A DNA stretch of 51,388 nt from Acidimicrobiaceae bacterium (lineage in GTDB: Bacteria > Actinomycetota > Acidimicrobiia > Acidimicrobiales > Aldehydirespiratoraceae), in contig VXWX01000149.1 in NCBI GenBank assembly GCA_009835735.1, positions 1 through 51,388 of the forward strand, given 5' to 3'. Shown here piece by piece: positions 1-51,388 of the stretch (position 1 is its first letter; the number at the start of each line of letters is the position of its first letter). Under the pieces are notes generated by a model that was given only the letters and a program-made list of their open reading frames with translations, did no database searches and was not told where the DNA came from. A program made the translations under genes and the position numbers.

Positions 1-83
1 TGCTGCCGTTCGTGCTCGTGATCTTCCTGGCCGTCCACTTCTGGCGGGTCCGCAAGGACGGCGGCATCTCGGGTCCGTTGTAA
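1..83 (+). CDS. cytochrome b N-terminal (b6-like) subunit, 3' end only
   Basis: Only the last 26 codons are present, in the frame starting at base 3 and ending with TAA at 81-83; the rest lies upstream of the window. The peptide has a hydrophobic stretch followed by HFWRVRKDGGISGP, which resembles the end of the last helix and the cytoplasmic tail of cytochrome b6-type N-terminal domains. The next gene, 13 bases downstream, encodes the matching C-terminal cytochrome b domain, so cytochrome b is split into two chains here. The assignment rests on this short tail plus context. Confidence 0.7.
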   Translation, partial: LPFVLVIFLAVHFWRVRKDGGISGPL

Positions 84-96
84 AGAGGTAGAGACG

Positions 97-876
97 ATGG
101 TGGAGATCCCCGAGCATCTACGCAAGCGGGCCGAGGAGGCCCGCGCCAAGGCTGAGGCGGCCAAAGCCTCCGCGGCTGGCGAGCCCGCAGCCGCAGGCGA
201 CGGCGCCACCGAGGCCCAGCAACAAGCGGCAAGCAAGATCCCGCCTCACTTGCTGGAGCGATCCAAGGCAGCCCGCGCCCAAGCGTCCGGAGATGCCCCG
301 GAAGCCGCGGCGGCCGCCGGCGGCGGGGGAGTGGCCGTGGCCACCCCGCCCACCGCGCCGGTGACTGCCACCGGCCCCGGCGGGCACACGCAGCGTCTGC
401 TGACGGTGGTCAAGTCGGGCTCGATCCAGGACGTGAAGTCCAAGCCGCAGGACAAGGTGCACGTGTGGCCGCACCTGCTGGTGGTGGAGTTCGTGGCTTC
501 GCTGTTCATCACCGCGTTCACGCTGATCTTCTCGATCTTCGTGAACGCCCCGCTGCTGGAGCTGGCCAACTACAACCAGACGCCCAACCCTTCCAAGGCC
601 CCCTGGTACTTCCTCGGCCTGCAGGAGCTGCTGACGATGTTCCATCCGATGGTGGCGGGGGTCACAATCCCCGGTGTCGGGCTGCTGGCGCTGATGCTGG
701 CGCCCTACATCGACAGGAACCCGTCCAAGAAGCCTGAGGACCGCAAGTTCGCCATCAGCCTCATGACCATCCACCTCATGTTCTGGGCCGTGCTGGTGAT
801 CATCGGCTCCTTCTTCAGGGGTCCAGGCTTCAACTTCGTCTTCCCCTGGCAAGCGGGATTGTTCTTCGAGCTGTGA
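97..876 (+). CDS. cytochrome b C-terminal domain subunit (subunit IV-like) of a bc-type complex
   Basis: A 259-residue membrane protein. The first ~115 residues are soluble, Ala/Pro-rich and unlike the family core; the rest has three hydrophobic helices (about 125-150, 185-205, 225-245). The stretch APWYFLGLQELL near residue 168 corresponds to the PEWY-type quinol-site loop of cytochrome b, with Ala in place of the usual Glu. Together with the upstream cytochrome b6-like chain it would form the membrane quinol-oxidising core. The N-terminal extension contains the same 16-residue motif twice (residues 4-19 and 48-63, pattern IPxHLxxRxxxARAxA). The start ATG follows AAGAGGTAGAG. The gene lies in an apparent operon with a Rieske gene. 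Confidence 0.85.
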   Translation: MVEIPEHLRKRAEEARAKAEAAKASAAGEPAAAGDGATEAQQQAASKIPPHLLERSKAARAQASGDAPEAAAAAGGGGVAVATPPTAPVTATGPGGHTQRLLTVVKSGSIQDVKSKPQDKVHVWPHLLVVEFVASLFITAFTLIFSIFVNAPLLELANYNQTPNPSKAPWYFLGLQELLTMFHPMVAGVTIPGVGLLALMLAPYIDRNPSKKPEDRKFAISLMTIHLMFWAVLVIIGSFFRGPGFNFVFPWQAGLFFEL

Positions 877-913
877 CCGGACCCCTCACCTGCCCCGTAC
901 AAGGAGGCAACCG

Positions 914-1789
914 ATGATCTATGTCGCTGTGGCTGTGCTGGCCGTGCTGGCCATCGTGGCGGTGCTAGCAGCGGTTCGCCGACGCCAGTCGGATGCCGCC
1001 ATCGGCATGCTGTCGCGCGAGACCCGCAGCCGGGACCGGTCATCGGATGTGCTGCGGGCCGAGGCGCCGCCCACAGGCCGGGAGGTGGAGAAGGCCGCAG
1101 CCGCGGCTCGGACCGGCAGCGCGCTAGTGCCGGCCGAAGGCGGGGGACCTCCCGCGCCCTATGTCCCGCCCGATCCCGAGACGATCGGGGTGAGCCGCCG
1201 CCAGTTCTTCAACCGGACGATCGTGATGCTGATGAGCCTGAGCCTGTCGGGGTTCGGAGTGGCCTGCATCGCCTTCCTGTGGCCCCAGGGCGCCAGCGGG
1301 TTCGGTTCCAAGATCAAGGTGGGCCTGGTGAGCGATCTGCTGGCCGAGATCCGCGACAACTCCGGGTTCCTGTACAAGCCCGAGGGCCGGATGTGGCTCA
1401 CCGAGTACCCCAACGGCGCGGTGGAGAAGGCGACTGCCACCTATTCGGCGCCCGAATTGGCGGGGATGACAGCAGGCCACGACTTGGGGCTCGACGGCGG
1501 CATCGTGGCGTTGTACCAGAAGTGCCCCCATCTCGGTTGCCGGGTGCCCGAATGCGTGACCTCGCAGTGGTTCGAGTGCCCGTGCCACGGCTCGAAGTAC
1601 AACCAGGTGGGCGAGAAGCGGGGCGGGCCTGCACCGCGGGGCATGGACCGCTTCGCAGTGGAGATCGGTGCGGACGGCTCGCTCACCGTCGACACCGGCA
1701 CCATCATCCAGGGACCGCCCATCGGCACCAACACCACCGGCCAGGAAGCCGAGGGACCGGCTTGCATCGGCCAGGCCACCGGCCACTAA
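914..1789 (+). CDS. Rieske [2Fe-2S] protein of the cytochrome bc complex
   Basis: A 291-residue protein. It passes electrons from quinol at cytochrome b to cytochrome c. Box I is CPHLGC (residues 204-209) and box II is CPCHGS (222-227); by family homology C204, H206, C222 and H225 bind the cluster, and C209 and C224 form the disulfide. There is an N-terminal hydrophobic helix (1-21), and a second helix at about 103-124 is preceded by SRRQFF, a twin-arginine-like motif as expected for Tat insertion of a folded Rieske domain. The linker between the helices is long and polar. AAGGAGG sits just upstream of the ATG. It lies in the bc operon, 37 bases after the cytochrome b C-terminal subunit. Confidence 0.95.
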   Translation: MIYVAVAVLAVLAIVAVLAAVRRRQSDAAIGMLSRETRSRDRSSDVLRAEAPPTGREVEKAAAAARTGSALVPAEGGGPPAPYVPPDPETIGVSRRQFFNRTIVMLMSLSLSGFGVACIAFLWPQGASGFGSKIKVGLVSDLLAEIRDNSGFLYKPEGRMWLTEYPNGAVEKATATYSAPELAGMTAGHDLGLDGGIVALYQKCPHLGCRVPECVTSQWFECPCHGSKYNQVGEKRGGPAPRGMDRFAVEIGADGSLTVDTGTIIQGPPIGTNTTGQEAEGPACIGQATGH

Positions 1790-1824
1790 TGGTTCGACCC
1801 GACCCGTAGGAATCATCGCCGCGC

Positions 1825-3081
1825 ATGCTCCTAGCCGCCTCCACGCAGAGAACCATCGGGTTCGTCATCCTGGCGATCGTCTTCGTCGGGTACGTCGTGT
1901 ACCTGATCCTCAACGCGCGCGCCTCCCGAGACGAGGTCGGCAGCGAGATCGAGCTGGCTCCAAACCGCAAGCCTTACCTGGAGGACGAGGAGCTGGAGGG
2001 CTCCAAGCTCGACAGGTCGCTGCTGGCCGGGCTGGCCATGCTGGCCATCATCGGGGTGGGGCTGCCCCTCTACTGGCTGGGCGAACCCGGGCGCCACGAG
2101 GGTCTCATCAAGAACACCGACCGGATCTTCGCCGACCGCGGCGGTGAGCTCTACACCGAGGGTTCCGACTGCCAGCAGTGCCACGGCGCCGAAGGCACGG
2201 GCGGCTCGGCGCCGGTCACTATCACCGACGCGGAGGGCAACTTCGTGGCCACGGTGGCCTGGGCGGCTCCGGCGCTCAACACCGTGCTGTCCCGCCACAG
2301 CGAGGACGAGGTGCGCCACGTGCTCAACTACGGCCGCAACAACGTGATGCCGGCTTGGGGCGCACCCGGCGGCGGTCCCCTCACCGAACAGCAGATCGAG
2401 TACCTGATCCACTACATGCGGCGCATACAGATCCCCGAGTCGGAGCTGCGCGACATCGTCGACACGGGCGTGCGCGAGGGCATCGCCGAGCATCTCGGCA
2501 CCAGCGACGACGCGGCCGTGGACGAGTGGCTGGGAGCGGTCGACGCCGTGGTGGAGGAGGCCCGGGCTATGGCGCTGGCCGCTGACGCGTCGCTCGAAGG
2601 CAGCCCCGAGGGCATCCGCCGAGCCGGTCTGGAACTGCTCGCCTCGGGCGAGGCGCCCGGCAGCGAGCTCTACCAGACCTACGGCGAGATCCTGTTCAAC
2701 AACCCGGCCGCGGGCGGCACCTACAGCTGTGCCCGATGCCACACCTACGGCTGGTCGTTCGACGCCACCACCGACGGTGACGACAGCATCGACGGCCACG
2801 CCGGGCCGATCCTCGACTCGTACACGGTCGGCGGAGGCTTCTTCGGCCCCAACCTGACCGGCGGCGGCACCCTGGACCAGTTCGAGACGGCCGGGTTGCA
2901 CGCCGACTTCATCTCGGCCGGCCAGAGCATCGGCCAGACCTATGGCCGGGGCGGCTCGGGCGGCAACGGGCAGATGCCGGGCTTCGGTCCCCGCACCGAC
3001 GACGACCTCGAGGTGACCTACCCGGCCACGCTCACCCCAGACCAGATCGACGCCATCGTCGCATTCGAGAGGAACCTGTGA
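1825..3081 (+). CDS. membrane-bound diheme cytochrome c of the bc complex
   Basis: A 418-residue protein with two hydrophobic helices (about 10-29 and 66-86) followed by two cytochrome c domains. Heme-binding motifs are CQQCH (116-120) and CARCH (302-306). Likely axial methionines are M175 (in NNVMPAWG) and M384 (in GQMPGFG). This fits a cytochrome c1/QcrC-like electron acceptor of the Rieske protein, with a fused second heme domain that could hand electrons on to an oxidase. The order of helices before hemes differs from mycobacterial QcrC, whose anchor is C-terminal. The gene ends 1 base before the next ATG, so the operon continues. Confidence 0.9.
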   Translation: MLLAASTQRTIGFVILAIVFVGYVVYLILNARASRDEVGSEIELAPNRKPYLEDEELEGSKLDRSLLAGLAMLAIIGVGLPLYWLGEPGRHEGLIKNTDRIFADRGGELYTEGSDCQQCHGAEGTGGSAPVTITDAEGNFVATVAWAAPALNTVLSRHSEDEVRHVLNYGRNNVMPAWGAPGGGPLTEQQIEYLIHYMRRIQIPESELRDIVDTGVREGIAEHLGTSDDAAVDEWLGAVDAVVEEARAMALAADASLEGSPEGIRRAGLELLASGEAPGSELYQTYGEILFNNPAAGGTYSCARCHTYGWSFDATTDGDDSIDGHAGPILDSYTVGGGFFGPNLTGGGTLDQFETAGLHADFISAGQSIGQTYGRGGSGGNGQMPGFGPRTDDDLEVTYPATLTPDQIDAIVAFERNL

Positions 3082-3082
3082 A

Positions 3083-4114
3083 ATGGAAGCACTCGATCTG
3101 ATCGCCGGGCTCGCCTGGGATCCGGAGATCCGCGGCTTCATGGCGGTCTTCGCGGGTGTTGTCGTGCTGATGGGCTCGGTCTGGCTGCTGCTCGCGCTCA
3201 ACACCGGCACCCGGCTGGGAACGCTCGTCGCCGTGACCGGGTTCTTCGGCTGGATGGTGATAATGGCCCTCGTCTGGTGGATCTACGGGATCGGCTGGGC
3301 CGGCAATGCACCCACCTGGCAGCTGAGGGAGATCAATGTCGGAGATCTCGATGCGGCCGCACTGGAGCAGGCCACGACGTTGCCCGACGCCGGTGAACTG
3401 CCGTCGGCTTTCAATCTCGTCCTTGACTCCGACGATCCGGTGGCCCAGGCCGAGTTCGGGCTGGTCACCCGGGACACGCTCACACCCGATCAGATCGAAG
3501 GGCTGAACGCTGAGGAGATCGAGGCGCTGGTCGCCGACGAGCTGGCCCGGAACAGGGCGACCACGCTCTCGGAGCTGGCGGCCGTCTCGCCCGGCGTGAT
3601 CGCCGACGCCGAGTCGTCCGGACGGTTGAACTTCGGAGGCTGGACGCTGCTGTCCACCGCCGAAGCGGGTGAGGCCCAGGCCTCCGCGGTGGCGATGCTG
3701 CTGGAGAGTCCCGACCTGGCCTTCACGGTCCAGGAGGACTTCAAGCTGCTGGACGCGTACACCGTCGGCGGCAAGCGGGGCCTGCCTGACGACCCGAACC
3801 GCCTCGACCGGATCTGGACCCAGATACGCACCGCCCTCACCATCACCCATCCCACCCGCTACGGGATCGTGCAGGTCCAGGAAGTGGTCCATCAGAAGCT
3901 GCTCCCCGGCCAGACCCCGCCGCGGCCCGTCGTCGACGAGTCGAAGCCGGTGATCTCGGTGATCATGGTCCGCGACCTCGGCAATCTCCGCCTCAAGCCG
4001 GCGCTGGTGACCCTCGGCTCGCTGTGCATCTTCGCGGCCCTGTGCCTGTTCCTGCACGAGCGCGACAAGCTGGCCTGGCGACAGCGCGAGGCGGGGGCAC
4101 GAGTGGACGCCTGA
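3083..4114 (+). CDS. unknown membrane protein between bc-complex genes and nuoA
   Basis: I do not recognise this 343-residue protein. It has two N-terminal hydrophobic helices (about 19-39 and 46-70), a soluble region of some 220 residues rich in Leu, Asp, Glu and Ala, and a C-terminal helix at about 306-322 followed by a basic tail. No heme, Fe-S or nucleotide motif is visible. It begins 1 base after the diheme cytochrome c stop and ends 3 bases before nuoA, so it is embedded in the respiratory operon. The position suggests an accessory subunit or assembly factor of the bc complex or of a bc-complex I assembly; that is inference from context only. Confidence 0.75.
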   Translation: MEALDLIAGLAWDPEIRGFMAVFAGVVVLMGSVWLLLALNTGTRLGTLVAVTGFFGWMVIMALVWWIYGIGWAGNAPTWQLREINVGDLDAAALEQATTLPDAGELPSAFNLVLDSDDPVAQAEFGLVTRDTLTPDQIEGLNAEEIEALVADELARNRATTLSELAAVSPGVIADAESSGRLNFGGWTLLSTAEAGEAQASAVAMLLESPDLAFTVQEDFKLLDAYTVGGKRGLPDDPNRLDRIWTQIRTALTITHPTRYGIVQVQEVVHQKLLPGQTPPRPVVDESKPVISVIMVRDLGNLRLKPALVTLGSLCIFAALCLFLHERDKLAWRQREAGARVDA

Positions 4115-4117
4115 GCG

Positions 4118-4618
4118 GTGCTAGGGCAGTACCTCCCCCTGTTCGCGCTGTTCGCGCTGGCGGCGCTTTTCGCGGCGGGGAGCTTCGTCGCCTCAGGTCT
4201 CTTGGCTCCCCGAAGGGCGACCGTGCCCAAGCTGGATCCCTACGAGTGCGGGATCGTGCCGTCGCGCGACACTCCTGAACGATTCCCGGTCCGGTTCTTC
4301 CTGGTGGCCATGATCTTCATCGTCTTCGACGTTGAGATCGTGCTGTTCTACCCCTACGCCGTAGCCCGGGGCGGGCTGGGACTGTTCGGACTCGTCGTCC
4401 TGCTGGTGTTCAGCTTCGCTGTGTTCGAGTCGTTCGTCTATCTGATCGGAGCCGGTGCCCTCGAGTGGGGGCCGGCGTCGCAGTCCCGGCGCTCGGCAAG
4501 TTCCTCCGAGGAGGTCGCGTCCGGCGAGCAGATGGTGTCCGCAGATCGCACCGCTCGCACGACAGTCCGACGGGTCGGCCTCGAGGGCCGCGTCCCTAGC
4601 GGCCCGGAGGTGGTCTGA
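4118..4618 (+). CDS. nuoA: NADH-quinone oxidoreductase subunit A (14-subunit copy)
   Basis: A 166-residue membrane subunit of complex I (ND3 homologue) near the quinone site and E-channel. It has three hydrophobic helices and the conserved loop PYECGIVP with the loop cysteine, then [20 protein letters not shown] with the acidic residues of the second helix. NuoA usually ends at about 120 residues; here a polar, Ser/Arg/Glu-rich tail of roughly 45 residues is added. The GTG start lies 3 bases after the preceding stop. The stop overlaps the nuoB start. Confidence 0.93.
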
Positions 4619-5217
4619 TGGGGGTTGCTGACCAGATTGCCGATCTGCGAGAGGACGGCTTGAAGGCCATCCAGCACAACTTCATGACGGCCAAGCTGGA
4701 AGACCTGGTCAACTGGTCCAGGGCTCGCAGCCTCTGGCCCGCAACCTTCGGACTGGCCTGCTGCGCCATCGAGATGATGGCCACCGGGGCGGCCCACTAC
4801 GACTTGGCCCGCTACGGCATGGAGGTCTTCCGGGCCTCGCCCCGTCAGGCCGATCTGATGATCGTCGCCGGCCGGGTCTCCCAGAAGATGGCTCCGGTGC
4901 TGCGCCAGATCTACGACCAGATGATGGAGCCCAAGTGGGTCATCTCGATGGGCGTCTGCGCCTCCAGCGGCGGCATGTTCAACAACTACGCCATCGTCCA
5001 GGGTGTCGATCAGGTAGTGCCCGTCGACGTGTACGCACCGGGATGCCCGCCCGGCCCCGAGACGCTGATGCACGCCATCTTCACGCTCCACCACGAGATC
5101 ATGTCCGGGGAGCTGCTGGCCCGCCGAGCCGCCGGCGAATCCAGTGGTGCCGGCATCATGGTTCAGCAGATCGACGGCCAGACGGCGACCGCCACCATCC
5201 GCCGCGGGCATGACTGA
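4618..5217 (+). CDS. nuoB: NADH-quinone oxidoreductase subunit B (14-subunit copy)
   Basis: A 199-residue peripheral-arm subunit carrying [4Fe-4S] cluster N2, the last cluster before quinone. Cluster ligands are visible as C48-C49 (GLACCAIEM), C114 (MGVCASS) and C143 (PGCPPGPE). It is slightly longer than typical, with a polar C-terminal tail. The ATG overlaps the nuoA stop by one base (TGATG), and the nuoC ATG lies 8 bases inside its 3' end, implying translational coupling. Confidence 0.96.
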
Positions 5218-5698
5218 GCGCTACGGCGCCCCGGTCGGGGGCGACCGGCCGTCCCGCGGCCAGGCCGTGATCCATCCGTCACCGAGCCAATGGCTCGACG
5301 TGGCTGCGGCGGCCCGAGCCGACGGATTTGACCAGCTCATCGACCTCACCGCTGTCGACTACCTGACGTACGGCGCCGACCGGAGCCTGCCCGAAGGGGT
5401 GCACCCGGAGCGGTTTGAGGTGGTGGCCGGCCTGATCTCGCACGAGCGGCGGGAGCGCCTGCGCATGCGGGTGCAGGTTCCCGCTGACGACCCGACCCTG
5501 CCCAGCCTGTTCGATCTGTGGCCCGGCTCGGAGAGCCTCGAGCGCGAGGTCTACGACATGTTCGGCATCGCCTTCGAGGGTCATCCGGACCTCTCGCGGA
5601 TCCTGATGCCCGAGGACTGGGCGGGCTATCCGCTTCGCAAGGACTACGACACCGGCCGGATACCGGTCCAGTTCAAGGCCGCCTCCAACGTCAGGTGA
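5210..5698 (+). CDS. nuoC: NADH-quinone oxidoreductase subunit C (14-subunit copy)
   Basis: A 162-residue 30-kDa subunit of the connecting Q module. The signature near the C-terminus reads [20 protein letters not shown] followed by YPLRKDY, as in NuoC/NDUFS3. The ATG at 5210 was chosen because it starts right before the conserved fold and overlaps nuoB by 8 bases; the frame is also open further upstream but inside nuoB. It is a separate chain from NuoD, unlike the E. coli NuoCD fusion. Confidence 0.92.
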
Positions 5699-5711
5699 TG
5701 CGGGTAACGCG

Positions 5712-7001
5712 ATGAGCACGACCGATATCGCCCCTGCGGGCGCTGAGCGGGTCAGCCGGCGAGAGCCCTCGGCGGTGCTGCGCATGTCGGAGACCGAGGC
5801 CGCGGAGATCGGCGGCGACCCCGACGACCCCGGCGACGACGAACTGGTGCTCCTGAACATGGGTCCGTCCCACCCGTCGACCCATGGCGTGCTGCGGCTG
5901 ATGCTGGAGCTCTCAGGCGAGACCGTGCTGCGATCCAAGCCGGTCATCGGCTACCTCCACACCGGCATGGAGAAGACCGGCGAGCAGCTCACGTACCTCC
6001 AGGGCGGCACCAACGTGACCCGCATGGACTACGCCTCGCCGCTGTTCAACGAGTTGGCGTTCTCGCTGGCCACGGAGCGGCTGCTGGGCATCGAGGTGCC
6101 CGAGAGGGCCACCTGGATCCGCATGCTGATGTGCGAACTCAACCGGGTCAGCTCGCACCTTCTGTTCATGGCCACCAACGGCATGGACCTGGGCGCGGTG
6201 TCGATGATGATCTACGGGTGGCGCGAACGCGAGGAGGTGTTGCGCTTCTTCGAGAAGGTCACCGGCCTGCGGATGAACCACAACTACATCCGGCCCGGAG
6301 GCGTGGCCGCCGACCTGCCCGCCGACTGGCGCTCCGACGTGTTGGAGTTGATCGAGCTGATCGAGCCTCGACTCGACGAGTACGACACGCTGCTGACGGG
6401 CCAACCCATCTGGCGAGAGCGGCTCCAAGGTGTGGGCATCATCAGCGCCGCCGAGGCCGTCGCCCTCGGGGCCACCGGCCCGATACTGCGCGGCGCAGGC
6501 ATGGCCTGGGACCTGCGGCGCGACGAGCCGTACCTGTTCTACGACCAGGTGGACTTCGATGTCATCGTGGGAACCCACGGCGACTGCTACGACCGGTATG
6601 CGATCCGCCTCAACGAGATCCGCGAGTCGCTGCGCATCGTCTCGCAGATCATCGACGCGATGCCCTCAGGCGACTACCGGACGCAGGACAAGAAGGTGAC
6701 GCCGCCGCCCCGAGCCCGCATCGACGAATCGATGGAGGCGCTGATCCACCACTTCAAGATCTTTACCGAGGGTTTCAAGGTTCCGGCTGGGGAGGCCTAC
6801 GCCGCGGTGGAATCTCCCCGGGGAGAGCTCGGCGTGTACCTGGTGAGCGACGGCACGTCAGTGCCGTACCGGGTGCACGTGAGGGCGCCCAGCTTCGTGA
6901 ATCTCCAGACTCTGCCGCACCTGATGCAGGACGGCCTCATCGCCGACGGTGTAGCCATCATCTCCTCCGTTGACCCGATCATGGGCGAGGTCGACCGGTG
7001 A
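5712..7001 (+). CDS. nuoD: NADH-quinone oxidoreductase subunit D (14-subunit copy)
   Basis: A 429-residue 49-kDa subunit that forms the quinone cavity with NuoB. All residues of the quinone-site triad are present: H58 (GPSHPSTHGV), Y107 (RMDYAS) and D159 (GMDLGA), corresponding to Thermus Nqo4 H38, Y87 and D139. The residue equivalent to methylated Arg85 of mitochondrial NDUFS2 is T84 (LHTGMEK), as in Thermus and mycobacterial NuoD. It has an acidic N-terminal extension of about 40 residues and ends with the conserved GEVDR. It is followed by a repeat-rich 163-base gap before nuoE. Confidence 0.96.
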   Translation: MSTTDIAPAGAERVSRREPSAVLRMSETEAAEIGGDPDDPGDDELVLLNMGPSHPSTHGVLRLMLELSGETVLRSKPVIGYLHTGMEKTGEQLTYLQGGTNVTRMDYASPLFNELAFSLATERLLGIEVPERATWIRMLMCELNRVSSHLLFMATNGMDLGAVSMMIYGWREREEVLRFFEKVTGLRMNHNYIRPGGVAADLPADWRSDVLELIELIEPRLDEYDTLLTGQPIWRERLQGVGIISAAEAVALGATGPILRGAGMAWDLRRDEPYLFYDQVDFDVIVGTHGDCYDRYAIRLNEIRESLRIVSQIIDAMPSGDYRTQDKKVTPPPRARIDESMEALIHHFKIFTEGFKVPAGEAYAAVESPRGELGVYLVSDGTSVPYRVHVRAPSFVNLQTLPHLMQDGLIADGVAIISSVDPIMGEVDR

Positions 7002-7005
7002 GACT

Positions 7006-7148
7006 CGTTCGTGCCGGCGACGGCCACCCCGGCGACGGCCACCGGTGCTCGCTTGCTCGCACGGGCTTCGCCCTACTCGCTCGCAAGCCGAGCACCGGCG
7101 TCCGCCGCCTGTCCGTTCGTGCCGGCGACGGCGTCCGCCGCCTGTCCG
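7006..7148. repeat. short direct repeats in the nuoD-nuoE spacer
   Basis: Three repeat pairs fill the spacer. An 18-base direct repeat beginning CGTTCGTGCCGG lies at 7006-7023 and 7114-7131. A 15-base tandem pair CCGGCGACGGCCACC lies at 7014-7028 and 7029-7043. A 19-base direct repeat beginning GGCGTCCGCCGCC lies at 7097-7115 and 7130-7148. They flank and overlap the stem-loop at 7042-7098. Such structure is absent from the other, very short intergenic junctions of this operon. Confidence 0.85.
7042..7098. other. long stem-loop between nuoD and nuoE
   Basis: Bases 7042-7056 (CCGGTGCTCGCTTGC) pair with 7083-7098 (GCAAGCCGAGCACCGG), giving a 15-bp stem with a single bulged base. A small nested hairpin, GGGC-TTC-GCCC, lies at 7063-7073 in the loop. 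There is no T-tract, so it is not a classical rho-independent terminator. It could be an RNA processing or stability element, an attenuator lowering nuoEFG expression relative to nuoA-D, or a mobile palindromic repeat. The structure is directly visible; the role is not known. Confidence 0.75.
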
Positions 7149-7164
7149 TGCCGGGGGTGGGCCG

Positions 7165-7773
7165 GTGACGCTCAGTCCTGCCAACGAGGCGCTGGCTGCT
7201 GAGATCATCGGCTGGTTCCCCCGGGCCCGCTCGGCGCTGATACCGCTGCTGCATCTTGCGCAGGAGCAGGACGGGTATCTGACCGACGACGCCATGCGCC
7301 GTGTCGGCGAGTTGGTGGGGGCCACCCCGGCCGAGGTGAAGGGCACGGCCGGCTTCTATGAGATGTTCCGCTTCGAGCCAGTGGGCACGTACATGATCAA
7401 CGTCTGCACCAACATCTCGTGCCTGCTGTGGGGCGGCGAAGAGTTGCTAGAGCACGCCTGCGAGTCGCTGGAAGTGGAGGTGGGCGGCACCACCGACGAC
7501 GGCATGTTCACCGTCGAGGAGGCGGAGTGCATCGCTGCCTGCACCGAGGCGCCGTGCCTACAGGTGAACTACCGCTACCGGGGTCGGGTAACTCCCGACG
7601 ATTTCGACCGGTTGGTCGAGGATCTGCGCGCTGGCCGGGCCGGCATCGACGGCCACGGTTTGCTGGCCCGGGTGCGCCAGTCGATACCGGCCGAGCGCCT
7701 GGCCGGCGTGCTCCCGCCCGAGCAGGCCCGCGAGGCCCCCGTTTGGTTGGCCCGCAACGGGGCGGCTAGCTGA
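7165..7773 (+). CDS. nuoE: NADH-quinone oxidoreductase subunit E (14-subunit copy)
   Basis: A 202-residue NADH-module subunit with [2Fe-2S] cluster N1a. Ligands are C81 and C86 (CTNISC) and C122 and C126 (CIAAC), the thioredoxin-like NuoE/NDUFV2 pattern. The frame is open back into nuoD, but the upstream residues are Arg/Pro-rich translation of the repeat spacer. I therefore start at GTG 7165, preceded by GGGGGTGG, where the family fold begins (AANEALAAEI-like helix). The C-terminus is about 40 residues longer than the core. The TGA overlaps the nuoF ATG. Confidence 0.92.
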   Translation: MTLSPANEALAAEIIGWFPRARSALIPLLHLAQEQDGYLTDDAMRRVGELVGATPAEVKGTAGFYEMFRFEPVGTYMINVCTNISCLLWGGEELLEHACESLEVEVGGTTDDGMFTVEEAECIAACTEAPCLQVNYRYRGRVTPDDFDRLVEDLRAGRAGIDGHGLLARVRQSIPAERLAGVLPPEQAREAPVWLARNGAAS

Positions 7774-9191
7774 TGGATCGGCAGACGGCTGTGAACGGCT
7801 ACATCGCGCACGCGCCCGGCTATGTGCACAACGACGGGCCCAAGCTCATCACGAGCCGCTTCGCGCACGACGATTCGTTCACCCTGGCGCGGTACGAGGC
7901 CACCGGAGGCTACGCGGGGCTCCGGGCCGCACTGGAGACCACGCCTGCCGCGGTTCATGACGAAGTACGGGCGGCCACGTTGCTGGGACGGGGCGGCGCC
8001 GGGTTCCCTGCCGGTGTCAAATGGGGCTTCCTGCCGCCGGGCAAGCATCCCTACTACCTGGTCGTCAACGGCGATGAGAGCGAGCCGGGCACCTACAAGG
8101 ACCGCCTGCTCATGGAGCGCGATCCCCACCAGCTCATCGAGGGGTGCCTGATCGCCTGCTACGCGCTGGGACTGCAGCAGTGCTTCCTGTATGTGCGGGG
8201 CGAGATGGCTGTGGCCCAGGAGCGCATCGCGGCCGCCCTGAACGAGGCCTACGAGGCCGGCTACGTGGGCCGCGACATCTGCGGGACGGACTTCTCGGTG
8301 GACATCGTGATGGCATGGGGCGCAGGGGCCTACATCGTGGGCGAGGAGACCGCGCTCATCGAGAGCCTGGAGGGCCGGCGGGGCATGCCCCGCCTCAAGC
8401 CGCCGTACTTCCCAGCCGCAGTCGGCCTCTATGGCCAGCCCACCATCGTCAATAACGTGGAGACCCTCTCCAACCTGCCCTGGATGATGGTCAACGGTGC
8501 CGAGGCCTACTGCCAGTACGGCTCGGAGTCCTCTCCGGGCACGCGGATGTTCGCCGTGTCGGGCCATCTGCACCGTCCCGGGGTGTACGAGGTCGAGCAC
8601 GGTGTGACCACGTTCCGGGAGCTGATCTACGGCGACAACTTCTGCCAGGGCATCCGAGACGGTCACGAGTTGAAGATGTTCATCCCCGGCGGGGGCTCGG
8701 CTCCCTGGTTCTTCGCCGAGCACCTGGACCTGCCGCTGGAGGCACGGCCCGTGGGCGCGGCCGGGTCGATGCTGGGGTCGGGCGCCATAGTCGTCATGGA
8801 CGACACCACCGACGCAGTGCGGGCCGCCTGGCGGGTAGTGAAGTTCTTCGCCCGCGAGTCCTGCGGGAAGTGCACCCCGTGCCGCGAGGGCGCGACCTGG
8901 CTGGAGCAGATCCTGCGCCGCATCCTCGACGGGGAAGGCCGGCCCTCCGACATCGACCTGCTGCTCGACATAGGCGACAACATCAGCCCCGGCCCCTACC
9001 CCGTAGCCGCCCACAACGGACTGGAAGCGGTGCCCTTCCCGCCCCGCCAGACCACCATCTGCCCGCTCGGACCCTCCGCGGTGGCCCCCGTGGTGTCCAC
9101 CATCCGCCGCTTCCGGCACGAGTACGAAGCCAAGATCACCCGCCGCGACCCCATCCCGATCGAAGTAGTCCCCATAGGAGCGAGCCAGTGA
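7773..9191 (+). CDS. nuoF: NADH-quinone oxidoreductase subunit F, NADH/FMN-binding (14-subunit copy)
   Basis: A 472-residue catalytic subunit that oxidises NADH via FMN and passes electrons to [4Fe-4S] cluster N3. The Gly-rich nucleotide motif GRGGAGFPAGVKW and the FMN-region NGDESEPGTYKDR are clear. N3 ligands are C364, C367, C370 (SCGKCTPCREG) and C430 (TTICPLG). The spacing from C370 to C430 is about 19 residues longer than in Thermus Nqo1 or mycobacterial NuoF because of a Pro-rich insertion. It overlaps nuoE by one base and nuoG by four. Confidence 0.96.
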   Translation: MDRQTAVNGYIAHAPGYVHNDGPKLITSRFAHDDSFTLARYEATGGYAGLRAALETTPAAVHDEVRAATLLGRGGAGFPAGVKWGFLPPGKHPYYLVVNGDESEPGTYKDRLLMERDPHQLIEGCLIACYALGLQQCFLYVRGEMAVAQERIAAALNEAYEAGYVGRDICGTDFSVDIVMAWGAGAYIVGEETALIESLEGRRGMPRLKPPYFPAAVGLYGQPTIVNNVETLSNLPWMMVNGAEAYCQYGSESSPGTRMFAVSGHLHRPGVYEVEHGVTTFRELIYGDNFCQGIRDGHELKMFIPGGGSAPWFFAEHLDLPLEARPVGAAGSMLGSGAIVVMDDTTDAVRAAWRVVKFFARESCGKCTPCREGATWLEQILRRILDGEGRPSDIDLLLDIGDNISPGPYPVAAHNGLEAVPFPPRQTTICPLGPSAVAPVVSTIRRFRHEYEAKITRRDPIPIEVVPIGASQ

Positions 9192-11779
9192 CCGCGGTAG
9201 AGCCTGAGACGGCCGTGGAGATCACCGTCGACGGTGCTGCGGTGGAGGCGCATCCGGGCGAGATGCTGATCGAGGCCTGCGAGCGCAGCGGCACCTACAT
9301 CCCAAGGTTCTGTTACCACTCGCGGATGAGCCCGGTGGGAATGTGCCGCATGTGCCTGGTGGAGGTGGACACGGGGCGAGGCTTCGCCCTGCAACCCTCG
9401 TGCATGGTGCCGGTGTCGGAGGGCATGAAGGTGTCAACCGAGTCCGAAGTCACCAAGAAGGCCCAGGACGGCGTGCTCGAGTTCCTGCTCATCAACCACC
9501 CGCTCGACTGCCCGGTATGCGACAAGGGCGGCGAGTGCCCCCTGCAGGATCAGACCATGGCGTACGGGCCGGGGGAGACCCGCTTCGTGGAGGAGAAGCG
9601 CCACTTCGCCAAGCCCATCGCCATCAGCGAGACCGTCTACCTTGACAGGGAGCGCTGCATCCTCTGCGACCGCTGCACCCGCTTCGCCGACGAGGTGGCC
9701 GGCGACGCCCTCATCCACTTCATGGGCCGCGGCAATCACACCGAGGTCAACACATTCCCCGATGAGCCTTTCGCCTCGTACTTCTCGGGCAACACCGTTC
9801 AGATCTGCCCGGTGGGCGCGCTGACAGCGGCGCCCTACCGCTTCAAGGCAAGGCCCTGGGATCTCACTGAGACGCTGTCCACCGCCTGGGTCGACAGCCT
9901 GGGAGCCAGGGTGGCGGTGCAGGCGTCGCGCAACCGGGTGCTGCGGGTGCTGGGTGCCGACGCCGACGCTGTTAACTGGGGTTGGCTGACGGACAAGGAG
10001 CGCTTCGGCTTCGAGGCTCTCAACAGCGCTGAGCGCCTCGCCGCGCCGATGCTCAGGGATACAGCAGACGGTGGGGTCTCAGAGTGGAGCGAGGCAGGCT
10101 GGGGAGAGGCTCTCGACCGGATCGCCGGCGCCGTGGGCGCGGCACCGCCCGAGCGGGTGGCCGTGCTGGGCGGTGCCCGGCTCAACAACGAGGCCCAGTA
10201 CATGTGGGCCAAGCTGGCCAAGGGAGTGATCGGCACAGACAACGTCGACGCCCAGCTCGGCGACGGCCTCGACCCCGCCGTGGTCCTCGGCCTGCCCAGA
10301 GCCACCATCGACGATGCGTGCCGCTCCGGCGGCACCGTGGTTCTGATCGGTCCCGACCCCAAGGAGGAGCTGGGCACCCTGTATCTGAGGCTGCGCCATG
10401 CCGTCATCAACGACGGCGCGAAGCTGGTAGAGATCACGCCAGTGGCGACCGGCCTGTCGCACTTGGCCCAGCATTCGCTGCGCCCCCGCCCCGGCACTAC
10501 GGCTCAACTGGTGAGCGCCTTGGTGGCTGCGGTTGCCGGTGACGAGTTCGAAGCCGGAAGCACCGGCGTGGACCGGTCCGAACTTGAAGCGGCGGCGCAG
10601 TGCCTCGCAGGTGCCGATGACGGCGTGACAGCGGTGCTGGGTCGGGCGTCGCTGGCCGAGGGCGCCGAGGTGGTTGAAGCTGCTGCGATAGAACTGTCGG
10701 CGCTGCCGTTGGTGCGCTTCCTGCCCGCGTTGCGGAGGGGCAACGTGATAGGCGCGCTGGAGACAGGACTGGCGCCGGAGCTGCTGCCCGGTCGTGTGCG
10801 GCTTGACGGCGTCGAAGACGGGGGACCCCGGGTCGAGGCCTGGCCGCGCCTTCCGGCGGCCGCCGGGCTGGACGCCGCCGGCGTTCTCAGGGCAGCCGCT
10901 CGCGGCGACATCGACGTGCTCGTGCTCGTCGGCGCCGATCCCCTCAACGACTTCGTCGACCGCGACCTCGCCTACCGGGGTCTGCGAGGAGCGGGTCTCG
11001 TGGTGGCGGTGGATCTCTTCATGAACGACTCGTCCACACTGGCCGCCGACATCGTGCTCCCGGCCGCCGGCCCCACTGAATGTGACGGCACCTTCACCAA
11101 TTTGGAAGGCCGCGTGAGCCCCATGAGTCGCAAGGTCACCCCGCCGGGAACGGCCCGCCCCGACTGGATGATCGCAGCCGACCTGGCTGAAAGGCTCGAG
11201 CCTGGCTCGACCGAGGGCCTCGACTCGCCCGAGTCCATCCGAGCCGAACTGGCCCAAGTCTCGGAGGTCCACGCCTCACTCACCGAAGAGGCCCTGAACG
11301 CGAGCCCCGTCGAAGGAGTGCTACTAGCGCGCCCCGGAGCGACCGGCGAGGCCGGGGGGTGGCGCAGGTCCGGGCGGCCGACAATGGGGCGAAGCCCCGT
11401 CGGCCGGACGGAGCCTGCGACAGGACCCGCCGGCCGGGAGGACCCACCCGAGGAAGCACCTGAGGGCGCCTTCCTGCTGGTGGCCACCCGCACGATGTAC
11501 GACGACGGCACAATGCTGCGTCACTGTGAGTCGAGCCGAGGCCTGGCCCCAGCCGCGTCTGCCCGCATCAACCCGGCCGACCTCGACTCGAGCGGTCTGG
11601 ACGAAGGTGCCGCCGTTCGGGTCGTATCCGACTTCGGTCACATCGAGGCGACCCTGACCGCCGACGGTCGCGTGCCGGCCGGATCCCTGAGGGTGAACTG
11701 GCTGGCGCCGGGCGCGCCCGCCAACGCGCTCATCGCCGCGGGCACCGATGTGACGGTGGTCGAGGTGGAGGCCCGGTGA
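9188..11779 (+). CDS. nuoG: NADH-quinone oxidoreductase subunit G (14-subunit copy)
   Basis: An 863-residue Fe-S subunit of the NADH module. Ligand sets: N1b C42, C53, C56, C72; N5 H104, C108, C111, C117; N4 C157, C160, C163, C207. The residues at the four positions that bind the extra cluster N7 in E. coli (spacing 3, 4, 28) are A233, D236, A240 and T268, so N7 is absent, as in mitochondrial NDUFS1. A molybdopterin-oxidoreductase-like domain follows. Between about residues 715 and 760 there is a Gly/Arg/Pro-rich low-complexity insert. The GTG at 9188 was chosen because it overlaps the nuoF stop (GTGA); the open frame upstream lies inside nuoF. Confidence 0.95.
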   Translation: MTAVEPETAVEITVDGAAVEAHPGEMLIEACERSGTYIPRFCYHSRMSPVGMCRMCLVEVDTGRGFALQPSCMVPVSEGMKVSTESEVTKKAQDGVLEFLLINHPLDCPVCDKGGECPLQDQTMAYGPGETRFVEEKRHFAKPIAISETVYLDRERCILCDRCTRFADEVAGDALIHFMGRGNHTEVNTFPDEPFASYFSGNTVQICPVGALTAAPYRFKARPWDLTETLSTAWVDSLGARVAVQASRNRVLRVLGADADAVNWGWLTDKERFGFEALNSAERLAAPMLRDTADGGVSEWSEAGWGEALDRIAGAVGAAPPERVAVLGGARLNNEAQYMWAKLAKGVIGTDNVDAQLGDGLDPAVVLGLPRATIDDACRSGGTVVLIGPDPKEELGTLYLRLRHAVINDGAKLVEITPVATGLSHLAQHSLRPRPGTTAQLVSALVAAVAGDEFEAGSTGVDRSELEAAAQCLAGADDGVTAVLGRASLAEGAEVVEAAAIELSALPLVRFLPALRRGNVIGALETGLAPELLPGRVRLDGVEDGGPRVEAWPRLPAAAGLDAAGVLRAAARGDIDVLVLVGADPLNDFVDRDLAYRGLRGAGLVVAVDLFMNDSSTLAADIVLPAAGPTECDGTFTNLEGRVSPMSRKVTPPGTARPDWMIAADLAERLEPGSTEGLDSPESIRAELAQVSEVHASLTEEALNASPVEGVLLARPGATGEAGGWRRSGRPTMGRSPVGRTEPATGPAGREDPPEEAPEGAFLLVATRTMYDDGTMLRHCESSRGLAPAASARINPADLDSSGLDEGAAVRVVSDFGHIEATLTADGRVPAGSLRVNWLAPGAPANALIAAGTDVTVVEVEAR

Positions 11780-13041
11780 GCGGCACCCTCGTGCTGGCCG
11801 CCGATCCCATGCTGGCGGGCGACATCGGCCTCGTCGAGGTCGTGTTGACGCTGGCCAAGGTGGTGGTGGCCTTCGCGTTCCTGCTGGTGGCCGTGATGCT
11901 GATGATCTGGTTCGAGCGCAAGCTGCTGGGAGGGATGCACCAGCGGTTCGGGCCCACGATCGCGGGACCTTTCGGCATCCTGCAGACCCTCGCCGACGGC
12001 ACGAAGCTTTTCTTCAAGGAGGACTTGGTGCCGGACCGGTCGGACCGGTTCGTGTTCAAGCTGGCGCCTTACCTGTCGCTCGTTCCTGCCTTCCTGGCGT
12101 TCGCGATCGTTCCACTCGGCGGAGACTTCAACAACGGTGGGCAGGTCGAGTGGTGGGGTCGCACCACCTACCTGCAGGTGGCCGACCCGCCGATCGGGAT
12201 CCTGCTCTTCCTGGCTATGAGTTCGGTGGCCGTCTACGGCGTGATGCTGGCCGGGTGGTCGTCGGGGTCCAAGTACCCGCTGCTGGGGTCGGTGCGGGCG
12301 TCGGCGCAGATGGTGAGTTACGAGGCCGCTCTGGGCCTGGCGGTGGCATCCATCGTGCTGGTCACAGGGGGGCTCTCGACCCACGACATGGTGGCTGTGC
12401 AGGCGGCCGAGGGCTACTTCGGCATCATCCCCCGCTGGAACGTGATCGTTACTGGCCTGGTGCCCTTCATCGTGTTCATGATCGCAGGCACGGCCGAACT
12501 CAACCGCCCGCCCTTCGACCTGGTCGAGGCCGAGCAGGAGCTCGTGGGCGGCTTCCACACCGAGTACTCGTCGATCCGCTTCGCGCTGTTCTTCCTGGCC
12601 GAGTTCATGAACACCATCACCATGTCGGCCATCATCGTCACCCTGTTCTTCGGCGGGCCGGCCGGTCCGGTGCTGGTGAGCGAGGTGGGCGGTGTCGGCA
12701 TCGCTTGGGCCTGGGGCGTGGTCTGGTTCTTCCTGAAGCTGTTCGTGCTGCTGTTCTGCTTCGTGTGGATGCGGGCCACGCTGCCCCGGTTCCGCTACGA
12801 CCAGCTCATGGATCTCGGATGGAAGGCGCTCATACCGGTGGCGCTGGGCTGGTTCCTGTTCCTGACCGCTCTGGACGTGGGCCGCGATCGGGGCTGGAGC
12901 GAGGCTGCGGTCACCATCGTGTCGCTGCTGGTGTTCGCCGGAGCGGCCTCGCTGCTGGTGCGGGCGGTGCGAAGCGGGCGCCGTAGCCGCGACCTTGAGG
13001 CGGCACGCCCAGAGGCCGATCCGGTCGAGGAAAGATCCTGA
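11776..13041 (+). CDS. nuoH: NADH-quinone oxidoreductase subunit H (14-subunit copy)
   Basis: A 421-residue membrane subunit that forms the floor of the quinone chamber and the E-channel (ND1 homologue). Conserved charged residues are present: E47-R48 in WFERK, D74 in LADGTK, KED at about 81-83, and the glutamate cluster after PPFDLVEAEQEL, including E251. The C-terminus has a polar tail of about 35 residues. The GTG start overlaps the nuoG stop. Confidence 0.95.
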   Translation: MSGTLVLAADPMLAGDIGLVEVVLTLAKVVVAFAFLLVAVMLMIWFERKLLGGMHQRFGPTIAGPFGILQTLADGTKLFFKEDLVPDRSDRFVFKLAPYLSLVPAFLAFAIVPLGGDFNNGGQVEWWGRTTYLQVADPPIGILLFLAMSSVAVYGVMLAGWSSGSKYPLLGSVRASAQMVSYEAALGLAVASIVLVTGGLSTHDMVAVQAAEGYFGIIPRWNVIVTGLVPFIVFMIAGTAELNRPPFDLVEAEQELVGGFHTEYSSIRFALFFLAEFMNTITMSAIIVTLFFGGPAGPVLVSEVGGVGIAWAWGVVWFFLKLFVLLFCFVWMRATLPRFRYDQLMDLGWKALIPVALGWFLFLTALDVGRDRGWSEAAVTIVSLLVFAGAASLLVRAVRSGRRSRDLEAARPEADPVEERS

Positions 13042-13042
13042 C

Positions 13043-13666
13043 ATGGGTTACCTGCACGGTTTCGCCGTCACGCTGCGCCAGCTGTTCCTGCCCCGGGTCA
13101 CCACCGACTACCGGGGCGGCTTCGACGACTCGCCGAAGGATGTCAAGCGGCCCAAGCCGGAGCGGCTGCACGGTCGCCACGTGCTCAACCGCTACGACGA
13201 CGGTATGGAGAAGTGCATCGGCTGCGAGCTGTGCGCAGGTGTGTGCCCGGCCGACTGCATCTACGTGCGCGGCGCCGACAACGATCCCGACGATCCGGTC
13301 GCGCCCGGCGAGCGCTACGGCTACGTGTACGAGATCAACTACTTGCGCTGCATCCATTGCGATCTGTGCGTGGAGGCCTGCCCCACCCAGGCCATCACCG
13401 AGTCGAAGCTGTTCGAGTTCTCGTTCACCAGCCGCGACGACGCCATCTACACCAAGGACGAGCTGCTGGTGGACGACGACGGCCGGCCCCGCCGGATGCC
13501 GTGGGAGGACTGGCGGGAGGGTGACGACGCGCTGACCTCGGGCTGGATGCGGGCCACTTCACCCTCCGGCGATCACCGCTACGTAGGCGAGGTGGCCTGG
13601 TCCGGCGAGCTCGGCTACGGGGTTCGCTCGGCCGAGCCGGCCGACGGGGAGCCGAGCGATGGCTGA
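13043..13666 (+). CDS. nuoI: NADH-quinone oxidoreductase subunit I (14-subunit copy)
   Basis: A 207-residue ferredoxin-like subunit with two [4Fe-4S] clusters, N6a and N6b, which link NuoG to NuoB. The two motifs are CIGCELCAGVCPADC and CIHCDLCVEACP. The C-terminal 80 residues are an acidic and aromatic tail typical of longer actinobacterial forms. The start at ATG 13043 is 1 base after the nuoH stop; the frame is open a little further upstream inside nuoH. It overlaps nuoJ by 8 bases. Confidence 0.94.
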   Translation: MGYLHGFAVTLRQLFLPRVTTDYRGGFDDSPKDVKRPKPERLHGRHVLNRYDDGMEKCIGCELCAGVCPADCIYVRGADNDPDDPVAPGERYGYVYEINYLRCIHCDLCVEACPTQAITESKLFEFSFTSRDDAIYTKDELLVDDDGRPRRMPWEDWREGDDALTSGWMRATSPSGDHRYVGEVAWSGELGYGVRSAEPADGEPSDG

Positions 13667-14210
13667 GGCCGTGTTCGCCGTCTCGGCGGTGCTGATACTG
13701 GCTGGCGCCATCGGCGTGGTGGCCAGCCGCAACCCGGTGCACGCCGCCCTGTTCCTGGTTCAGACACTGGTCGGTGTGGCCGTGCTGTTCGTGCTGAACG
13801 ACGCTCACTTCCTGGCCGCGGTCCAAGTGGTCGTGTACGCCGGCGCCATCGTGATCCTCTTCCTGTTCGTCATCATGCTGCTGGGCGTCGACAAGGCCGA
13901 GGAATTGAGAATTGAGCCCATCTTCGGGCAGCGACCGCTGGCCGCCGTCGTCGGTGCGGCCCTGGCCGCGGTGTTGGGAACGGTCGTCATCACAGGCACC
14001 GACGTGCTCACGGGGCTGCGCCGCGCCGGCGGCGATCGGGCTCTCGACGGCGACGCCACCGACATCGAGCGCATGGGTCGGGTGCTGTTCAGTGACTTCG
14101 CATTCGCGGTGGAGATCACTGCGGCCCTGCTGACCGTCGCCGTGGTGGGTGCAGTGGTCCTGACTCGGCGGGCGTCCCGTTCCGATGTCGCGGCCTCTGG
14201 AGACGCGTGA
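13659..14210 (+). CDS. nuoJ: NADH-quinone oxidoreductase subunit J (14-subunit copy)
   Basis: A 183-residue ND6-like membrane subunit with five predicted hydrophobic helices. The NPVHAALFL motif in helix 2 and the YAGAIVILFLFVIML helix 3, whose equivalent becomes a pi-bulge in complex I structures, are recognisable. A polar loop at about 110-140 separates the last helix. It sits between nuoI and nuoK with overlaps at both ends. Confidence 0.92.
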   Translation: MAEAVFAVSAVLILAGAIGVVASRNPVHAALFLVQTLVGVAVLFVLNDAHFLAAVQVVVYAGAIVILFLFVIMLLGVDKAEELRIEPIFGQRPLAAVVGAALAAVLGTVVITGTDVLTGLRRAGGDRALDGDATDIERMGRVLFSDFAFAVEITAALLTVAVVGAVVLTRRASRSDVAASGDA

Positions 14211-14524
14211 TGGATCTGGCCGGGCTGTCGACGGGCTGGTACCTGGCGCTGTCGGTAGCGCTCTTCGCCATCGGCGGGGTGGGCCTGCTGGTGCGGCGCA
14301 ACCCGCTGGTGATGTTCATGTGCGTGGAGCTGATGCTCAACGCGGTGAACGTGGCCTTCGTAGCGCTCGGTGCCGGGCTTAACGACGTGGGCGGTCAGGT
14401 CGCGGTGTTCTTCGTGCTGGTGGTAGCGGCCACCGAGGTGGTGATCGGTCTCGCACTGGTAGTGGCCATCAACCGGCGGCGCTCCGGCGCAACCGCCGAC
14501 GACGTTTCGCTTCTGAAGGGCTGA
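14210..14524 (+). CDS. nuoK: NADH-quinone oxidoreductase subunit K (14-subunit copy)
   Basis: A 104-residue, three-helix ND4L-like subunit. The two glutamates used in proton transfer are visible in CVELMLNAVN and AATEVVIGLAL. The ATG at 14210 overlaps the nuoJ TGA by one base; a GTG three bases earlier is an alternative start. It ends one base before the nuoL start. Confidence 0.93.
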   Translation: MDLAGLSTGWYLALSVALFAIGGVGLLVRRNPLVMFMCVELMLNAVNVAFVALGAGLNDVGGQVAVFFVLVVAATEVVIGLALVVAINRRRSGATADDVSLLKG

Positions 14525-14525
14525 G

Positions 14526-16403
14526 ATGCTCGAGGCCGCCTGGCTCATCTGCGCGTTCCCGCTGGCCGGTTTCGCCGTGCTGCTGGCGGCGGGCCGCCGC
14601 CTCGGCGAGCCCCGCGCCGGCTGGTTGGCCACCCTGGCCATGGCCGGATCCTTCGTGACCTCGGTGGCTGTCTTCTTCAGCCTGATGGCCCGCGACCCGG
14701 CCGAGCGCCGCTTCGTCGTCACCCTGTTCGAGTGGGTCCCGGCCGGCGACTTCTCAGTCGATGCCGGACTGCTTGTCGATCCCCTGTCGGTGACGATGGC
14801 GCTGTTCGTCACCGGAGTGGGGGCGCTCATCCACCTCTACGCCATCGGCTACATGCACGGCGACGGCGACTTCTCGAAGTTCTTCGTCTATCTCAACCTG
14901 TTCGCCTTCTCGATGCTGGTGCTGGTGCTGGGCGACAGCCTGGCCCTCACCTTCCTGGGCTGGGAGGGGGTCGGCGTGTGCTCCTACCTGCTCATCTCGT
15001 TCTGGTTCACCGACGAGGCCAACGCCACCGCGGGCAAGAAGGCCTTCATCACCAACCGGGTGGGCGACTGGGGCTTCATGCTGGCCATGTTCTGGGCCTT
15101 CGGCGCGCTGGGGTCGGTGCGCTACCTGGACCTGTTCGGCCAGGCCGATTCGTTGTCGTCAACCACTGCGACCGCCATCGTGATCCTGCTCTTTTTGGGC
15201 GCGGCCGGGAAGTCGGCCCAGCTGCCGCTCTACATCTGGCTTCCCGACGCCATGGCCGGCCCCACCCCGGTATCGGCTCTCATACATGCGGCCACGATGG
15301 TCACAGCCGGCGTCTACCTGATGGTTCGGGTCAATCCGCTGATCGCCGCGGCCGACGCCTGGGCACCCGACGCGATCGCCTGGGTCGGCGTGGCCACCGC
15401 CCTGTTCGCGGCGGCTGCGGCCATGGCCCAGAACGACATCAAGAAGGTGCTGGCCTATTCGACGATCAGCCAGCTCGGCTACATGATGCTGGCCGTCGGC
15501 ACAGGCGCCTACGTGGCCGCCATCTTCCATATGGTGACCCACGCCTTCTTCAAGGCGCTGCTGTTCCTGGGGTCCGGTTCGGTCATCCACGGCCTCGACG
15601 GCGACCAGGACATGCGCCGCTACGGCGCGCTGCGAGCCGTCATGCCGGTGACTGCCGTCACCTTCATCGTGGGGTGGCTGGCCATTGCCGGGGTTCCCCC
15701 GTTCGCAGGGTTCTGGTCCAAGGACGAGATCCTGGCCTACGCGTGGGACGCCAGCCCGGCGCTGTGGTTGGTGGGGATCATCACTGCGGTGCTGACCGCC
15801 TTCTACATGAGCCGCCTGGTGTTCATGACCTTCTACGGCGAGGCCCGCTACGGCACCGACGCCCATCCCCATGAGCCGTCCCGGCTGATGACGGCCCCTC
15901 TGATGGTGCTGGCCGGCGCGGCGGTAGTGGCCGGGGGGCTCAACCTGCCGTTCACCAAGGACCTTCACTTCCTGGGGGCGTGGCTGGAGCCCTCGCTGTT
16001 CGGCAACGAGGCCCACTTGAGTCTGGGCGGCGGAGCCCAGTGGCTGCTGGCGCTGGTATCTATGGCCGGCGCGGCCATCGGGATCGCGGGTGCGGTGGCG
16101 GTGTACCTGCAGCACCGGCTGCCAGCCAGCCGGGTGGAGTTGCCGGCCGCGGCCCGGGCCTTCTACGTCGACGAGGCGTGGACCCGCTTCGTGGGCGGGC
16201 CGGGGCGGCGGGCCTTCGAGGGGGTGGCCGCCTTCGACGCCAACGTGGTGGACGGCGCGGTGGACGGCGTGGGCCGCTCGGTGCGGGCCGGTGGCGCCCT
16301 GCTACGGCGGGTGCAATCGGGCTTCGTACGGTCGTACGCACTTCTGATCGCGGCCGGCGCGGTCGCGCTACTGGTGTGGTTCCTCGTCAGGACGAGCTTC
16401 TAG
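14526..16403 (+). CDS. nuoL: NADH-quinone oxidoreductase subunit L, antiporter-like (14-subunit copy)
   Basis: A 625-residue Mrp-antiporter-like proton-pumping subunit (ND5). Key pump elements are the Glu in LGWEGVGVCSYLL, the Lys in AAGKSAQLPLYIWLPDA and GPTPVSALIHAATM. The C-terminal region contains the lateral helix and terminal anchor helix expected for NuoL. It is preceded by TGAG after nuoK and abuts nuoM directly. Confidence 0.95.
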   Translation: MLEAAWLICAFPLAGFAVLLAAGRRLGEPRAGWLATLAMAGSFVTSVAVFFSLMARDPAERRFVVTLFEWVPAGDFSVDAGLLVDPLSVTMALFVTGVGALIHLYAIGYMHGDGDFSKFFVYLNLFAFSMLVLVLGDSLALTFLGWEGVGVCSYLLISFWFTDEANATAGKKAFITNRVGDWGFMLAMFWAFGALGSVRYLDLFGQADSLSSTTATAIVILLFLGAAGKSAQLPLYIWLPDAMAGPTPVSALIHAATMVTAGVYLMVRVNPLIAAADAWAPDAIAWVGVATALFAAAAAMAQNDIKKVLAYSTISQLGYMMLAVGTGAYVAAIFHMVTHAFFKALLFLGSGSVIHGLDGDQDMRRYGALRAVMPVTAVTFIVGWLAIAGVPPFAGFWSKDEILAYAWDASPALWLVGIITAVLTAFYMSRLVFMTFYGEARYGTDAHPHEPSRLMTAPLMVLAGAAVVAGGLNLPFTKDLHFLGAWLEPSLFGNEAHLSLGGGAQWLLALVSMAGAAIGIAGAVAVYLQHRLPASRVELPAAARAFYVDEAWTRFVGGPGRRAFEGVAAFDANVVDGAVDGVGRSVRAGGALLRRVQSGFVRSYALLIAAGAVALLVWFLVRTSF

Positions 16404-18032
16404 ATGAGCGCGCTCGCTTCAACGTCCTTCCCGGCCGCTCTGACCGTCCTGGTGCTGGTTCCGGTGGCGGGGGCCTTGGTGCTGCTGGCGATGCCCCGAA
16501 CCCGACCCGACCTGTTCAAGCCGGTCGCCCTGGTGGCCTCGACGGTGTCGGCGGCTCTGGCGGTGTGGATGCTCGCCGAGTTCGACGCCGGCTCCGCCGC
16601 CGTCTTCCAGTTCTGGCAGCAGTACGAGTGGATCACGGGGTGGGGCGTCTCGTGGCAGGTCGGGGTGGACGGGCTGTCGCTGTTCCTGGTGGTGATGACC
16701 GCGCTGATCTTCCCGCTGGCCATCGTCGGCGTGGACGCCGAGCACTCGCCCAAGCCCTACTACGCCTGGATGCTGGTGCTGGAGGCGGGCTGCCTGGGCA
16801 CGTTCGTGGCTCTCGATCTGGTCATGTTCTTCGTCTTCTTCGAGATCGTGCTGGTGCCCATGTACTTCCTGATCGGCGGCTGGGGCCACGGCCGGAGGGC
16901 CTACGCAGCCATCAAGTTCTTCCTGTTCACCATGTTCGGCTCGGCCCTGATGCTGGTGGCCATCGTGGCTCTGGCATTCCTGCACTCCTCCGGCAACGGG
17001 GGTGACGTCACCTTCGACCTGGTCACCATTGCCGAGAACCAAGTGCTGGCCACCAACACGGCCCGCTGGCTTTTCCTGGCCTTCGCCCTGGCCTTCGCGG
17101 TGAAAGTGCCGCTGTTCCCGGTGCACACCTGGCTGCCCGACGCCCACACCAACGCGCCCACGGCCGGCTCGGTGATCCTGGCCGCGGTGATGCTGAAGCT
17201 TGGCACCTACGGCCTGGTGCGCTTCGGTCTGTACCTGTTCCCGGAGGCGTCGGTCTACTTCGCGCCGCTCATGATCACGCTGGGGGTGATCGGCATCATC
17301 TACGGCGCCATCGCCGCGGCCATGCAGCGGGACCTGAAGCGGCTGGTGGCCTACTCCTCGGTGGCCCACCTCGGCTTCATCGTGATCGGCACGTTCGCGC
17401 TCAACACCGAGGGCCTCACCGGCGGCGTGCTGCAGATGGTCAACCACGGAGTGTCCACCGGGGCGCTGTTCCTGCTGGTGGGCATGATCTACGAGCGCCG
17501 CCACACCCGCGAGATCTCCGAGCTCGGCGGGTTGCAGAAGCCGGCGCCGCTGCTGGCCGCGGTGTTCATGGTGGTGATGCTGTCGTCGGTCGGGCTCCCG
17601 GGCCTCAACGGTTTCGTGGGCGAACTGCTGGTGCTGCTGGGCGCCTTCAACGCCCACCGCTGGTGGGCGGTCGTGGCCGCTGCGGGCGTGATCCTGGCCG
17701 CGGTGTACCTGCTGTGGGCCTACCAGCGGGTCTTCCACGGGCCGGCCGTTGGCGCCAACGCGGAGACGCCGGATCTCCGCTGGCGCGAGGGCCTGGTGAT
17801 GGCGCCGTTCATCGCGGCCATCGTGTTCATGGGCGTCTATCCCAAGCCGGTGATCGAGCGGATCGAGCCGGCGGTGGACGCCATCATCGCCCATGTAGAA
17901 GACAACGTGTCGGGCTTCGTCGAGCCCGTAGCCGACGTGCATCCTTCAGTGAGCCTCGACGATCTGGCTAGGTCGATGGACGAGGCCGACCACAACGGCA
18001 GCGGCGCCGAACACAGCGAGGACGGCGGCTGA
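16404..18032 (+). CDS. nuoM: NADH-quinone oxidoreductase subunit M, antiporter-like (14-subunit copy)
   Basis: A 542-residue ND4-like pump subunit. FFEIVLVPMYFLI carries the helix 5 glutamate, and AVKVPLFPVHTWLPDAHTNA the helix 7/8 lysine region. The ATG immediately follows the nuoL TAG. The C-terminal 50 residues form a polar, acidic, His-containing tail beyond the usual end. The stop overlaps the nuoN ATG. Confidence 0.95.
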   Translation: MSALASTSFPAALTVLVLVPVAGALVLLAMPRTRPDLFKPVALVASTVSAALAVWMLAEFDAGSAAVFQFWQQYEWITGWGVSWQVGVDGLSLFLVVMTALIFPLAIVGVDAEHSPKPYYAWMLVLEAGCLGTFVALDLVMFFVFFEIVLVPMYFLIGGWGHGRRAYAAIKFFLFTMFGSALMLVAIVALAFLHSSGNGGDVTFDLVTIAENQVLATNTARWLFLAFALAFAVKVPLFPVHTWLPDAHTNAPTAGSVILAAVMLKLGTYGLVRFGLYLFPEASVYFAPLMITLGVIGIIYGAIAAAMQRDLKRLVAYSSVAHLGFIVIGTFALNTEGLTGGVLQMVNHGVSTGALFLLVGMIYERRHTREISELGGLQKPAPLLAAVFMVVMLSSVGLPGLNGFVGELLVLLGAFNAHRWWAVVAAAGVILAAVYLLWAYQRVFHGPAVGANAETPDLRWREGLVMAPFIAAIVFMGVYPKPVIERIEPAVDAIIAHVEDNVSGFVEPVADVHPSVSLDDLARSMDEADHNGSGAEHSEDGG

Positions 18033-19528
18033 TGGGCGCGGTGCTGGCTCAGCTCCCGGTGCGGACGCCTGCCATCGATTGGCCGGGGCTGCTGCCGGTG
18101 CTCCTGCCGGCCGCGGGCGCACTGGTGCTGCTGATGTTGCGCTCGCTGGTGCCCAGCCGGCTGATGCCGGCGGTGCTGGACGCGGTCTGGACTTTCGCGG
18201 TGGCGGCGGCCGGTCTCGTCTCGGTCGTAGTCCTGTGGCAGCGGGACGCGGACATTCAGGCGTTCGGCGGTCAACTGGTCATGGACCGGATGGCGCTGTT
18301 CGTGGCCGCGGTGGTTCTGGGCTCGGTGGCGCTGGTCGCTCCGACCCTTCCCCGGTATTGCCGGCGCGTCGGCGTCGCCAGCGCGGAGCTGTGCGTGCTC
18401 GCTCTGCTGGCTGCGGCCGGAGCGGTGGTCATGGCCGGGGCGGCCGATCTCATCGTGCTGTTCCTAGGGCTCGAGACCATGTCCATTGCGGCCTATGTGA
18501 TGGCCGCGCTCAACTTGCGCCGGCTCGAATCGCTGGAGGCCGGTCTCAAGTACTTCGTTCTCGGGGCCTTCTCCACCGCGTTCCTGCTGTTCGGCATAGC
18601 CCTGGTGTACGGCGCGACGGGCACGACGAACCTGGAGGGGATCGCCAGCTATCTCGACACCTTCATCATCCTGCGCGACGGGATGCTGCTGGCCGGTCTA
18701 GCCATGCTGCTGGTGGGCCTGGGCTTCAAGGTGGCTGCGGCCCCGTTCCATGCCTGGGCGCCCGACACCTACGTGGGCGCGCCGACGCCGGTGACAGCTC
18801 TCATGGCGTCGGCGGTGAAGGCGGCCGGCTTCGCTGCACTGATCCGTGTCTTCGTGGAGGCGCTGGGCACCCGGGCCGACGACTGGCGGCCAGCCGTGTT
18901 CGCGCTGGCGTGCGCCACCCTGGCGGTCGGATCGGTTCTGGCCGCCGTCCAGAGCGATGCCAAGCGGATCCTCGCCTACTCGTCGATCTCGCACGCGGGC
19001 TTCATCCTCGTCGGCGTGCAGGCCGCCTCCGATGAGGGCGTGGCCGCGGTGCTGTTCTACCTGGCGGCCTACGCAGTGATCGCGGTGGGCAGCTTCACGG
19101 TGGTGGCCGTGCTGTCGGGCCAACGCGACGATCGCACCGGCCTGGACACCCTGGCCGGCCTAGGTGCCGGCCGACCCGCCCTGGCGCTGGGGCTGACCGT
19201 CCTGCTGCTGGCCCAGGCCGGCGTGCCGTTCACGTCGGGCTTCGTGGCCAAGTTCTCGGTCATCGCCGCGGCCGTCGAGGCCCGCTCATACTGGTTGGCG
19301 GTGGTGGCCATGGTGAGCGCAGTGGTCGCAGCCTTCGCCTACCTGCGGGTGGTGGTGGCCATGTACTTCCGCGACTCCGGCGACGAAGCCGACACCCCGG
19401 AGGCGTCCAAGCCCGCTCTCGGCCTCGGCGCAGGAGCGGTGATCGTGGCGGCGGTGCTGTTGACGGTTGCTATGGGCGTGGTCCCCGGCGTGCTGGAGTC
19501 CCTGTCCAGCACGGCCGCCGGTCTGTGA
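18032..19528 (+). CDS. nuoN: NADH-quinone oxidoreductase subunit N, antiporter-like (14-subunit copy)
   Basis: A 498-residue ND2-like pump subunit and the last gene of the 14-gene set. GLETMSIAAYVMAALN carries the helix 5 Glu, and GFKVAAAPFHAWAPDTY the pump lysine and broken-helix motif. The one-base overlap with nuoM continues the operon. The next gene, a LigA-like ORF, begins 9 bases downstream on the same strand, so it may be cotranscribed. Confidence 0.95.
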   Translation: MGAVLAQLPVRTPAIDWPGLLPVLLPAAGALVLLMLRSLVPSRLMPAVLDAVWTFAVAAAGLVSVVVLWQRDADIQAFGGQLVMDRMALFVAAVVLGSVALVAPTLPRYCRRVGVASAELCVLALLAAAGAVVMAGAADLIVLFLGLETMSIAAYVMAALNLRRLESLEAGLKYFVLGAFSTAFLLFGIALVYGATGTTNLEGIASYLDTFIILRDGMLLAGLAMLLVGLGFKVAAAPFHAWAPDTYVGAPTPVTALMASAVKAAGFAALIRVFVEALGTRADDWRPAVFALACATLAVGSVLAAVQSDAKRILAYSSISHAGFILVGVQAASDEGVAAVLFYLAAYAVIAVGSFTVVAVLSGQRDDRTGLDTLAGLGAGRPALALGLTVLLLAQAGVPFTSGFVAKFSVIAAAVEARSYWLAVVAMVSAVVAAFAYLRVVVAMYFRDSGDEADTPEASKPALGLGAGAVIVAAVLLTVAMGVVPGVLESLSSTAAGL

Positions 19529-19537
19529 CGCGATCCG

Positions 19538-19891
19538 ATGAGCCTGTACTACGTCCAGAAGTTCCTCTACGAGCTGAACCGCGACCCCAAGCTGCAGGAG
19601 GCCTACCTCGCCGACCGGCGAGAGGTGCTAGAGCCTTATGACCTCGACGAGGAGGAAGTCGAGGCGCTCATCGAGCCCGATATCGGGCTGCTCTATGTCC
19701 TAGGCGTCAACGGGCAGATCCTGATGCACTTCGCTGCTCTGCATCAGATCGAGTGGGCCGACTACCTCCAGCGAATGCGCGACGGGGTCTCTGAGCACGG
19801 ACCGGTGCGGGCCGGGGTGTACGCCCTGAGCGGGTACGAGGGTGTCGACGCACACGCGGCTGTACTCGGCCAGCGAACTTCAAGCGGTTGA
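19538..19891 (+). CDS. LigA-like small subunit of an extradiol dioxygenase
   Basis: A 117-residue, largely helical protein. Sequence features such as VQKFLYELNRDP, LEPYDLDEEEVEAL and DIGLLYVLGVNGQILMH resemble the alpha subunit (LigA superfamily) of protocatechuate 4,5-dioxygenase and related enzymes. In that family the alpha subunit caps the active site of the LigB-type catalytic subunit. The catalytic partner is probably the convergent gene at 19923-20753, an unusual arrangement because ligA and ligB are normally tandem or fused. The gene lies 9 bases after nuoN. The substrate cannot be deduced. Confidence 0.8.
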   Translation: MSLYYVQKFLYELNRDPKLQEAYLADRREVLEPYDLDEEEVEALIEPDIGLLYVLGVNGQILMHFAALHQIEWADYLQRMRDGVSEHGPVRAGVYALSGYEGVDAHAAVLGQRTSSG

Positions 19892-19923
19892 TCACCTCCG
19901 GCGTGGCTAGCTGCTTGAAGGTT
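19876..19923. terminator. inverted repeat between convergent ligA-like and ligB-like genes (possible terminator)
   Basis: AACTTCAAGC (19876-19885) and GCTTGAAGGTT (19913-19923) are inverted copies separated by 27 bases, spanning the short gap between two convergent stop codons. The loop is long and there is no T-run, so termination is possible but unproven. Confidence 0.35.
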
Positions 19924-20753
19924 CAGGCAGCGGCCGAGAGGTCGTAGGTGGCGATGGTGCAGCCCACCGCGAAGATCGGGACCGGCTGGTAGCAGTGCAC
20001 TGTGCCGGGCGCCCCGGAAGCCGCCGCGCTGATGGCGATGAAGGTGCGGATCTCGAAGGCGCCCTGGCCCGCCTCGGTGTAGACGGACCGGTCGTCGTAG
20101 TCGAGAAGCGCATCGCGGTCGTTGCGGCACCAGCGATCGAGGAAGTCTCGGTCCCAGGCCTCGTTGATCTTCCCTGAGTCGGGGGTAGCCGGCCAGTGGG
20201 AGATCCCGCCGGTCCCGATGACGGCCACACGCTCGGGCACGAGATCGGCGGCCCTCCGGATGGACTCACCGAACGCCCACACCCGCTCATAGGGGGCGAG
20301 CGGAGGGCCCTGGCAGTTGATGTTGACCGGAACCACGGGCAGGTCGTAGTCGGGGGTCAGGAAGTGGAGCGGAACCGCGATCCCGTGATCGAGCTTCCAC
20401 TCCTCGGCGTAGGAGACGTCCGAAGTGCCCATGATCTCGGTGATCAGACGCTGGGACAGGTCTCGATTTCCCGGCACCACGAACCTGTCGATCCCCAGCC
20501 ACCCCGGATCCTCTATGGGCCCTTCGTAGTAGTCGGCCATCCCGATGGCGAAGCTCGGCATGTTGTTCATGAAGAAGTTGCCGAAGTGCTCGGCGGCCAC
20601 GACCATCAAGGCGTCGGGCCGGGAGTCGGCCAGGGCCGCGGCCATCTTTCCGTAGGCGGAGTAGACCTTGTCCCTCACATCCGGATCGGCCTGGTCGGCT
20701 CGTCCGACGATGCCCGGAGCGTGGCTGCAGACTCCAGCGAACACGAGGGCCAT
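19923..20753 (-). CDS. LigB-like class III extradiol dioxygenase catalytic subunit
   Basis: A 276-residue non-heme Fe(II) dioxygenase that cleaves catechol-type rings. By alignment to LigB, the Fe ligands are H11 (CSHAPG), H56 (AEHFGNFF) and E234 (GAFEIRTF); H186 in GTGGISHWP matches the catalytic histidine and H123 sits in DHGIAVPLHFL. The frame is open well upstream on the minus strand, but ATG 20753 is where the family fold starts. It is convergent with the LigA-like gene and divergent from the phytanoyl-CoA dioxygenase-like gene, with only 36 bases between the starts. The substrate is unknown. Confidence 0.88.
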   Translation of the reverse strand: MALVFAGVCSHAPGIVGRADQADPDVRDKVYSAYGKMAAALADSRPDALMVVAAEHFGNFFMNNMPSFAIGMADYYEGPIEDPGWLGIDRFVVPGNRDLSQRLITEIMGTSDVSYAEEWKLDHGIAVPLHFLTPDYDLPVVPVNINCQGPPLAPYERVWAFGESIRRAADLVPERVAVIGTGGISHWPATPDSGKINEAWDRDFLDRWCRNDRDALLDYDDRSVYTEAGQGAFEIRTFIAISAAASGAPGTVHCYQPVPIFAVGCTIATYDLSAAA

Positions 20754-20763
20754 GACCGCAGCG

Positions 20764-20778
20764 TAGACCGCCGGTCTA
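20764..20778. promoter_or_regulatory. 15-bp palindrome between divergent ligB-like and phyH-like starts
   Basis: TAGACCG-C-CGGTCTA is a perfect 7-bp inverted repeat with a 1-base centre, in the 36-base gap between two divergent start codons. Its place and symmetry suit an operator for a dimeric regulator controlling both genes. With so little room, at least one transcript may be leaderless. No regulator gene lies adjacent. Confidence 0.5.
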
Positions 20779-20789
20779 GATTGTCGGCG

Positions 20790-21614
20790 GTGATCTCCGC
20801 TGAAGTGAGGGCTGCTTTCGAGAGCGACGGCGTGGTCAAGATCCCGGGCGCAGTGGACGGCGAGTGGGTGGCGCGGATCCTGGAGGACGCCCAGACGCAG
20901 CTCGATGATCCAGGGCCGTGGGTCACCGACACGAACCCGGGCGCAGCCCAGGACCGCCTGTTCACCACCCGGTACCGCTGGCAGCACGCGCCGGTGATCC
21001 GCGACTTCGTGTTCTCGTCGCCCGTCGCCGCGATGGCCGCTTCGCTCACCGGCTCCGAGAGGATGCGCTTCTACTTCGACCACCTGCTGGTGAAGGAGCC
21101 CCTCACATCGGCGCCTACGCCGTGGCACCAGGACATTCCCTACTGGCCCTTCCTCGGCAGGCAGATCGTGTCGGCGTGGGTCGCGGCCACCAGCAGCCGG
21201 GTGAGCCACAGTTCGCTCGAGTTCGTGAGGGGCTCACACCGTTGGGACGCGTACTACGCGCCTACATCCTTCGACGGCCAGGGTGGCTGGACCGAGGACT
21301 TCAAGGGCGATCCCATGCCGGACGTCGAGGCGGCCCGCGGCCGCTCCGACTGCCCATACGAGATCGTCGGGTTCGACGTCGAGCCCGGGGACGCCATCTT
21401 CTTCTCGGCCTGGATCATCCACGGCTCGCCCGCCAACGAGAGCCGCGAACGCCGGGTTGCGCTGTCCACCCGGTGGCTGGGCGACGACGCCACCTGGTAC
21501 CCGCATCCGGGCTGCGATCCCACCGTCACCCAGGACGACACCACCGCAGCGCCGGGCGCATACCCCGCCGACGATGCGAGGTTCCCGCTCGTGTATGGAG
21601 CCGCTGCCCGCTAG
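20790..21614 (+). CDS. phytanoyl-CoA dioxygenase (PhyH) family Fe(II)/2-oxoglutarate oxygenase
   Basis: A 274-residue 2-oxoglutarate-dependent oxygenase. The Fe ligands are H113 and D115 (TPWHQD) and H211 (WIIHGSP), with R222 the likely 2-oxoglutarate carboxylate ligand. The frame is open far upstream but overlaps the divergent gene, so the start is set at GTG 20790 (TTG 20781 is an alternative); the fold begins there. The stop TAG shares CTAG with the stop of the opposing antiporter gene. PhyH-family members hydroxylate very diverse substrates, so the substrate is open. Confidence 0.87.
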   Translation: MISAEVRAAFESDGVVKIPGAVDGEWVARILEDAQTQLDDPGPWVTDTNPGAAQDRLFTTRYRWQHAPVIRDFVFSSPVAAMAASLTGSERMRFYFDHLLVKEPLTSAPTPWHQDIPYWPFLGRQIVSAWVAATSSRVSHSSLEFVRGSHRWDAYYAPTSFDGQGGWTEDFKGDPMPDVEAARGRSDCPYEIVGFDVEPGDAIFFSAWIIHGSPANESRERRVALSTRWLGDDATWYPHPGCDPTVTQDDTTAAPGAYPADDARFPLVYGAAAR

Positions 21615-23266
21615 GGCTCTTCGGTCTCCATTTGCTCGAGTTCGGCCTCGATCTCGTTCATCAGCACGACCAGGTCGATCACGTCGTGGCTCGTGACCGA
21701 ACCCAGGAATTGGCCGGACTCGCGGTCCAGCACCGGGATCACGGACTGCGAGGCGTTGGTCATCCTCTCCAGTGCGTCTTGGATCGGTTCATCGGGCCAT
21801 GCGACCAGGGTGTTCGGCCGCAGAACGTCCCGCAGCGAGGCGGCTGCCCGCGAGCGCCGGCGTAACGAGCGGTGTCCGGTCGTCGTGACGATTCCGGTGA
21901 CCTCGCCGCCGTCGACGACCAGGTAGTCGTGCTGGTGGGGCGCGGTCCAGGACTCCATGAACTCGGCCACGGAGGTGTCCGGCCCCGGGTACTCGCGTGT
22001 GCTGTCCAGGACGCTTGAGACCTGAACGTCCTGTAGGGCGTACCGGGCGAACGCCGGCGTCACTGAGGCGGGTAGTGGGGAGCGCTCGGACAGCACCGTC
22101 CGCCGGACCGCGAAGTTGATGACGGCCGGCATGAACAGGATGTAGCCGAACATGATCACCACCAGCAACGAGAACACGTCCTCGTCGATCACGCCGGCCT
22201 CAAGAAGGACGAGCAGGAAGGCGATTTCTGCAACGCCCTTGGACATCAGACCGGTCGCCAGCGCGAAGGGTGCGTCGATCCGGGTGACGTACGTGCCGAT
22301 GAAAGCCCCGGCGAACTTCCCGGCCAGAGGCACCAGAACGAGCCCGGCCACTGTGGAGGCGGGTAGATCGATGAAGGACAGGTCGAAGTACAACCCGGCC
22401 GAGGCGAAGAACAGGGGAACGAAGAGGCCCTCGGAGGCGCTGCGCATGCCGGGCATGATGTCGTTGCGCACCCCTTGGGACAGTCCTGACAGGGCTGCAC
22501 CGAACAGCAGTGCCCCGATGGTGCCGTGCAGGCCCATCTTCTCGGCTCCCACGACCATCAGGAAGAGCCCTCCGATGAGAAGGCCGAATGAGAGCTGGGG
22601 AACGTTGACGAGACGCTGCAGGCCGACGATGGCCACCGGCAGCACCTTCGCCGACAGCAGCCAGGCCAGTATCACGAAGCCAGCCATCTTGCCGAGGAGG
22701 GCCAGAACCGAGAGCGCGGTGACGCTGGGGAGGGTCTCGCCGACGGTGAAGCCCACCACGAGTAGCGAGGCGATCTCTGCGATGATCACGATGGTGAAGA
22801 TCTTCAGCCCTATGGGCTGCTTGAGGGTCCCGGAGTCAGACAGGACCTTGGCCGCCAGGCCGAGGCTCGAGAGCGACAGCACCCCGGCCAGCGCCAGCGC
22901 TTCGTTGAACTCCAGACCCAGCCCCAAGTCGATCCCGAAGAGGTCGGAAGTGACCGCCAGGGCCGCCAGCAGCGATATGACGACGGAGATGATGGCTGCC
23001 GCGAAGTACCGGCCCCGGATGGTCACCACGAAGCCCGGGACGTCGATCTCGTCCAGCCCGACGATGAAGAACAGCACGAATATCCCAATCTCCAGGAAGA
23101 GCTGGAGGTCGTGAGTGGGCTCGACCAGCCCGGTAGCGGGACCGAGCAACACTCCGGTCAGCGTGAAGGCGATGATCGAGCTCAGGCCGAAGCGGCCAAG
23201 AGCGCCCTCTAGGAGTTTGGCTACGACGATAAGGAGCCCGATCGGCAGCAGTACGTCCAGTAACAC
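21611..23266 (-). CDS. CPA2-family cation:proton antiporter with C-terminal CBS domain pair
   Basis: A 551-residue membrane protein with about 12-13 hydrophobic helices of the Na+/H+ exchanger (KefB/CPA2) fold: a VLLGPATGL-type first segment, FFIVGLDEID, and GATGLMSKGVAEIAFLLVLLEAG-like elements in the second half. The C-terminal ~110 residues read as a CBS pair (DYLVVDGGEVTGIVTT and VIPVLDRESGQFLGSVTSHD), which may sense adenine nucleotides. The start is set at GTG 23266 because GGGAGGGG lies just upstream and the first helix follows at once; the 57 residues encoded further upstream are Arg/Pro-rich. It exchanges K+ or Na+ for H+; the ion is not determinable. Confidence 0.88.
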   Translation of the reverse strand: MLLDVLLPIGLLIVVAKLLEGALGRFGLSSIIAFTLTGVLLGPATGLVEPTHDLQLFLEIGIFVLFFIVGLDEIDVPGFVVTIRGRYFAAAIISVVISLLAALAVTSDLFGIDLGLGLEFNEALALAGVLSLSSLGLAAKVLSDSGTLKQPIGLKIFTIVIIAEIASLLVVGFTVGETLPSVTALSVLALLGKMAGFVILAWLLSAKVLPVAIVGLQRLVNVPQLSFGLLIGGLFLMVVGAEKMGLHGTIGALLFGAALSGLSQGVRNDIMPGMRSASEGLFVPLFFASAGLYFDLSFIDLPASTVAGLVLVPLAGKFAGAFIGTYVTRIDAPFALATGLMSKGVAEIAFLLVLLEAGVIDEDVFSLLVVIMFGYILFMPAVINFAVRRTVLSERSPLPASVTPAFARYALQDVQVSSVLDSTREYPGPDTSVAEFMESWTAPHQHDYLVVDGGEVTGIVTTTGHRSLRRRSRAAASLRDVLRPNTLVAWPDEPIQDALERMTNASQSVIPVLDRESGQFLGSVTSHDVIDLVVLMNEIEAELEQMETEEP

Positions 23267-23488
23267 GCGACCCCTCCCGGGTAATGGTGTCGAGAGAGTG
23301 AGACGAGAGTACTTCGCTGACTCTGGTCGGGCCGGGTCGGGGACCTGGCGAGCAGATCGTCGGAAGTGCCTCGCATGGCTTTGTGGCGGCACGGTAGGCG
23401 CGCGGCGCGCGCGGGGGTTACTATGTCGCCCAGTCAACGGCCATAGCTAGCCGACGGTTAGATCGCGATACCGAGGAGATGCGGTTCA
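23267..23488. promoter_or_regulatory. divergent intergenic region between antiporter and STAS genes
   Basis: This 222-base region separates two divergent starts and should hold promoters for both. GGGAGGGG before the antiporter GTG and GAGGAG (23473-23478) before the STAS TTG are visible ribosome binding sites. A GC-alternating stretch at about 23398-23413 is followed by TTACTATG. No confident -35/-10 pair was found. Confidence 0.4.
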
Positions 23489-23827
23489 TTGAATATCAGC
23501 ACTGACAGGCAGGGGGGAGCGTTGATAGCGATGGCTGAGGGTCGCGTCGACGGTGCCAACGCCCTCGAGTTCCATGAAGCACTGGAAGCCGCCATCAGCC
23601 CGGACGACACCGGGATGGTGCTGGACTTCGAAGGCATCTCCTATATCAGCAGCGCTGGTTTGCGTGTGGTCCTGCTGGTTGCCAAGACGCTCCAGAAGCA
23701 GAACGCCAAGATGGCCGTCTGCTCGCTGTCCGATTCGATCCGGGAGATCTTCGAGATCAGCGGGTTCGACAAGATCATCCCGGTCCACGGCTCGCGCGCC
23801 GATGCGCTCGCCGGGGTCGGAGGCTGA
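23489..23827 (+). CDS. STAS-domain anti-sigma factor antagonist
   Basis: A 112-residue single-domain protein of the SpoIIAA/RsbV type. VLDFEGISYISSAGLRVVL aligns with the phosphorylation loop of SpoIIAA, and S55 matches its phosphorylated S58; the C-terminal SGFDKIIPVH also matches. In the family, the dephosphorylated protein binds an anti-sigma kinase and releases a sigma factor. The TTG start was accepted because of GAGGAG 10 bases upstream. No anti-sigma kinase or sigma gene is adjacent, so its partner is elsewhere or it acts in another way. Confidence 0.88.
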   Translation: MNISTDRQGGALIAMAEGRVDGANALEFHEALEAAISPDDTGMVLDFEGISYISSAGLRVVLLVAKTLQKQNAKMAVCSLSDSIREIFEISGFDKIIPVHGSRADALAGVGG

Positions 23828-23924
23828 TCACTTCCTGACCTCTCGCTAGGCGACAGGGTTCTTAAGTCCCGTCCAGTTCTCTTCACGCGCGCCCGCGCGG
23901 CCTCTGAGCGGGTACGTTCTCGCT

Positions 23925-24380
23925 ATGGCTGGCGAGAGCGACAGGCGGCCACTGGCTGTGGCCTGGGACGAGGCGCGGGAAGTGCTGGTCGTGGTGCTGC
24001 TGGCCACCGCGCTGCTGCACGTGGTCGCGCCCATGATCCGGTACGCCGGCATCGATCGTCGCTATCCGTGGTGGGACGACCTTCACAGCGCTCTCACCAA
24101 CGTCAACACCCTTACCGGCCTCCTGCTGGTGGGCGCGGCCGTCGCGGTATGCACCACTCCAGCCGACGACATGGTCCCCCGGCTGCGGCAATCGGTCTAC
24201 TGGGCGTCGGTTGTAGTGGCCCTTCTCGGTGTGCTCGCGATCGTCAATGTCCTGTCGGTGCCGTCTGCCGGCGACGCAACCGCAATGCGGCTGGCAGTCG
24301 TGGCCTGGCGCCCAGGACCGGCCGTGTTGCTGTCGGGTTGCGCGGCCTGGATGGCTCGGCGAGTAGTGCTTCTCGGCTAG
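23925..24380 (+). CDS. small four-helix membrane protein of unknown function
   Basis: A 151-residue protein with four hydrophobic segments at about 18-37, 58-78, 91-112 and 125-147. A polar loop with DRRYPWWDDLHSALTN lies between the first two. I do not recognise the family. No catalytic or cofactor motif is visible. Its TAG stop is the first part of a dispersed repeat (CTAGAGGCCGAG), which then fills the gap up to the second nuo operon. The reading frame shows normal third-position GC bias, so it is probably real. Confidence 0.65.
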   Translation: MAGESDRRPLAVAWDEAREVLVVVLLATALLHVVAPMIRYAGIDRRYPWWDDLHSALTNVNTLTGLLLVGAAVAVCTTPADDMVPRLRQSVYWASVVVALLGVLAIVNVLSVPSAGDATAMRLAVVAWRPGPAVLLSGCAAWMARRVVLLG

Positions 24381-24484
24381 AGGCCGAGCTTGCGAGGCCC
24401 CTGGGCCCGAGCGGCCCGTGAGCGCAGCGAACATGAGCGGACAGCAGGCCCGAGCGGCCCGTGAGCGCAGCGAACAAGAGCGGG
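24377..24484 (+). repeat. dispersed repeat, copy 1 (5' arm plus two cores)
   Basis: It begins on the stop codon of the preceding gene with CTAGAGGCCGAGCTTGCGAG, then a core starting GCCCGAGCGGCCCGTGAGCG at 24405-24440 and a second core at 24448-24484, separated by 7 bases. Other copies lie at 37468-37515, 41566-41601 and 44457-44539, with a partial arm at 29667-29678. The cores contain GTG and ATG triplets in the frame of downstream nuoA, so automatic start calls could be misled. Confidence 0.9.
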
Positions 24485-24528
24485 CGGCTGACGCGTCGCG
24501 GGCTGGCTCGACGGTAAGCTTCCGGCCC

Positions 24529-24894
24529 GTGTCGGAGTTCCTGCGCACCTATCTGACCGTCGGCATATTCGGGGCTCTCGGCGCGGTCATCGTGGCCGCG
24601 CTTCTGGGTGCGGGCCGCATCCTGCGACCGTCCCGCCCCACCCCGGCAAAGGTCGAGAACTACGAGTCCGGCGTCGACCCCATCGGGGACATGTGGTCGC
24701 AGGCCAACATCCGCTACTACGTCTTCGCCCTGCTGTTCGTGCTGTTCGACGTGGAGGCCGTGTTCATCTTCCCGTGGGCCGCCCGCCTGGAGGCCTACGC
24801 GCTGTTCGGCCTCGTCGAGATGGCCATCTTCATCTTCATCCTGCTCCTCGGCCTCCTCTATGCCTGGCGCAAGAGGATGCTGAGATGGGTATGA
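24529..24894 (+). CDS. nuoA: NuoA of the 11-subunit complex I copy
   Basis: A 121-residue, three-helix ND3-type subunit of standard length. The loop reads [10 protein letters not shown], with Ser where the other copy has Cys (as in E. coli), followed by [19 protein letters not shown]. The frame is open upstream to 24418, but that part translates the dispersed repeat, so GTG 24529 is preferred; no strong ribosome binding site precedes it. First gene of the second nuo operon; nuoB follows 28 bases later. Confidence 0.9.
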
Positions 24895-24922
24895 GCGCGC
24901 CGAGCTTCGCGGGGGGACACAG

Positions 24923-25423
24923 ATGGGTCTAGTCGAGTCGGGCAAGGTCCCCAAGCCCCTGTCGACGCTGCTCAACATGAGCCGCAAGTACTCGCTGTGG
25001 GTGTACCAGTGGGGCTTGGCCTGCTGCGCCATCGAGATGGGGGCGGCCTTCGGCTCGCCCCGCTACGACGTGATGCGCCTCGGCGTGATCCCCCTGCCGG
25101 CCAGCCCGCGGCAGGCCGACCTGGTGGTGATCTCCGGCACCGTCACCGACAAGATGGCGCCCTCGGTGCGCCGTCTCTACGAGCAGATGCCCGATCCCAA
25201 GTACGTCATCTCCATGGGTTCGTGCGCCAACTGCGGCGGTCCCTACTGGGACAGCTACTCGGTCACCAAGGGGGTCGACCAGATCATTCCGGTCGACGTG
25301 TACGTGCCCGGCTGCCCGCCCCGACCCGAAGCCCTGCTGGAGGGGATCGTCATGCTGCAGGAGCGCATCCAGAACGAGGACATGGGGGAGCGCTGGAGGG
25401 GTGAGCCGATTGTCGTCGACTGA
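24923..25423 (+). CDS. nuoB: NuoB of the 11-subunit complex I copy
   Basis: A 166-residue N2-cluster subunit. Cluster ligands C34-C35 ([10 protein letters not shown]), C101 (MGSCANC) and C131 (PGCPPRPE) are intact, so electrons can reach the quinone region. It diverges clearly from the 14-subunit NuoB. The ATG is preceded by GGGGGGAC. The nuoC start lies 23 bases inside its 3' end. Confidence 0.95.
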
Positions 25424-26090
25424 CGCTGTCGAAGCCGACGCCCCCGCTACCGACGTAGAGGCCGAAGCGCTGCTGGCCCGCCTGCGCGGCGCACTGGGCG
25501 ACGCCGTTGTCGAGTCGCACACGGACCGGGGGGCCGTGTGGGTTCGAGTGGAGCGCGACGCCTGGGCCGATCTCGCCGGCTACCTGCGTCACGAGGAGGG
25601 CTTCGGTTTCTTCAACTTCCTCTCGGCCATCGACTGGATGCCGTCGCCGTTCGGGCGCGACATGGACAGTTCCGTGGACAACGTACTCGATCCTCCCGAG
25701 CCCAAGGAGGCTGCCCCCACCGAGACTGGAGTGGCCGGCGGGGACACCCGATTCCAACTCCTGGCCCGGGTCAACGACGTGACCTCGGGCCGCTCCATCA
25801 TCGCCAAGGCGGACCTGCCCTCCGACGATCTGAGCGCCCCCAGCTGGGTGGCGGTCTACCCGGGCGCCGACTGGCACGAGCGCGAGGCGTGGGAGATGTT
25901 CGGCATCGACTTCGACGGTCACCCCGGGCTGCGCCACATCTATCTCCCCGGCGAGTTCGAGGGGCATCCGCTGCGCAAGGATTACCCGCTGCTGGCCCGC
26001 CGGGTCAAGCCCTGGCCCGGCCTCGTCGATGTTGAGCTGATGCCCGAGACGGACGACGGTGGCGACGCCGGGGAGGGCGCGGCGCCGTGA
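25401..26090 (+). CDS. nuoC: NuoC of the 11-subunit complex I copy
   Basis: A 229-residue 30-kDa subunit. The signature [20 protein letters not shown] and [13 protein letters not shown] is present. Relative to the other copy it has an insertion of about 35 acidic and Pro-rich residues (around 85-120) after the AIDWMPSP strand, and a Gly/Asp-rich tail. GTG 25401 overlaps nuoB; the conserved domain begins about 20 residues later, so a slightly later start is possible. The stop overlaps the nuoD GTG. Confidence 0.92.
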
Positions 26091-27256
26091 CCGTCACCGA
26101 GCGCCAGCAGCTCAGCTATATCGCGGCGCAGGCCGCCGACGCCCGCGTCAACTTGGAGATCGAGACCGAGGGCATGACCCTCAACATCGGTCCCCAGCAT
26201 CCGGCCACCCACGGCACGCTGCGCATCGTGGCCAAGCTCGACGGCGAGCAGGTGGTGGCGGCCGAGCCGGTCATGGGCTACATGCACCGGGGCTACGAGA
26301 AGCTGGCCGAGGTCCGCACCTACCCGCAGGTCACCACATTGATCAACCGCATCGACTGGCTGGGCAGCTTCGCCAACGAAGTGCCGTTCATCCTGGCCGC
26401 CGAGCGCCTCATGGAGGTGGAGGCCCCGCCCCGGGCCCAATGGATCCGCACCATCCTCTTCGAGTTGAGCCGGATCGCCAACATCACGCTGTTCCTGGGC
26501 GACATGGCGGTGCAGGTGGGAGCCATCACTCCGGTCTTCTTCGCCTTCCGCGACCGCGAGCATGTGCTCAACCAGATCGAGGCCGCCACCGGCGGGCGCT
26601 TCCACCCCAACTTCGACCGGATCGGCGGCCTCAAGGACGACCTGCCGGCGGGCTGGGTGGCCGAGACCCGCCAGGCCATGCGCAAGATCCGCCGCTTCTG
26701 CGACGAGATCGAGGAGCTGGTCGAGGGCAACGAGATCTTCCAGGCCCGCACCCGCGGCATCGGCGTGATCCCGCCCGACGTCGGCCTGTCCTACGGCCTT
26801 ACCGGGGCCAACATCCGGGCTTCCGGGGTGGATTGGGACGTGCGCCGGGACAGCCCGTGCGGGCTGGTCCACGATCAGGTCGACTGGAAGGTGTGGACCC
26901 ATCCCGACGGCGACTCGTTCGCGCGGTTCTGGGTGCGCATGCAGGAGACCAGGGAAGCCACCAAGATCGTCGACCAGCTACTCGACGGGATCCCGTCGGG
27001 GCCGATCATGGCCAAGGTGCCCGTCATAATCAAGGTGCCCGCGGGCGAAGCCTATGTCGAGACCGAGAACCCGCTTGGAGTGATGGGCTACTACGTCGTG
27101 TCCAAGGGGGACCTGAACCCGTTCCGGGTGAAGATCCGCTCGGCGTCGTTCTCCAACGTCTCGATCACTCCGTGGCTGCTCAAGGGGGTCTACGTTCCCG
27201 ACATCATCACCATCCTGGGAAGCCTCTACTTCATCCTCGGAGACATCGACCGATGA
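26087..27256 (+). CDS. nuoD: NuoD of the 11-subunit complex I copy, altered quinone site
   Basis: A 389-residue 49-kDa subunit of full length, ending GDIDR. Of the quinone-site triad only H42 (THGT) is kept: the Tyr position is W91 (RIDWLGS, TGG at 26357-26359) and the Asp position is Q143 (AVQVGA, CAG at 26513-26515). Spacing from H42 (49 and 101 residues) is the same as in Thermus Nqo4 H38/Y87/D139, so the alignment is firm. R68 (MHRGYEK) matches the arginine methylated by NDUFAF7 in mitochondrial NDUFS2. The C-terminal half also departs from the usual GDCYDRY motif (GDSFARF). GTGA overlap with nuoC. Confidence 0.95.
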   Translation: MTVTERQQLSYIAAQAADARVNLEIETEGMTLNIGPQHPATHGTLRIVAKLDGEQVVAAEPVMGYMHRGYEKLAEVRTYPQVTTLINRIDWLGSFANEVPFILAAERLMEVEAPPRAQWIRTILFELSRIANITLFLGDMAVQVGAITPVFFAFRDREHVLNQIEAATGGRFHPNFDRIGGLKDDLPAGWVAETRQAMRKIRRFCDEIEELVEGNEIFQARTRGIGVIPPDVGLSYGLTGANIRASGVDWDVRRDSPCGLVHDQVDWKVWTHPDGDSFARFWVRMQETREATKIVDQLLDGIPSGPIMAKVPVIIKVPAGEAYVETENPLGVMGYYVVSKGDLNPFRVKIRSASFSNVSITPWLLKGVYVPDIITILGSLYFILGDIDR

Positions 27257-28284
27257 TCGGCGTGCTGTCGGAGCTGTCCTACTGGCAGGTCACCTCGATC
27301 AGGGTGGGGGCGGGCCTAGTGGCCGTGCTGTTGGTGGCCGGCACGCTGGTCTACGCCCACCTGTTCAAGATGGTGAGCTTCATGCAGAGCCGGCTGGGCC
27401 CCATGGAGGCCGGCCCCTACGGTTCGCTTCAGCTCATGGCCGAGATCGGTAAGTTCCTCCAGAAGGAGGACATCGTTCCCCGCCGGGCCGACCGCTTCGT
27501 GTTCAAGGCCGCCCCGTTCGTCGTTCTGACCTCCACGTTCCTGCTGCTGGTGGTGCTTCCGGGAGGTCCGGACGCATGGTTCATCTCCAACGACCTGGGG
27601 ATCTACCTGGCAATGGCCGTCAGCTCGGTGTCCGTCATCGGGATCCTCATGGCCGGCTGGGGCTCAGCGTCGAAGTACTCGCTCCTCGGCGGGCTGCGGG
27701 CCACCGGCCAGCTCATCGCCTACGAGCTGCCCCTGCTGCTGGCGGTGGTCGGGGTGGTCATCCAGGCCGAGACCATGAACCTCCAGGAGATCGTGCTGGC
27801 CCAGGCCAACGGCGAGATCTTCGGCTGGGGGGCGATCGGAAACCCGTTCATCATCACCCAGTTCGCCGGCTTCATCATCTTCATGATCGCCATGCAGGCC
27901 GAGCTGACCCAGACCCCGTTCGACATGCCGGTGGCCGAATCAGAACTGGTCACCGGCTACATGACCGAGTACTCGGGCCTGCGGTTCCTGCTGTTCTTCA
28001 TCGGGGAGTTCGCCACCGCGGGCGTGTTCTCGGCTATCGCCGCAGTGCTGTTCCTGGGCGGCTGGTACGTGCCCGGCCTCGACCCGGCCGACAACCTCTT
28101 CAACGTGATCGGACCGCTGGTGCTGTTCGGCAAGGTGGTGGTCCTGACGTTCCTGGTCTTCTGGGTCCGGTTCACCTTCCCCCGCTTCCGCGAGGACCAG
28201 CTCCAGCGCCTGGCCTGGAAGTTCCTGGTGCCGCTGGCCCTGGCCAACATCGTGGTCACCGGCGTGCTCAAGGTGGTGGTGTGA
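27253..28284 (+). CDS. nuoH: NuoH of the 11-subunit complex I copy, missing conserved charges
   Basis: A 343-residue ND1-type subunit. The scaffold is clear ([35 protein letters not shown]), but several family charges are changed. The ER of helix 1 is L37-F38 (AHLFK against WFERK), the Asp of LAD is E64, AELNRPPFD is AELTQTPFD, and the first glutamate after PFD is V227 (E251 in the other copy). These residues line the quinone chamber and E-channel in known structures. The frame is open upstream through nuoD; ATG 27253 overlaps the nuoD stop. Confidence 0.93.
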
Positions 28285-28826
28285 TGAGTCTCGTACCCGG
28301 GCTGGTCAAGGGCCTGAAGGTCACCGGCACGACGGTCGTGCGGACGGTGTTCCCCAAGCGGGGGATGCGCACGCTGATGCCGGCGCCTTCCAAGGGCGCG
28401 GCCACCGTGCAGTACCCCCACGTCAAGGAGGCGCCCCCCACCCGGGCCCGGGGCGTGATCGCCCTCCACGAGGGCAACTGCACGGCCTGCATGCTGTGCG
28501 CCCGCGAGTGCCCGGACTGGTGCATCTACATCGAGGGCCACAAGGAGAAGGCGCCACCCCGCCGTGCCGGCGGCAAGCCCCGCCAGGTCAACATCCTCGA
28601 CCGCTTCGACATCGACTACGCGCTGTGCATGTTCTGCGGCATCTGCGTCGACGTGTGCCCCTTCGAGGCGCTGTTCTGGAGCCCCGAGTACGAGTTTTCC
28701 GAACCCCGCATCGCCGACCTGCTCCATGACATGTCGCGCCTGTCGGAGTGGATGGAGACCGTGCCCGAGTTCGAGGACTACGAGTCGGGGTCGGTGGCCA
28801 AGAAATTGAAGGTGCCGCCGACATGA
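28284..28826 (+). CDS. nuoI: NuoI of the 11-subunit complex I copy
   Basis: A 180-residue ferredoxin-type subunit with two [4Fe-4S] motifs, [15 protein letters not shown] and [12 protein letters not shown]. In the absence of NuoEFG, these clusters would be the entry point for electrons, for example from a reduced ferredoxin. The N-terminus is basic ([15 protein letters not shown]...) and the tail is acidic. ATG 28284 overlaps the nuoH TGA (GTG 28281 is an alternative). Confidence 0.93.
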
Positions 28827-29362
28827 CGCCGGCGGGCGTGCTGGCTGCGGGCGCTGCGAGCGGCGACCTATTCGTCGCGCAGAACGTCTTCTTCGGCGTG
28901 ATCGCGCTGGTGATGATCGTGTCCGCCATCCGGTGCGTGACCACCCGCAACGTCGTGCATGCCGCCCTGTGGCTGGTGCTGGTGCTGGCCGGCGCGGCGG
29001 CCCAGTTCATCCTGCTGGGCTCGGAGTTCGTGGCTGTCACCCAGGTGCTCGTCTACATCGGCGCCATCATCGTGCTGTTCCTGTTCGGGATCATGCTCAC
29101 CAAGGCCTCGATGGGCGACGACGACTCGGTGGCGGGCGAGAAGCGGCTCATGGCCGGCCTGGTGGCCGTGCTGCTGGCCGTGGTGATGGGCATCGCCCTC
29201 GTCGACAGCTACTCCGACACCCGGGTTGTGATCGACGAGCCCCAGCGCTTCGCCGCGGTGTCCGACGCCATCTTCAGCCAGTACATAGTTGCCTTCGAGG
29301 CGGTGTCGGTGCTGCTGCTGGCCGCCCTGATCGGCGCCATCGTCGTGGCCCGCAAGGAGTAG
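28823..29362 (+). CDS. nuoJ: NuoJ of the 11-subunit complex I copy
   Basis: A 179-residue ND6-like subunit with five hydrophobic helices. [14 protein letters not shown] and [19 protein letters not shown] match helices 2 and 3 of the family. The ATG overlaps the nuoI stop by four bases (ATGA). Confidence 0.92.
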
Positions 29363-29370
29363 GGCCGGCC

Positions 29371-29670
29371 GTGATCCTCAACCAGTTCCTCCTGCTTGCT
29401 GCGATCCTGTTCTGCATCGGCGTGTACGGCGTGCTGGCCCGCCGCAACGGGATCATGGTCCTGATGTCGGTCGAGATCATCCTCAACTCGGTGAACATCA
29501 ACTTGGTGGCCTTCGGGGCCTTCCGCGACCATGTGGCCGGCGAGGTGTTCGCCCTGTTCGTGATCGCAGTGGCCGCGGCCGAGGTGGGCATCGGCCTGGC
29601 CATCGTCCTGCTCATCTACCGCAACCGACGAAGCATCGACCTCACCGAGGCCGATCTGCTCAAGGGCTAG
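29371..29670 (+). CDS. nuoK: NuoK of the 11-subunit complex I copy
   Basis: A 99-residue ND4L-like subunit of standard size, with the two conserved glutamates in [13 protein letters not shown] and [11 protein letters not shown]. The start is set at GTG 29371; the open frame upstream lies within nuoJ. The TAG stop is part of CTAGAGGCCGAG, the arm of the dispersed repeat. Confidence 0.92.
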
Positions 29671-29678
29671 AGGCCGAG
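29667..29678 (+). repeat. dispersed repeat, copy 2 (5' arm only)
   Basis: CTAGAGGCCGAG overlaps the nuoK stop codon exactly as the arm of copy 1 overlaps its upstream stop; the match with copy 1 extends two bases upstream (GGCTAGAGGCCGAG). The core is not present. It could be a remnant or a coincidence. Confidence 0.45.
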
Positions 29679-29683
29679 GGACC

Positions 29684-31855
29684 GTGAACATGCTCGCCGC
29701 CGCGCTCGCCGCCGCCGAGGAGACTGTCGCCTACGGGCCCAGCTCCGTCGACAGCGCCGGCTTCTTCCTCGACTTCGCCTGGCTGGTGCCGCTGCTGCCC
29801 GCCCTGTCGTTCGCGGGGATCCTGCTGTTCGGCAAGCGGCTGCCCCGCAAGGGATCCGAGCTCGGGGTCGCCGCGGTGGCCGGCTCGTTCGTGCTGTCCC
29901 TGGGAGCGGCGATCACCTGGATCGGCCATCGAGACGAGGCCCACGAGGGCGTCGCGGCCGTGCACCGCACGGTGGGCTGGCTCGACTGGGGCGGCATCAC
30001 CTACGACGCGGGCATCCTGCTCGACGGCCTGTCGGTGATGATGCTGTTCGTTGTGACCGCGGTGTCGCTGCTGGTGCACATCTACAGCACCGACTACGTG
30101 GCCGGCGACGCCCGCTACACCCACTTCTTCGCCTTCCTGAGCCTGTTCACCGCGGCGATGCTGTTCTTCGTCCTCAGCGACAACCTGCTGCAGATGATCG
30201 TCGGCTGGGAGCTGGTCGGCGTGTGCTCCTTCGTGCTTATCGGACACTGGTGGGAGGACAAGGCCAACTCCGACGCCGCCCTCAAGGCCTTCTTCACCAA
30301 CCGGGTCGGCGACATCGGCCTGCTGGTGGGCGTGTCGATCCTGTTCTTCGCCGCGGGCCGCACCTTCGACACCCTGACGCTGTCGGAGCGCATCAACGCC
30401 GGGGAGGTGAGCCACACCGCGCTGGTGGTTGCGTCGCTGTGCCTGCTGGCCGCGGTGATGTCCAAGTCCGGCCAGTTCATCCTGCACACCTGGCTGCCCG
30501 ACGCCATGGCCGGGCCCACGCCGGTGTCCGCGCTCATCCACGCCGCCACCATGGTGGTGGCCGGGATCTTCATGGTGGCCCGCCTCTACCCGGTGTTCTG
30601 GGAGGGGATGTCGATCGCCGGTTCGAGCATCAACGTGCTGGCCCTGGTCGGGGCGGTCACCCTGCTGTTCGGCGGGATGCTGGCCTTCACCCAGAACGAC
30701 ATCAAGAAGGTGCTGGCCTACTCCACCGTCAGCCAGCTCGGCTACATGGTGATGGCCCTCGGTGTGGGCGCCTGGACCGCGGCCATGTTCCACCTGTTCA
30801 CCCACGCCTTCTTCAAGGCCTGCCTGTTCCTGGGGTCGGGCTCGGTGAGCCACGCGGTGCACAGCTTCGACATGAAGACCGACATGGGCGGGCTCCGCAA
30901 GGTCATGCCCCACACCTACCGCACGTTCCTGGTGGCGACGGTGGCGCTGATGGGTCTGCCCCCGCTGGCCGGGTTCTGGTCCAAGGACGAGATCCTGGCC
31001 GGCACCGGCGGCTGGGGCCTGTTCGGCGGCACCCACGGCAACGGCAACTACACCCTGATGCTGGTGATGGGCATGGTGGGCGCGGCGGTGACCGCGGCCT
31101 ACATGACCAGGGTTGTGTACCTCACATTCTTCGGCACCTACCGGGGCCACGGCCATCCCCACGAGTCGGGGCCCCGCATCCTGGTGCCGCTGTACGTGCT
31201 GGCCTTCTTCGCGGTGGTGGCCGGGCTGTTCAACATGCCCAAGGGCTTCCAGCTGTGGCCCGAGGCGTGGCAGGAGCGCTTCGGCCACTACGTCGAGCCG
31301 GTGGCGGCCTACTTCCCGGCCATCGGCCACGCCAAGCCCAGCTGGTCGCTGGCCGTCGTCTCGGTGCTGGTGGCCCTGATCGGCGCCGGCCTGGCCTGGC
31401 GCTACTACTTCAAGGGCGTGCACCAGCGCTCGGAGGCCGCTGGGAAGCAGTTGACCGAGATCGACGACGGACCGGTCTCGCGGGGCGGGCTGCCCCGGGC
31501 GATTCACACCGCGCTGGTCAACAAGTACTACTTCGACCACCTCTACACCGACGTGATCGTCAAGGCGGTCAAGGGTCCGCTGGCCAAGGCCACCTACTGG
31601 TCCAACCAGCGCGTCATCGACGGCGTCGTCAACGAGGCCGGCCGTCAGTCGGTGGCCGCGGGCCGGGCCGTGTACGACCACATCGACCAGACCCTCATCG
31701 ACAGAGTCATCGTGGACGGCTCGGGCCGGGCCTCCGACAGCGCCGGCGAGAACCTCAGAGGTATGCAGACCGGCAAGGTCCAGCAGTACGCCGCCATCCT
31801 GTTCGCGGCCGCGACCATCCTCGCCGGCGTGTTCATGCTCATCCTGTCGCTGTGA
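29684..31855 (+). CDS. nuoL: NuoL of the 11-subunit complex I copy
   Basis: A 723-residue ND5-like pump subunit, about 100 residues longer than the other copy. VGWELVGVCSFVLIG and SKSGQFILHTWLPDAMAGP hold the conserved Glu and Lys of the proton channel. The extra length lies in the loop and lateral-helix region after residue 560, followed by a C-terminal helix. The start is GTG 29684 (ATG 29690 is an alternative) after AGGCCGAGGG. A 49-base gap precedes nuoM. Confidence 0.94.
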   Translation: MNMLAAALAAAEETVAYGPSSVDSAGFFLDFAWLVPLLPALSFAGILLFGKRLPRKGSELGVAAVAGSFVLSLGAAITWIGHRDEAHEGVAAVHRTVGWLDWGGITYDAGILLDGLSVMMLFVVTAVSLLVHIYSTDYVAGDARYTHFFAFLSLFTAAMLFFVLSDNLLQMIVGWELVGVCSFVLIGHWWEDKANSDAALKAFFTNRVGDIGLLVGVSILFFAAGRTFDTLTLSERINAGEVSHTALVVASLCLLAAVMSKSGQFILHTWLPDAMAGPTPVSALIHAATMVVAGIFMVARLYPVFWEGMSIAGSSINVLALVGAVTLLFGGMLAFTQNDIKKVLAYSTVSQLGYMVMALGVGAWTAAMFHLFTHAFFKACLFLGSGSVSHAVHSFDMKTDMGGLRKVMPHTYRTFLVATVALMGLPPLAGFWSKDEILAGTGGWGLFGGTHGNGNYTLMLVMGMVGAAVTAAYMTRVVYLTFFGTYRGHGHPHESGPRILVPLYVLAFFAVVAGLFNMPKGFQLWPEAWQERFGHYVEPVAAYFPAIGHAKPSWSLAVVSVLVALIGAGLAWRYYFKGVHQRSEAAGKQLTEIDDGPVSRGGLPRAIHTALVNKYYFDHLYTDVIVKAVKGPLAKATYWSNQRVIDGVVNEAGRQSVAAGRAVYDHIDQTLIDRVIVDGSGRASDSAGENLRGMQTGKVQQYAAILFAAATILAGVFMLILSL

Positions 31856-31904
31856 CCCCCCAGAACGCAATCCCCCAGTACCCAGGAGCTTCGAGGACCT
31901 AGTT

Positions 31905-33452
31905 ATGACCGACTTTCTCAACGATTGGGGCCTCACCCTGGTCACCTTCGTCCCGCTGGCCGGGGCGCTGGTGATGATGGCGGTCCCCTCCGCCGAGGAG
32001 AAGGCTCTCAAGCAGTTGGCCCTGCTGTCGTCGCTGCTGGCGATGGTGATCGGCGGCCTGCTGCTGATCGACTTCGACTACGGCAACGCCGGCGCCCTGC
32101 AGTACGTGGTCGACGCCCGCTGGATCGAGGTGATCAACAGCCGCTACATCCTCGGCCTCGACGGCATCTCACTGCCGCTGATGGCCCTGACGCTGGTGGT
32201 GGTGCCGCTGTGCGTCATCTACTCGTGGGACCACATACCCGAGCCCGGCAACCCCAAGGCGTTCTTCGTCCTCATGCTCATCCTCGAGACGGGCATGGTG
32301 GGCACCTTCGTGGCCCAGGACCTGATCCTGTTCTTCGTGTTCTTCGAGGTCGTGCTGCTGCCCATGTTCTTCATGATCGCGGTGTGGGGCGGCGAGAACC
32401 GGCGCTACGCGTCGATCAAGTTCTTCCTGTTCACGCTGTTCGGCTCGGCGCTGATGCTGCTGTCGTTCCTGGCGCTGTTCTTCCTGTCGACCGATCCGGC
32501 CACCGGCGAGTCGCTGCGCACCTTCGACATGCGGGTCCTGTCCGACGTGGCCGGCGCGGGCATCCTGGGCGCGACTCAGATCTGGATCTTCGCGGGCATG
32601 TTCATCGGCTTCGGGGTGAAGGTGCCGATGTTCCCGTTCCACACCTGGCTGCCTGACGCCCATACCGAGGCGCCCACGGTGGGGTCGGTGATCCTGGCCG
32701 CCATCCTGTTGAAGCTCGGCACCTACGGTTTCGTGCGCATCGCGGTGCCGATGCTGCCCGAGGGCGCGGAGGCGTGGGCGCCGTGGATCGGGCTGCTGGC
32801 TGTGATCGGCATCATCTACGGCGCGTTGGGATGCCTGGCCCAGACCGACATGAAGCGCCTGATCGCGTTCTCGTCGGTGGCGCATATGGGCTTCGTGATG
32901 CTGGGCATCGCCACCCTCACCGACTTCGGGATCAACGCCGCCATCTTCGGGATGGTCGCCCACGGGATCATCACCGGGATGCTGTTCTTCCTGGCCGGCT
33001 CGGTGAAGGAGCGCTACCACACCCTCGAGATCCGCCGCCTGGGTGGGATGCTGGTCCAGGCGCCCCGGATGGGCTGGATCCTCGGGTTCTGCTCGATGGC
33101 GTCGCTGGGCCTGCCGGGTCTGGCCGGCTTCTGGGGCGAGTTCCCGGCCATCCTGTCGGCCTACTCGCCCGCCGAGGGCCTGCCGGTCGAGACGTTCCGG
33201 ACCTACATGGTGGTGGCCGCGGTGGGAACGGTGCTGGCCGCGGGCTACCTGCTGTGGCTGCTGCAGCGCACCGCCATGGGCGCGCCCAGAGAGGAGTTCG
33301 CCGACAGCGACGAGATCGTCGACGTGACCCGCACCGAGTGGATCGCCTGGGCGCCCCTGCTGGTCGGGATCCTGCTGTTCGGCCTGGTGCCGGGACTGAT
33401 CTTCGATGTGACCGACCCGGCGGTGGTCGGCCTGCTGGCGACCGGAGGCTGA
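31905..33452 (+). CDS. nuoM: NuoM of the 11-subunit complex I copy
   Basis: A 515-residue ND4-like pump subunit. FFEVVLLPMFFMIAVWG and GVKVPMFPFHTWLPDAH contain the channel Glu and Lys; the long hydrophobic core is complete. AGGAG lies upstream of the ATG at 31905. The three pump subunits of this copy all keep their proton-channel residues, in contrast to its NuoD and NuoH. Confidence 0.95.
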   Translation: MTDFLNDWGLTLVTFVPLAGALVMMAVPSAEEKALKQLALLSSLLAMVIGGLLLIDFDYGNAGALQYVVDARWIEVINSRYILGLDGISLPLMALTLVVVPLCVIYSWDHIPEPGNPKAFFVLMLILETGMVGTFVAQDLILFFVFFEVVLLPMFFMIAVWGGENRRYASIKFFLFTLFGSALMLLSFLALFFLSTDPATGESLRTFDMRVLSDVAGAGILGATQIWIFAGMFIGFGVKVPMFPFHTWLPDAHTEAPTVGSVILAAILLKLGTYGFVRIAVPMLPEGAEAWAPWIGLLAVIGIIYGALGCLAQTDMKRLIAFSSVAHMGFVMLGIATLTDFGINAAIFGMVAHGIITGMLFFLAGSVKERYHTLEIRRLGGMLVQAPRMGWILGFCSMASLGLPGLAGFWGEFPAILSAYSPAEGLPVETFRTYMVVAAVGTVLAAGYLLWLLQRTAMGAPREEFADSDEIVDVTRTEWIAWAPLLVGILLFGLVPGLIFDVTDPAVVGLLATGG

Positions 33453-33459
33453 CGCCCGG

Positions 33460-34989
33460 ATGCTCGGTTCGGTCTCGACGCTGGTCGTCGCCTTCGAGCG
33501 GCCTGCGATCGACTGGCACGCGATCGCGCCCGAGCTGACCCTGCTGGGCTTCGGGGCCCTGCTGACGCTGGTCGACATCCTCTGGCTGGAGCGGGGGAGG
33601 GCGGTGGTGTCCGCGCTGGCGTCGTTCGGGCTGCTGGCCTCGATGGTGCCGGTGCTGACCCTGGCCTGGGACGGCGCCGACCGGTCCACCTTCTGGGGGG
33701 CCTACGTGGTCGACGACTACTCGTTGGTGATGAAGGCCGTGTTCCTGCTGGCCGGCTACGTGGTGGTGCTGCTGTCCACCAACTACATCGCCGAGGGCGA
33801 CTACTGGGAGAACGAGTACTACCAGATGCTGCTCTCCGCGGTGCTGGGCATGGTGGTGATGGCCTCGGCCCGCGACCTGGTGACCATCTTCGTGGCCCTG
33901 GAACTGCTGTCGATCCCGGCCTACCTGATGGCTACCTGGCGCAAGCGGGACCTGCGCAGCAACGAGGCCGGCCTCAAGTACTACCTGATGGGGGTGTTCG
34001 CCTCCGCGGTGCTGCTCTACGGCATGTCGCTGCTGTACGGGGCGGCCGGTTCCACGATGCTGGTCGACATCGACGCGGCCATCTCGGGCGACGGCGCGCC
34101 GCTGGCGGTGGTGACGCTGGGCGTGATCTTCGTGGTGGTCGGCTTCGGCTTCAAGGTGTCGGCGTTCCCGTTCCACACCTGGGCGCCCGACACCTACGAG
34201 GGCGCGCCCACGCCGGTGACCGCGTTCTTGTCGGTGGCGTCGAAGGCGGCCGGGTTCGTGGCCCTGCTGAGCCTGGTGTTCGTGGGCTTCTGGGGGCGGG
34301 CCGATGTGTACCAGCCGCTGATGTGGGTCCTGGCTGCGGCGTCGATGTTCGGCGGGAACCTGATGGCGCTGCGCCAGACCAACGTGGTGCGCCTGCTGGC
34401 GTACTCGGGGGTGGCCCAGGCCGGCTACATGCTGGCTCCGCTGGCGGTGGCGGGGGAGTCGCTGGCGACGGCCGACGACGCCCTGTCGTCGGTGGTGACC
34501 TATCTGGCCATCTACGCGGCCATGAACCTGGGGGCCTTCGCAGTGATCATCGCGGTGGCCCGCCGCACCGCCTCGGCCGAGATCGACACCTACAAGGGCC
34601 TGTTCCGCTACTCGCCCGGCCTGGCCGTGGCCATGACGATCTTCCTGATGGCCCTGGCCGGCATCCCGCCCCTGGGCGGCTGGTTCGCCAAGTTCGAGAT
34701 CGTGCTGGCCCTGATCTCCCCGGGCACGGCCTGGGGAGTGGCCCTCGGCGTGATAGTGGCCATCAACTCGGTGATCGCCCTGTACTACTACGCCCGCATC
34801 GCAAGCCACATGTGGGCAGAAGCCCCCCCGGAGTCAGCGGACTTCGACACAGCCACGCCCATCAAGACCCCCGCCTCAGTCTCAGCCGCCCTGGTCCTAA
34901 CCGGCGCGGCCACCCTGGCCTTCGGCATCCTCCCCCAATGGGTGGGCCACTTCACCGATGTAAGCCTGGTAGCCGCCCTAGCAGGCTGA
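33460..34989 (+). CDS. nuoN: NuoN of the 11-subunit complex I copy
   Basis: A 509-residue ND2-like pump subunit. LELLSIPAYLMATWR and GFKVSAFPFHTWAPDTYEGA are the channel motifs. It starts 7 bases after nuoM. It is the last nuo gene; the methyltransferase gene begins 27 bases downstream. From about 34800 codon usage shifts towards more A-ending codons, which is local and does not affect the frame. Confidence 0.95.
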   Translation: MLGSVSTLVVAFERPAIDWHAIAPELTLLGFGALLTLVDILWLERGRAVVSALASFGLLASMVPVLTLAWDGADRSTFWGAYVVDDYSLVMKAVFLLAGYVVVLLSTNYIAEGDYWENEYYQMLLSAVLGMVVMASARDLVTIFVALELLSIPAYLMATWRKRDLRSNEAGLKYYLMGVFASAVLLYGMSLLYGAAGSTMLVDIDAAISGDGAPLAVVTLGVIFVVVGFGFKVSAFPFHTWAPDTYEGAPTPVTAFLSVASKAAGFVALLSLVFVGFWGRADVYQPLMWVLAAASMFGGNLMALRQTNVVRLLAYSGVAQAGYMLAPLAVAGESLATADDALSSVVTYLAIYAAMNLGAFAVIIAVARRTASAEIDTYKGLFRYSPGLAVAMTIFLMALAGIPPLGGWFAKFEIVLALISPGTAWGVALGVIVAINSVIALYYYARIASHMWAEAPPESADFDTATPIKTPASVSAALVLTGAATLAFGILPQWVGHFTDVSLVAALAG

Positions 34990-35016
34990 CATGCGTCGGG
35001 CTGGGGCCCCACAGGC

Positions 35017-36108
35017 GTGACTCTCGGGGCGAGGATCGCTCGGCGGATCGGGGAGTGGGGGCCCATTCCGGTCTCGGAGTATGTTGAGGCTTGCCTCTAT
35101 GACGCAGACGGCGGGTTCTACATGCGGCCCCATGGGGGGCGGGCCGGGGGGCACTCGGGGCACTTTCTGACTGGGCCGGAGGTGGGTCCGCTGTTCGGGG
35201 CAGTGCTGGCCCGGGCGCTGGACGCATGGTGGGCTGAGTTGGGTGAGCCTGATCCATTCACGGTGATTGACTGGGGGGCAGGGCCGGGCACGCTGGCCCG
35301 CTCGGTGCTGGCCTCCGAGCCGGGCTGCATGGCCGCAGGCGCGCTACGGCTGGTGCTGGTGGAATTGTCGCCCGCGCAGCGAGCCCTGCATCCGGAGCAT
35401 CCGTTGGTGGCGAGCGTGGCCCGGGTGTCGGACGCGCTGCCCCAGGGCACGTCTGCAGGAATAATCGTGGCCAACGAGCTGCTCGACAACATGCCCTTCG
35501 ACGTGGTTCGCCGCACTGCCGGCGGCTGGGAGGAGCTGCGGGTCAACGTCGAGGAGGGTGTCGGCGGCCGCTTCTCGTTGGTGGCGATGCCCGCATCCCC
35601 GGAGTTGGTCGCCGGGTTGCCGGAGGTTGCGGCGGGGGCACGGGTGCCGGTTCAGCGAGCCGCTCGCAGTTGGGTGGCGGAAGCCCACCGGTTGCTCGGG
35701 AGGGGCCGGGTCGTCGCTCTCGACTACGGAGCGGCCACCGACGTGCTGGCCGAGCGGGCTGGCCGGTCGGATGATCCTGCGGCCGGGCTGGGCTGGCTAC
35801 GCACACATCGGGACCACGATGACGGCTCCTGGTGGCTGGCCGATCCAGGATCGTGCGACATCACCGCGGACGTGGCACTCGACCAGGTGCAGGCCGACCT
35901 CCGGGCCGATGCATGCACCCAGGCCGAGTTCCTGAGGGGCTACGGCATCGACGAACTAGTGGCCGAGGGTCGGACAGCATGGGCCGAAAGGGCCGGCGTC
36001 GGCGACCTCGACGCCCTCCGGGCCCGCAGCCGGACTAGCGAGGCCGAGGCCCTGCTTGACCCGGCCGGCATGGGCTCCTTCAGCGTTCTCGTCTGGCCCG
36101 TCGATTGA
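35017..36108 (+). CDS. midA: MidA/NDUFAF7-type SAM-dependent methyltransferase (putative complex I assembly factor)
   Basis: A 363-residue protein of the DUF185/MidA family. Family marks: GHFLTGPEVGPLFG near residue 48, the SAM motif DWGAGPGTLARSVL near 87, a VLVELSPAQ strand, and ANELLDNMPFDVV near 152. Human NDUFAF7 symmetrically dimethylates Arg85 of NDUFS2, the NuoD homologue, early in complex I assembly. Here the gene follows nuoN of the 11-subunit operon, whose NuoD keeps the equivalent arginine (R68). NuoD as substrate is inference from family and context. The GTG start has no strong ribosome binding site. Confidence 0.85.
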   Translation: MTLGARIARRIGEWGPIPVSEYVEACLYDADGGFYMRPHGGRAGGHSGHFLTGPEVGPLFGAVLARALDAWWAELGEPDPFTVIDWGAGPGTLARSVLASEPGCMAAGALRLVLVELSPAQRALHPEHPLVASVARVSDALPQGTSAGIIVANELLDNMPFDVVRRTAGGWEELRVNVEEGVGGRFSLVAMPASPELVAGLPEVAAGARVPVQRAARSWVAEAHRLLGRGRVVALDYGAATDVLAERAGRSDDPAAGLGWLRTHRDHDDGSWWLADPGSCDITADVALDQVQADLRADACTQAEFLRGYGIDELVAEGRTAWAERAGVGDLDALRARSRTSEAEALLDPAGMGSFSVLVWPVD

Positions 36109-36109
36109 T

Positions 36110-36123
36110 GGCCCGTGCGGGCC
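36110..36123. terminator. short hairpin between convergent midA and CMD genes
   Basis: GGCCC-GTGC-GGGCC lies 1 base after the midA stop, in the 33-base gap between convergent genes. It is short and lacks a T-run, so a terminator role is tentative. Confidence 0.35.
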
Positions 36124-36141
36124 GGTGGCTCGTCGCCAGGA

Positions 36142-36543
36142 TCAGTCCTGGGACTCGGTCCATTCGTTGATGGCGGTCTCGCAGGGACCTATCAGCGGGG
36201 CCACCACGGGATAGCCGGCGTAGGGGGCCAGCGCGATGAGCGTCTCCCTCAACTGGTCGGGGGTCAGCTCGCCTCGCTTGAGGGCCGATTGCGCCTGGAG
36301 CTTCCACACATCGGTCGAGCCCCGGGCCGCGATCACGCCCATTATGAGCAGGCGCCGGTCCCGGATCGACAGTACGTCGCGGTCCCACACCTCCGCGAAC
36401 AGGCTGCGCATCATCACGTCGTTGAAGGCCATCGTGCCCTCGGGCAACGCCGGGACCTCTCCCTGGTAGATCTCGGTCACCATGGCCACGCCGCGCTCGT
36501 AGGTGTCGTCAGCAGGCCTGTCGGCGGTGTCGTCGGTGCTCAT
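36142..36543 (-). CDS. carboxymuconolactone decarboxylase (CMD)-family protein
   Basis: A 133-residue helical protein of the CMD/AhpD superfamily. Visible features are VWDRDVLSIRDRRLLIMGVIAA, the central helix GELTPDQLRETLIALAPYAGYP and length typical of gamma-carboxymuconolactone decarboxylases. It lacks the CxxC pair of AhpD peroxidases, so a redox role is unlikely. It overlaps the upstream dehydrogenase gene by four bases and is the last gene of a minus-strand set with a P450. The true substrate is unknown. Confidence 0.82.
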   Translation of the reverse strand: MSTDDTADRPADDTYERGVAMVTEIYQGEVPALPEGTMAFNDVMMRSLFAEVWDRDVLSIRDRRLLIMGVIAARGSTDVWKLQAQSALKRGELTPDQLRETLIALAPYAGYPVVAPLIGPCETAINEWTESQD

Positions 36544-37406
36544 TCGGGCTCCTCGTTCGCTTCGTGGACGTTGTAGACGGCGGGCATGGCGGCCTGCACC
36601 GCCTCCAGAAGGGCGGCCGCGCCGGGTCGGGTTCTGCCCAACTCCAGAGCCAGCGACAGATCCTTGGTGGCGATGCCGGCCTGGGTTTCCAGCATGGTCC
36701 GCAGCTCGCCCCGGATGTGCTCGTCGGGTATCTCCAGCAGGGCGCAGTACTGCTCAGTGAGCGCACCCAGCTGTCCCATGAACCTCCACGCCTCCAGCAG
36801 CGCAGCCGGCTCTCCGCCGGTGCTGGCCACCATGTCATGGGCCGAGGCCGCCGCTGCGAACTGGGCGTATGTCATCACGTTGATGGCGATCTTGAGAGCC
36901 GCGCCTGACCCCGCCGGCCCGGCGTCGATGAGCGTGCCCGCGTAGACGTCGAGCACCTCCCGGGCCGCCGGAGGCATCTCATCCAAGCCTCCGGCCAGCA
37001 CGGTCAAGCTGCCGGCCCGGGCGTTGTCGGCCCCGCCGGCCACGCAGGCGTCGAACACGGGCACCCCCCACTCGGCGGCCGCGTCGCGGGCGGCCAGCAC
37101 CGTGTCGGGATGCACGGTGGAGTGGATGAGCACGCTGAGCCCGTCGTGGACTCCCTCGGCAATGCCGCCGGGCCCCGACAGCACCGCCTCGATGTGAGCC
37201 GCGGCGGGCACGCAGATGCTCACCACGTCGCTGGCCCGGGCCACCTCCGCGGCGCTGGCGCCGGCCTCGGCACCCAAAGAGACAGCCGCGTCCACCGCGG
37301 CGGAGTCGATGTCGTGGACCGTTACCGATCCGCCGCCTCGGCGGATCAGGTTCTCCGTCATGGCCGAGCCCATCATGCCCAGCCCGATGTAGCCGTAACG
37401 GGTCAC
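36540..37406 (-). CDS. NAD(P)-dependent 3-hydroxyisobutyrate dehydrogenase-family oxidoreductase
   Basis: A 288-residue beta-hydroxyacid dehydrogenase. The N-terminal Rossmann motif is GYIGLGMMGSAM (residues 5-16); the substrate-loop HSTVHPDT and the region GSGAALKIAINVMTY, with the catalytic lysine, match the family. It reduces or oxidises a beta-hydroxy acid; the precise substrate is unclear. The 125-base gap to the upstream P450 stop contains a copy of the dispersed repeat. It is translationally coupled to the CMD-family gene. Confidence 0.87.
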   Translation of the reverse strand: MTRYGYIGLGMMGSAMTENLIRRGGGSVTVHDIDSAAVDAAVSLGAEAGASAAEVARASDVVSICVPAAAHIEAVLSGPGGIAEGVHDGLSVLIHSTVHPDTVLAARDAAAEWGVPVFDACVAGGADNARAGSLTVLAGGLDEMPPAAREVLDVYAGTLIDAGPAGSGAALKIAINVMTYAQFAAAASAHDMVASTGGEPAALLEAWRFMGQLGALTEQYCALLEIPDEHIRGELRTMLETQAGIATKDLSLALELGRTRPGAAALLEAVQAAMPAVYNVHEANEEPE

Positions 37407-37467
37407 CCCGCGACATTAGGACCAGGGCAAGTCGGATGCGAGCGCTTCACGGTGCGGAAATGTGGTT

Positions 37468-37515
37468 CCCGCTCTTGTTCGCTGCGCTCACGGGCCGCTC
37501 GGGCCACAGCCTCGC
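37468..37515 (-). repeat. dispersed repeat, copy 3
   Basis: Reading on the minus strand, GCGAGGCTGTGGCCCGAGCGG leads into the same core as copy 1 (CGGCCCGTGAGCGCAGCG, then AACAAGAGCGGG). It lies between the P450 and dehydrogenase genes. A related motif (GGAGGCCGAGCGAGGCG) also appears in the last codons of the P450 gene. Confidence 0.85.
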
Positions 37516-37531
37516 TCAACGTCGCGCCGAG

Positions 37532-38776
37532 TCAACTGCTGGTTCGCGCCTCGCTCGGCCTCCGGGCCAGCCGGGGTCCGGGCGTGAAACTGATGGGCAG
37601 CGTCTTCCATCCGCTGACGTTGCCGCTGTGGAACCGGACCTTGTTGTCGTGGTCCACCGTGTAGTCGCCCATGCGGCGGTGGATCTCCTCCAGGGCTACT
37701 CGCCCCTCCAGGCGCGCCAGCGCCGCGCCGAGGCAGAAGTGGACGCCGTACCCGAAGCCGACGTGACGCTCCGGGTTGCGGAAGATGTCGAACTCCCCCG
37801 CGGTGGGGCCGTATTCCCGCTCATCCTGGTTGGCCGCGCCGATCAGCAGCAGGACCGAGTCGCCCTCCTGCATCCGCTGGCCGTGCAGCTCGACGTCGCG
37901 GGTGAGGGTGCGATGCATGTACTGGGTGGAACTGTGGAAGCGGACGACCTCCTCCACCGTCTGGGGGACCAGGGACGGGTCGGCCACCACCGCCGCCCGC
38001 TGGTCGGGATGGCGCGACAGCAGCTCGACGGCGCTGCCCACCATCTTGGCCGTCGTCTCGAATCCGGCGAACACGAACAGCAGGCAGAAGCCGAGCAGCT
38101 CCTGCTCAGTCAGCGCCCGGCCGTCGACCTCCAGCTCCAGCAGGTCCGACACCAGCCCGCCACCGGGCACCTCGCCGGCGCGCCGCCGGCCGAAGTCCTC
38201 GGTGAAATAGGCGAGTACCTCGAGAATCGCCTCGACCCCCTCTTGGGGGATCTCCATCGTCCCGTCCTCACGTACCAGACCCCGGTCGGCGCATTCCCGC
38301 AACGTGTCGCGGTCGCACTCGGGTATCCCGAGCACGGCCGAGATCACATCCATCGGGAAGCAGCCGGCCACATCGGCCATCAGGTCGGCGTGGCCCGACT
38401 CGATCACAGTGTCGATGTAGTGGTTGACGATCCGGCGGATCTCGTCCTCCATCTGGGCCACGCGTCTCACGGTGAACACCCGCGACACCAGCCCGCGCAT
38501 GACGGTGTGCTCCGGCGGGTCCATCTCGATGATCTCCGAAAACCTGGGGTTGGTCTTGTCGATGGGCCGCCTGCCCTCCAGGGCCACGCCGCCGGCGGAG
38601 GAGTAGGTCTCGTAATTCCGGAACGCCTCGAGCACATCGTCGAACCGGCTCAGCGCCCAGAATCTCAGATCCGGGTTCCAGTAGGCCGGAGCCTCGTCGC
38701 GCAGCCGCCGGTACGTGTCGTACGGGTTGTCGTGCACGGTGAGCGCGTAGGGGTTGTACACGAGCGCTTCGGCCAC
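37532..38776 (-). CDS. cytochrome P450
   Basis: A 414-residue soluble bacterial P450. The I-helix oxygen motif is AGFETT (about residue 242), the K-helix ExxR is EEVVR (about 288), and the heme loop is FGYGVHFCLG with thiolate ligand C348. The redox partner (ferredoxin, reductase) is not encoded nearby. The hydroxylated substrate cannot be told from sequence. The final ten residues (RRPSEARTSS) lie in repeat-related DNA. The start is ATG 38776; it is divergent from the carnitine dehydrogenase gene. Confidence 0.93.
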   Translation of the reverse strand: MAEALVYNPYALTVHDNPYDTYRRLRDEAPAYWNPDLRFWALSRFDDVLEAFRNYETYSSAGGVALEGRRPIDKTNPRFSEIIEMDPPEHTVMRGLVSRVFTVRRVAQMEDEIRRIVNHYIDTVIESGHADLMADVAGCFPMDVISAVLGIPECDRDTLRECADRGLVREDGTMEIPQEGVEAILEVLAYFTEDFGRRRAGEVPGGGLVSDLLELEVDGRALTEQELLGFCLLFVFAGFETTAKMVGSAVELLSRHPDQRAAVVADPSLVPQTVEEVVRFHSSTQYMHRTLTRDVELHGQRMQEGDSVLLLIGAANQDEREYGPTAGEFDIFRNPERHVGFGYGVHFCLGAALARLEGRVALEEIHRRMGDYTVDHDNKVRFHSGNVSGWKTLPISFTPGPRLARRPSEARTSS

Positions 38777-38894
38777 GACCCGATGCTACGGAGCCGCGAT
38801 GCGTCCCGTCGAGGCCCGACGATGCGATACTTCGGCCCGGAGCGGAAATGCGGGACTGCAGCCGGGCGCGGAGGGCGGCCGGCGGGAGGGCGCG

Positions 38895-40385
38895 GTGACG
38901 GCGAGGACCATCGGGCTGGCGGGAACGGGAGTGATCGGCTCCGGCTGGGCGGTGCGCGCCCTGGCACGGGGACACGACGTGGTCGCCTGGGATCCTGCCG
39001 ACGATGCCGAGGCACGGCTCCGGGCGGCGGTCGAGCGAGCCTGGCCGTCGGCCATCCGGCTGGGACTGTTCCCGGGTGCCGACCCGGCCCGGCTGAGGTG
39101 GGCCGGAAGCCCGGAGGAGGTCGCGGCCAACGCCGACTGGGTGCAGGAGAGCGCCCCGGAGGACGAAGGGGTGAAGCGTTCGCTGCTTGGCCGGCTCGAC
39201 GCCGCGGCCGAGCCGGCGACGGTGATCGCCAGCAGTTCGTCGGGGCTGCTGCCCAGCCGTCTGGCCGACGGGCTGAGCCACCCGGAACGGCTTCTCATCG
39301 GTCACCCGTTCAACCCGGTGTACCTGCTGCCCCTGGTAGAGGTGGTGCCGGGCGAGGCCACTGCCGAGGAGGCGGTCGCGGCCGCGATGGCCTACTACGA
39401 CGACCTGGTCATGCATCCGCTGCTGGTGCGCAACGAGGTCGAGGGCTACCTGTCGGATCGCCTGCAGGAGGCGCTGTGGCGCGAGAACCTGCATCTGGTG
39501 AACGACGGCGCCGCCACGACCGCCGAGCTGGACGACTCGATCGTCTACGGCCCCGGCCTTCGCTGGGCGGCCATGGGCACCAACCTCACTTTTCACCTGG
39601 CCGGCGGCGAGGGCGGGATGCGCCACATGCTGGGCCAGTTCGGGCCAGCGCTGAAGCTGCCGTGGACTCGGCTGGAGGCGCCTGAGTTGACTGGAGATCT
39701 GATCGAGGCCATGGCTGCGGGTTGCGAGAACCAGGCCGGGGGGCGGTCCATCGCCGAGCTCGAGCGGCAGCGGGACGACTGCCTGCTGGCAGTGATGCGG
39801 GCGCTGCGACCGAGCGGCATCGGCGCCGGCCGTCTCGTGGCCGAGCGAGAGGCTCGGATCCTGGCCGCGAGAGCCTCCACCGAGGCCGAGCCGTGGACGT
39901 CCGGCACGGAGATCGCAGCCCCGCTGTCCCTCTACGCGGCCGTGGTGGAGCCCGACTGGGTGGACTACAACGGCCACATGACCGAGTGGGCCTATCTGGC
40001 GGTGTTCGGGTGGGCGTCGGATGCCCTGTTCCGCTACCTGGGCATCGACGAGGCCTACCGGGACGGCGGGCACTCCTGCTACACGGTCGAGACCCACCTC
40101 AACCACCTGCGGGAGGCCTCCGAGGGCGAGGCGCTGAGGGTCACCACCCAGGTGCTCGGCAGCGACGCCAAGCGTCTGCACATCTTCCACACCATGTACC
40201 GGGACGGCGAGATGCTCTGCACCGGTGAGCAGATGCTGGTCCACGTCGACATCGCGGCCGGTCGCAGCGCCCCGCTGCTGCCCGGACCCGCAGCCGCAGT
40301 GGCCGCGGTCGCCGCCGCCCACGCCGCCATGCCAGTGCCGCCGCAGGCCGGCAGACGCATGGCCATCCCCGGACCCAAGGACTGA
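38895..40385 (+). CDS. L-carnitine dehydrogenase fused to a thioesterase domain
   Basis: A 496-residue bifunctional protein. Residues 1-310 are a 3-hydroxyacyl-CoA-dehydrogenase-like unit with GLAGTGVIGSGW near the start and GHPFNPVYLLPLVEVV near residue 136, as in L-carnitine dehydrogenases. From about 345 a 4HBT hot-dog thioesterase begins (WVDYNGHMTEWAYL). Known L-carnitine dehydrogenases often carry this domain, thought to hydrolyse betainyl-CoA formed after 3-dehydrocarnitine cleavage. GTG 38895 was chosen for GGGAGGG upstream and the immediate Rossmann start. A betaine/carnitine-type transporter nearby supports the assignment. The cleavage enzyme (BKACE family) is not in the window. Confidence 0.85.
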   Translation: MTARTIGLAGTGVIGSGWAVRALARGHDVVAWDPADDAEARLRAAVERAWPSAIRLGLFPGADPARLRWAGSPEEVAANADWVQESAPEDEGVKRSLLGRLDAAAEPATVIASSSSGLLPSRLADGLSHPERLLIGHPFNPVYLLPLVEVVPGEATAEEAVAAAMAYYDDLVMHPLLVRNEVEGYLSDRLQEALWRENLHLVNDGAATTAELDDSIVYGPGLRWAAMGTNLTFHLAGGEGGMRHMLGQFGPALKLPWTRLEAPELTGDLIEAMAAGCENQAGGRSIAELERQRDDCLLAVMRALRPSGIGAGRLVAEREARILAARASTEAEPWTSGTEIAAPLSLYAAVVEPDWVDYNGHMTEWAYLAVFGWASDALFRYLGIDEAYRDGGHSCYTVETHLNHLREASEGEALRVTTQVLGSDAKRLHIFHTMYRDGEMLCTGEQMLVHVDIAAGRSAPLLPGPAAAVAAVAAAHAAMPVPPQAGRRMAIPGPKD

Positions 40386-40400
40386 AGCAAGGAGGCTGGC

Positions 40401-41561
40401 TTGGACTTCTCAATCAGCGAAGACCAGCAGATGGTCGTCGACACCGTGCGCGCCTTCGTTGAGCGCGAGCTGGTCCCCCACGAAGAAGAGGTGGAGCGCA
40501 CCGGCCAGGTCCGGCCCGAACTGGTGGACCAGATCCGCGGCAAGGCCATCGATGCGGGCCTGTACGCGGCCAACATGCCCGTCGAGCTCGGCGGGGGCGG
40601 CCTCGACGACCTGACCCTGGCCATGGCAGAGCGGGCCTTCGGCTGGACCGCCTACGCCCTGCATTACATCGTGGCCCGCCCGTCCAACATCCTGCGGGCC
40701 TGCACCGGCGACCAGGTCGACGAGTACCTACTGCCCACGGTGCGGGGCGAGCGGGTGGAGTGCCTGGCCATGAGCGAGCCCGACGCGGGATCCGACCTGC
40801 GGGGCATGACCTGCCGGGCCGAACGGCACGGCGACCACTACGTGGTGAACGGCACCAAGCACTTCATCAGCCACGCCGATCTGGCCGACTACGTGATCCT
40901 GTTCGCGGCCACTGGATCGGAGACCACCGAACGGGGCCCCCGCACGCTGATCTCATCGCTCCTGGTGGACTTCGACACGCCCGGCGTCGAGCGCGTACCG
41001 GGCTACAACTGCGTGTCGAACCGCGGCTACCACAACTTCATCCTGAACTTCGACGAGGCCAGGGTGCCGGCCTCCAAGCTGCTCGGCGAGGAGCACCGGG
41101 GTTTCGACGTGGCCAACGAGTGGCTGGGCAGCACCCGCTTGCAGGTTGCCGCGGTGTGCCTGGGGCGGGCCGACCGGGCCCTGTCGGTGGCTCTCGACTG
41201 GGCCGCCACCCGCGAGCAATTCGGGCAGCGCATCGGGCGGTTCCAGGGAGTGTCGTTCAAGCTGGCCGACATGCGCACCCGCCTGCTTCAGGCCGAGTTA
41301 ATGACCTACCGGGCCGCCTGGCTGTCGGCCAAGGGCGAGATGACCGACGCCGACGCGGCCATGGCGAAGCTGTCGGCCACCGAGATGCTGCAGTTCGTGT
41401 CGGACGAGGCCATCCAGATTCTGGGCGGCATGGGGCTCATGGACGAGCTGCCGCTGGAGCGGATCTGGCGCGACGCCCGGGTGGACCGCATCTGGGACGG
41501 CACCAGCGAGATCCAGCGCCACATCGTGTCGCGCCACATGCTGCGCCCCCTCGGATCCTGA
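40401..41561 (+). CDS. acyl-CoA dehydrogenase
   Basis: A 386-residue FAD enzyme of the acyl-CoA dehydrogenase family, introducing an alpha,beta double bond in an acyl-Co[12 protein letters not shown] and [11 protein letters not shown] are the FAD/substrate signatures and [21 protein letters not shown] the C-terminal helices. The catalytic-base region reads [10 protein letters not shown], with Asp where medium-chain enzymes have Glu. TTG start after AAGGAGG. In its context it may act on gamma-butyrobetainyl-CoA or a related trimethylammonium acyl-CoA, but it does not resemble CaiA closely. Confidence 0.9.
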
Positions 41562-41565
41562 GAGT

Positions 41566-41601
41566 CCGAGCGGCCCGTGAGCGCAGCGAACAAGAGCGGG
41601 C
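41566..41601 (+). repeat. dispersed repeat, copy 4 (core)
   Basis: The core CCGAGCGGCCCGTGAGCG... to AAGAGCGGGC fills the gap between the acyl-CoA dehydrogenase stop (41561) and the ligase start (41609). Its 3' end may serve as the ribosome binding region of the ligase gene. Confidence 0.88.
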
Positions 41602-41608
41602 ACAGCCT

Positions 41609-43666
41609 GTGAGCAGGCTCGATCGGCTGTTGCGGCCGAGGTCGCTGGCCTTTATCGGAGGTACAGCCGCCGAGCTGGCTATCGATGCCTCCCGCTCGTT
41701 CGGGTTCTCGGGGGACATGTGGGCCATCAACCCCCGCCGGGAGCTGCGCGACCTTCCCACCTTCGCCTCGGTGGGCGAACTGCCGGAGGTCGCCGACGCC
41801 GCCTTCGTGGGCGTGGGCCGCGACGCCACCGTCGAGGTGGTGCGCCAGTTGGCGGCTGCTGGCACCGGTGCCGCCATCTGCCACGCCTCCGGTTTCGCCG
41901 AGATCGGCGAGGCCGGAGCGGCCCTCCAAGCCGAGCTGGTGGCCGCGGCAGACGGCATGCCAATAGTCGGACCCAACTGCTACGGGACTCTGTCGGCTCC
42001 AACCGGCGCGGCATTGTGGCCCGACGTTCACGGGTTGTCTCGCTCCGACCGCGGTGTCGCTCTATTGAGTCAGAGCGGCAACATCGCGGTGAGCCTCACC
42101 ATGCAGCGCCGATGCCTCGACATCGCCTGGGTGATGACACTGGGGAACCAGGCCGACGTGGGCATCTCGGAAGCCTTCGAGGCCATGGTCGCGGATGGAG
42201 CGGTCACCGGGGTTGGGCTATGCATCGAGGCGTTGGACGACGTTGAGCGCTTCGCCGAGGCTGCCGCCGTGGCCGGTCGCAGGAGTCTTCCCGTGGTGGC
42301 GGTCAAGCTGGGGGCCTCGGAGACCGCCGGTGCCATCGCGGTCACGCACACCGCCTCGCTAGTGGGCGACGACGCGGCATACGACGCGTTGTTCGACCGG
42401 TTGGGTATCCGGCGGGTGCACACCCTGCCCGAATTGCTCGACACCCTGGCCGTCCTGTGCGCCCTAGGACCGCTGAGGGGCAGCCGGCTGGTGTCGTTTA
42501 GCTGCTCCGGCGGCGAAGCGGCCCTGGTCGCTGACCGCAGCCGCGGCCTTGGTCTCAGCTTCCCGCCGTTCGCTCCCGATCACGCCGACCGGGTGGCATC
42601 CGCTCTGGACGGCCGCGTCGCGGTCACCAACCCGCTCGACTACCACACGCTCATCTGGGGCGACGAGGCCCGTCTGGCCGTCTGCTTCGGGGCCGCCCTT
42701 GGAGCGGGCGCCCGGGAAGCCGTCCCAGCGCCCTTCGATGCCGCACTACTGGTGATCGACTTCCCCGCGGAGGGGCTCGACCGGTCGCGCTGGTGGCCCA
42801 CGCTGCAGGCCTTCAGCGGAGCCTGCAAGGCAAGCAGCACTCCCGGTGTTGTCGCCGCATCGATGGCGGAGAACCTGCCGATCGAGGCCCGCATCCGGGC
42901 GGCTGAGCTGAGCCTGGTCGCCTGCGGCGACATCGATACTGCTCTGTCCGCGCTCGAGGCCGCTGCCGTTTGGGGGGAGCAGACCGGCAGTTCGGTGTGC
43001 TCCGCGCTGCATCAGCCGAACGAGGCAGGTCCTGGCTGCACGGTGTTGCCGGAATACGAGTCGAAGCAACGTCTGGGCGCGGCCGGTGTTGCCGTGCCTG
43101 CCGGCATGGTCGTGACGGCTGCCCGGGCTGCAAGTGCAGCGGCCCAGGTCGGATACCCGGTTGTCGTCAAGGCGACCGGCTCTGCCCACAAGACGGAGAC
43201 CGGTGGGGTTGCGGTTGGACTCGGAGACCCCGCCGACGTCGATTCTGCCGCCAGCCGTCTTGCCAGCGACCACGGGACGGTGATGGTGGAGTCCTATGTC
43301 ACCGACGCCGTCGCCGAGTTGCTGCTGAGCGTGAGATCGGCGCCTCCGGTGGGGATGCTGTTGACCCTGGGAGCGGGTGGGATCCTGGCAGAGATGCTCG
43401 ACGACACCGCCAGCCTGCTGTTGCCGGTGTCGGCCGATGACGTTCGCGGAGCCCTCCGCACGCTGCGGGTCTGGCCGATGCTGGCCGGCCACCGGGGTCG
43501 ACCGCCGGCCGCCATTGACGCCGTAGCCGAAGCAGTCTCGGCGCTCGGGGCGCTGGTGCGCGACGATCGAAGCATCATCGAAGTCGAGATCAATCCCCTC
43601 ATGGTCACGCCGCACTGCGCCGTCGCCGCCGACGCGCTGATGCTGGTTGCGGAGGCTCCAGAATGA
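41609..43666 (+). CDS. ADP-forming acyl-CoA ligase (acetate-CoA ligase family)
   Basis: A 685-residue single-chain NDP-forming acyl-CoA synthetase. Domain order: CoA-binding Rossmann domain (about 1-125), succinyl-CoA-ligase-like domains (about 130-460) with the phosphohistidine H247 in AVTHTASLVGDDA, then an ATP-grasp domain (about 475-685) with YPVVVKATGSAHKTETGGV. It makes an acyl-CoA from acid, CoA and ATP, or the reverse. The frame is open far upstream inside the dehydrogenase gene, so GTG 41609 is used, just past the repeat core. It may activate carnitine or butyrobetaine in place of CaiB/CaiC; that is inference. It overlaps the hydratase by 4 bases. Confidence 0.88.
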   Translation: MSRLDRLLRPRSLAFIGGTAAELAIDASRSFGFSGDMWAINPRRELRDLPTFASVGELPEVADAAFVGVGRDATVEVVRQLAAAGTGAAICHASGFAEIGEAGAALQAELVAAADGMPIVGPNCYGTLSAPTGAALWPDVHGLSRSDRGVALLSQSGNIAVSLTMQRRCLDIAWVMTLGNQADVGISEAFEAMVADGAVTGVGLCIEALDDVERFAEAAAVAGRRSLPVVAVKLGASETAGAIAVTHTASLVGDDAAYDALFDRLGIRRVHTLPELLDTLAVLCALGPLRGSRLVSFSCSGGEAALVADRSRGLGLSFPPFAPDHADRVASALDGRVAVTNPLDYHTLIWGDEARLAVCFGAALGAGAREAVPAPFDAALLVIDFPAEGLDRSRWWPTLQAFSGACKASSTPGVVAASMAENLPIEARIRAAELSLVACGDIDTALSALEAAAVWGEQTGSSVCSALHQPNEAGPGCTVLPEYESKQRLGAAGVAVPAGMVVTAARAASAAAQVGYPVVVKATGSAHKTETGGVAVGLGDPADVDSAASRLASDHGTVMVESYVTDAVAELLLSVRSAPPVGMLLTLGAGGILAEMLDDTASLLLPVSADDVRGALRTLRVWPMLAGHRGRPPAAIDAVAEAVSALGALVRDDRSIIEVEINPLMVTPHCAVAADALMLVAEAPE

Positions 43667-44460
43667 CTGAAGCCGCCCCCGTGCCCGCGGTGTCAACCGT
43701 CGCCGACGGTCCGGTGCTCGAGGTCACCCTCGATCGCCCCAAGGCCAACGCCATCGACGCGGCGACGAGCCGGGAGCTGAGCCGAGTGTTTGCGGCCTTC
43801 CGCGACGACCCCGACTTGCGGGTCGCGATAGTCACCGGCGCAGGCGACCGCTTCTTCAGCGCGGGCTGGGACCTCAACGCGGCGGCCGGCGGCGAGGGGT
43901 TCGAGGACGACTACGGCGAAGGCGGCTTCGGCGGCTTCGGTGAGCTGCCCGGCTTGCTCAAGCCGGTGATCGCAGCGGTCAACGGCGTGGCCGTGGGCGG
44001 CGGATTCGAGATCGTGCTGGCCGCCGACCTCGTGGTGGCGGCCGAGCACGCCCGCTTCTGGCTGCCGGAGGCTTCGCTCGGGATAGTGCCCGACACCGCG
44101 TCGGTGCGCCTGCCCCGGATGCTCCCGCCCGTCGTGGCCAACGAGGTCCTCTATGCGGGCCGGCGCCTCGACGCGGCCGAAGCGCAGCGCTGGGGGCTGG
44201 TCAACGCGGTGGTGAGCGCAGACGACCTCATGGTGGAGACCCGCGCCCTAGCCGCCCGGATCGTGGAGGCTGCACCGCTGTCGGTGGCCGCCATCCACGA
44301 GATCCGTGACCGCACCCGGCATCTGCCGGTGCAGGGGGCCTTCGAATTGCTGCGGTCCGGCGAGTTGGCCGCCTACGAGGCCATGCTGGTTTCCGAAGAC
44401 GCCGCCGAAGGTCCCAGGGCCTTCACCGAGGGCCGCGCCCCCCGCTGGCAGGGCCGCTAG
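43663..44460 (+). CDS. caiD: CaiD-like enoyl-CoA hydratase (carnitinyl-CoA dehydratase)
   Basis: A 265-residue crotonase-fold enzyme. It follows E. coli CaiD closely as I recall that sequence: LDRPKANAIDAATS, FFSAGWDLNAAA, the GGFGGF loop, KPVIAAVNG, PEASLGIVPD, RLPRMLPPVVANEV and the C-terminal SEDAAEGPRAF. CaiD interconverts crotonobetainyl-CoA and L-carnitinyl-CoA. With the carnitine dehydrogenase fusion and betaine-type transporter this fits trimethylammonium-acid metabolism. The ATG overlaps the ligase stop. The TAG stop is the end of repeat copy 5. Confidence 0.85.
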   Translation: MTEAAPVPAVSTVADGPVLEVTLDRPKANAIDAATSRELSRVFAAFRDDPDLRVAIVTGAGDRFFSAGWDLNAAAGGEGFEDDYGEGGFGGFGELPGLLKPVIAAVNGVAVGGGFEIVLAADLVVAAEHARFWLPEASLGIVPDTASVRLPRMLPPVVANEVLYAGRRLDAAEAQRWGLVNAVVSADDLMVETRALAARIVEAAPLSVAAIHEIRDRTRHLPVQGAFELLRSGELAAYEAMLVSEDAAEGPRAFTEGRAPRWQGR

Positions 44461-44539
44461 AGGCTCCGCCTTGACTTCCGCTCTTGTTCGCTTCGCTCAC
44501 GGGCCGCTCGGGCCACGGCCTCGCAAGCTCGGCCTCTAG
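44457..44539 (-). repeat. dispersed repeat, copy 5, bounded by 8-bp terminal inverted repeats
   Basis: The most complete copy. On the minus strand it begins CTAGAGGCCGAGCTTGCGAG, as copy 1 does, then carries the core. CTAGAGGC at 44457-44464 and GCCTCTAG at 44532-44539 are perfect inverted ends. Each end supplies the TAG stop of the flanking convergent gene (caiD-like on +, permease on -), so the element fills the whole gap. Confidence 0.88.
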
Positions 44540-46662
44540 GGGCCGCCCTCCACCGGGGTGAACCGTCTCGTCCAGGCTTGGAGCAGGCGGTCGAGCAGCA
44601 TCGCGAGCAGCACGATGGCCAAGCCGGCTACGAATCCCGAACCGACCGAGTCGGTGCGCCTCAGTCCCTTCACGGTCTCGAGGCCCAGGCCGCCGCCCCC
44701 CACCAGCCCGGCGATCACCACCATGGCCAGCACCAGCATCACGGTCTGGTTGATGCCGGCCATGATGCTCGGCGCGGCCAGCGGCAGTTGCACCTTGCGC
44801 AGCGTCTGGCCCCGGGTTGCGCCAAACGCCCTCGACGCCTCGGTGGCCTCGCCCTCCACCTGGCGGATGCCCAGATTGGTGAGCCGGGTCGCGGCCGGCA
44901 GGGCGTAGAGCACCGAGGCGATGATCCCCGGTATGCGCCCCACGTTGAACATGATGATCACCGGCACCAGCAGCACGAAGCTGGGAATGGTCTGCAGGAA
45001 GTCGAGCACCGGCTTGAGCATCCGCTCGAACCGGTCGCTGCGGGCGGCCAGCACGCCTAGGGGTATTCCGCACAGGATCGCCATCACCACGGCCACGATG
45101 ACCTGGGCCAGGGTGTCCATCGACAGCGTCCACATCCCGAGGAAGCCCAGTCCGGCCACGCAAGCAGTGCAGAACGTGGCCAACGGAGCGCCGCCCAGCC
45201 GCCACCCGGCCAGTGCCACCGCCAGCACCACTACCGGCCAGGCCAGGTCGGCGCTGAACAGCTCCCGCAACGGCGTGACCGCGTAGATCGTGATGGAGTC
45301 GCTGAACCAGCCGGTCCCGAACCAGGTCCCGCCGATCTCATAGAGGTTGTCCCGCACCCAGTCCACCAGCCAGTCGATGGCCGGCGCGAACGAGAAGGTG
45401 ATGGCCGAGGGGAATCCGGGCCGTCCGAGGACGGCACTGACGACTGTGACGACTACCAGAGCGAAGAGCCCTAGCACCCAGCGGGGGCGCCCGGCCAGCG
45501 AAGCGAGGCCCGGTGCGTGACGCATGGGCCGGGCCAGCACGGCACCGAACGTGCACAGCGCCCGGTCGACGGATGCCAGCGCGCCCTCGATCGCTCTCAC
45601 GAACCCCAGGCGCTCCAGGGAGTCGGGCATCAGGCGGAGCCTGCGACGGCGGGCGCCCAGGCCGGCCGCACCATGGGTGACGCGGTCCATGAGCATGGCC
45701 AGTACCACGATGGCCAGCCCGGCCTCCAGCGCCCGCCCGACGAAGAGCCGCCTGAGGGACTCCAGCACCACCTGGCCCAAGCCCCCGGCCCCGATTAGTG
45801 CGGCGATCACCACGATGCTCAGTGCCATCATGATCGTCTGGTTGATGCCCGTCAGCACGCTGGGCAGCGCCTGGGGAAGCTGCACCTTGCGCAGGGTCTG
45901 GCGCGGCGTGGCGCCGAACATCTCGGCCGCCTCCACCGTGGCCGGCGAGACCGTCCGGATGCCGAGGTCGGTGAGCCTGATCACCGGCGGGAGGGAATAG
46001 ACCACCGTGGCGATGATGGCCGGCACGCGTGCGACGCCGAACAGCAGCACCACCGGGATCAGGTACACGAACGCGGGCAGGGTCTGCATGGCGTCCAGCA
46101 GGGGTCTCAGGCTCCGCCGCAACCGGTCGTAGCGGGCCGAGGCGATCCCGACCGGAACGCCGATGGCTACCGAGATGCCCACTGCCACCGTCATCAGCGC
46201 CACCGTCTGGAGACTCTCTTCCCACAGTTCGATGGCCCCGAAGTACAGGACGCCGACGGCGGCGAAGAGTCCGGCCCGCATCCCCAGCGCGGAGGCGGCC
46301 ACCATGCCCCCCGCAGCAGCCACCACGTACCACGGCAGCCACAGCAGGAAGCGCTCGACGGTGCGCAGTCCCCAGTCGATGGCGTCGCTGATCGGGTTGA
46401 AGATGAAGGAGAAGCTCCAGTGGGTGGTTTGGTTGTTGATCACCCAGCGGCGGGCGTCGTCAATCCAGTCGGCCAGCGGGACAGCCCACGACTCAGGGAA
46501 GCCGCCCACCGCGCTCAGCGCCAACTGGGCCGCGACGACTATGGCCAACCCCACCACCAATTCGCTGCCCGAACGGGTCCGCCGCCGCCGGTCAAGCGTC
46601 AGCCGAGCCTCGACCGCGCTGGCGACCTCGGATGACCGTGTGGCCGGAGGCGCCGCGGTCAC
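44536..46662 (-). CDS. proW: glycine betaine/carnitine-type ABC permease, two ProW domains fused
   Basis: A 708-residue membrane protein with two complete ProW-type permease domains in tandem. Each has a cytoplasmic EAA loop: EAAEMFGATPRQTLRKVQLP in the first half and EASRAFGATRGQTLRKVQLP in the second, each followed by a GINQT segment and a GGGGLG or GAGGLG turn. A single chain can thus supply both halves of the translocation pore, normally a homodimer. A basic linker joins the halves at about 330-370. The start overlaps the proV stop by four bases. Likely substrates are betaine, carnitine or choline. Confidence 0.92.
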   Translation of the reverse strand: MTAAPPATRSSEVASAVEARLTLDRRRRTRSGSELVVGLAIVVAAQLALSAVGGFPESWAVPLADWIDDARRWVINNQTTHWSFSFIFNPISDAIDWGLRTVERFLLWLPWYVVAAAGGMVAASALGMRAGLFAAVGVLYFGAIELWEESLQTVALMTVAVGISVAIGVPVGIASARYDRLRRSLRPLLDAMQTLPAFVYLIPVVLLFGVARVPAIIATVVYSLPPVIRLTDLGIRTVSPATVEAAEMFGATPRQTLRKVQLPQALPSVLTGINQTIMMALSIVVIAALIGAGGLGQVVLESLRRLFVGRALEAGLAIVVLAMLMDRVTHGAAGLGARRRRLRLMPDSLERLGFVRAIEGALASVDRALCTFGAVLARPMRHAPGLASLAGRPRWVLGLFALVVVTVVSAVLGRPGFPSAITFSFAPAIDWLVDWVRDNLYEIGGTWFGTGWFSDSITIYAVTPLRELFSADLAWPVVVLAVALAGWRLGGAPLATFCTACVAGLGFLGMWTLSMDTLAQVIVAVVMAILCGIPLGVLAARSDRFERMLKPVLDFLQTIPSFVLLVPVIIMFNVGRIPGIIASVLYALPAATRLTNLGIRQVEGEATEASRAFGATRGQTLRKVQLPLAAPSIMAGINQTVMLVLAMVVIAGLVGGGGLGLETVKGLRRTDSVGSGFVAGLAIVLLAMLLDRLLQAWTRRFTPVEGGP

Positions 46663-47789
46663 AGCTGGTCGGCGGTCCGGCCTGCGCCCGCTGCGCCGGA
46701 TCGGGAGTTCTCGTCCAGGAGGGCGACCACCCGATCACGGTCAACGGTGCCGACCACTTCGCCCCGATCGTCGGCCACCGGAAGCGCTGCGGGGTTGGCC
46801 AGCAGCCGGGGAAGGACGTCGTCGAGCACGGCATCGAGGTTCACCGGCTCTCCCGCCGGCACGGCGCCGTCGAGCGGCCGCATCACCGAGCCGACCGTTA
46901 TCACCTTGGTCTTGGGGGCGTCCTCGGTGAACTCGCGCACATAATCGTCGGCCGGCGCCGACACGATCTGCTCGGGCGTCCCCACCTGGACGAACTCGCC
47001 GTCCTTCATGATCGCGATGCGGTCGCCGAGCTTGAGCGCCTCATGGAAGTCATGGGTGATGAACACCAGCGTCCGTCTCATCCTGGCCTGAAGGGACAGC
47101 AGCTCGTCCTGCATGTCGCGGCGGATCAGCGGGTCGAGCGCCGAGAACGGCTCGTCGAAGAACAGGATCTCCGGTTCCACGCACAGAGCCCGGGCCAGGC
47201 CCACCCGCTGCTGCATGCCGCCCGAGAGCTGCTGGGGGAAGTGGTCGGCCCAGTCGCCCAGACCCACAACCGACAGGACCTCCAACGCCCGCTCGTACCG
47301 GTCCGATTTCGCCGCGCCCTGGATCTCGAGGCCGAACGCGACGTTGTCGATCACCTTGCGGTGGGGGAACAGCCCGAAGTGCTGGAACACCATCGACAGG
47401 CGCTGTCGCCTCAGCTCCCGCAACTCCTGGTCGTCCAGGTCGCCGATCGGCGTGCCATCGATCTTCACGGTCCCGCTGGTCGGCTCGATCAGCCGGGACA
47501 GGCAGCGGATCAGCGTCGACTTGCCCGAGCCGGAGAGGCCCATGACGACGAAGGTCTCTCCCCGCTCCACCGAGAACGTCGCGTCCCGCACGGCCACCAG
47601 GCAGCCGGTCTGGTCGAGCACCATCTGCCGGTCGCGGCCGTCGGCGAGCAGGCTGTGGGCCGCGGCAAGGTTGTCGCCGAACACCTTGGTGACCTGGTGG
47701 CACTCCAAGGGCGTCGGTTCGGTGGTCACCACCGGGCCAATGTAGTGGCCGCGAGACTCGCCCTTCACATGGCGGGGATGCGGTGCCAT
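46659..47789 (-). CDS. proV: glycine betaine/carnitine-type ABC transporter ATPase
   Basis: A 376-residue ProV/OpuAA-type ATPase. Walker A is GLSGSGKST, the signature LSGGMQQR, Walker B EILFFDEPFSALD and the H-loop THD. A C-terminal CBS-like region (from about 290, ending LPVADDRGEVVGTVDRD) matches the osmosensing tail of this family. ATG 47789 was kept because TGAGGG lies 8 bases upstream, but the conserved domain begins near residue 28 and a later GTG is possible. It is divergent from the binding-protein gene, 60 bases apart. Confidence 0.94.
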   Translation of the reverse strand: MAPHPRHVKGESRGHYIGPVVTTEPTPLECHQVTKVFGDNLAAAHSLLADGRDRQMVLDQTGCLVAVRDATFSVERGETFVVMGLSGSGKSTLIRCLSRLIEPTSGTVKIDGTPIGDLDDQELRELRRQRLSMVFQHFGLFPHRKVIDNVAFGLEIQGAAKSDRYERALEVLSVVGLGDWADHFPQQLSGGMQQRVGLARALCVEPEILFFDEPFSALDPLIRRDMQDELLSLQARMRRTLVFITHDFHEALKLGDRIAIMKDGEFVQVGTPEQIVSAPADDYVREFTEDAPKTKVITVGSVMRPLDGAVPAGEPVNLDAVLDDVLPRLLANPAALPVADDRGEVVGTVDRDRVVALLDENSRSGAAGAGRTADQL

Positions 47790-47807
47790 AATGTCGCCCT
47801 CAGTTCA

Positions 47808-47823
47808 GCCGCGTTGTAGCGGC
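47808..47823. promoter_or_regulatory. small inverted repeat in the divergent proV-binding protein region
   Basis: GCCGC-GTTGTA-GCGGC lies about 20 bases from the proV start and 27 from the binding-protein start, a position suited to an operator controlling both. The stem is short and could arise by chance in GC-rich DNA. Confidence 0.3.
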
Positions 47824-47849
47824 AACAGACACAACTGGAGGGACCCTTA

Positions 47850-49139
47850 ATGACCAGATCGCTATGGAAGCTGATCGCGGTGCTTTCCGTGTTCGGCCTC
47901 ATGGCTGCAGCCTGTGGCGAGGACGACGCCGAGGACACGAGCGCGGCGGACGCCGCTGCTCTGGCGCAGGCGCAAGCCGACGCGGACGCGGCCGCTGCCG
48001 AAGCGGCTGCCGCCCAGGCGGACGCCGACGCGGCTGAGGCGGACGCGGCCGCTGCCGCGGCTGAGGCGGACGCGGCTGCTGCGGCTGCGGCTGAGGCGGA
48101 GGCCGCCCTGGCGGCTGCGATGGCCGACACCGAGGAGGGCGTAGACCCATCCGTCGTGGCCGAATTGGAGGCCCAGCTCGCGGAGGCTGAAGCGGCTGCC
48201 GAGGCGGCTGCTGCTGAGGCCGAGGCTGCGGCGGCTGCTGCTGCTGAGGCAGAGGCGGCCATGATGGCCGCCGAGGAGGAGATGGCCGGTCCCGATCTCG
48301 GCGAGATCACCACCATCCAGCTGATCGCCAACCCGTGGAACGGCTCGGCCGCCAACATCCAGGTCGCCGCGCAGCTCCTCGAGCACATCGGCTACGACGT
48401 GGAGATCACCGACCTGGACGAGAACGCCCAGTGGTCGGCCATCAACACCGGCGAGCTACACGCTTCGCTCGAGGTGTGGCCCTCGGGCCACGGCCAGAAC
48501 CGGGTCGACTTCATCGACAATCCCGACGGCAACGTCGTGGACGCCGGTCTGCTGGGTCCCGTCGGTCAGATCGGCTGGTACCTGCCCGCCTACATGATCG
48601 ATCAGAACCCCGCGCTGGCCAATGCGGAAGGGTTCACCGATCCCGCACTGGCCGGTCTGTTCGCCACCGCCGAGACGGGCGACGCAGGGCAGATCCTGCA
48701 CGGCGACCCGAGTTGGGTGACCTTCGAGCAGGACATCATCGATGACTTCGGACTGAACCTGGAGATCGTGTACGCCGGCTCCGAGGAGGCGCTGCTGGCT
48801 GCGTTCGATGCGGCCTTCGCCCGAGAGGATGCAGTGCTGTCGTACTTCTGGACACCTCACTCGGCGTTCAACACCTTCGATCTTGTCGAGTTGGAGTTGC
48901 CGCCCAACCCCGATGGCGGCAAGTACTACCCGGCAGAGGATCTCTTCAAGATCGTCTGGGCGGGACTTGAGGATGGTGCTCCCGCGGCGTGGGAGTTCCT
49001 GCACAACTTCAACTACAGCACCGCCGACCAGGTGTCGATGCTGGCTGCGATCGACGGAGAGGGCCAGAGCGTCGAGGACGCCGCCGCCGACTGGATCGCG
49101 GCCAACGAGGCCACCTGGAGCGCCTGGATCCCGTCCTAG
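47850..49139 (+). CDS. proX: betaine/carnitine-type substrate-binding lipoprotein with Ala-rich coiled-coil stalk
   Basis: A 429-residue lipoprotein. A hydrophobic signal ends in LMAAAC with the lipid-acceptor C22. Residues about 26-145 are almost only Ala, Asp and Glu with a few Gln, in a pattern compatible with a long coiled coil. From about 147 an OpuAC/ProX-type binding domain follows, rich in Trp and Tyr (NPWNGSAAN, GWYLPAYM, YFWTPH) that could build the aromatic cage for a quaternary ammonium. GGAGGG lies 7 bases before the ATG. It should work with the divergent ProVW. The stalk is unusual for binding proteins. Confidence 0.9.
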   Translation: MTRSLWKLIAVLSVFGLMAAACGEDDAEDTSAADAAALAQAQADADAAAAEAAAAQADADAAEADAAAAAAEADAAAAAAAEAEAALAAAMADTEEGVDPSVVAELEAQLAEAEAAAEAAAAEAEAAAAAAAEAEAAMMAAEEEMAGPDLGEITTIQLIANPWNGSAANIQVAAQLLEHIGYDVEITDLDENAQWSAINTGELHASLEVWPSGHGQNRVDFIDNPDGNVVDAGLLGPVGQIGWYLPAYMIDQNPALANAEGFTDPALAGLFATAETGDAGQILHGDPSWVTFEQDIIDDFGLNLEIVYAGSEEALLAAFDAAFAREDAVLSYFWTPHSAFNTFDLVELELPPNPDGGKYYPAEDLFKIVWAGLEDGAPAAWEFLHNFNYSTADQVSMLAAIDGEGQSVEDAAADWIAANEATWSAWIPS

Positions 49140-49159
49140 CAACATCCAGCGGAATAGCT

Positions 49160-49183
49160 GAGCCGGGGCTCGTCCCCAGGCTC
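49160..49183. terminator. hairpin downstream of the binding-protein gene
   Basis: GAGCCGGGG pairs with CCCCAGGCTC (one bulged A) around a 5-base loop, 20 bases after the binding-protein stop. It probably contributes to termination together with the next hairpin. Confidence 0.5.
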
Positions 49184-49189
49184 TAGAGG

Positions 49190-49215
49190 GGGACCGGGGT
49201 TCTCGCCCCGGTCCC
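49190..49215. terminator. strong GC hairpin between convergent genes, likely bidirectional terminator
   Basis: GGGACCGGGG pairs perfectly with CCCCGGTCCC around the loop TTCTCG. It lies between the binding-protein gene (+) and the creatininase-family gene (-), which converge. No T-run follows, as often in actinobacteria. Confidence 0.6.
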
Positions 49216-49239
49216 TCCCGCGCCCGGCTTGCGGAGGTC

Positions 49240-50025
49240 CTAGCTGCGGCCGAAGTCGAAGGCCGCGATCTCCGCCATCTGCTCACCGAGCAGGGCGACC
49301 GCGGTCTCGAACAGCAGCTTGCCCTCCTCGGCGTTGGCCCCGGTCGGATCGCCGATGTGGCCATCCGGCCCGAAGTCGTTCGACAGCCAGCCGAACGACG
49401 CCAGACCTCCGAAGCGCACATGCCGGTTCTGGGCCAGACCCTCGGGGACGGCGCGGTCGGCCTTCTCGAGGTGCACCAGATGGGGCCTCAGGTGCATGAA
49501 CACCGACGTCTCGCGGTGCCCGCCGTGGATGCCCATGCCCATCTCCGCGGAAGGTGACGTGCCGCCGTGGTCGGCGGGCACGAACGGGTGCACGAGGAAC
49601 GTCATCAGCCCGTGCTGCAGGCGGATCTCGCGGCAGGCCACGTTGAGCAGGGCCGAGTTGCCGCCGTGGCCGTTGAGGAACACGAGGCGGCGGGCCGCGG
49701 TGGTGGCGATGCTGCGGCCGATGTCGCGCAGCACCGCCAGCAGCGTCTCCGCTGACAGCCAAAGAGTTCCGGGCGACCAGGCGTGCTCGTTGGACTTCGA
49801 CACCGACAGGGTGGGCAGCAGCCACAGGTCGTAGGCGTCGCCATGTTCGGCGACGAGCGCGGCGCCGGCTTCGTGGGCGATCACATGGTCGACCGCCAGC
49901 GGCAGGTGCGGGCCGTGCTGCTCCACCGCGCCGATCGGCTGCACGATCACCGACGATGCGGTGATCCGTTCCGCGATCTCTGGACCGCTGAGATCCTCGA
50001 GATGGCGGCTGCGTGCGTTCGACAT
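49240..50025 (-). CDS. creatininase-family amidohydrolase
   Basis: A 261-residue metal-dependent hydrolase. Metal-site residues E35, H37 and D46 lie in EQHGPHLPLAVDH, H120 in NGHGGN and E172 in HRETS; GDPTGANAEEGK near the end is also typical. True creatininase has an acidic ligand two residues after H120; here it is Gly-Gly-Asn, as in the ArfB and MftE branches, so creatinine is not a safe substrate. GTG 50034 would overlap the upstream stop (GTGA); ATG 50025 is taken here. Confidence 0.88.
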   Translation of the reverse strand: MSNARSRHLEDLSGPEIAERITASSVIVQPIGAVEQHGPHLPLAVDHVIAHEAGAALVAEHGDAYDLWLLPTLSVSKSNEHAWSPGTLWLSAETLLAVLRDIGRSIATTAARRLVFLNGHGGNSALLNVACREIRLQHGLMTFLVHPFVPADHGGTSPSAEMGMGIHGGHRETSVFMHLRPHLVHLEKADRAVPEGLAQNRHVRFGGLASFGWLSNDFGPDGHIGDPTGANAEEGKLLFETAVALLGEQMAEIAAFDFGRS

Positions 50026-50030
50026 GGATG

Positions 50031-51388
50031 TCACGGTAGCCCGTCGTCCGGCCGGGGTGGACTCCAGAAGGACACGTCGGAGGGCCCGAGGCTCGTCATG
50101 GCACCCGCACTGCCGAGACGAGCAACTGCGGTGATGCCGCCGTCGACAGTGTTGGCGCCGAAGGTGATCGCATCGCTGCCGGGCGACCAGAGGCGCGGCG
50201 TCTCGTTGTACTGGTCCGCGAACCACAGGTAGTCGCGGAAGAAGGTCTCGGTGGGGGCGAACCGGGCGAGTTCGTAGGACTGCTGCCCGTCCCAGATGTG
50301 CCAGGACATTTCGATGCTGTCGGGTTCGTCCGTGCCGGCTGCGATCAGGAGGTGGCGACCGTCCGGGCTCCACTCGAGCCAGAGCCCGATCCGGTCGAGG
50401 ACGGTGAGACGCTCGCCTGTGGCGAGGTCGACGATCTGCACGGAGCCGGTCGGGACGCCGGTCTCCGGCCCGGTGGGCGAGATCGAGGCTGTCTCGAAGC
50501 CGTCGCCGGCAAGGGCCGGCCGCTCGGGTGATGCTGCTGAGATGGCGGCGCGGTCTCCGGAGGGGTGGACCGCCAGCATCGTGTACAGGCCTACAGGCCC
50601 GAGTTCGGTGATGTCGCCGGTGTCGGCGCTGCGGCGCAACAGCTGCGGGTCGGTGGTGGACCTCCGGTCCAGGAGTTCCTGCTCCCCGGCGTCGGCAGGG
50701 GCCTGTCCATAGGAGTCGACGTAGAGAAAATCCTGCGTCCCCGGCACCCAGGCCGGAGCCAGGAAATCAACGCCGACCAGGCCGTAGTCGCTGTGATCTC
50801 GAGGCGAGTCGACGTCGTTGACGAGCGTCAGCCGGTGTCCGCTGTGCACCAGCAGCCGGCGCCCGCCGGGCTCCCACGCGACGTACATGCTCTGGCCCGA
50901 GAGCCACACGTCCGAGGCGGGCGCGCCCGTCTCGTCCAGTATGAAGGCCGCGGTGCCGCCCGTCTGACTCGGCCCCAATGCGACCAGCCGGGAGCCGTCG
51001 TAGCTCCAGGAGTAGAAGAAGTAGGGCCTGCTGGTCGGCGCGGTGGCGATGTCGCCGGTGGCGATGTCGACCACGGCGATCTGGGAGACGCCGGTGGCCG
51101 GATGGATAAGGGTCGCAGCCAGACGAAGACCGTCGCGCGACCATGTGGGCTGGGTAACGATGTGGTCCGGGCCCAGCACGCCCACGACCTCGCCGCTCGG
51201 GTCCAGGAGCCGCAGGCCGAGCGGGCCCGCGGCCGCGATCAGACCGCCGTGTAGAGACCCTGCAGTGGATCCCTCACCGTCGGTGGCCGGCTCTGCTGGG
51301 CTTTCGTCGGCTGGAGCAGGCTCTGCGGACGGTAGGAGTGCGGTGGGCGGTGCCGTGAAGCTCGGGTCCCCGGCCAGCGGATCGGTCT
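50031..51388 (-). CDS. TolB-like beta-propeller protein, 5' end outside the window
   Basis: The frame is open to the window edge, giving about 452 codons with no start inside that is needed. The first ~50 visible residues are a Pro/Ala/Glu/Ser-rich linker. After that at least five WD40-like/TolB blade signatures follow, of the type WSxDGxxL (for example WSRDGLRLAA, WSYDGSRLVA, WSPDGRHLLI). Such proteins are usually extracytoplasmic binding scaffolds; the missing N-terminus may hold a signal or membrane anchor. It ends at TGA 50031, next to the creatininase-family start, so the two may be coexpressed. Confidence 0.8.
   Translation of the reverse strand, partial: TDPLAGDPSFTAPPTALLPSAEPAPADESPAEPATDGEGSTAGSLHGGLIAAAGPLGLRLLDPSGEVVGVLGPDHIVTQPTWSRDGLRLAATLIHPATGVSQIAVVDIATGDIATAPTSRPYFFYSWSYDGSRLVALGPSQTGGTAAFILDETGAPASDVWLSGQSMYVAWEPGGRRLLVHSGHRLTLVNDVDSPRDHSDYGLVGVDFLAPAWVPGTQDFLYVDSYGQAPADAGEQELLDRRSTTDPQLLRRSADTGDITELGPVGLYTMLAVHPSGDRAAISAASPERPALAGDGFETASISPTGPETGVPTGSVQIVDLATGERLTVLDRIGLWLEWSPDGRHLLIAAGTDEPDSIEMSWHIWDGQQSYELARFAPTETFFRDYLWFADQYNETPRLWSPGSDAITFGANTVDGGITAVARLGSAGAMTSLGPSDVSFWSPPRPDDGLP

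Follow-up and report, generated by a model that had tools for sequence, protein, structure and literature searches.

The window analysed here, a 51,388-nucleotide stretch of DNA from an assembly of 3.29 Mb that is 84% complete, contains two nuo operons. The second (nuo2, encoding Nuo2) occupies positions 24418–34989, where nuoA, B, C, D, H, I, J, K, L, M and N lie together as the gene set of an 11-subunit complex I (Table 1). NuoD2 has its best NCBIfam matches among NuoD-type families (best E 5.5e-124) and its best PDB match in Thermus Nqo4 (2fug_4, E 1.6e-98). It scores 397 bits against the NuoD family TIGR01962, below the cut-off of 459.35, and passes the related NF004739 (389 bits, cut-off 360); NF008974 is the best-scoring family at 413.8 bits, yet below its cut-off of 522, and FpoD (324.3 bits) is below its cut-off of 600. 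The nearest relatives of NuoD2 in named records are MAGs titled Acidimicrobiaceae or Acidimicrobiia, with 97–99% identity.

The genes A–D, H–J and L–N are all present in 54 of the 55 named-record loci with enough sequence (nuoK is outside this count), and no match to NuoE, F or G was found inside the operon span in 80 named-record loci. The key residues compared in NuoL, NuoK and NuoA of the window are all retained and the NuoB cysteines are present, so the view of the earlier note that the complex looks intact holds. Nuo2 is best read as an 11-subunit complex I paralogue without the NADH module, which is widespread in Actinomycetota and usually occurs alongside the 14-subunit enzyme. NuoL2 is about 100 residues longer than NuoL1 (723 versus 625 aa). 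Between the two nuo operons (19923–24380) lie genes for a LigB-type dioxygenase (minus strand), a Na+/H+ exchanger with a CBS domain (minus strand), a STAS protein and a 151-aa protein without any Pfam family.

In the following, NuoD sequences are named by the residues at positions 91 and 143 of NuoD2 (W/Q, W/E), and W-type and Y-type refer to position 91.

Table 1. Genes of the second nuo operon and codons of nuoD2 discussed in the text.
Feature	Position	Strand	Remarks
nuoA2	24418..24894	+	Pfam PF00507, E 5.8e-35
nuoB2	24923..25423	+	cysteine motifs present
nuoC2	25401..26090	+	family profile match
nuoD2	26087..27256	+	389 aa, quinone-site subunit of second complex I; intact ORF
His42 codon	26210..26212	+	Thermus H38, mammalian H59; H in 251/253, one X, one gap
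Arg68 codon	26288..26290	+	NDUFS2 Arg85 (NDUFAF7 target); R in 207/207 W sequences with a letter
Trp91 codon	26357..26359	+	Thermus Y87, mammalian Y108; W 208, Y 45 of 253
Asp139 codon	26501..26503	+	Thermus T135, mammalian T156; acid in all 103 W/Q (Asp 101, Glu 2)
Gln143 codon	26513..26515	+	Thermus D139, mammalian D160; Q in 103 W/Q, E in 105 W/E
Leu330 codon	27074..27076	+	Thermus R350; mammalian K371 by constant offset of 21
Tyr381 codon	27227..27229	+	Thermus D401; mammalian D422 by constant offset of 21
nuoH2	27253..28284	+	
nuoI2	28281..28826	+	two CxxCxxC motifs
nuoJ2	28823..29362	+	start uncertain; open frame, J2 matches in relatives' operons
nuoK2	29374..29670	+	start uncertain; E36/E72 kept
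nuoL2	29684..31855	+	seven key residues checked, all kept
nuoM2	31905..33452	+	profile match; alignable with NuoM1
nuoN2	33460..34989	+	profile match
MidA/NDUFAF7-family methyltransferase (PF02636)	35017..36108	+	directly downstream of nuoN2

Residues of the headgroup pocket and their distribution

H42, W91 (+49) and Q143 (+101) of NuoD2 align with H38, Y87 and D139 of Thermus Nqo4 with no gap between them, which bears out the residues and spacings first reported for this gene. NuoD2 keeps the His of the His-Tyr-Asp headgroup triad and carries Trp for Tyr and Gln for Asp. The alignment also confirms that the 14-subunit NuoD1 of the same window (5712–7001) keeps His, Tyr and Asp, with H/H/Y/D at the corresponding columns.

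The distribution of these residues was followed in 253 aligned sequences (208 W, 45 Y), drawn from the phylum sample, from named records and plasmid records, from the window itself and from 14-subunit copies; ten more NuoD1 give a set of 263. The sequence counts include near-copies, with the window's own genes entered twice, and the distinct sequences compared are 135 W and 35 Y. Beyond Actinomycetota, the sampling covers Thermus and five plasmid records. Trp and Gln are found in 80/80 named-record relatives (82–99% identity; the best 80 of at least 577), which are mostly titled Acidimicrobiia, Acidimicrobiales or Acidimicrobiaceae and in some cases only Actinomycetota or 'bacterium'; L043 is the sole locus among them with X at both His columns. 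Because both residues recur in all 80 relatives, an assembly error, which the earlier note had allowed for, is excluded; a pseudogene was rejected on the same ground.

A NuoD-like match is present in 315 of 396 Actinomycetota genomes. The best 150 NuoD places in these genomes (L084–L153 and L190–L269) comprise 126 of W-type, 22 with Gln and 104 with Glu, and the remaining 24 have Tyr. Of the 30 best-matching loci in the phylum sample, 22 are W/Q, the window's own included, and 8 are W/E; in a set of 40 loci, 25 are W/E. The spread is patchy: among 28 genomes of the same order with a NuoD match, 17 are at W-type scores and 11 below. Judged from these alignments, Trp is a clade-wide mark, Gln is limited to one branch and most members of the clade have Glu at the Asp site. 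The idea that W and Q are fixed across the clade therefore stands for W, and for both residues within the branch, and fails for Q outside it. One W/Q NuoD with 81% identity (L089, contig C498) occurs in a genome of another family in the phylum (G141, 640 contigs), by transfer or contamination.

A tree of 83 NuoD representatives was computed with columns 91, 139 and 143 removed, by a quick search with SH-aLRT support only and without an inferred root; L173, L168, L135 and L136 form long branches. The exchange between Tyr and Trp needs one change on this tree (SH-aLRT of the W branch, 99), as do the W/Q group (100) and a Y/N group (100). Given that canonical NuoDs all have Tyr, the simplest reading of this unrooted tree is that Trp arose once, with Glu at the Asp site as the common state of W sequences and Gln as a later single event. 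Glu for Asp, a conservative exchange, is also found in the 14-subunit NuoD1 of 9 of 10 genomes tested.

Four residues ahead of Q143, position 139 is Ser (102) or Val (3) in the 105 W/E sequences, and Asp or Glu in 103/103 W/Q sequences, which rules out a plain loss of the acid in the W/Q branch. The corresponding Thermus positions 135 and 139 are on the same helix in solved structures; in an AlphaFold model of NuoD2 with a mean pLDDT of 53.5 (shallow alignment), residues 115–143 lie in one helix. An acid occupies exactly one of the two positions in each of the 263 NuoDs, Thermus-139 only in 153 and Thermus-135 only in 110, with both acidic in 0 and neither acidic in 0. The acid site has shifted twice independently on the tree, and a separate Tyr-keeping clade has Asn at Thermus-139 and Asp at Thermus-135 in 7/7 members (L129, L130, L153, L258, L260, L262 and L263). 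Because so few events underlie the pattern, the 263-sequence counts are not independent support. As far as the alignment tells, the carboxylate of the W/Q branch is displaced by one helical turn, not lost. The original statement that NuoD2 has lost two of three triad residues is thus correct in that Trp and Gln are real, and overstated because a carboxylate is found one turn earlier throughout the branch.

A second feature of the pocket concerns a charge pair. In mouse complex I, T156, K371, D422 and V424 are among the residues around a proposed water site next to the piericidin headgroup, and D160 is named as a partner of His59 (PMC7567858). The K371 and D422 columns agree in carrying or lacking charge in 261/261 sequences with letters at both. 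The tree requires three changes of the pair, each of them concordant, and a sign test cannot reach 0.05 at three; in these sequences the pair comes and goes as a unit, a strong pattern that nevertheless reflects few events.

The change of the headgroup pocket proposed for NuoD extends to NuoB and NuoH, for which the Citrobacter proteins of L173 served as the numbering reference. NuoB2 has Pro59 (codon 25097–25099) in place of the canonical Arg (bovine NDUFS7 R77, human R73), which is described as near the quinone tunnel in bacterial complexes (PMC4938201). Every one of the 94 distinct W/Q rows has Pro in this column, the 19 W/E rows have Pro (12) or Ala (7), and 27/31 Y-type rows have Arg. In NuoH2, the columns of E. 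coli R37 and E216 are occupied by Phe38 and Val227, respectively. The R37 column holds Phe (78) or Leu (12) in most of the 105 W/Q rows, about six of which resemble 14-subunit NuoH and were assigned by distance; it holds His 13, Leu 7 and Met 1 in 21 W/E rows, and Arg in 17/18 Y rows. At the E216 column, 99/105 W/Q and 20/21 W/E rows have Val or Ile, and 16/18 Y rows have Glu. NuoH E36 is seemingly lost in five W/Q rows inspected and retained in W/E rows. Two Y-type relatives, L133 and L137, share the NuoB Pro, and one of them, L137, the NuoH Val as well, so that the NuoB and NuoH changes may predate Trp. At the level of sequence, the quinone headgroup pocket of this widespread complex I paralogue is the site of a real, fixed and structured remodelling. 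NuoB2 also has an extra Cys and Trp within a 14-residue stretch, nearly fixed in the W clade.

Electron input and the neighbouring methyltransferase

All ten W genomes tested also have a NuoD1, which retains His and Tyr and has Asp or Glu at the acid site. A NuoF match is absent in at least seven W genomes (G070, G103, G124, G167, G215, G307 and G021), all of which have a heme-copper oxidase. Six of these, 94–100% complete, have a single NuoD match (E 1e-20); G021 has a second NuoD-like match and was left out of the single-NuoD set. G167, the sole one of the six inspected, contains the nuo2 cluster with A–D, H–J and L–N. Since these genomes have no NuoF match, six of them having a single NuoD and all an oxidase, Nuo2 is more than a spare part for Nuo1. 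In none of the seven could NuoEFG be borrowed from a 14-subunit enzyme, and such borrowing was rejected as a general rule.

PF04432 (FpoF/FrhB type) is found in 84/126 W genomes versus 68/270 others (Fisher p 5e-15, kinship ignored), counted at E < 1e-10, which covers 152 of the 173 matching genomes. The window's assembly (G000, 84% complete) has no PF04432 match, nor do 41 other W genomes, including G023 and G062, each a single contig rated 100% complete; F420 as a universal donor is thus unsupported. No redox partner is evident among ten genes tested in the NuoD2 flanks of L167, L174, L176, L182 and L184. By elimination, ferredoxin would be the default donor of Nuo2.

The PF02636 domain of the gene behind nuoN2 scores 109.3 bits (cut-off 23.3) and is the only PF02636 match in the window's 84% complete assembly. 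Where a named-record locus includes nuoN2 and extends at least 1.5 kb past it (53 loci), a PF02636 gene directly follows nuoN2 in 37, is further downstream in 7 and is not in view in 9. It is within 1 kb of nuoD2 in G023, G334 and G204, within about 3 kb in G307 and G062, and on another contig in G146, G177 and G200; in G167 the nearest copy is at least about 16 kb past the nuo2 cluster, and the NuoD2-bearing G010, G226 and G289 have no PF02636 match. The link between PF02636 and nuoD2 is not fixed, as these last genomes illustrate. Human NDUFAF7 dimethylates NDUFS2 Arg85, where Thermus has Thr (PMC3829151). At this site NuoD1 of the window has Thr (YLHTG), and Tyr-type NuoDs have Thr (26) or Arg (29). 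With Arg68 in NuoD2 and Thr in NuoD1, NuoD2, not NuoD1, would be the candidate target in the window's cell, and Arg68 is a possible methylation target of the product of the PF02636 gene.

Function of the second complex

Our preferred reading, to which we assign a probability of roughly 0.6, is that NuoD2 belongs to an 11-subunit Nuo2 without the NADH module that is proton-pumping, quinone-reactive and not fed by NADH, and whose pocket was rebuilt in steps. Such a complex would most likely still pump protons and react with a quinone, probably menaquinone, and would receive electrons from ferredoxin or, in some hosts, F420H2. D139 would take over as the partner of the conserved His. Trp91 should still be able to hydrogen-bond a quinone carbonyl and unable to donate a proton like Tyr; protonation of the quinone would therefore need His42 together with the acid, whether displaced or retained, unless a quinol anion forms first. 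A further proposal, which we put forward tentatively, is that this class of complex I couples redox chemistry to pumping without the pocket Tyr as proton donor, and that one branch preserves function by sliding the carboxylate that partners the His by one helical turn. If true, the pocket tyrosine is not essential to the coupling mechanism of complex I.

Alternatively, Nuo2 may run in reverse or use another acceptor, with proton motive force and quinol driving the formation of reduced ferredoxin (or F420H2) and the pocket tuned to quinol oxidation or to a non-quinone carrier. The operon span of the named-record loci without a matched NADH-module gene, the 14-subunit NuoD that is also found in the ten W genomes tested, and the disappearance of Tyr and several pocket charges all suit such a role. 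In Y. lipolytica, all Tyr variants were essentially unable to reduce the long quinone Q9, with near wild-type Vmax for Q1 and Q2 (PMC7567858), which could also mean a non-quinone acceptor in Nuo2. However, the six genomes with a sole Nuo2-type NuoD, no NuoF and oxidases suit forward respiration too, and sequence does not tell apart a different quinone, another direction and another acceptor, the options of the earlier note; we consider this reading unlikely.

We regard as improbable that the Trp and nearby changes let the complex work despite piericidin-like Q-site antibiotics. Piericidin binding involves Tyr108, Asp160, Val424 and Phe425, with a weaker contribution from Thr156, and the presence of Trp in the piericidin source S. 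mobaraensis has been remarked on (PMC7567858); the W/Q type differs from Thermus at every one of these columns. Trp is, however, fixed in the whole sampled clade, including named relatives such as Ca. Microthrix, and NuoD1 in the same cells keeps Tyr (10/10 tested), so that NADH oxidation would not be protected from the inhibitor. Resistance would also fail to explain why the NADH module is absent and why NuoB and NuoH have changed. Even less credible is that Nuo2 is an Fpo-like F420H2 dehydrogenase, as suggested for the Ca. Actinomarinales paralogue (PMC7771536), since the enrichment of PF04432 in W genomes, which favours it, is offset by the genomes that have no match, the window's own and the complete G023 and G062 among them.

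Comparison with known systems

The pocket Tyr has been called strictly conserved in a review, which also reports models where it protonates the quinone together with the His/Asp pair (PMC8119997). The complex that includes NuoD2 resembles the Thermus and mitochondrial enzymes (Nqo4, NDUFS2) in sequence family, both pocket His residues, the NuoB cysteines and the tested pump residues. It differs in having no E, F or G in the operon, in Y87W, D139Q with T135D, R350L and D401Y of NuoD, in the Arg-to-Pro exchange of NuoB, and in the replaced R37 and E216 of NuoH (E. coli columns). The NDUFAF7/MidA system (PMC3829151) is paralleled by the PF02636 gene beside the operon and the conserved Arg68, and differs from the W clade in that NuoD2 occurs in three genomes without a PF02636 match.

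Trp in place of Tyr108 has been noted in S. mobaraensis (PMC7567858), an identical substitution at the identical site; where that paper mentions it, it stands with piericidin production and is not tied to a paralogue clade. We read this protein as probably the nuoD2 product of the W clade. Streptomyces has a nuo2 set without E, F and G and a separate nuoD2, whose function is called unclear, perhaps as a hybrid with the first complex (PMC9239103, published in 2022; PMC8388888). Nuo2 of the window likewise lacks E, F and G, and a detached nuoD2 also occurs in two g53 genomes (L174 and L176; g53 is probably Streptomyces), but the g53 nuoD2 is W/E whereas that of the window is W/Q. Ca. Actinomarinales are actinobacteria related to the window's host by class membership. 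They have an 11-gene nuo paralogue without EFG beside a fuller nuo operon, for which F420 was suggested (PMC7771536); by description only, this is like the arrangement here, with EFG missing and a fuller nuo operon nearby.

In the openly accessible literature searched, we found no account of a Trp shared by the whole clade, of the shifted acid or of the rule for the charge pair, whereas Trp in S. mobaraensis and the EFG-less nuo2 paralogues are already in print. The W clade offers a starting point for work on the Streptomyces nuo2 cluster and hints at a possible bacterial target of NDUFAF7-type enzymes. As a fixed natural Tyr-to-Trp clade, with the acid displaced in one branch, it makes the role of the Tyr testable by comparison instead of by damaging mutants, aided by an ordinary NuoD in the same cell (ten genomes tested).
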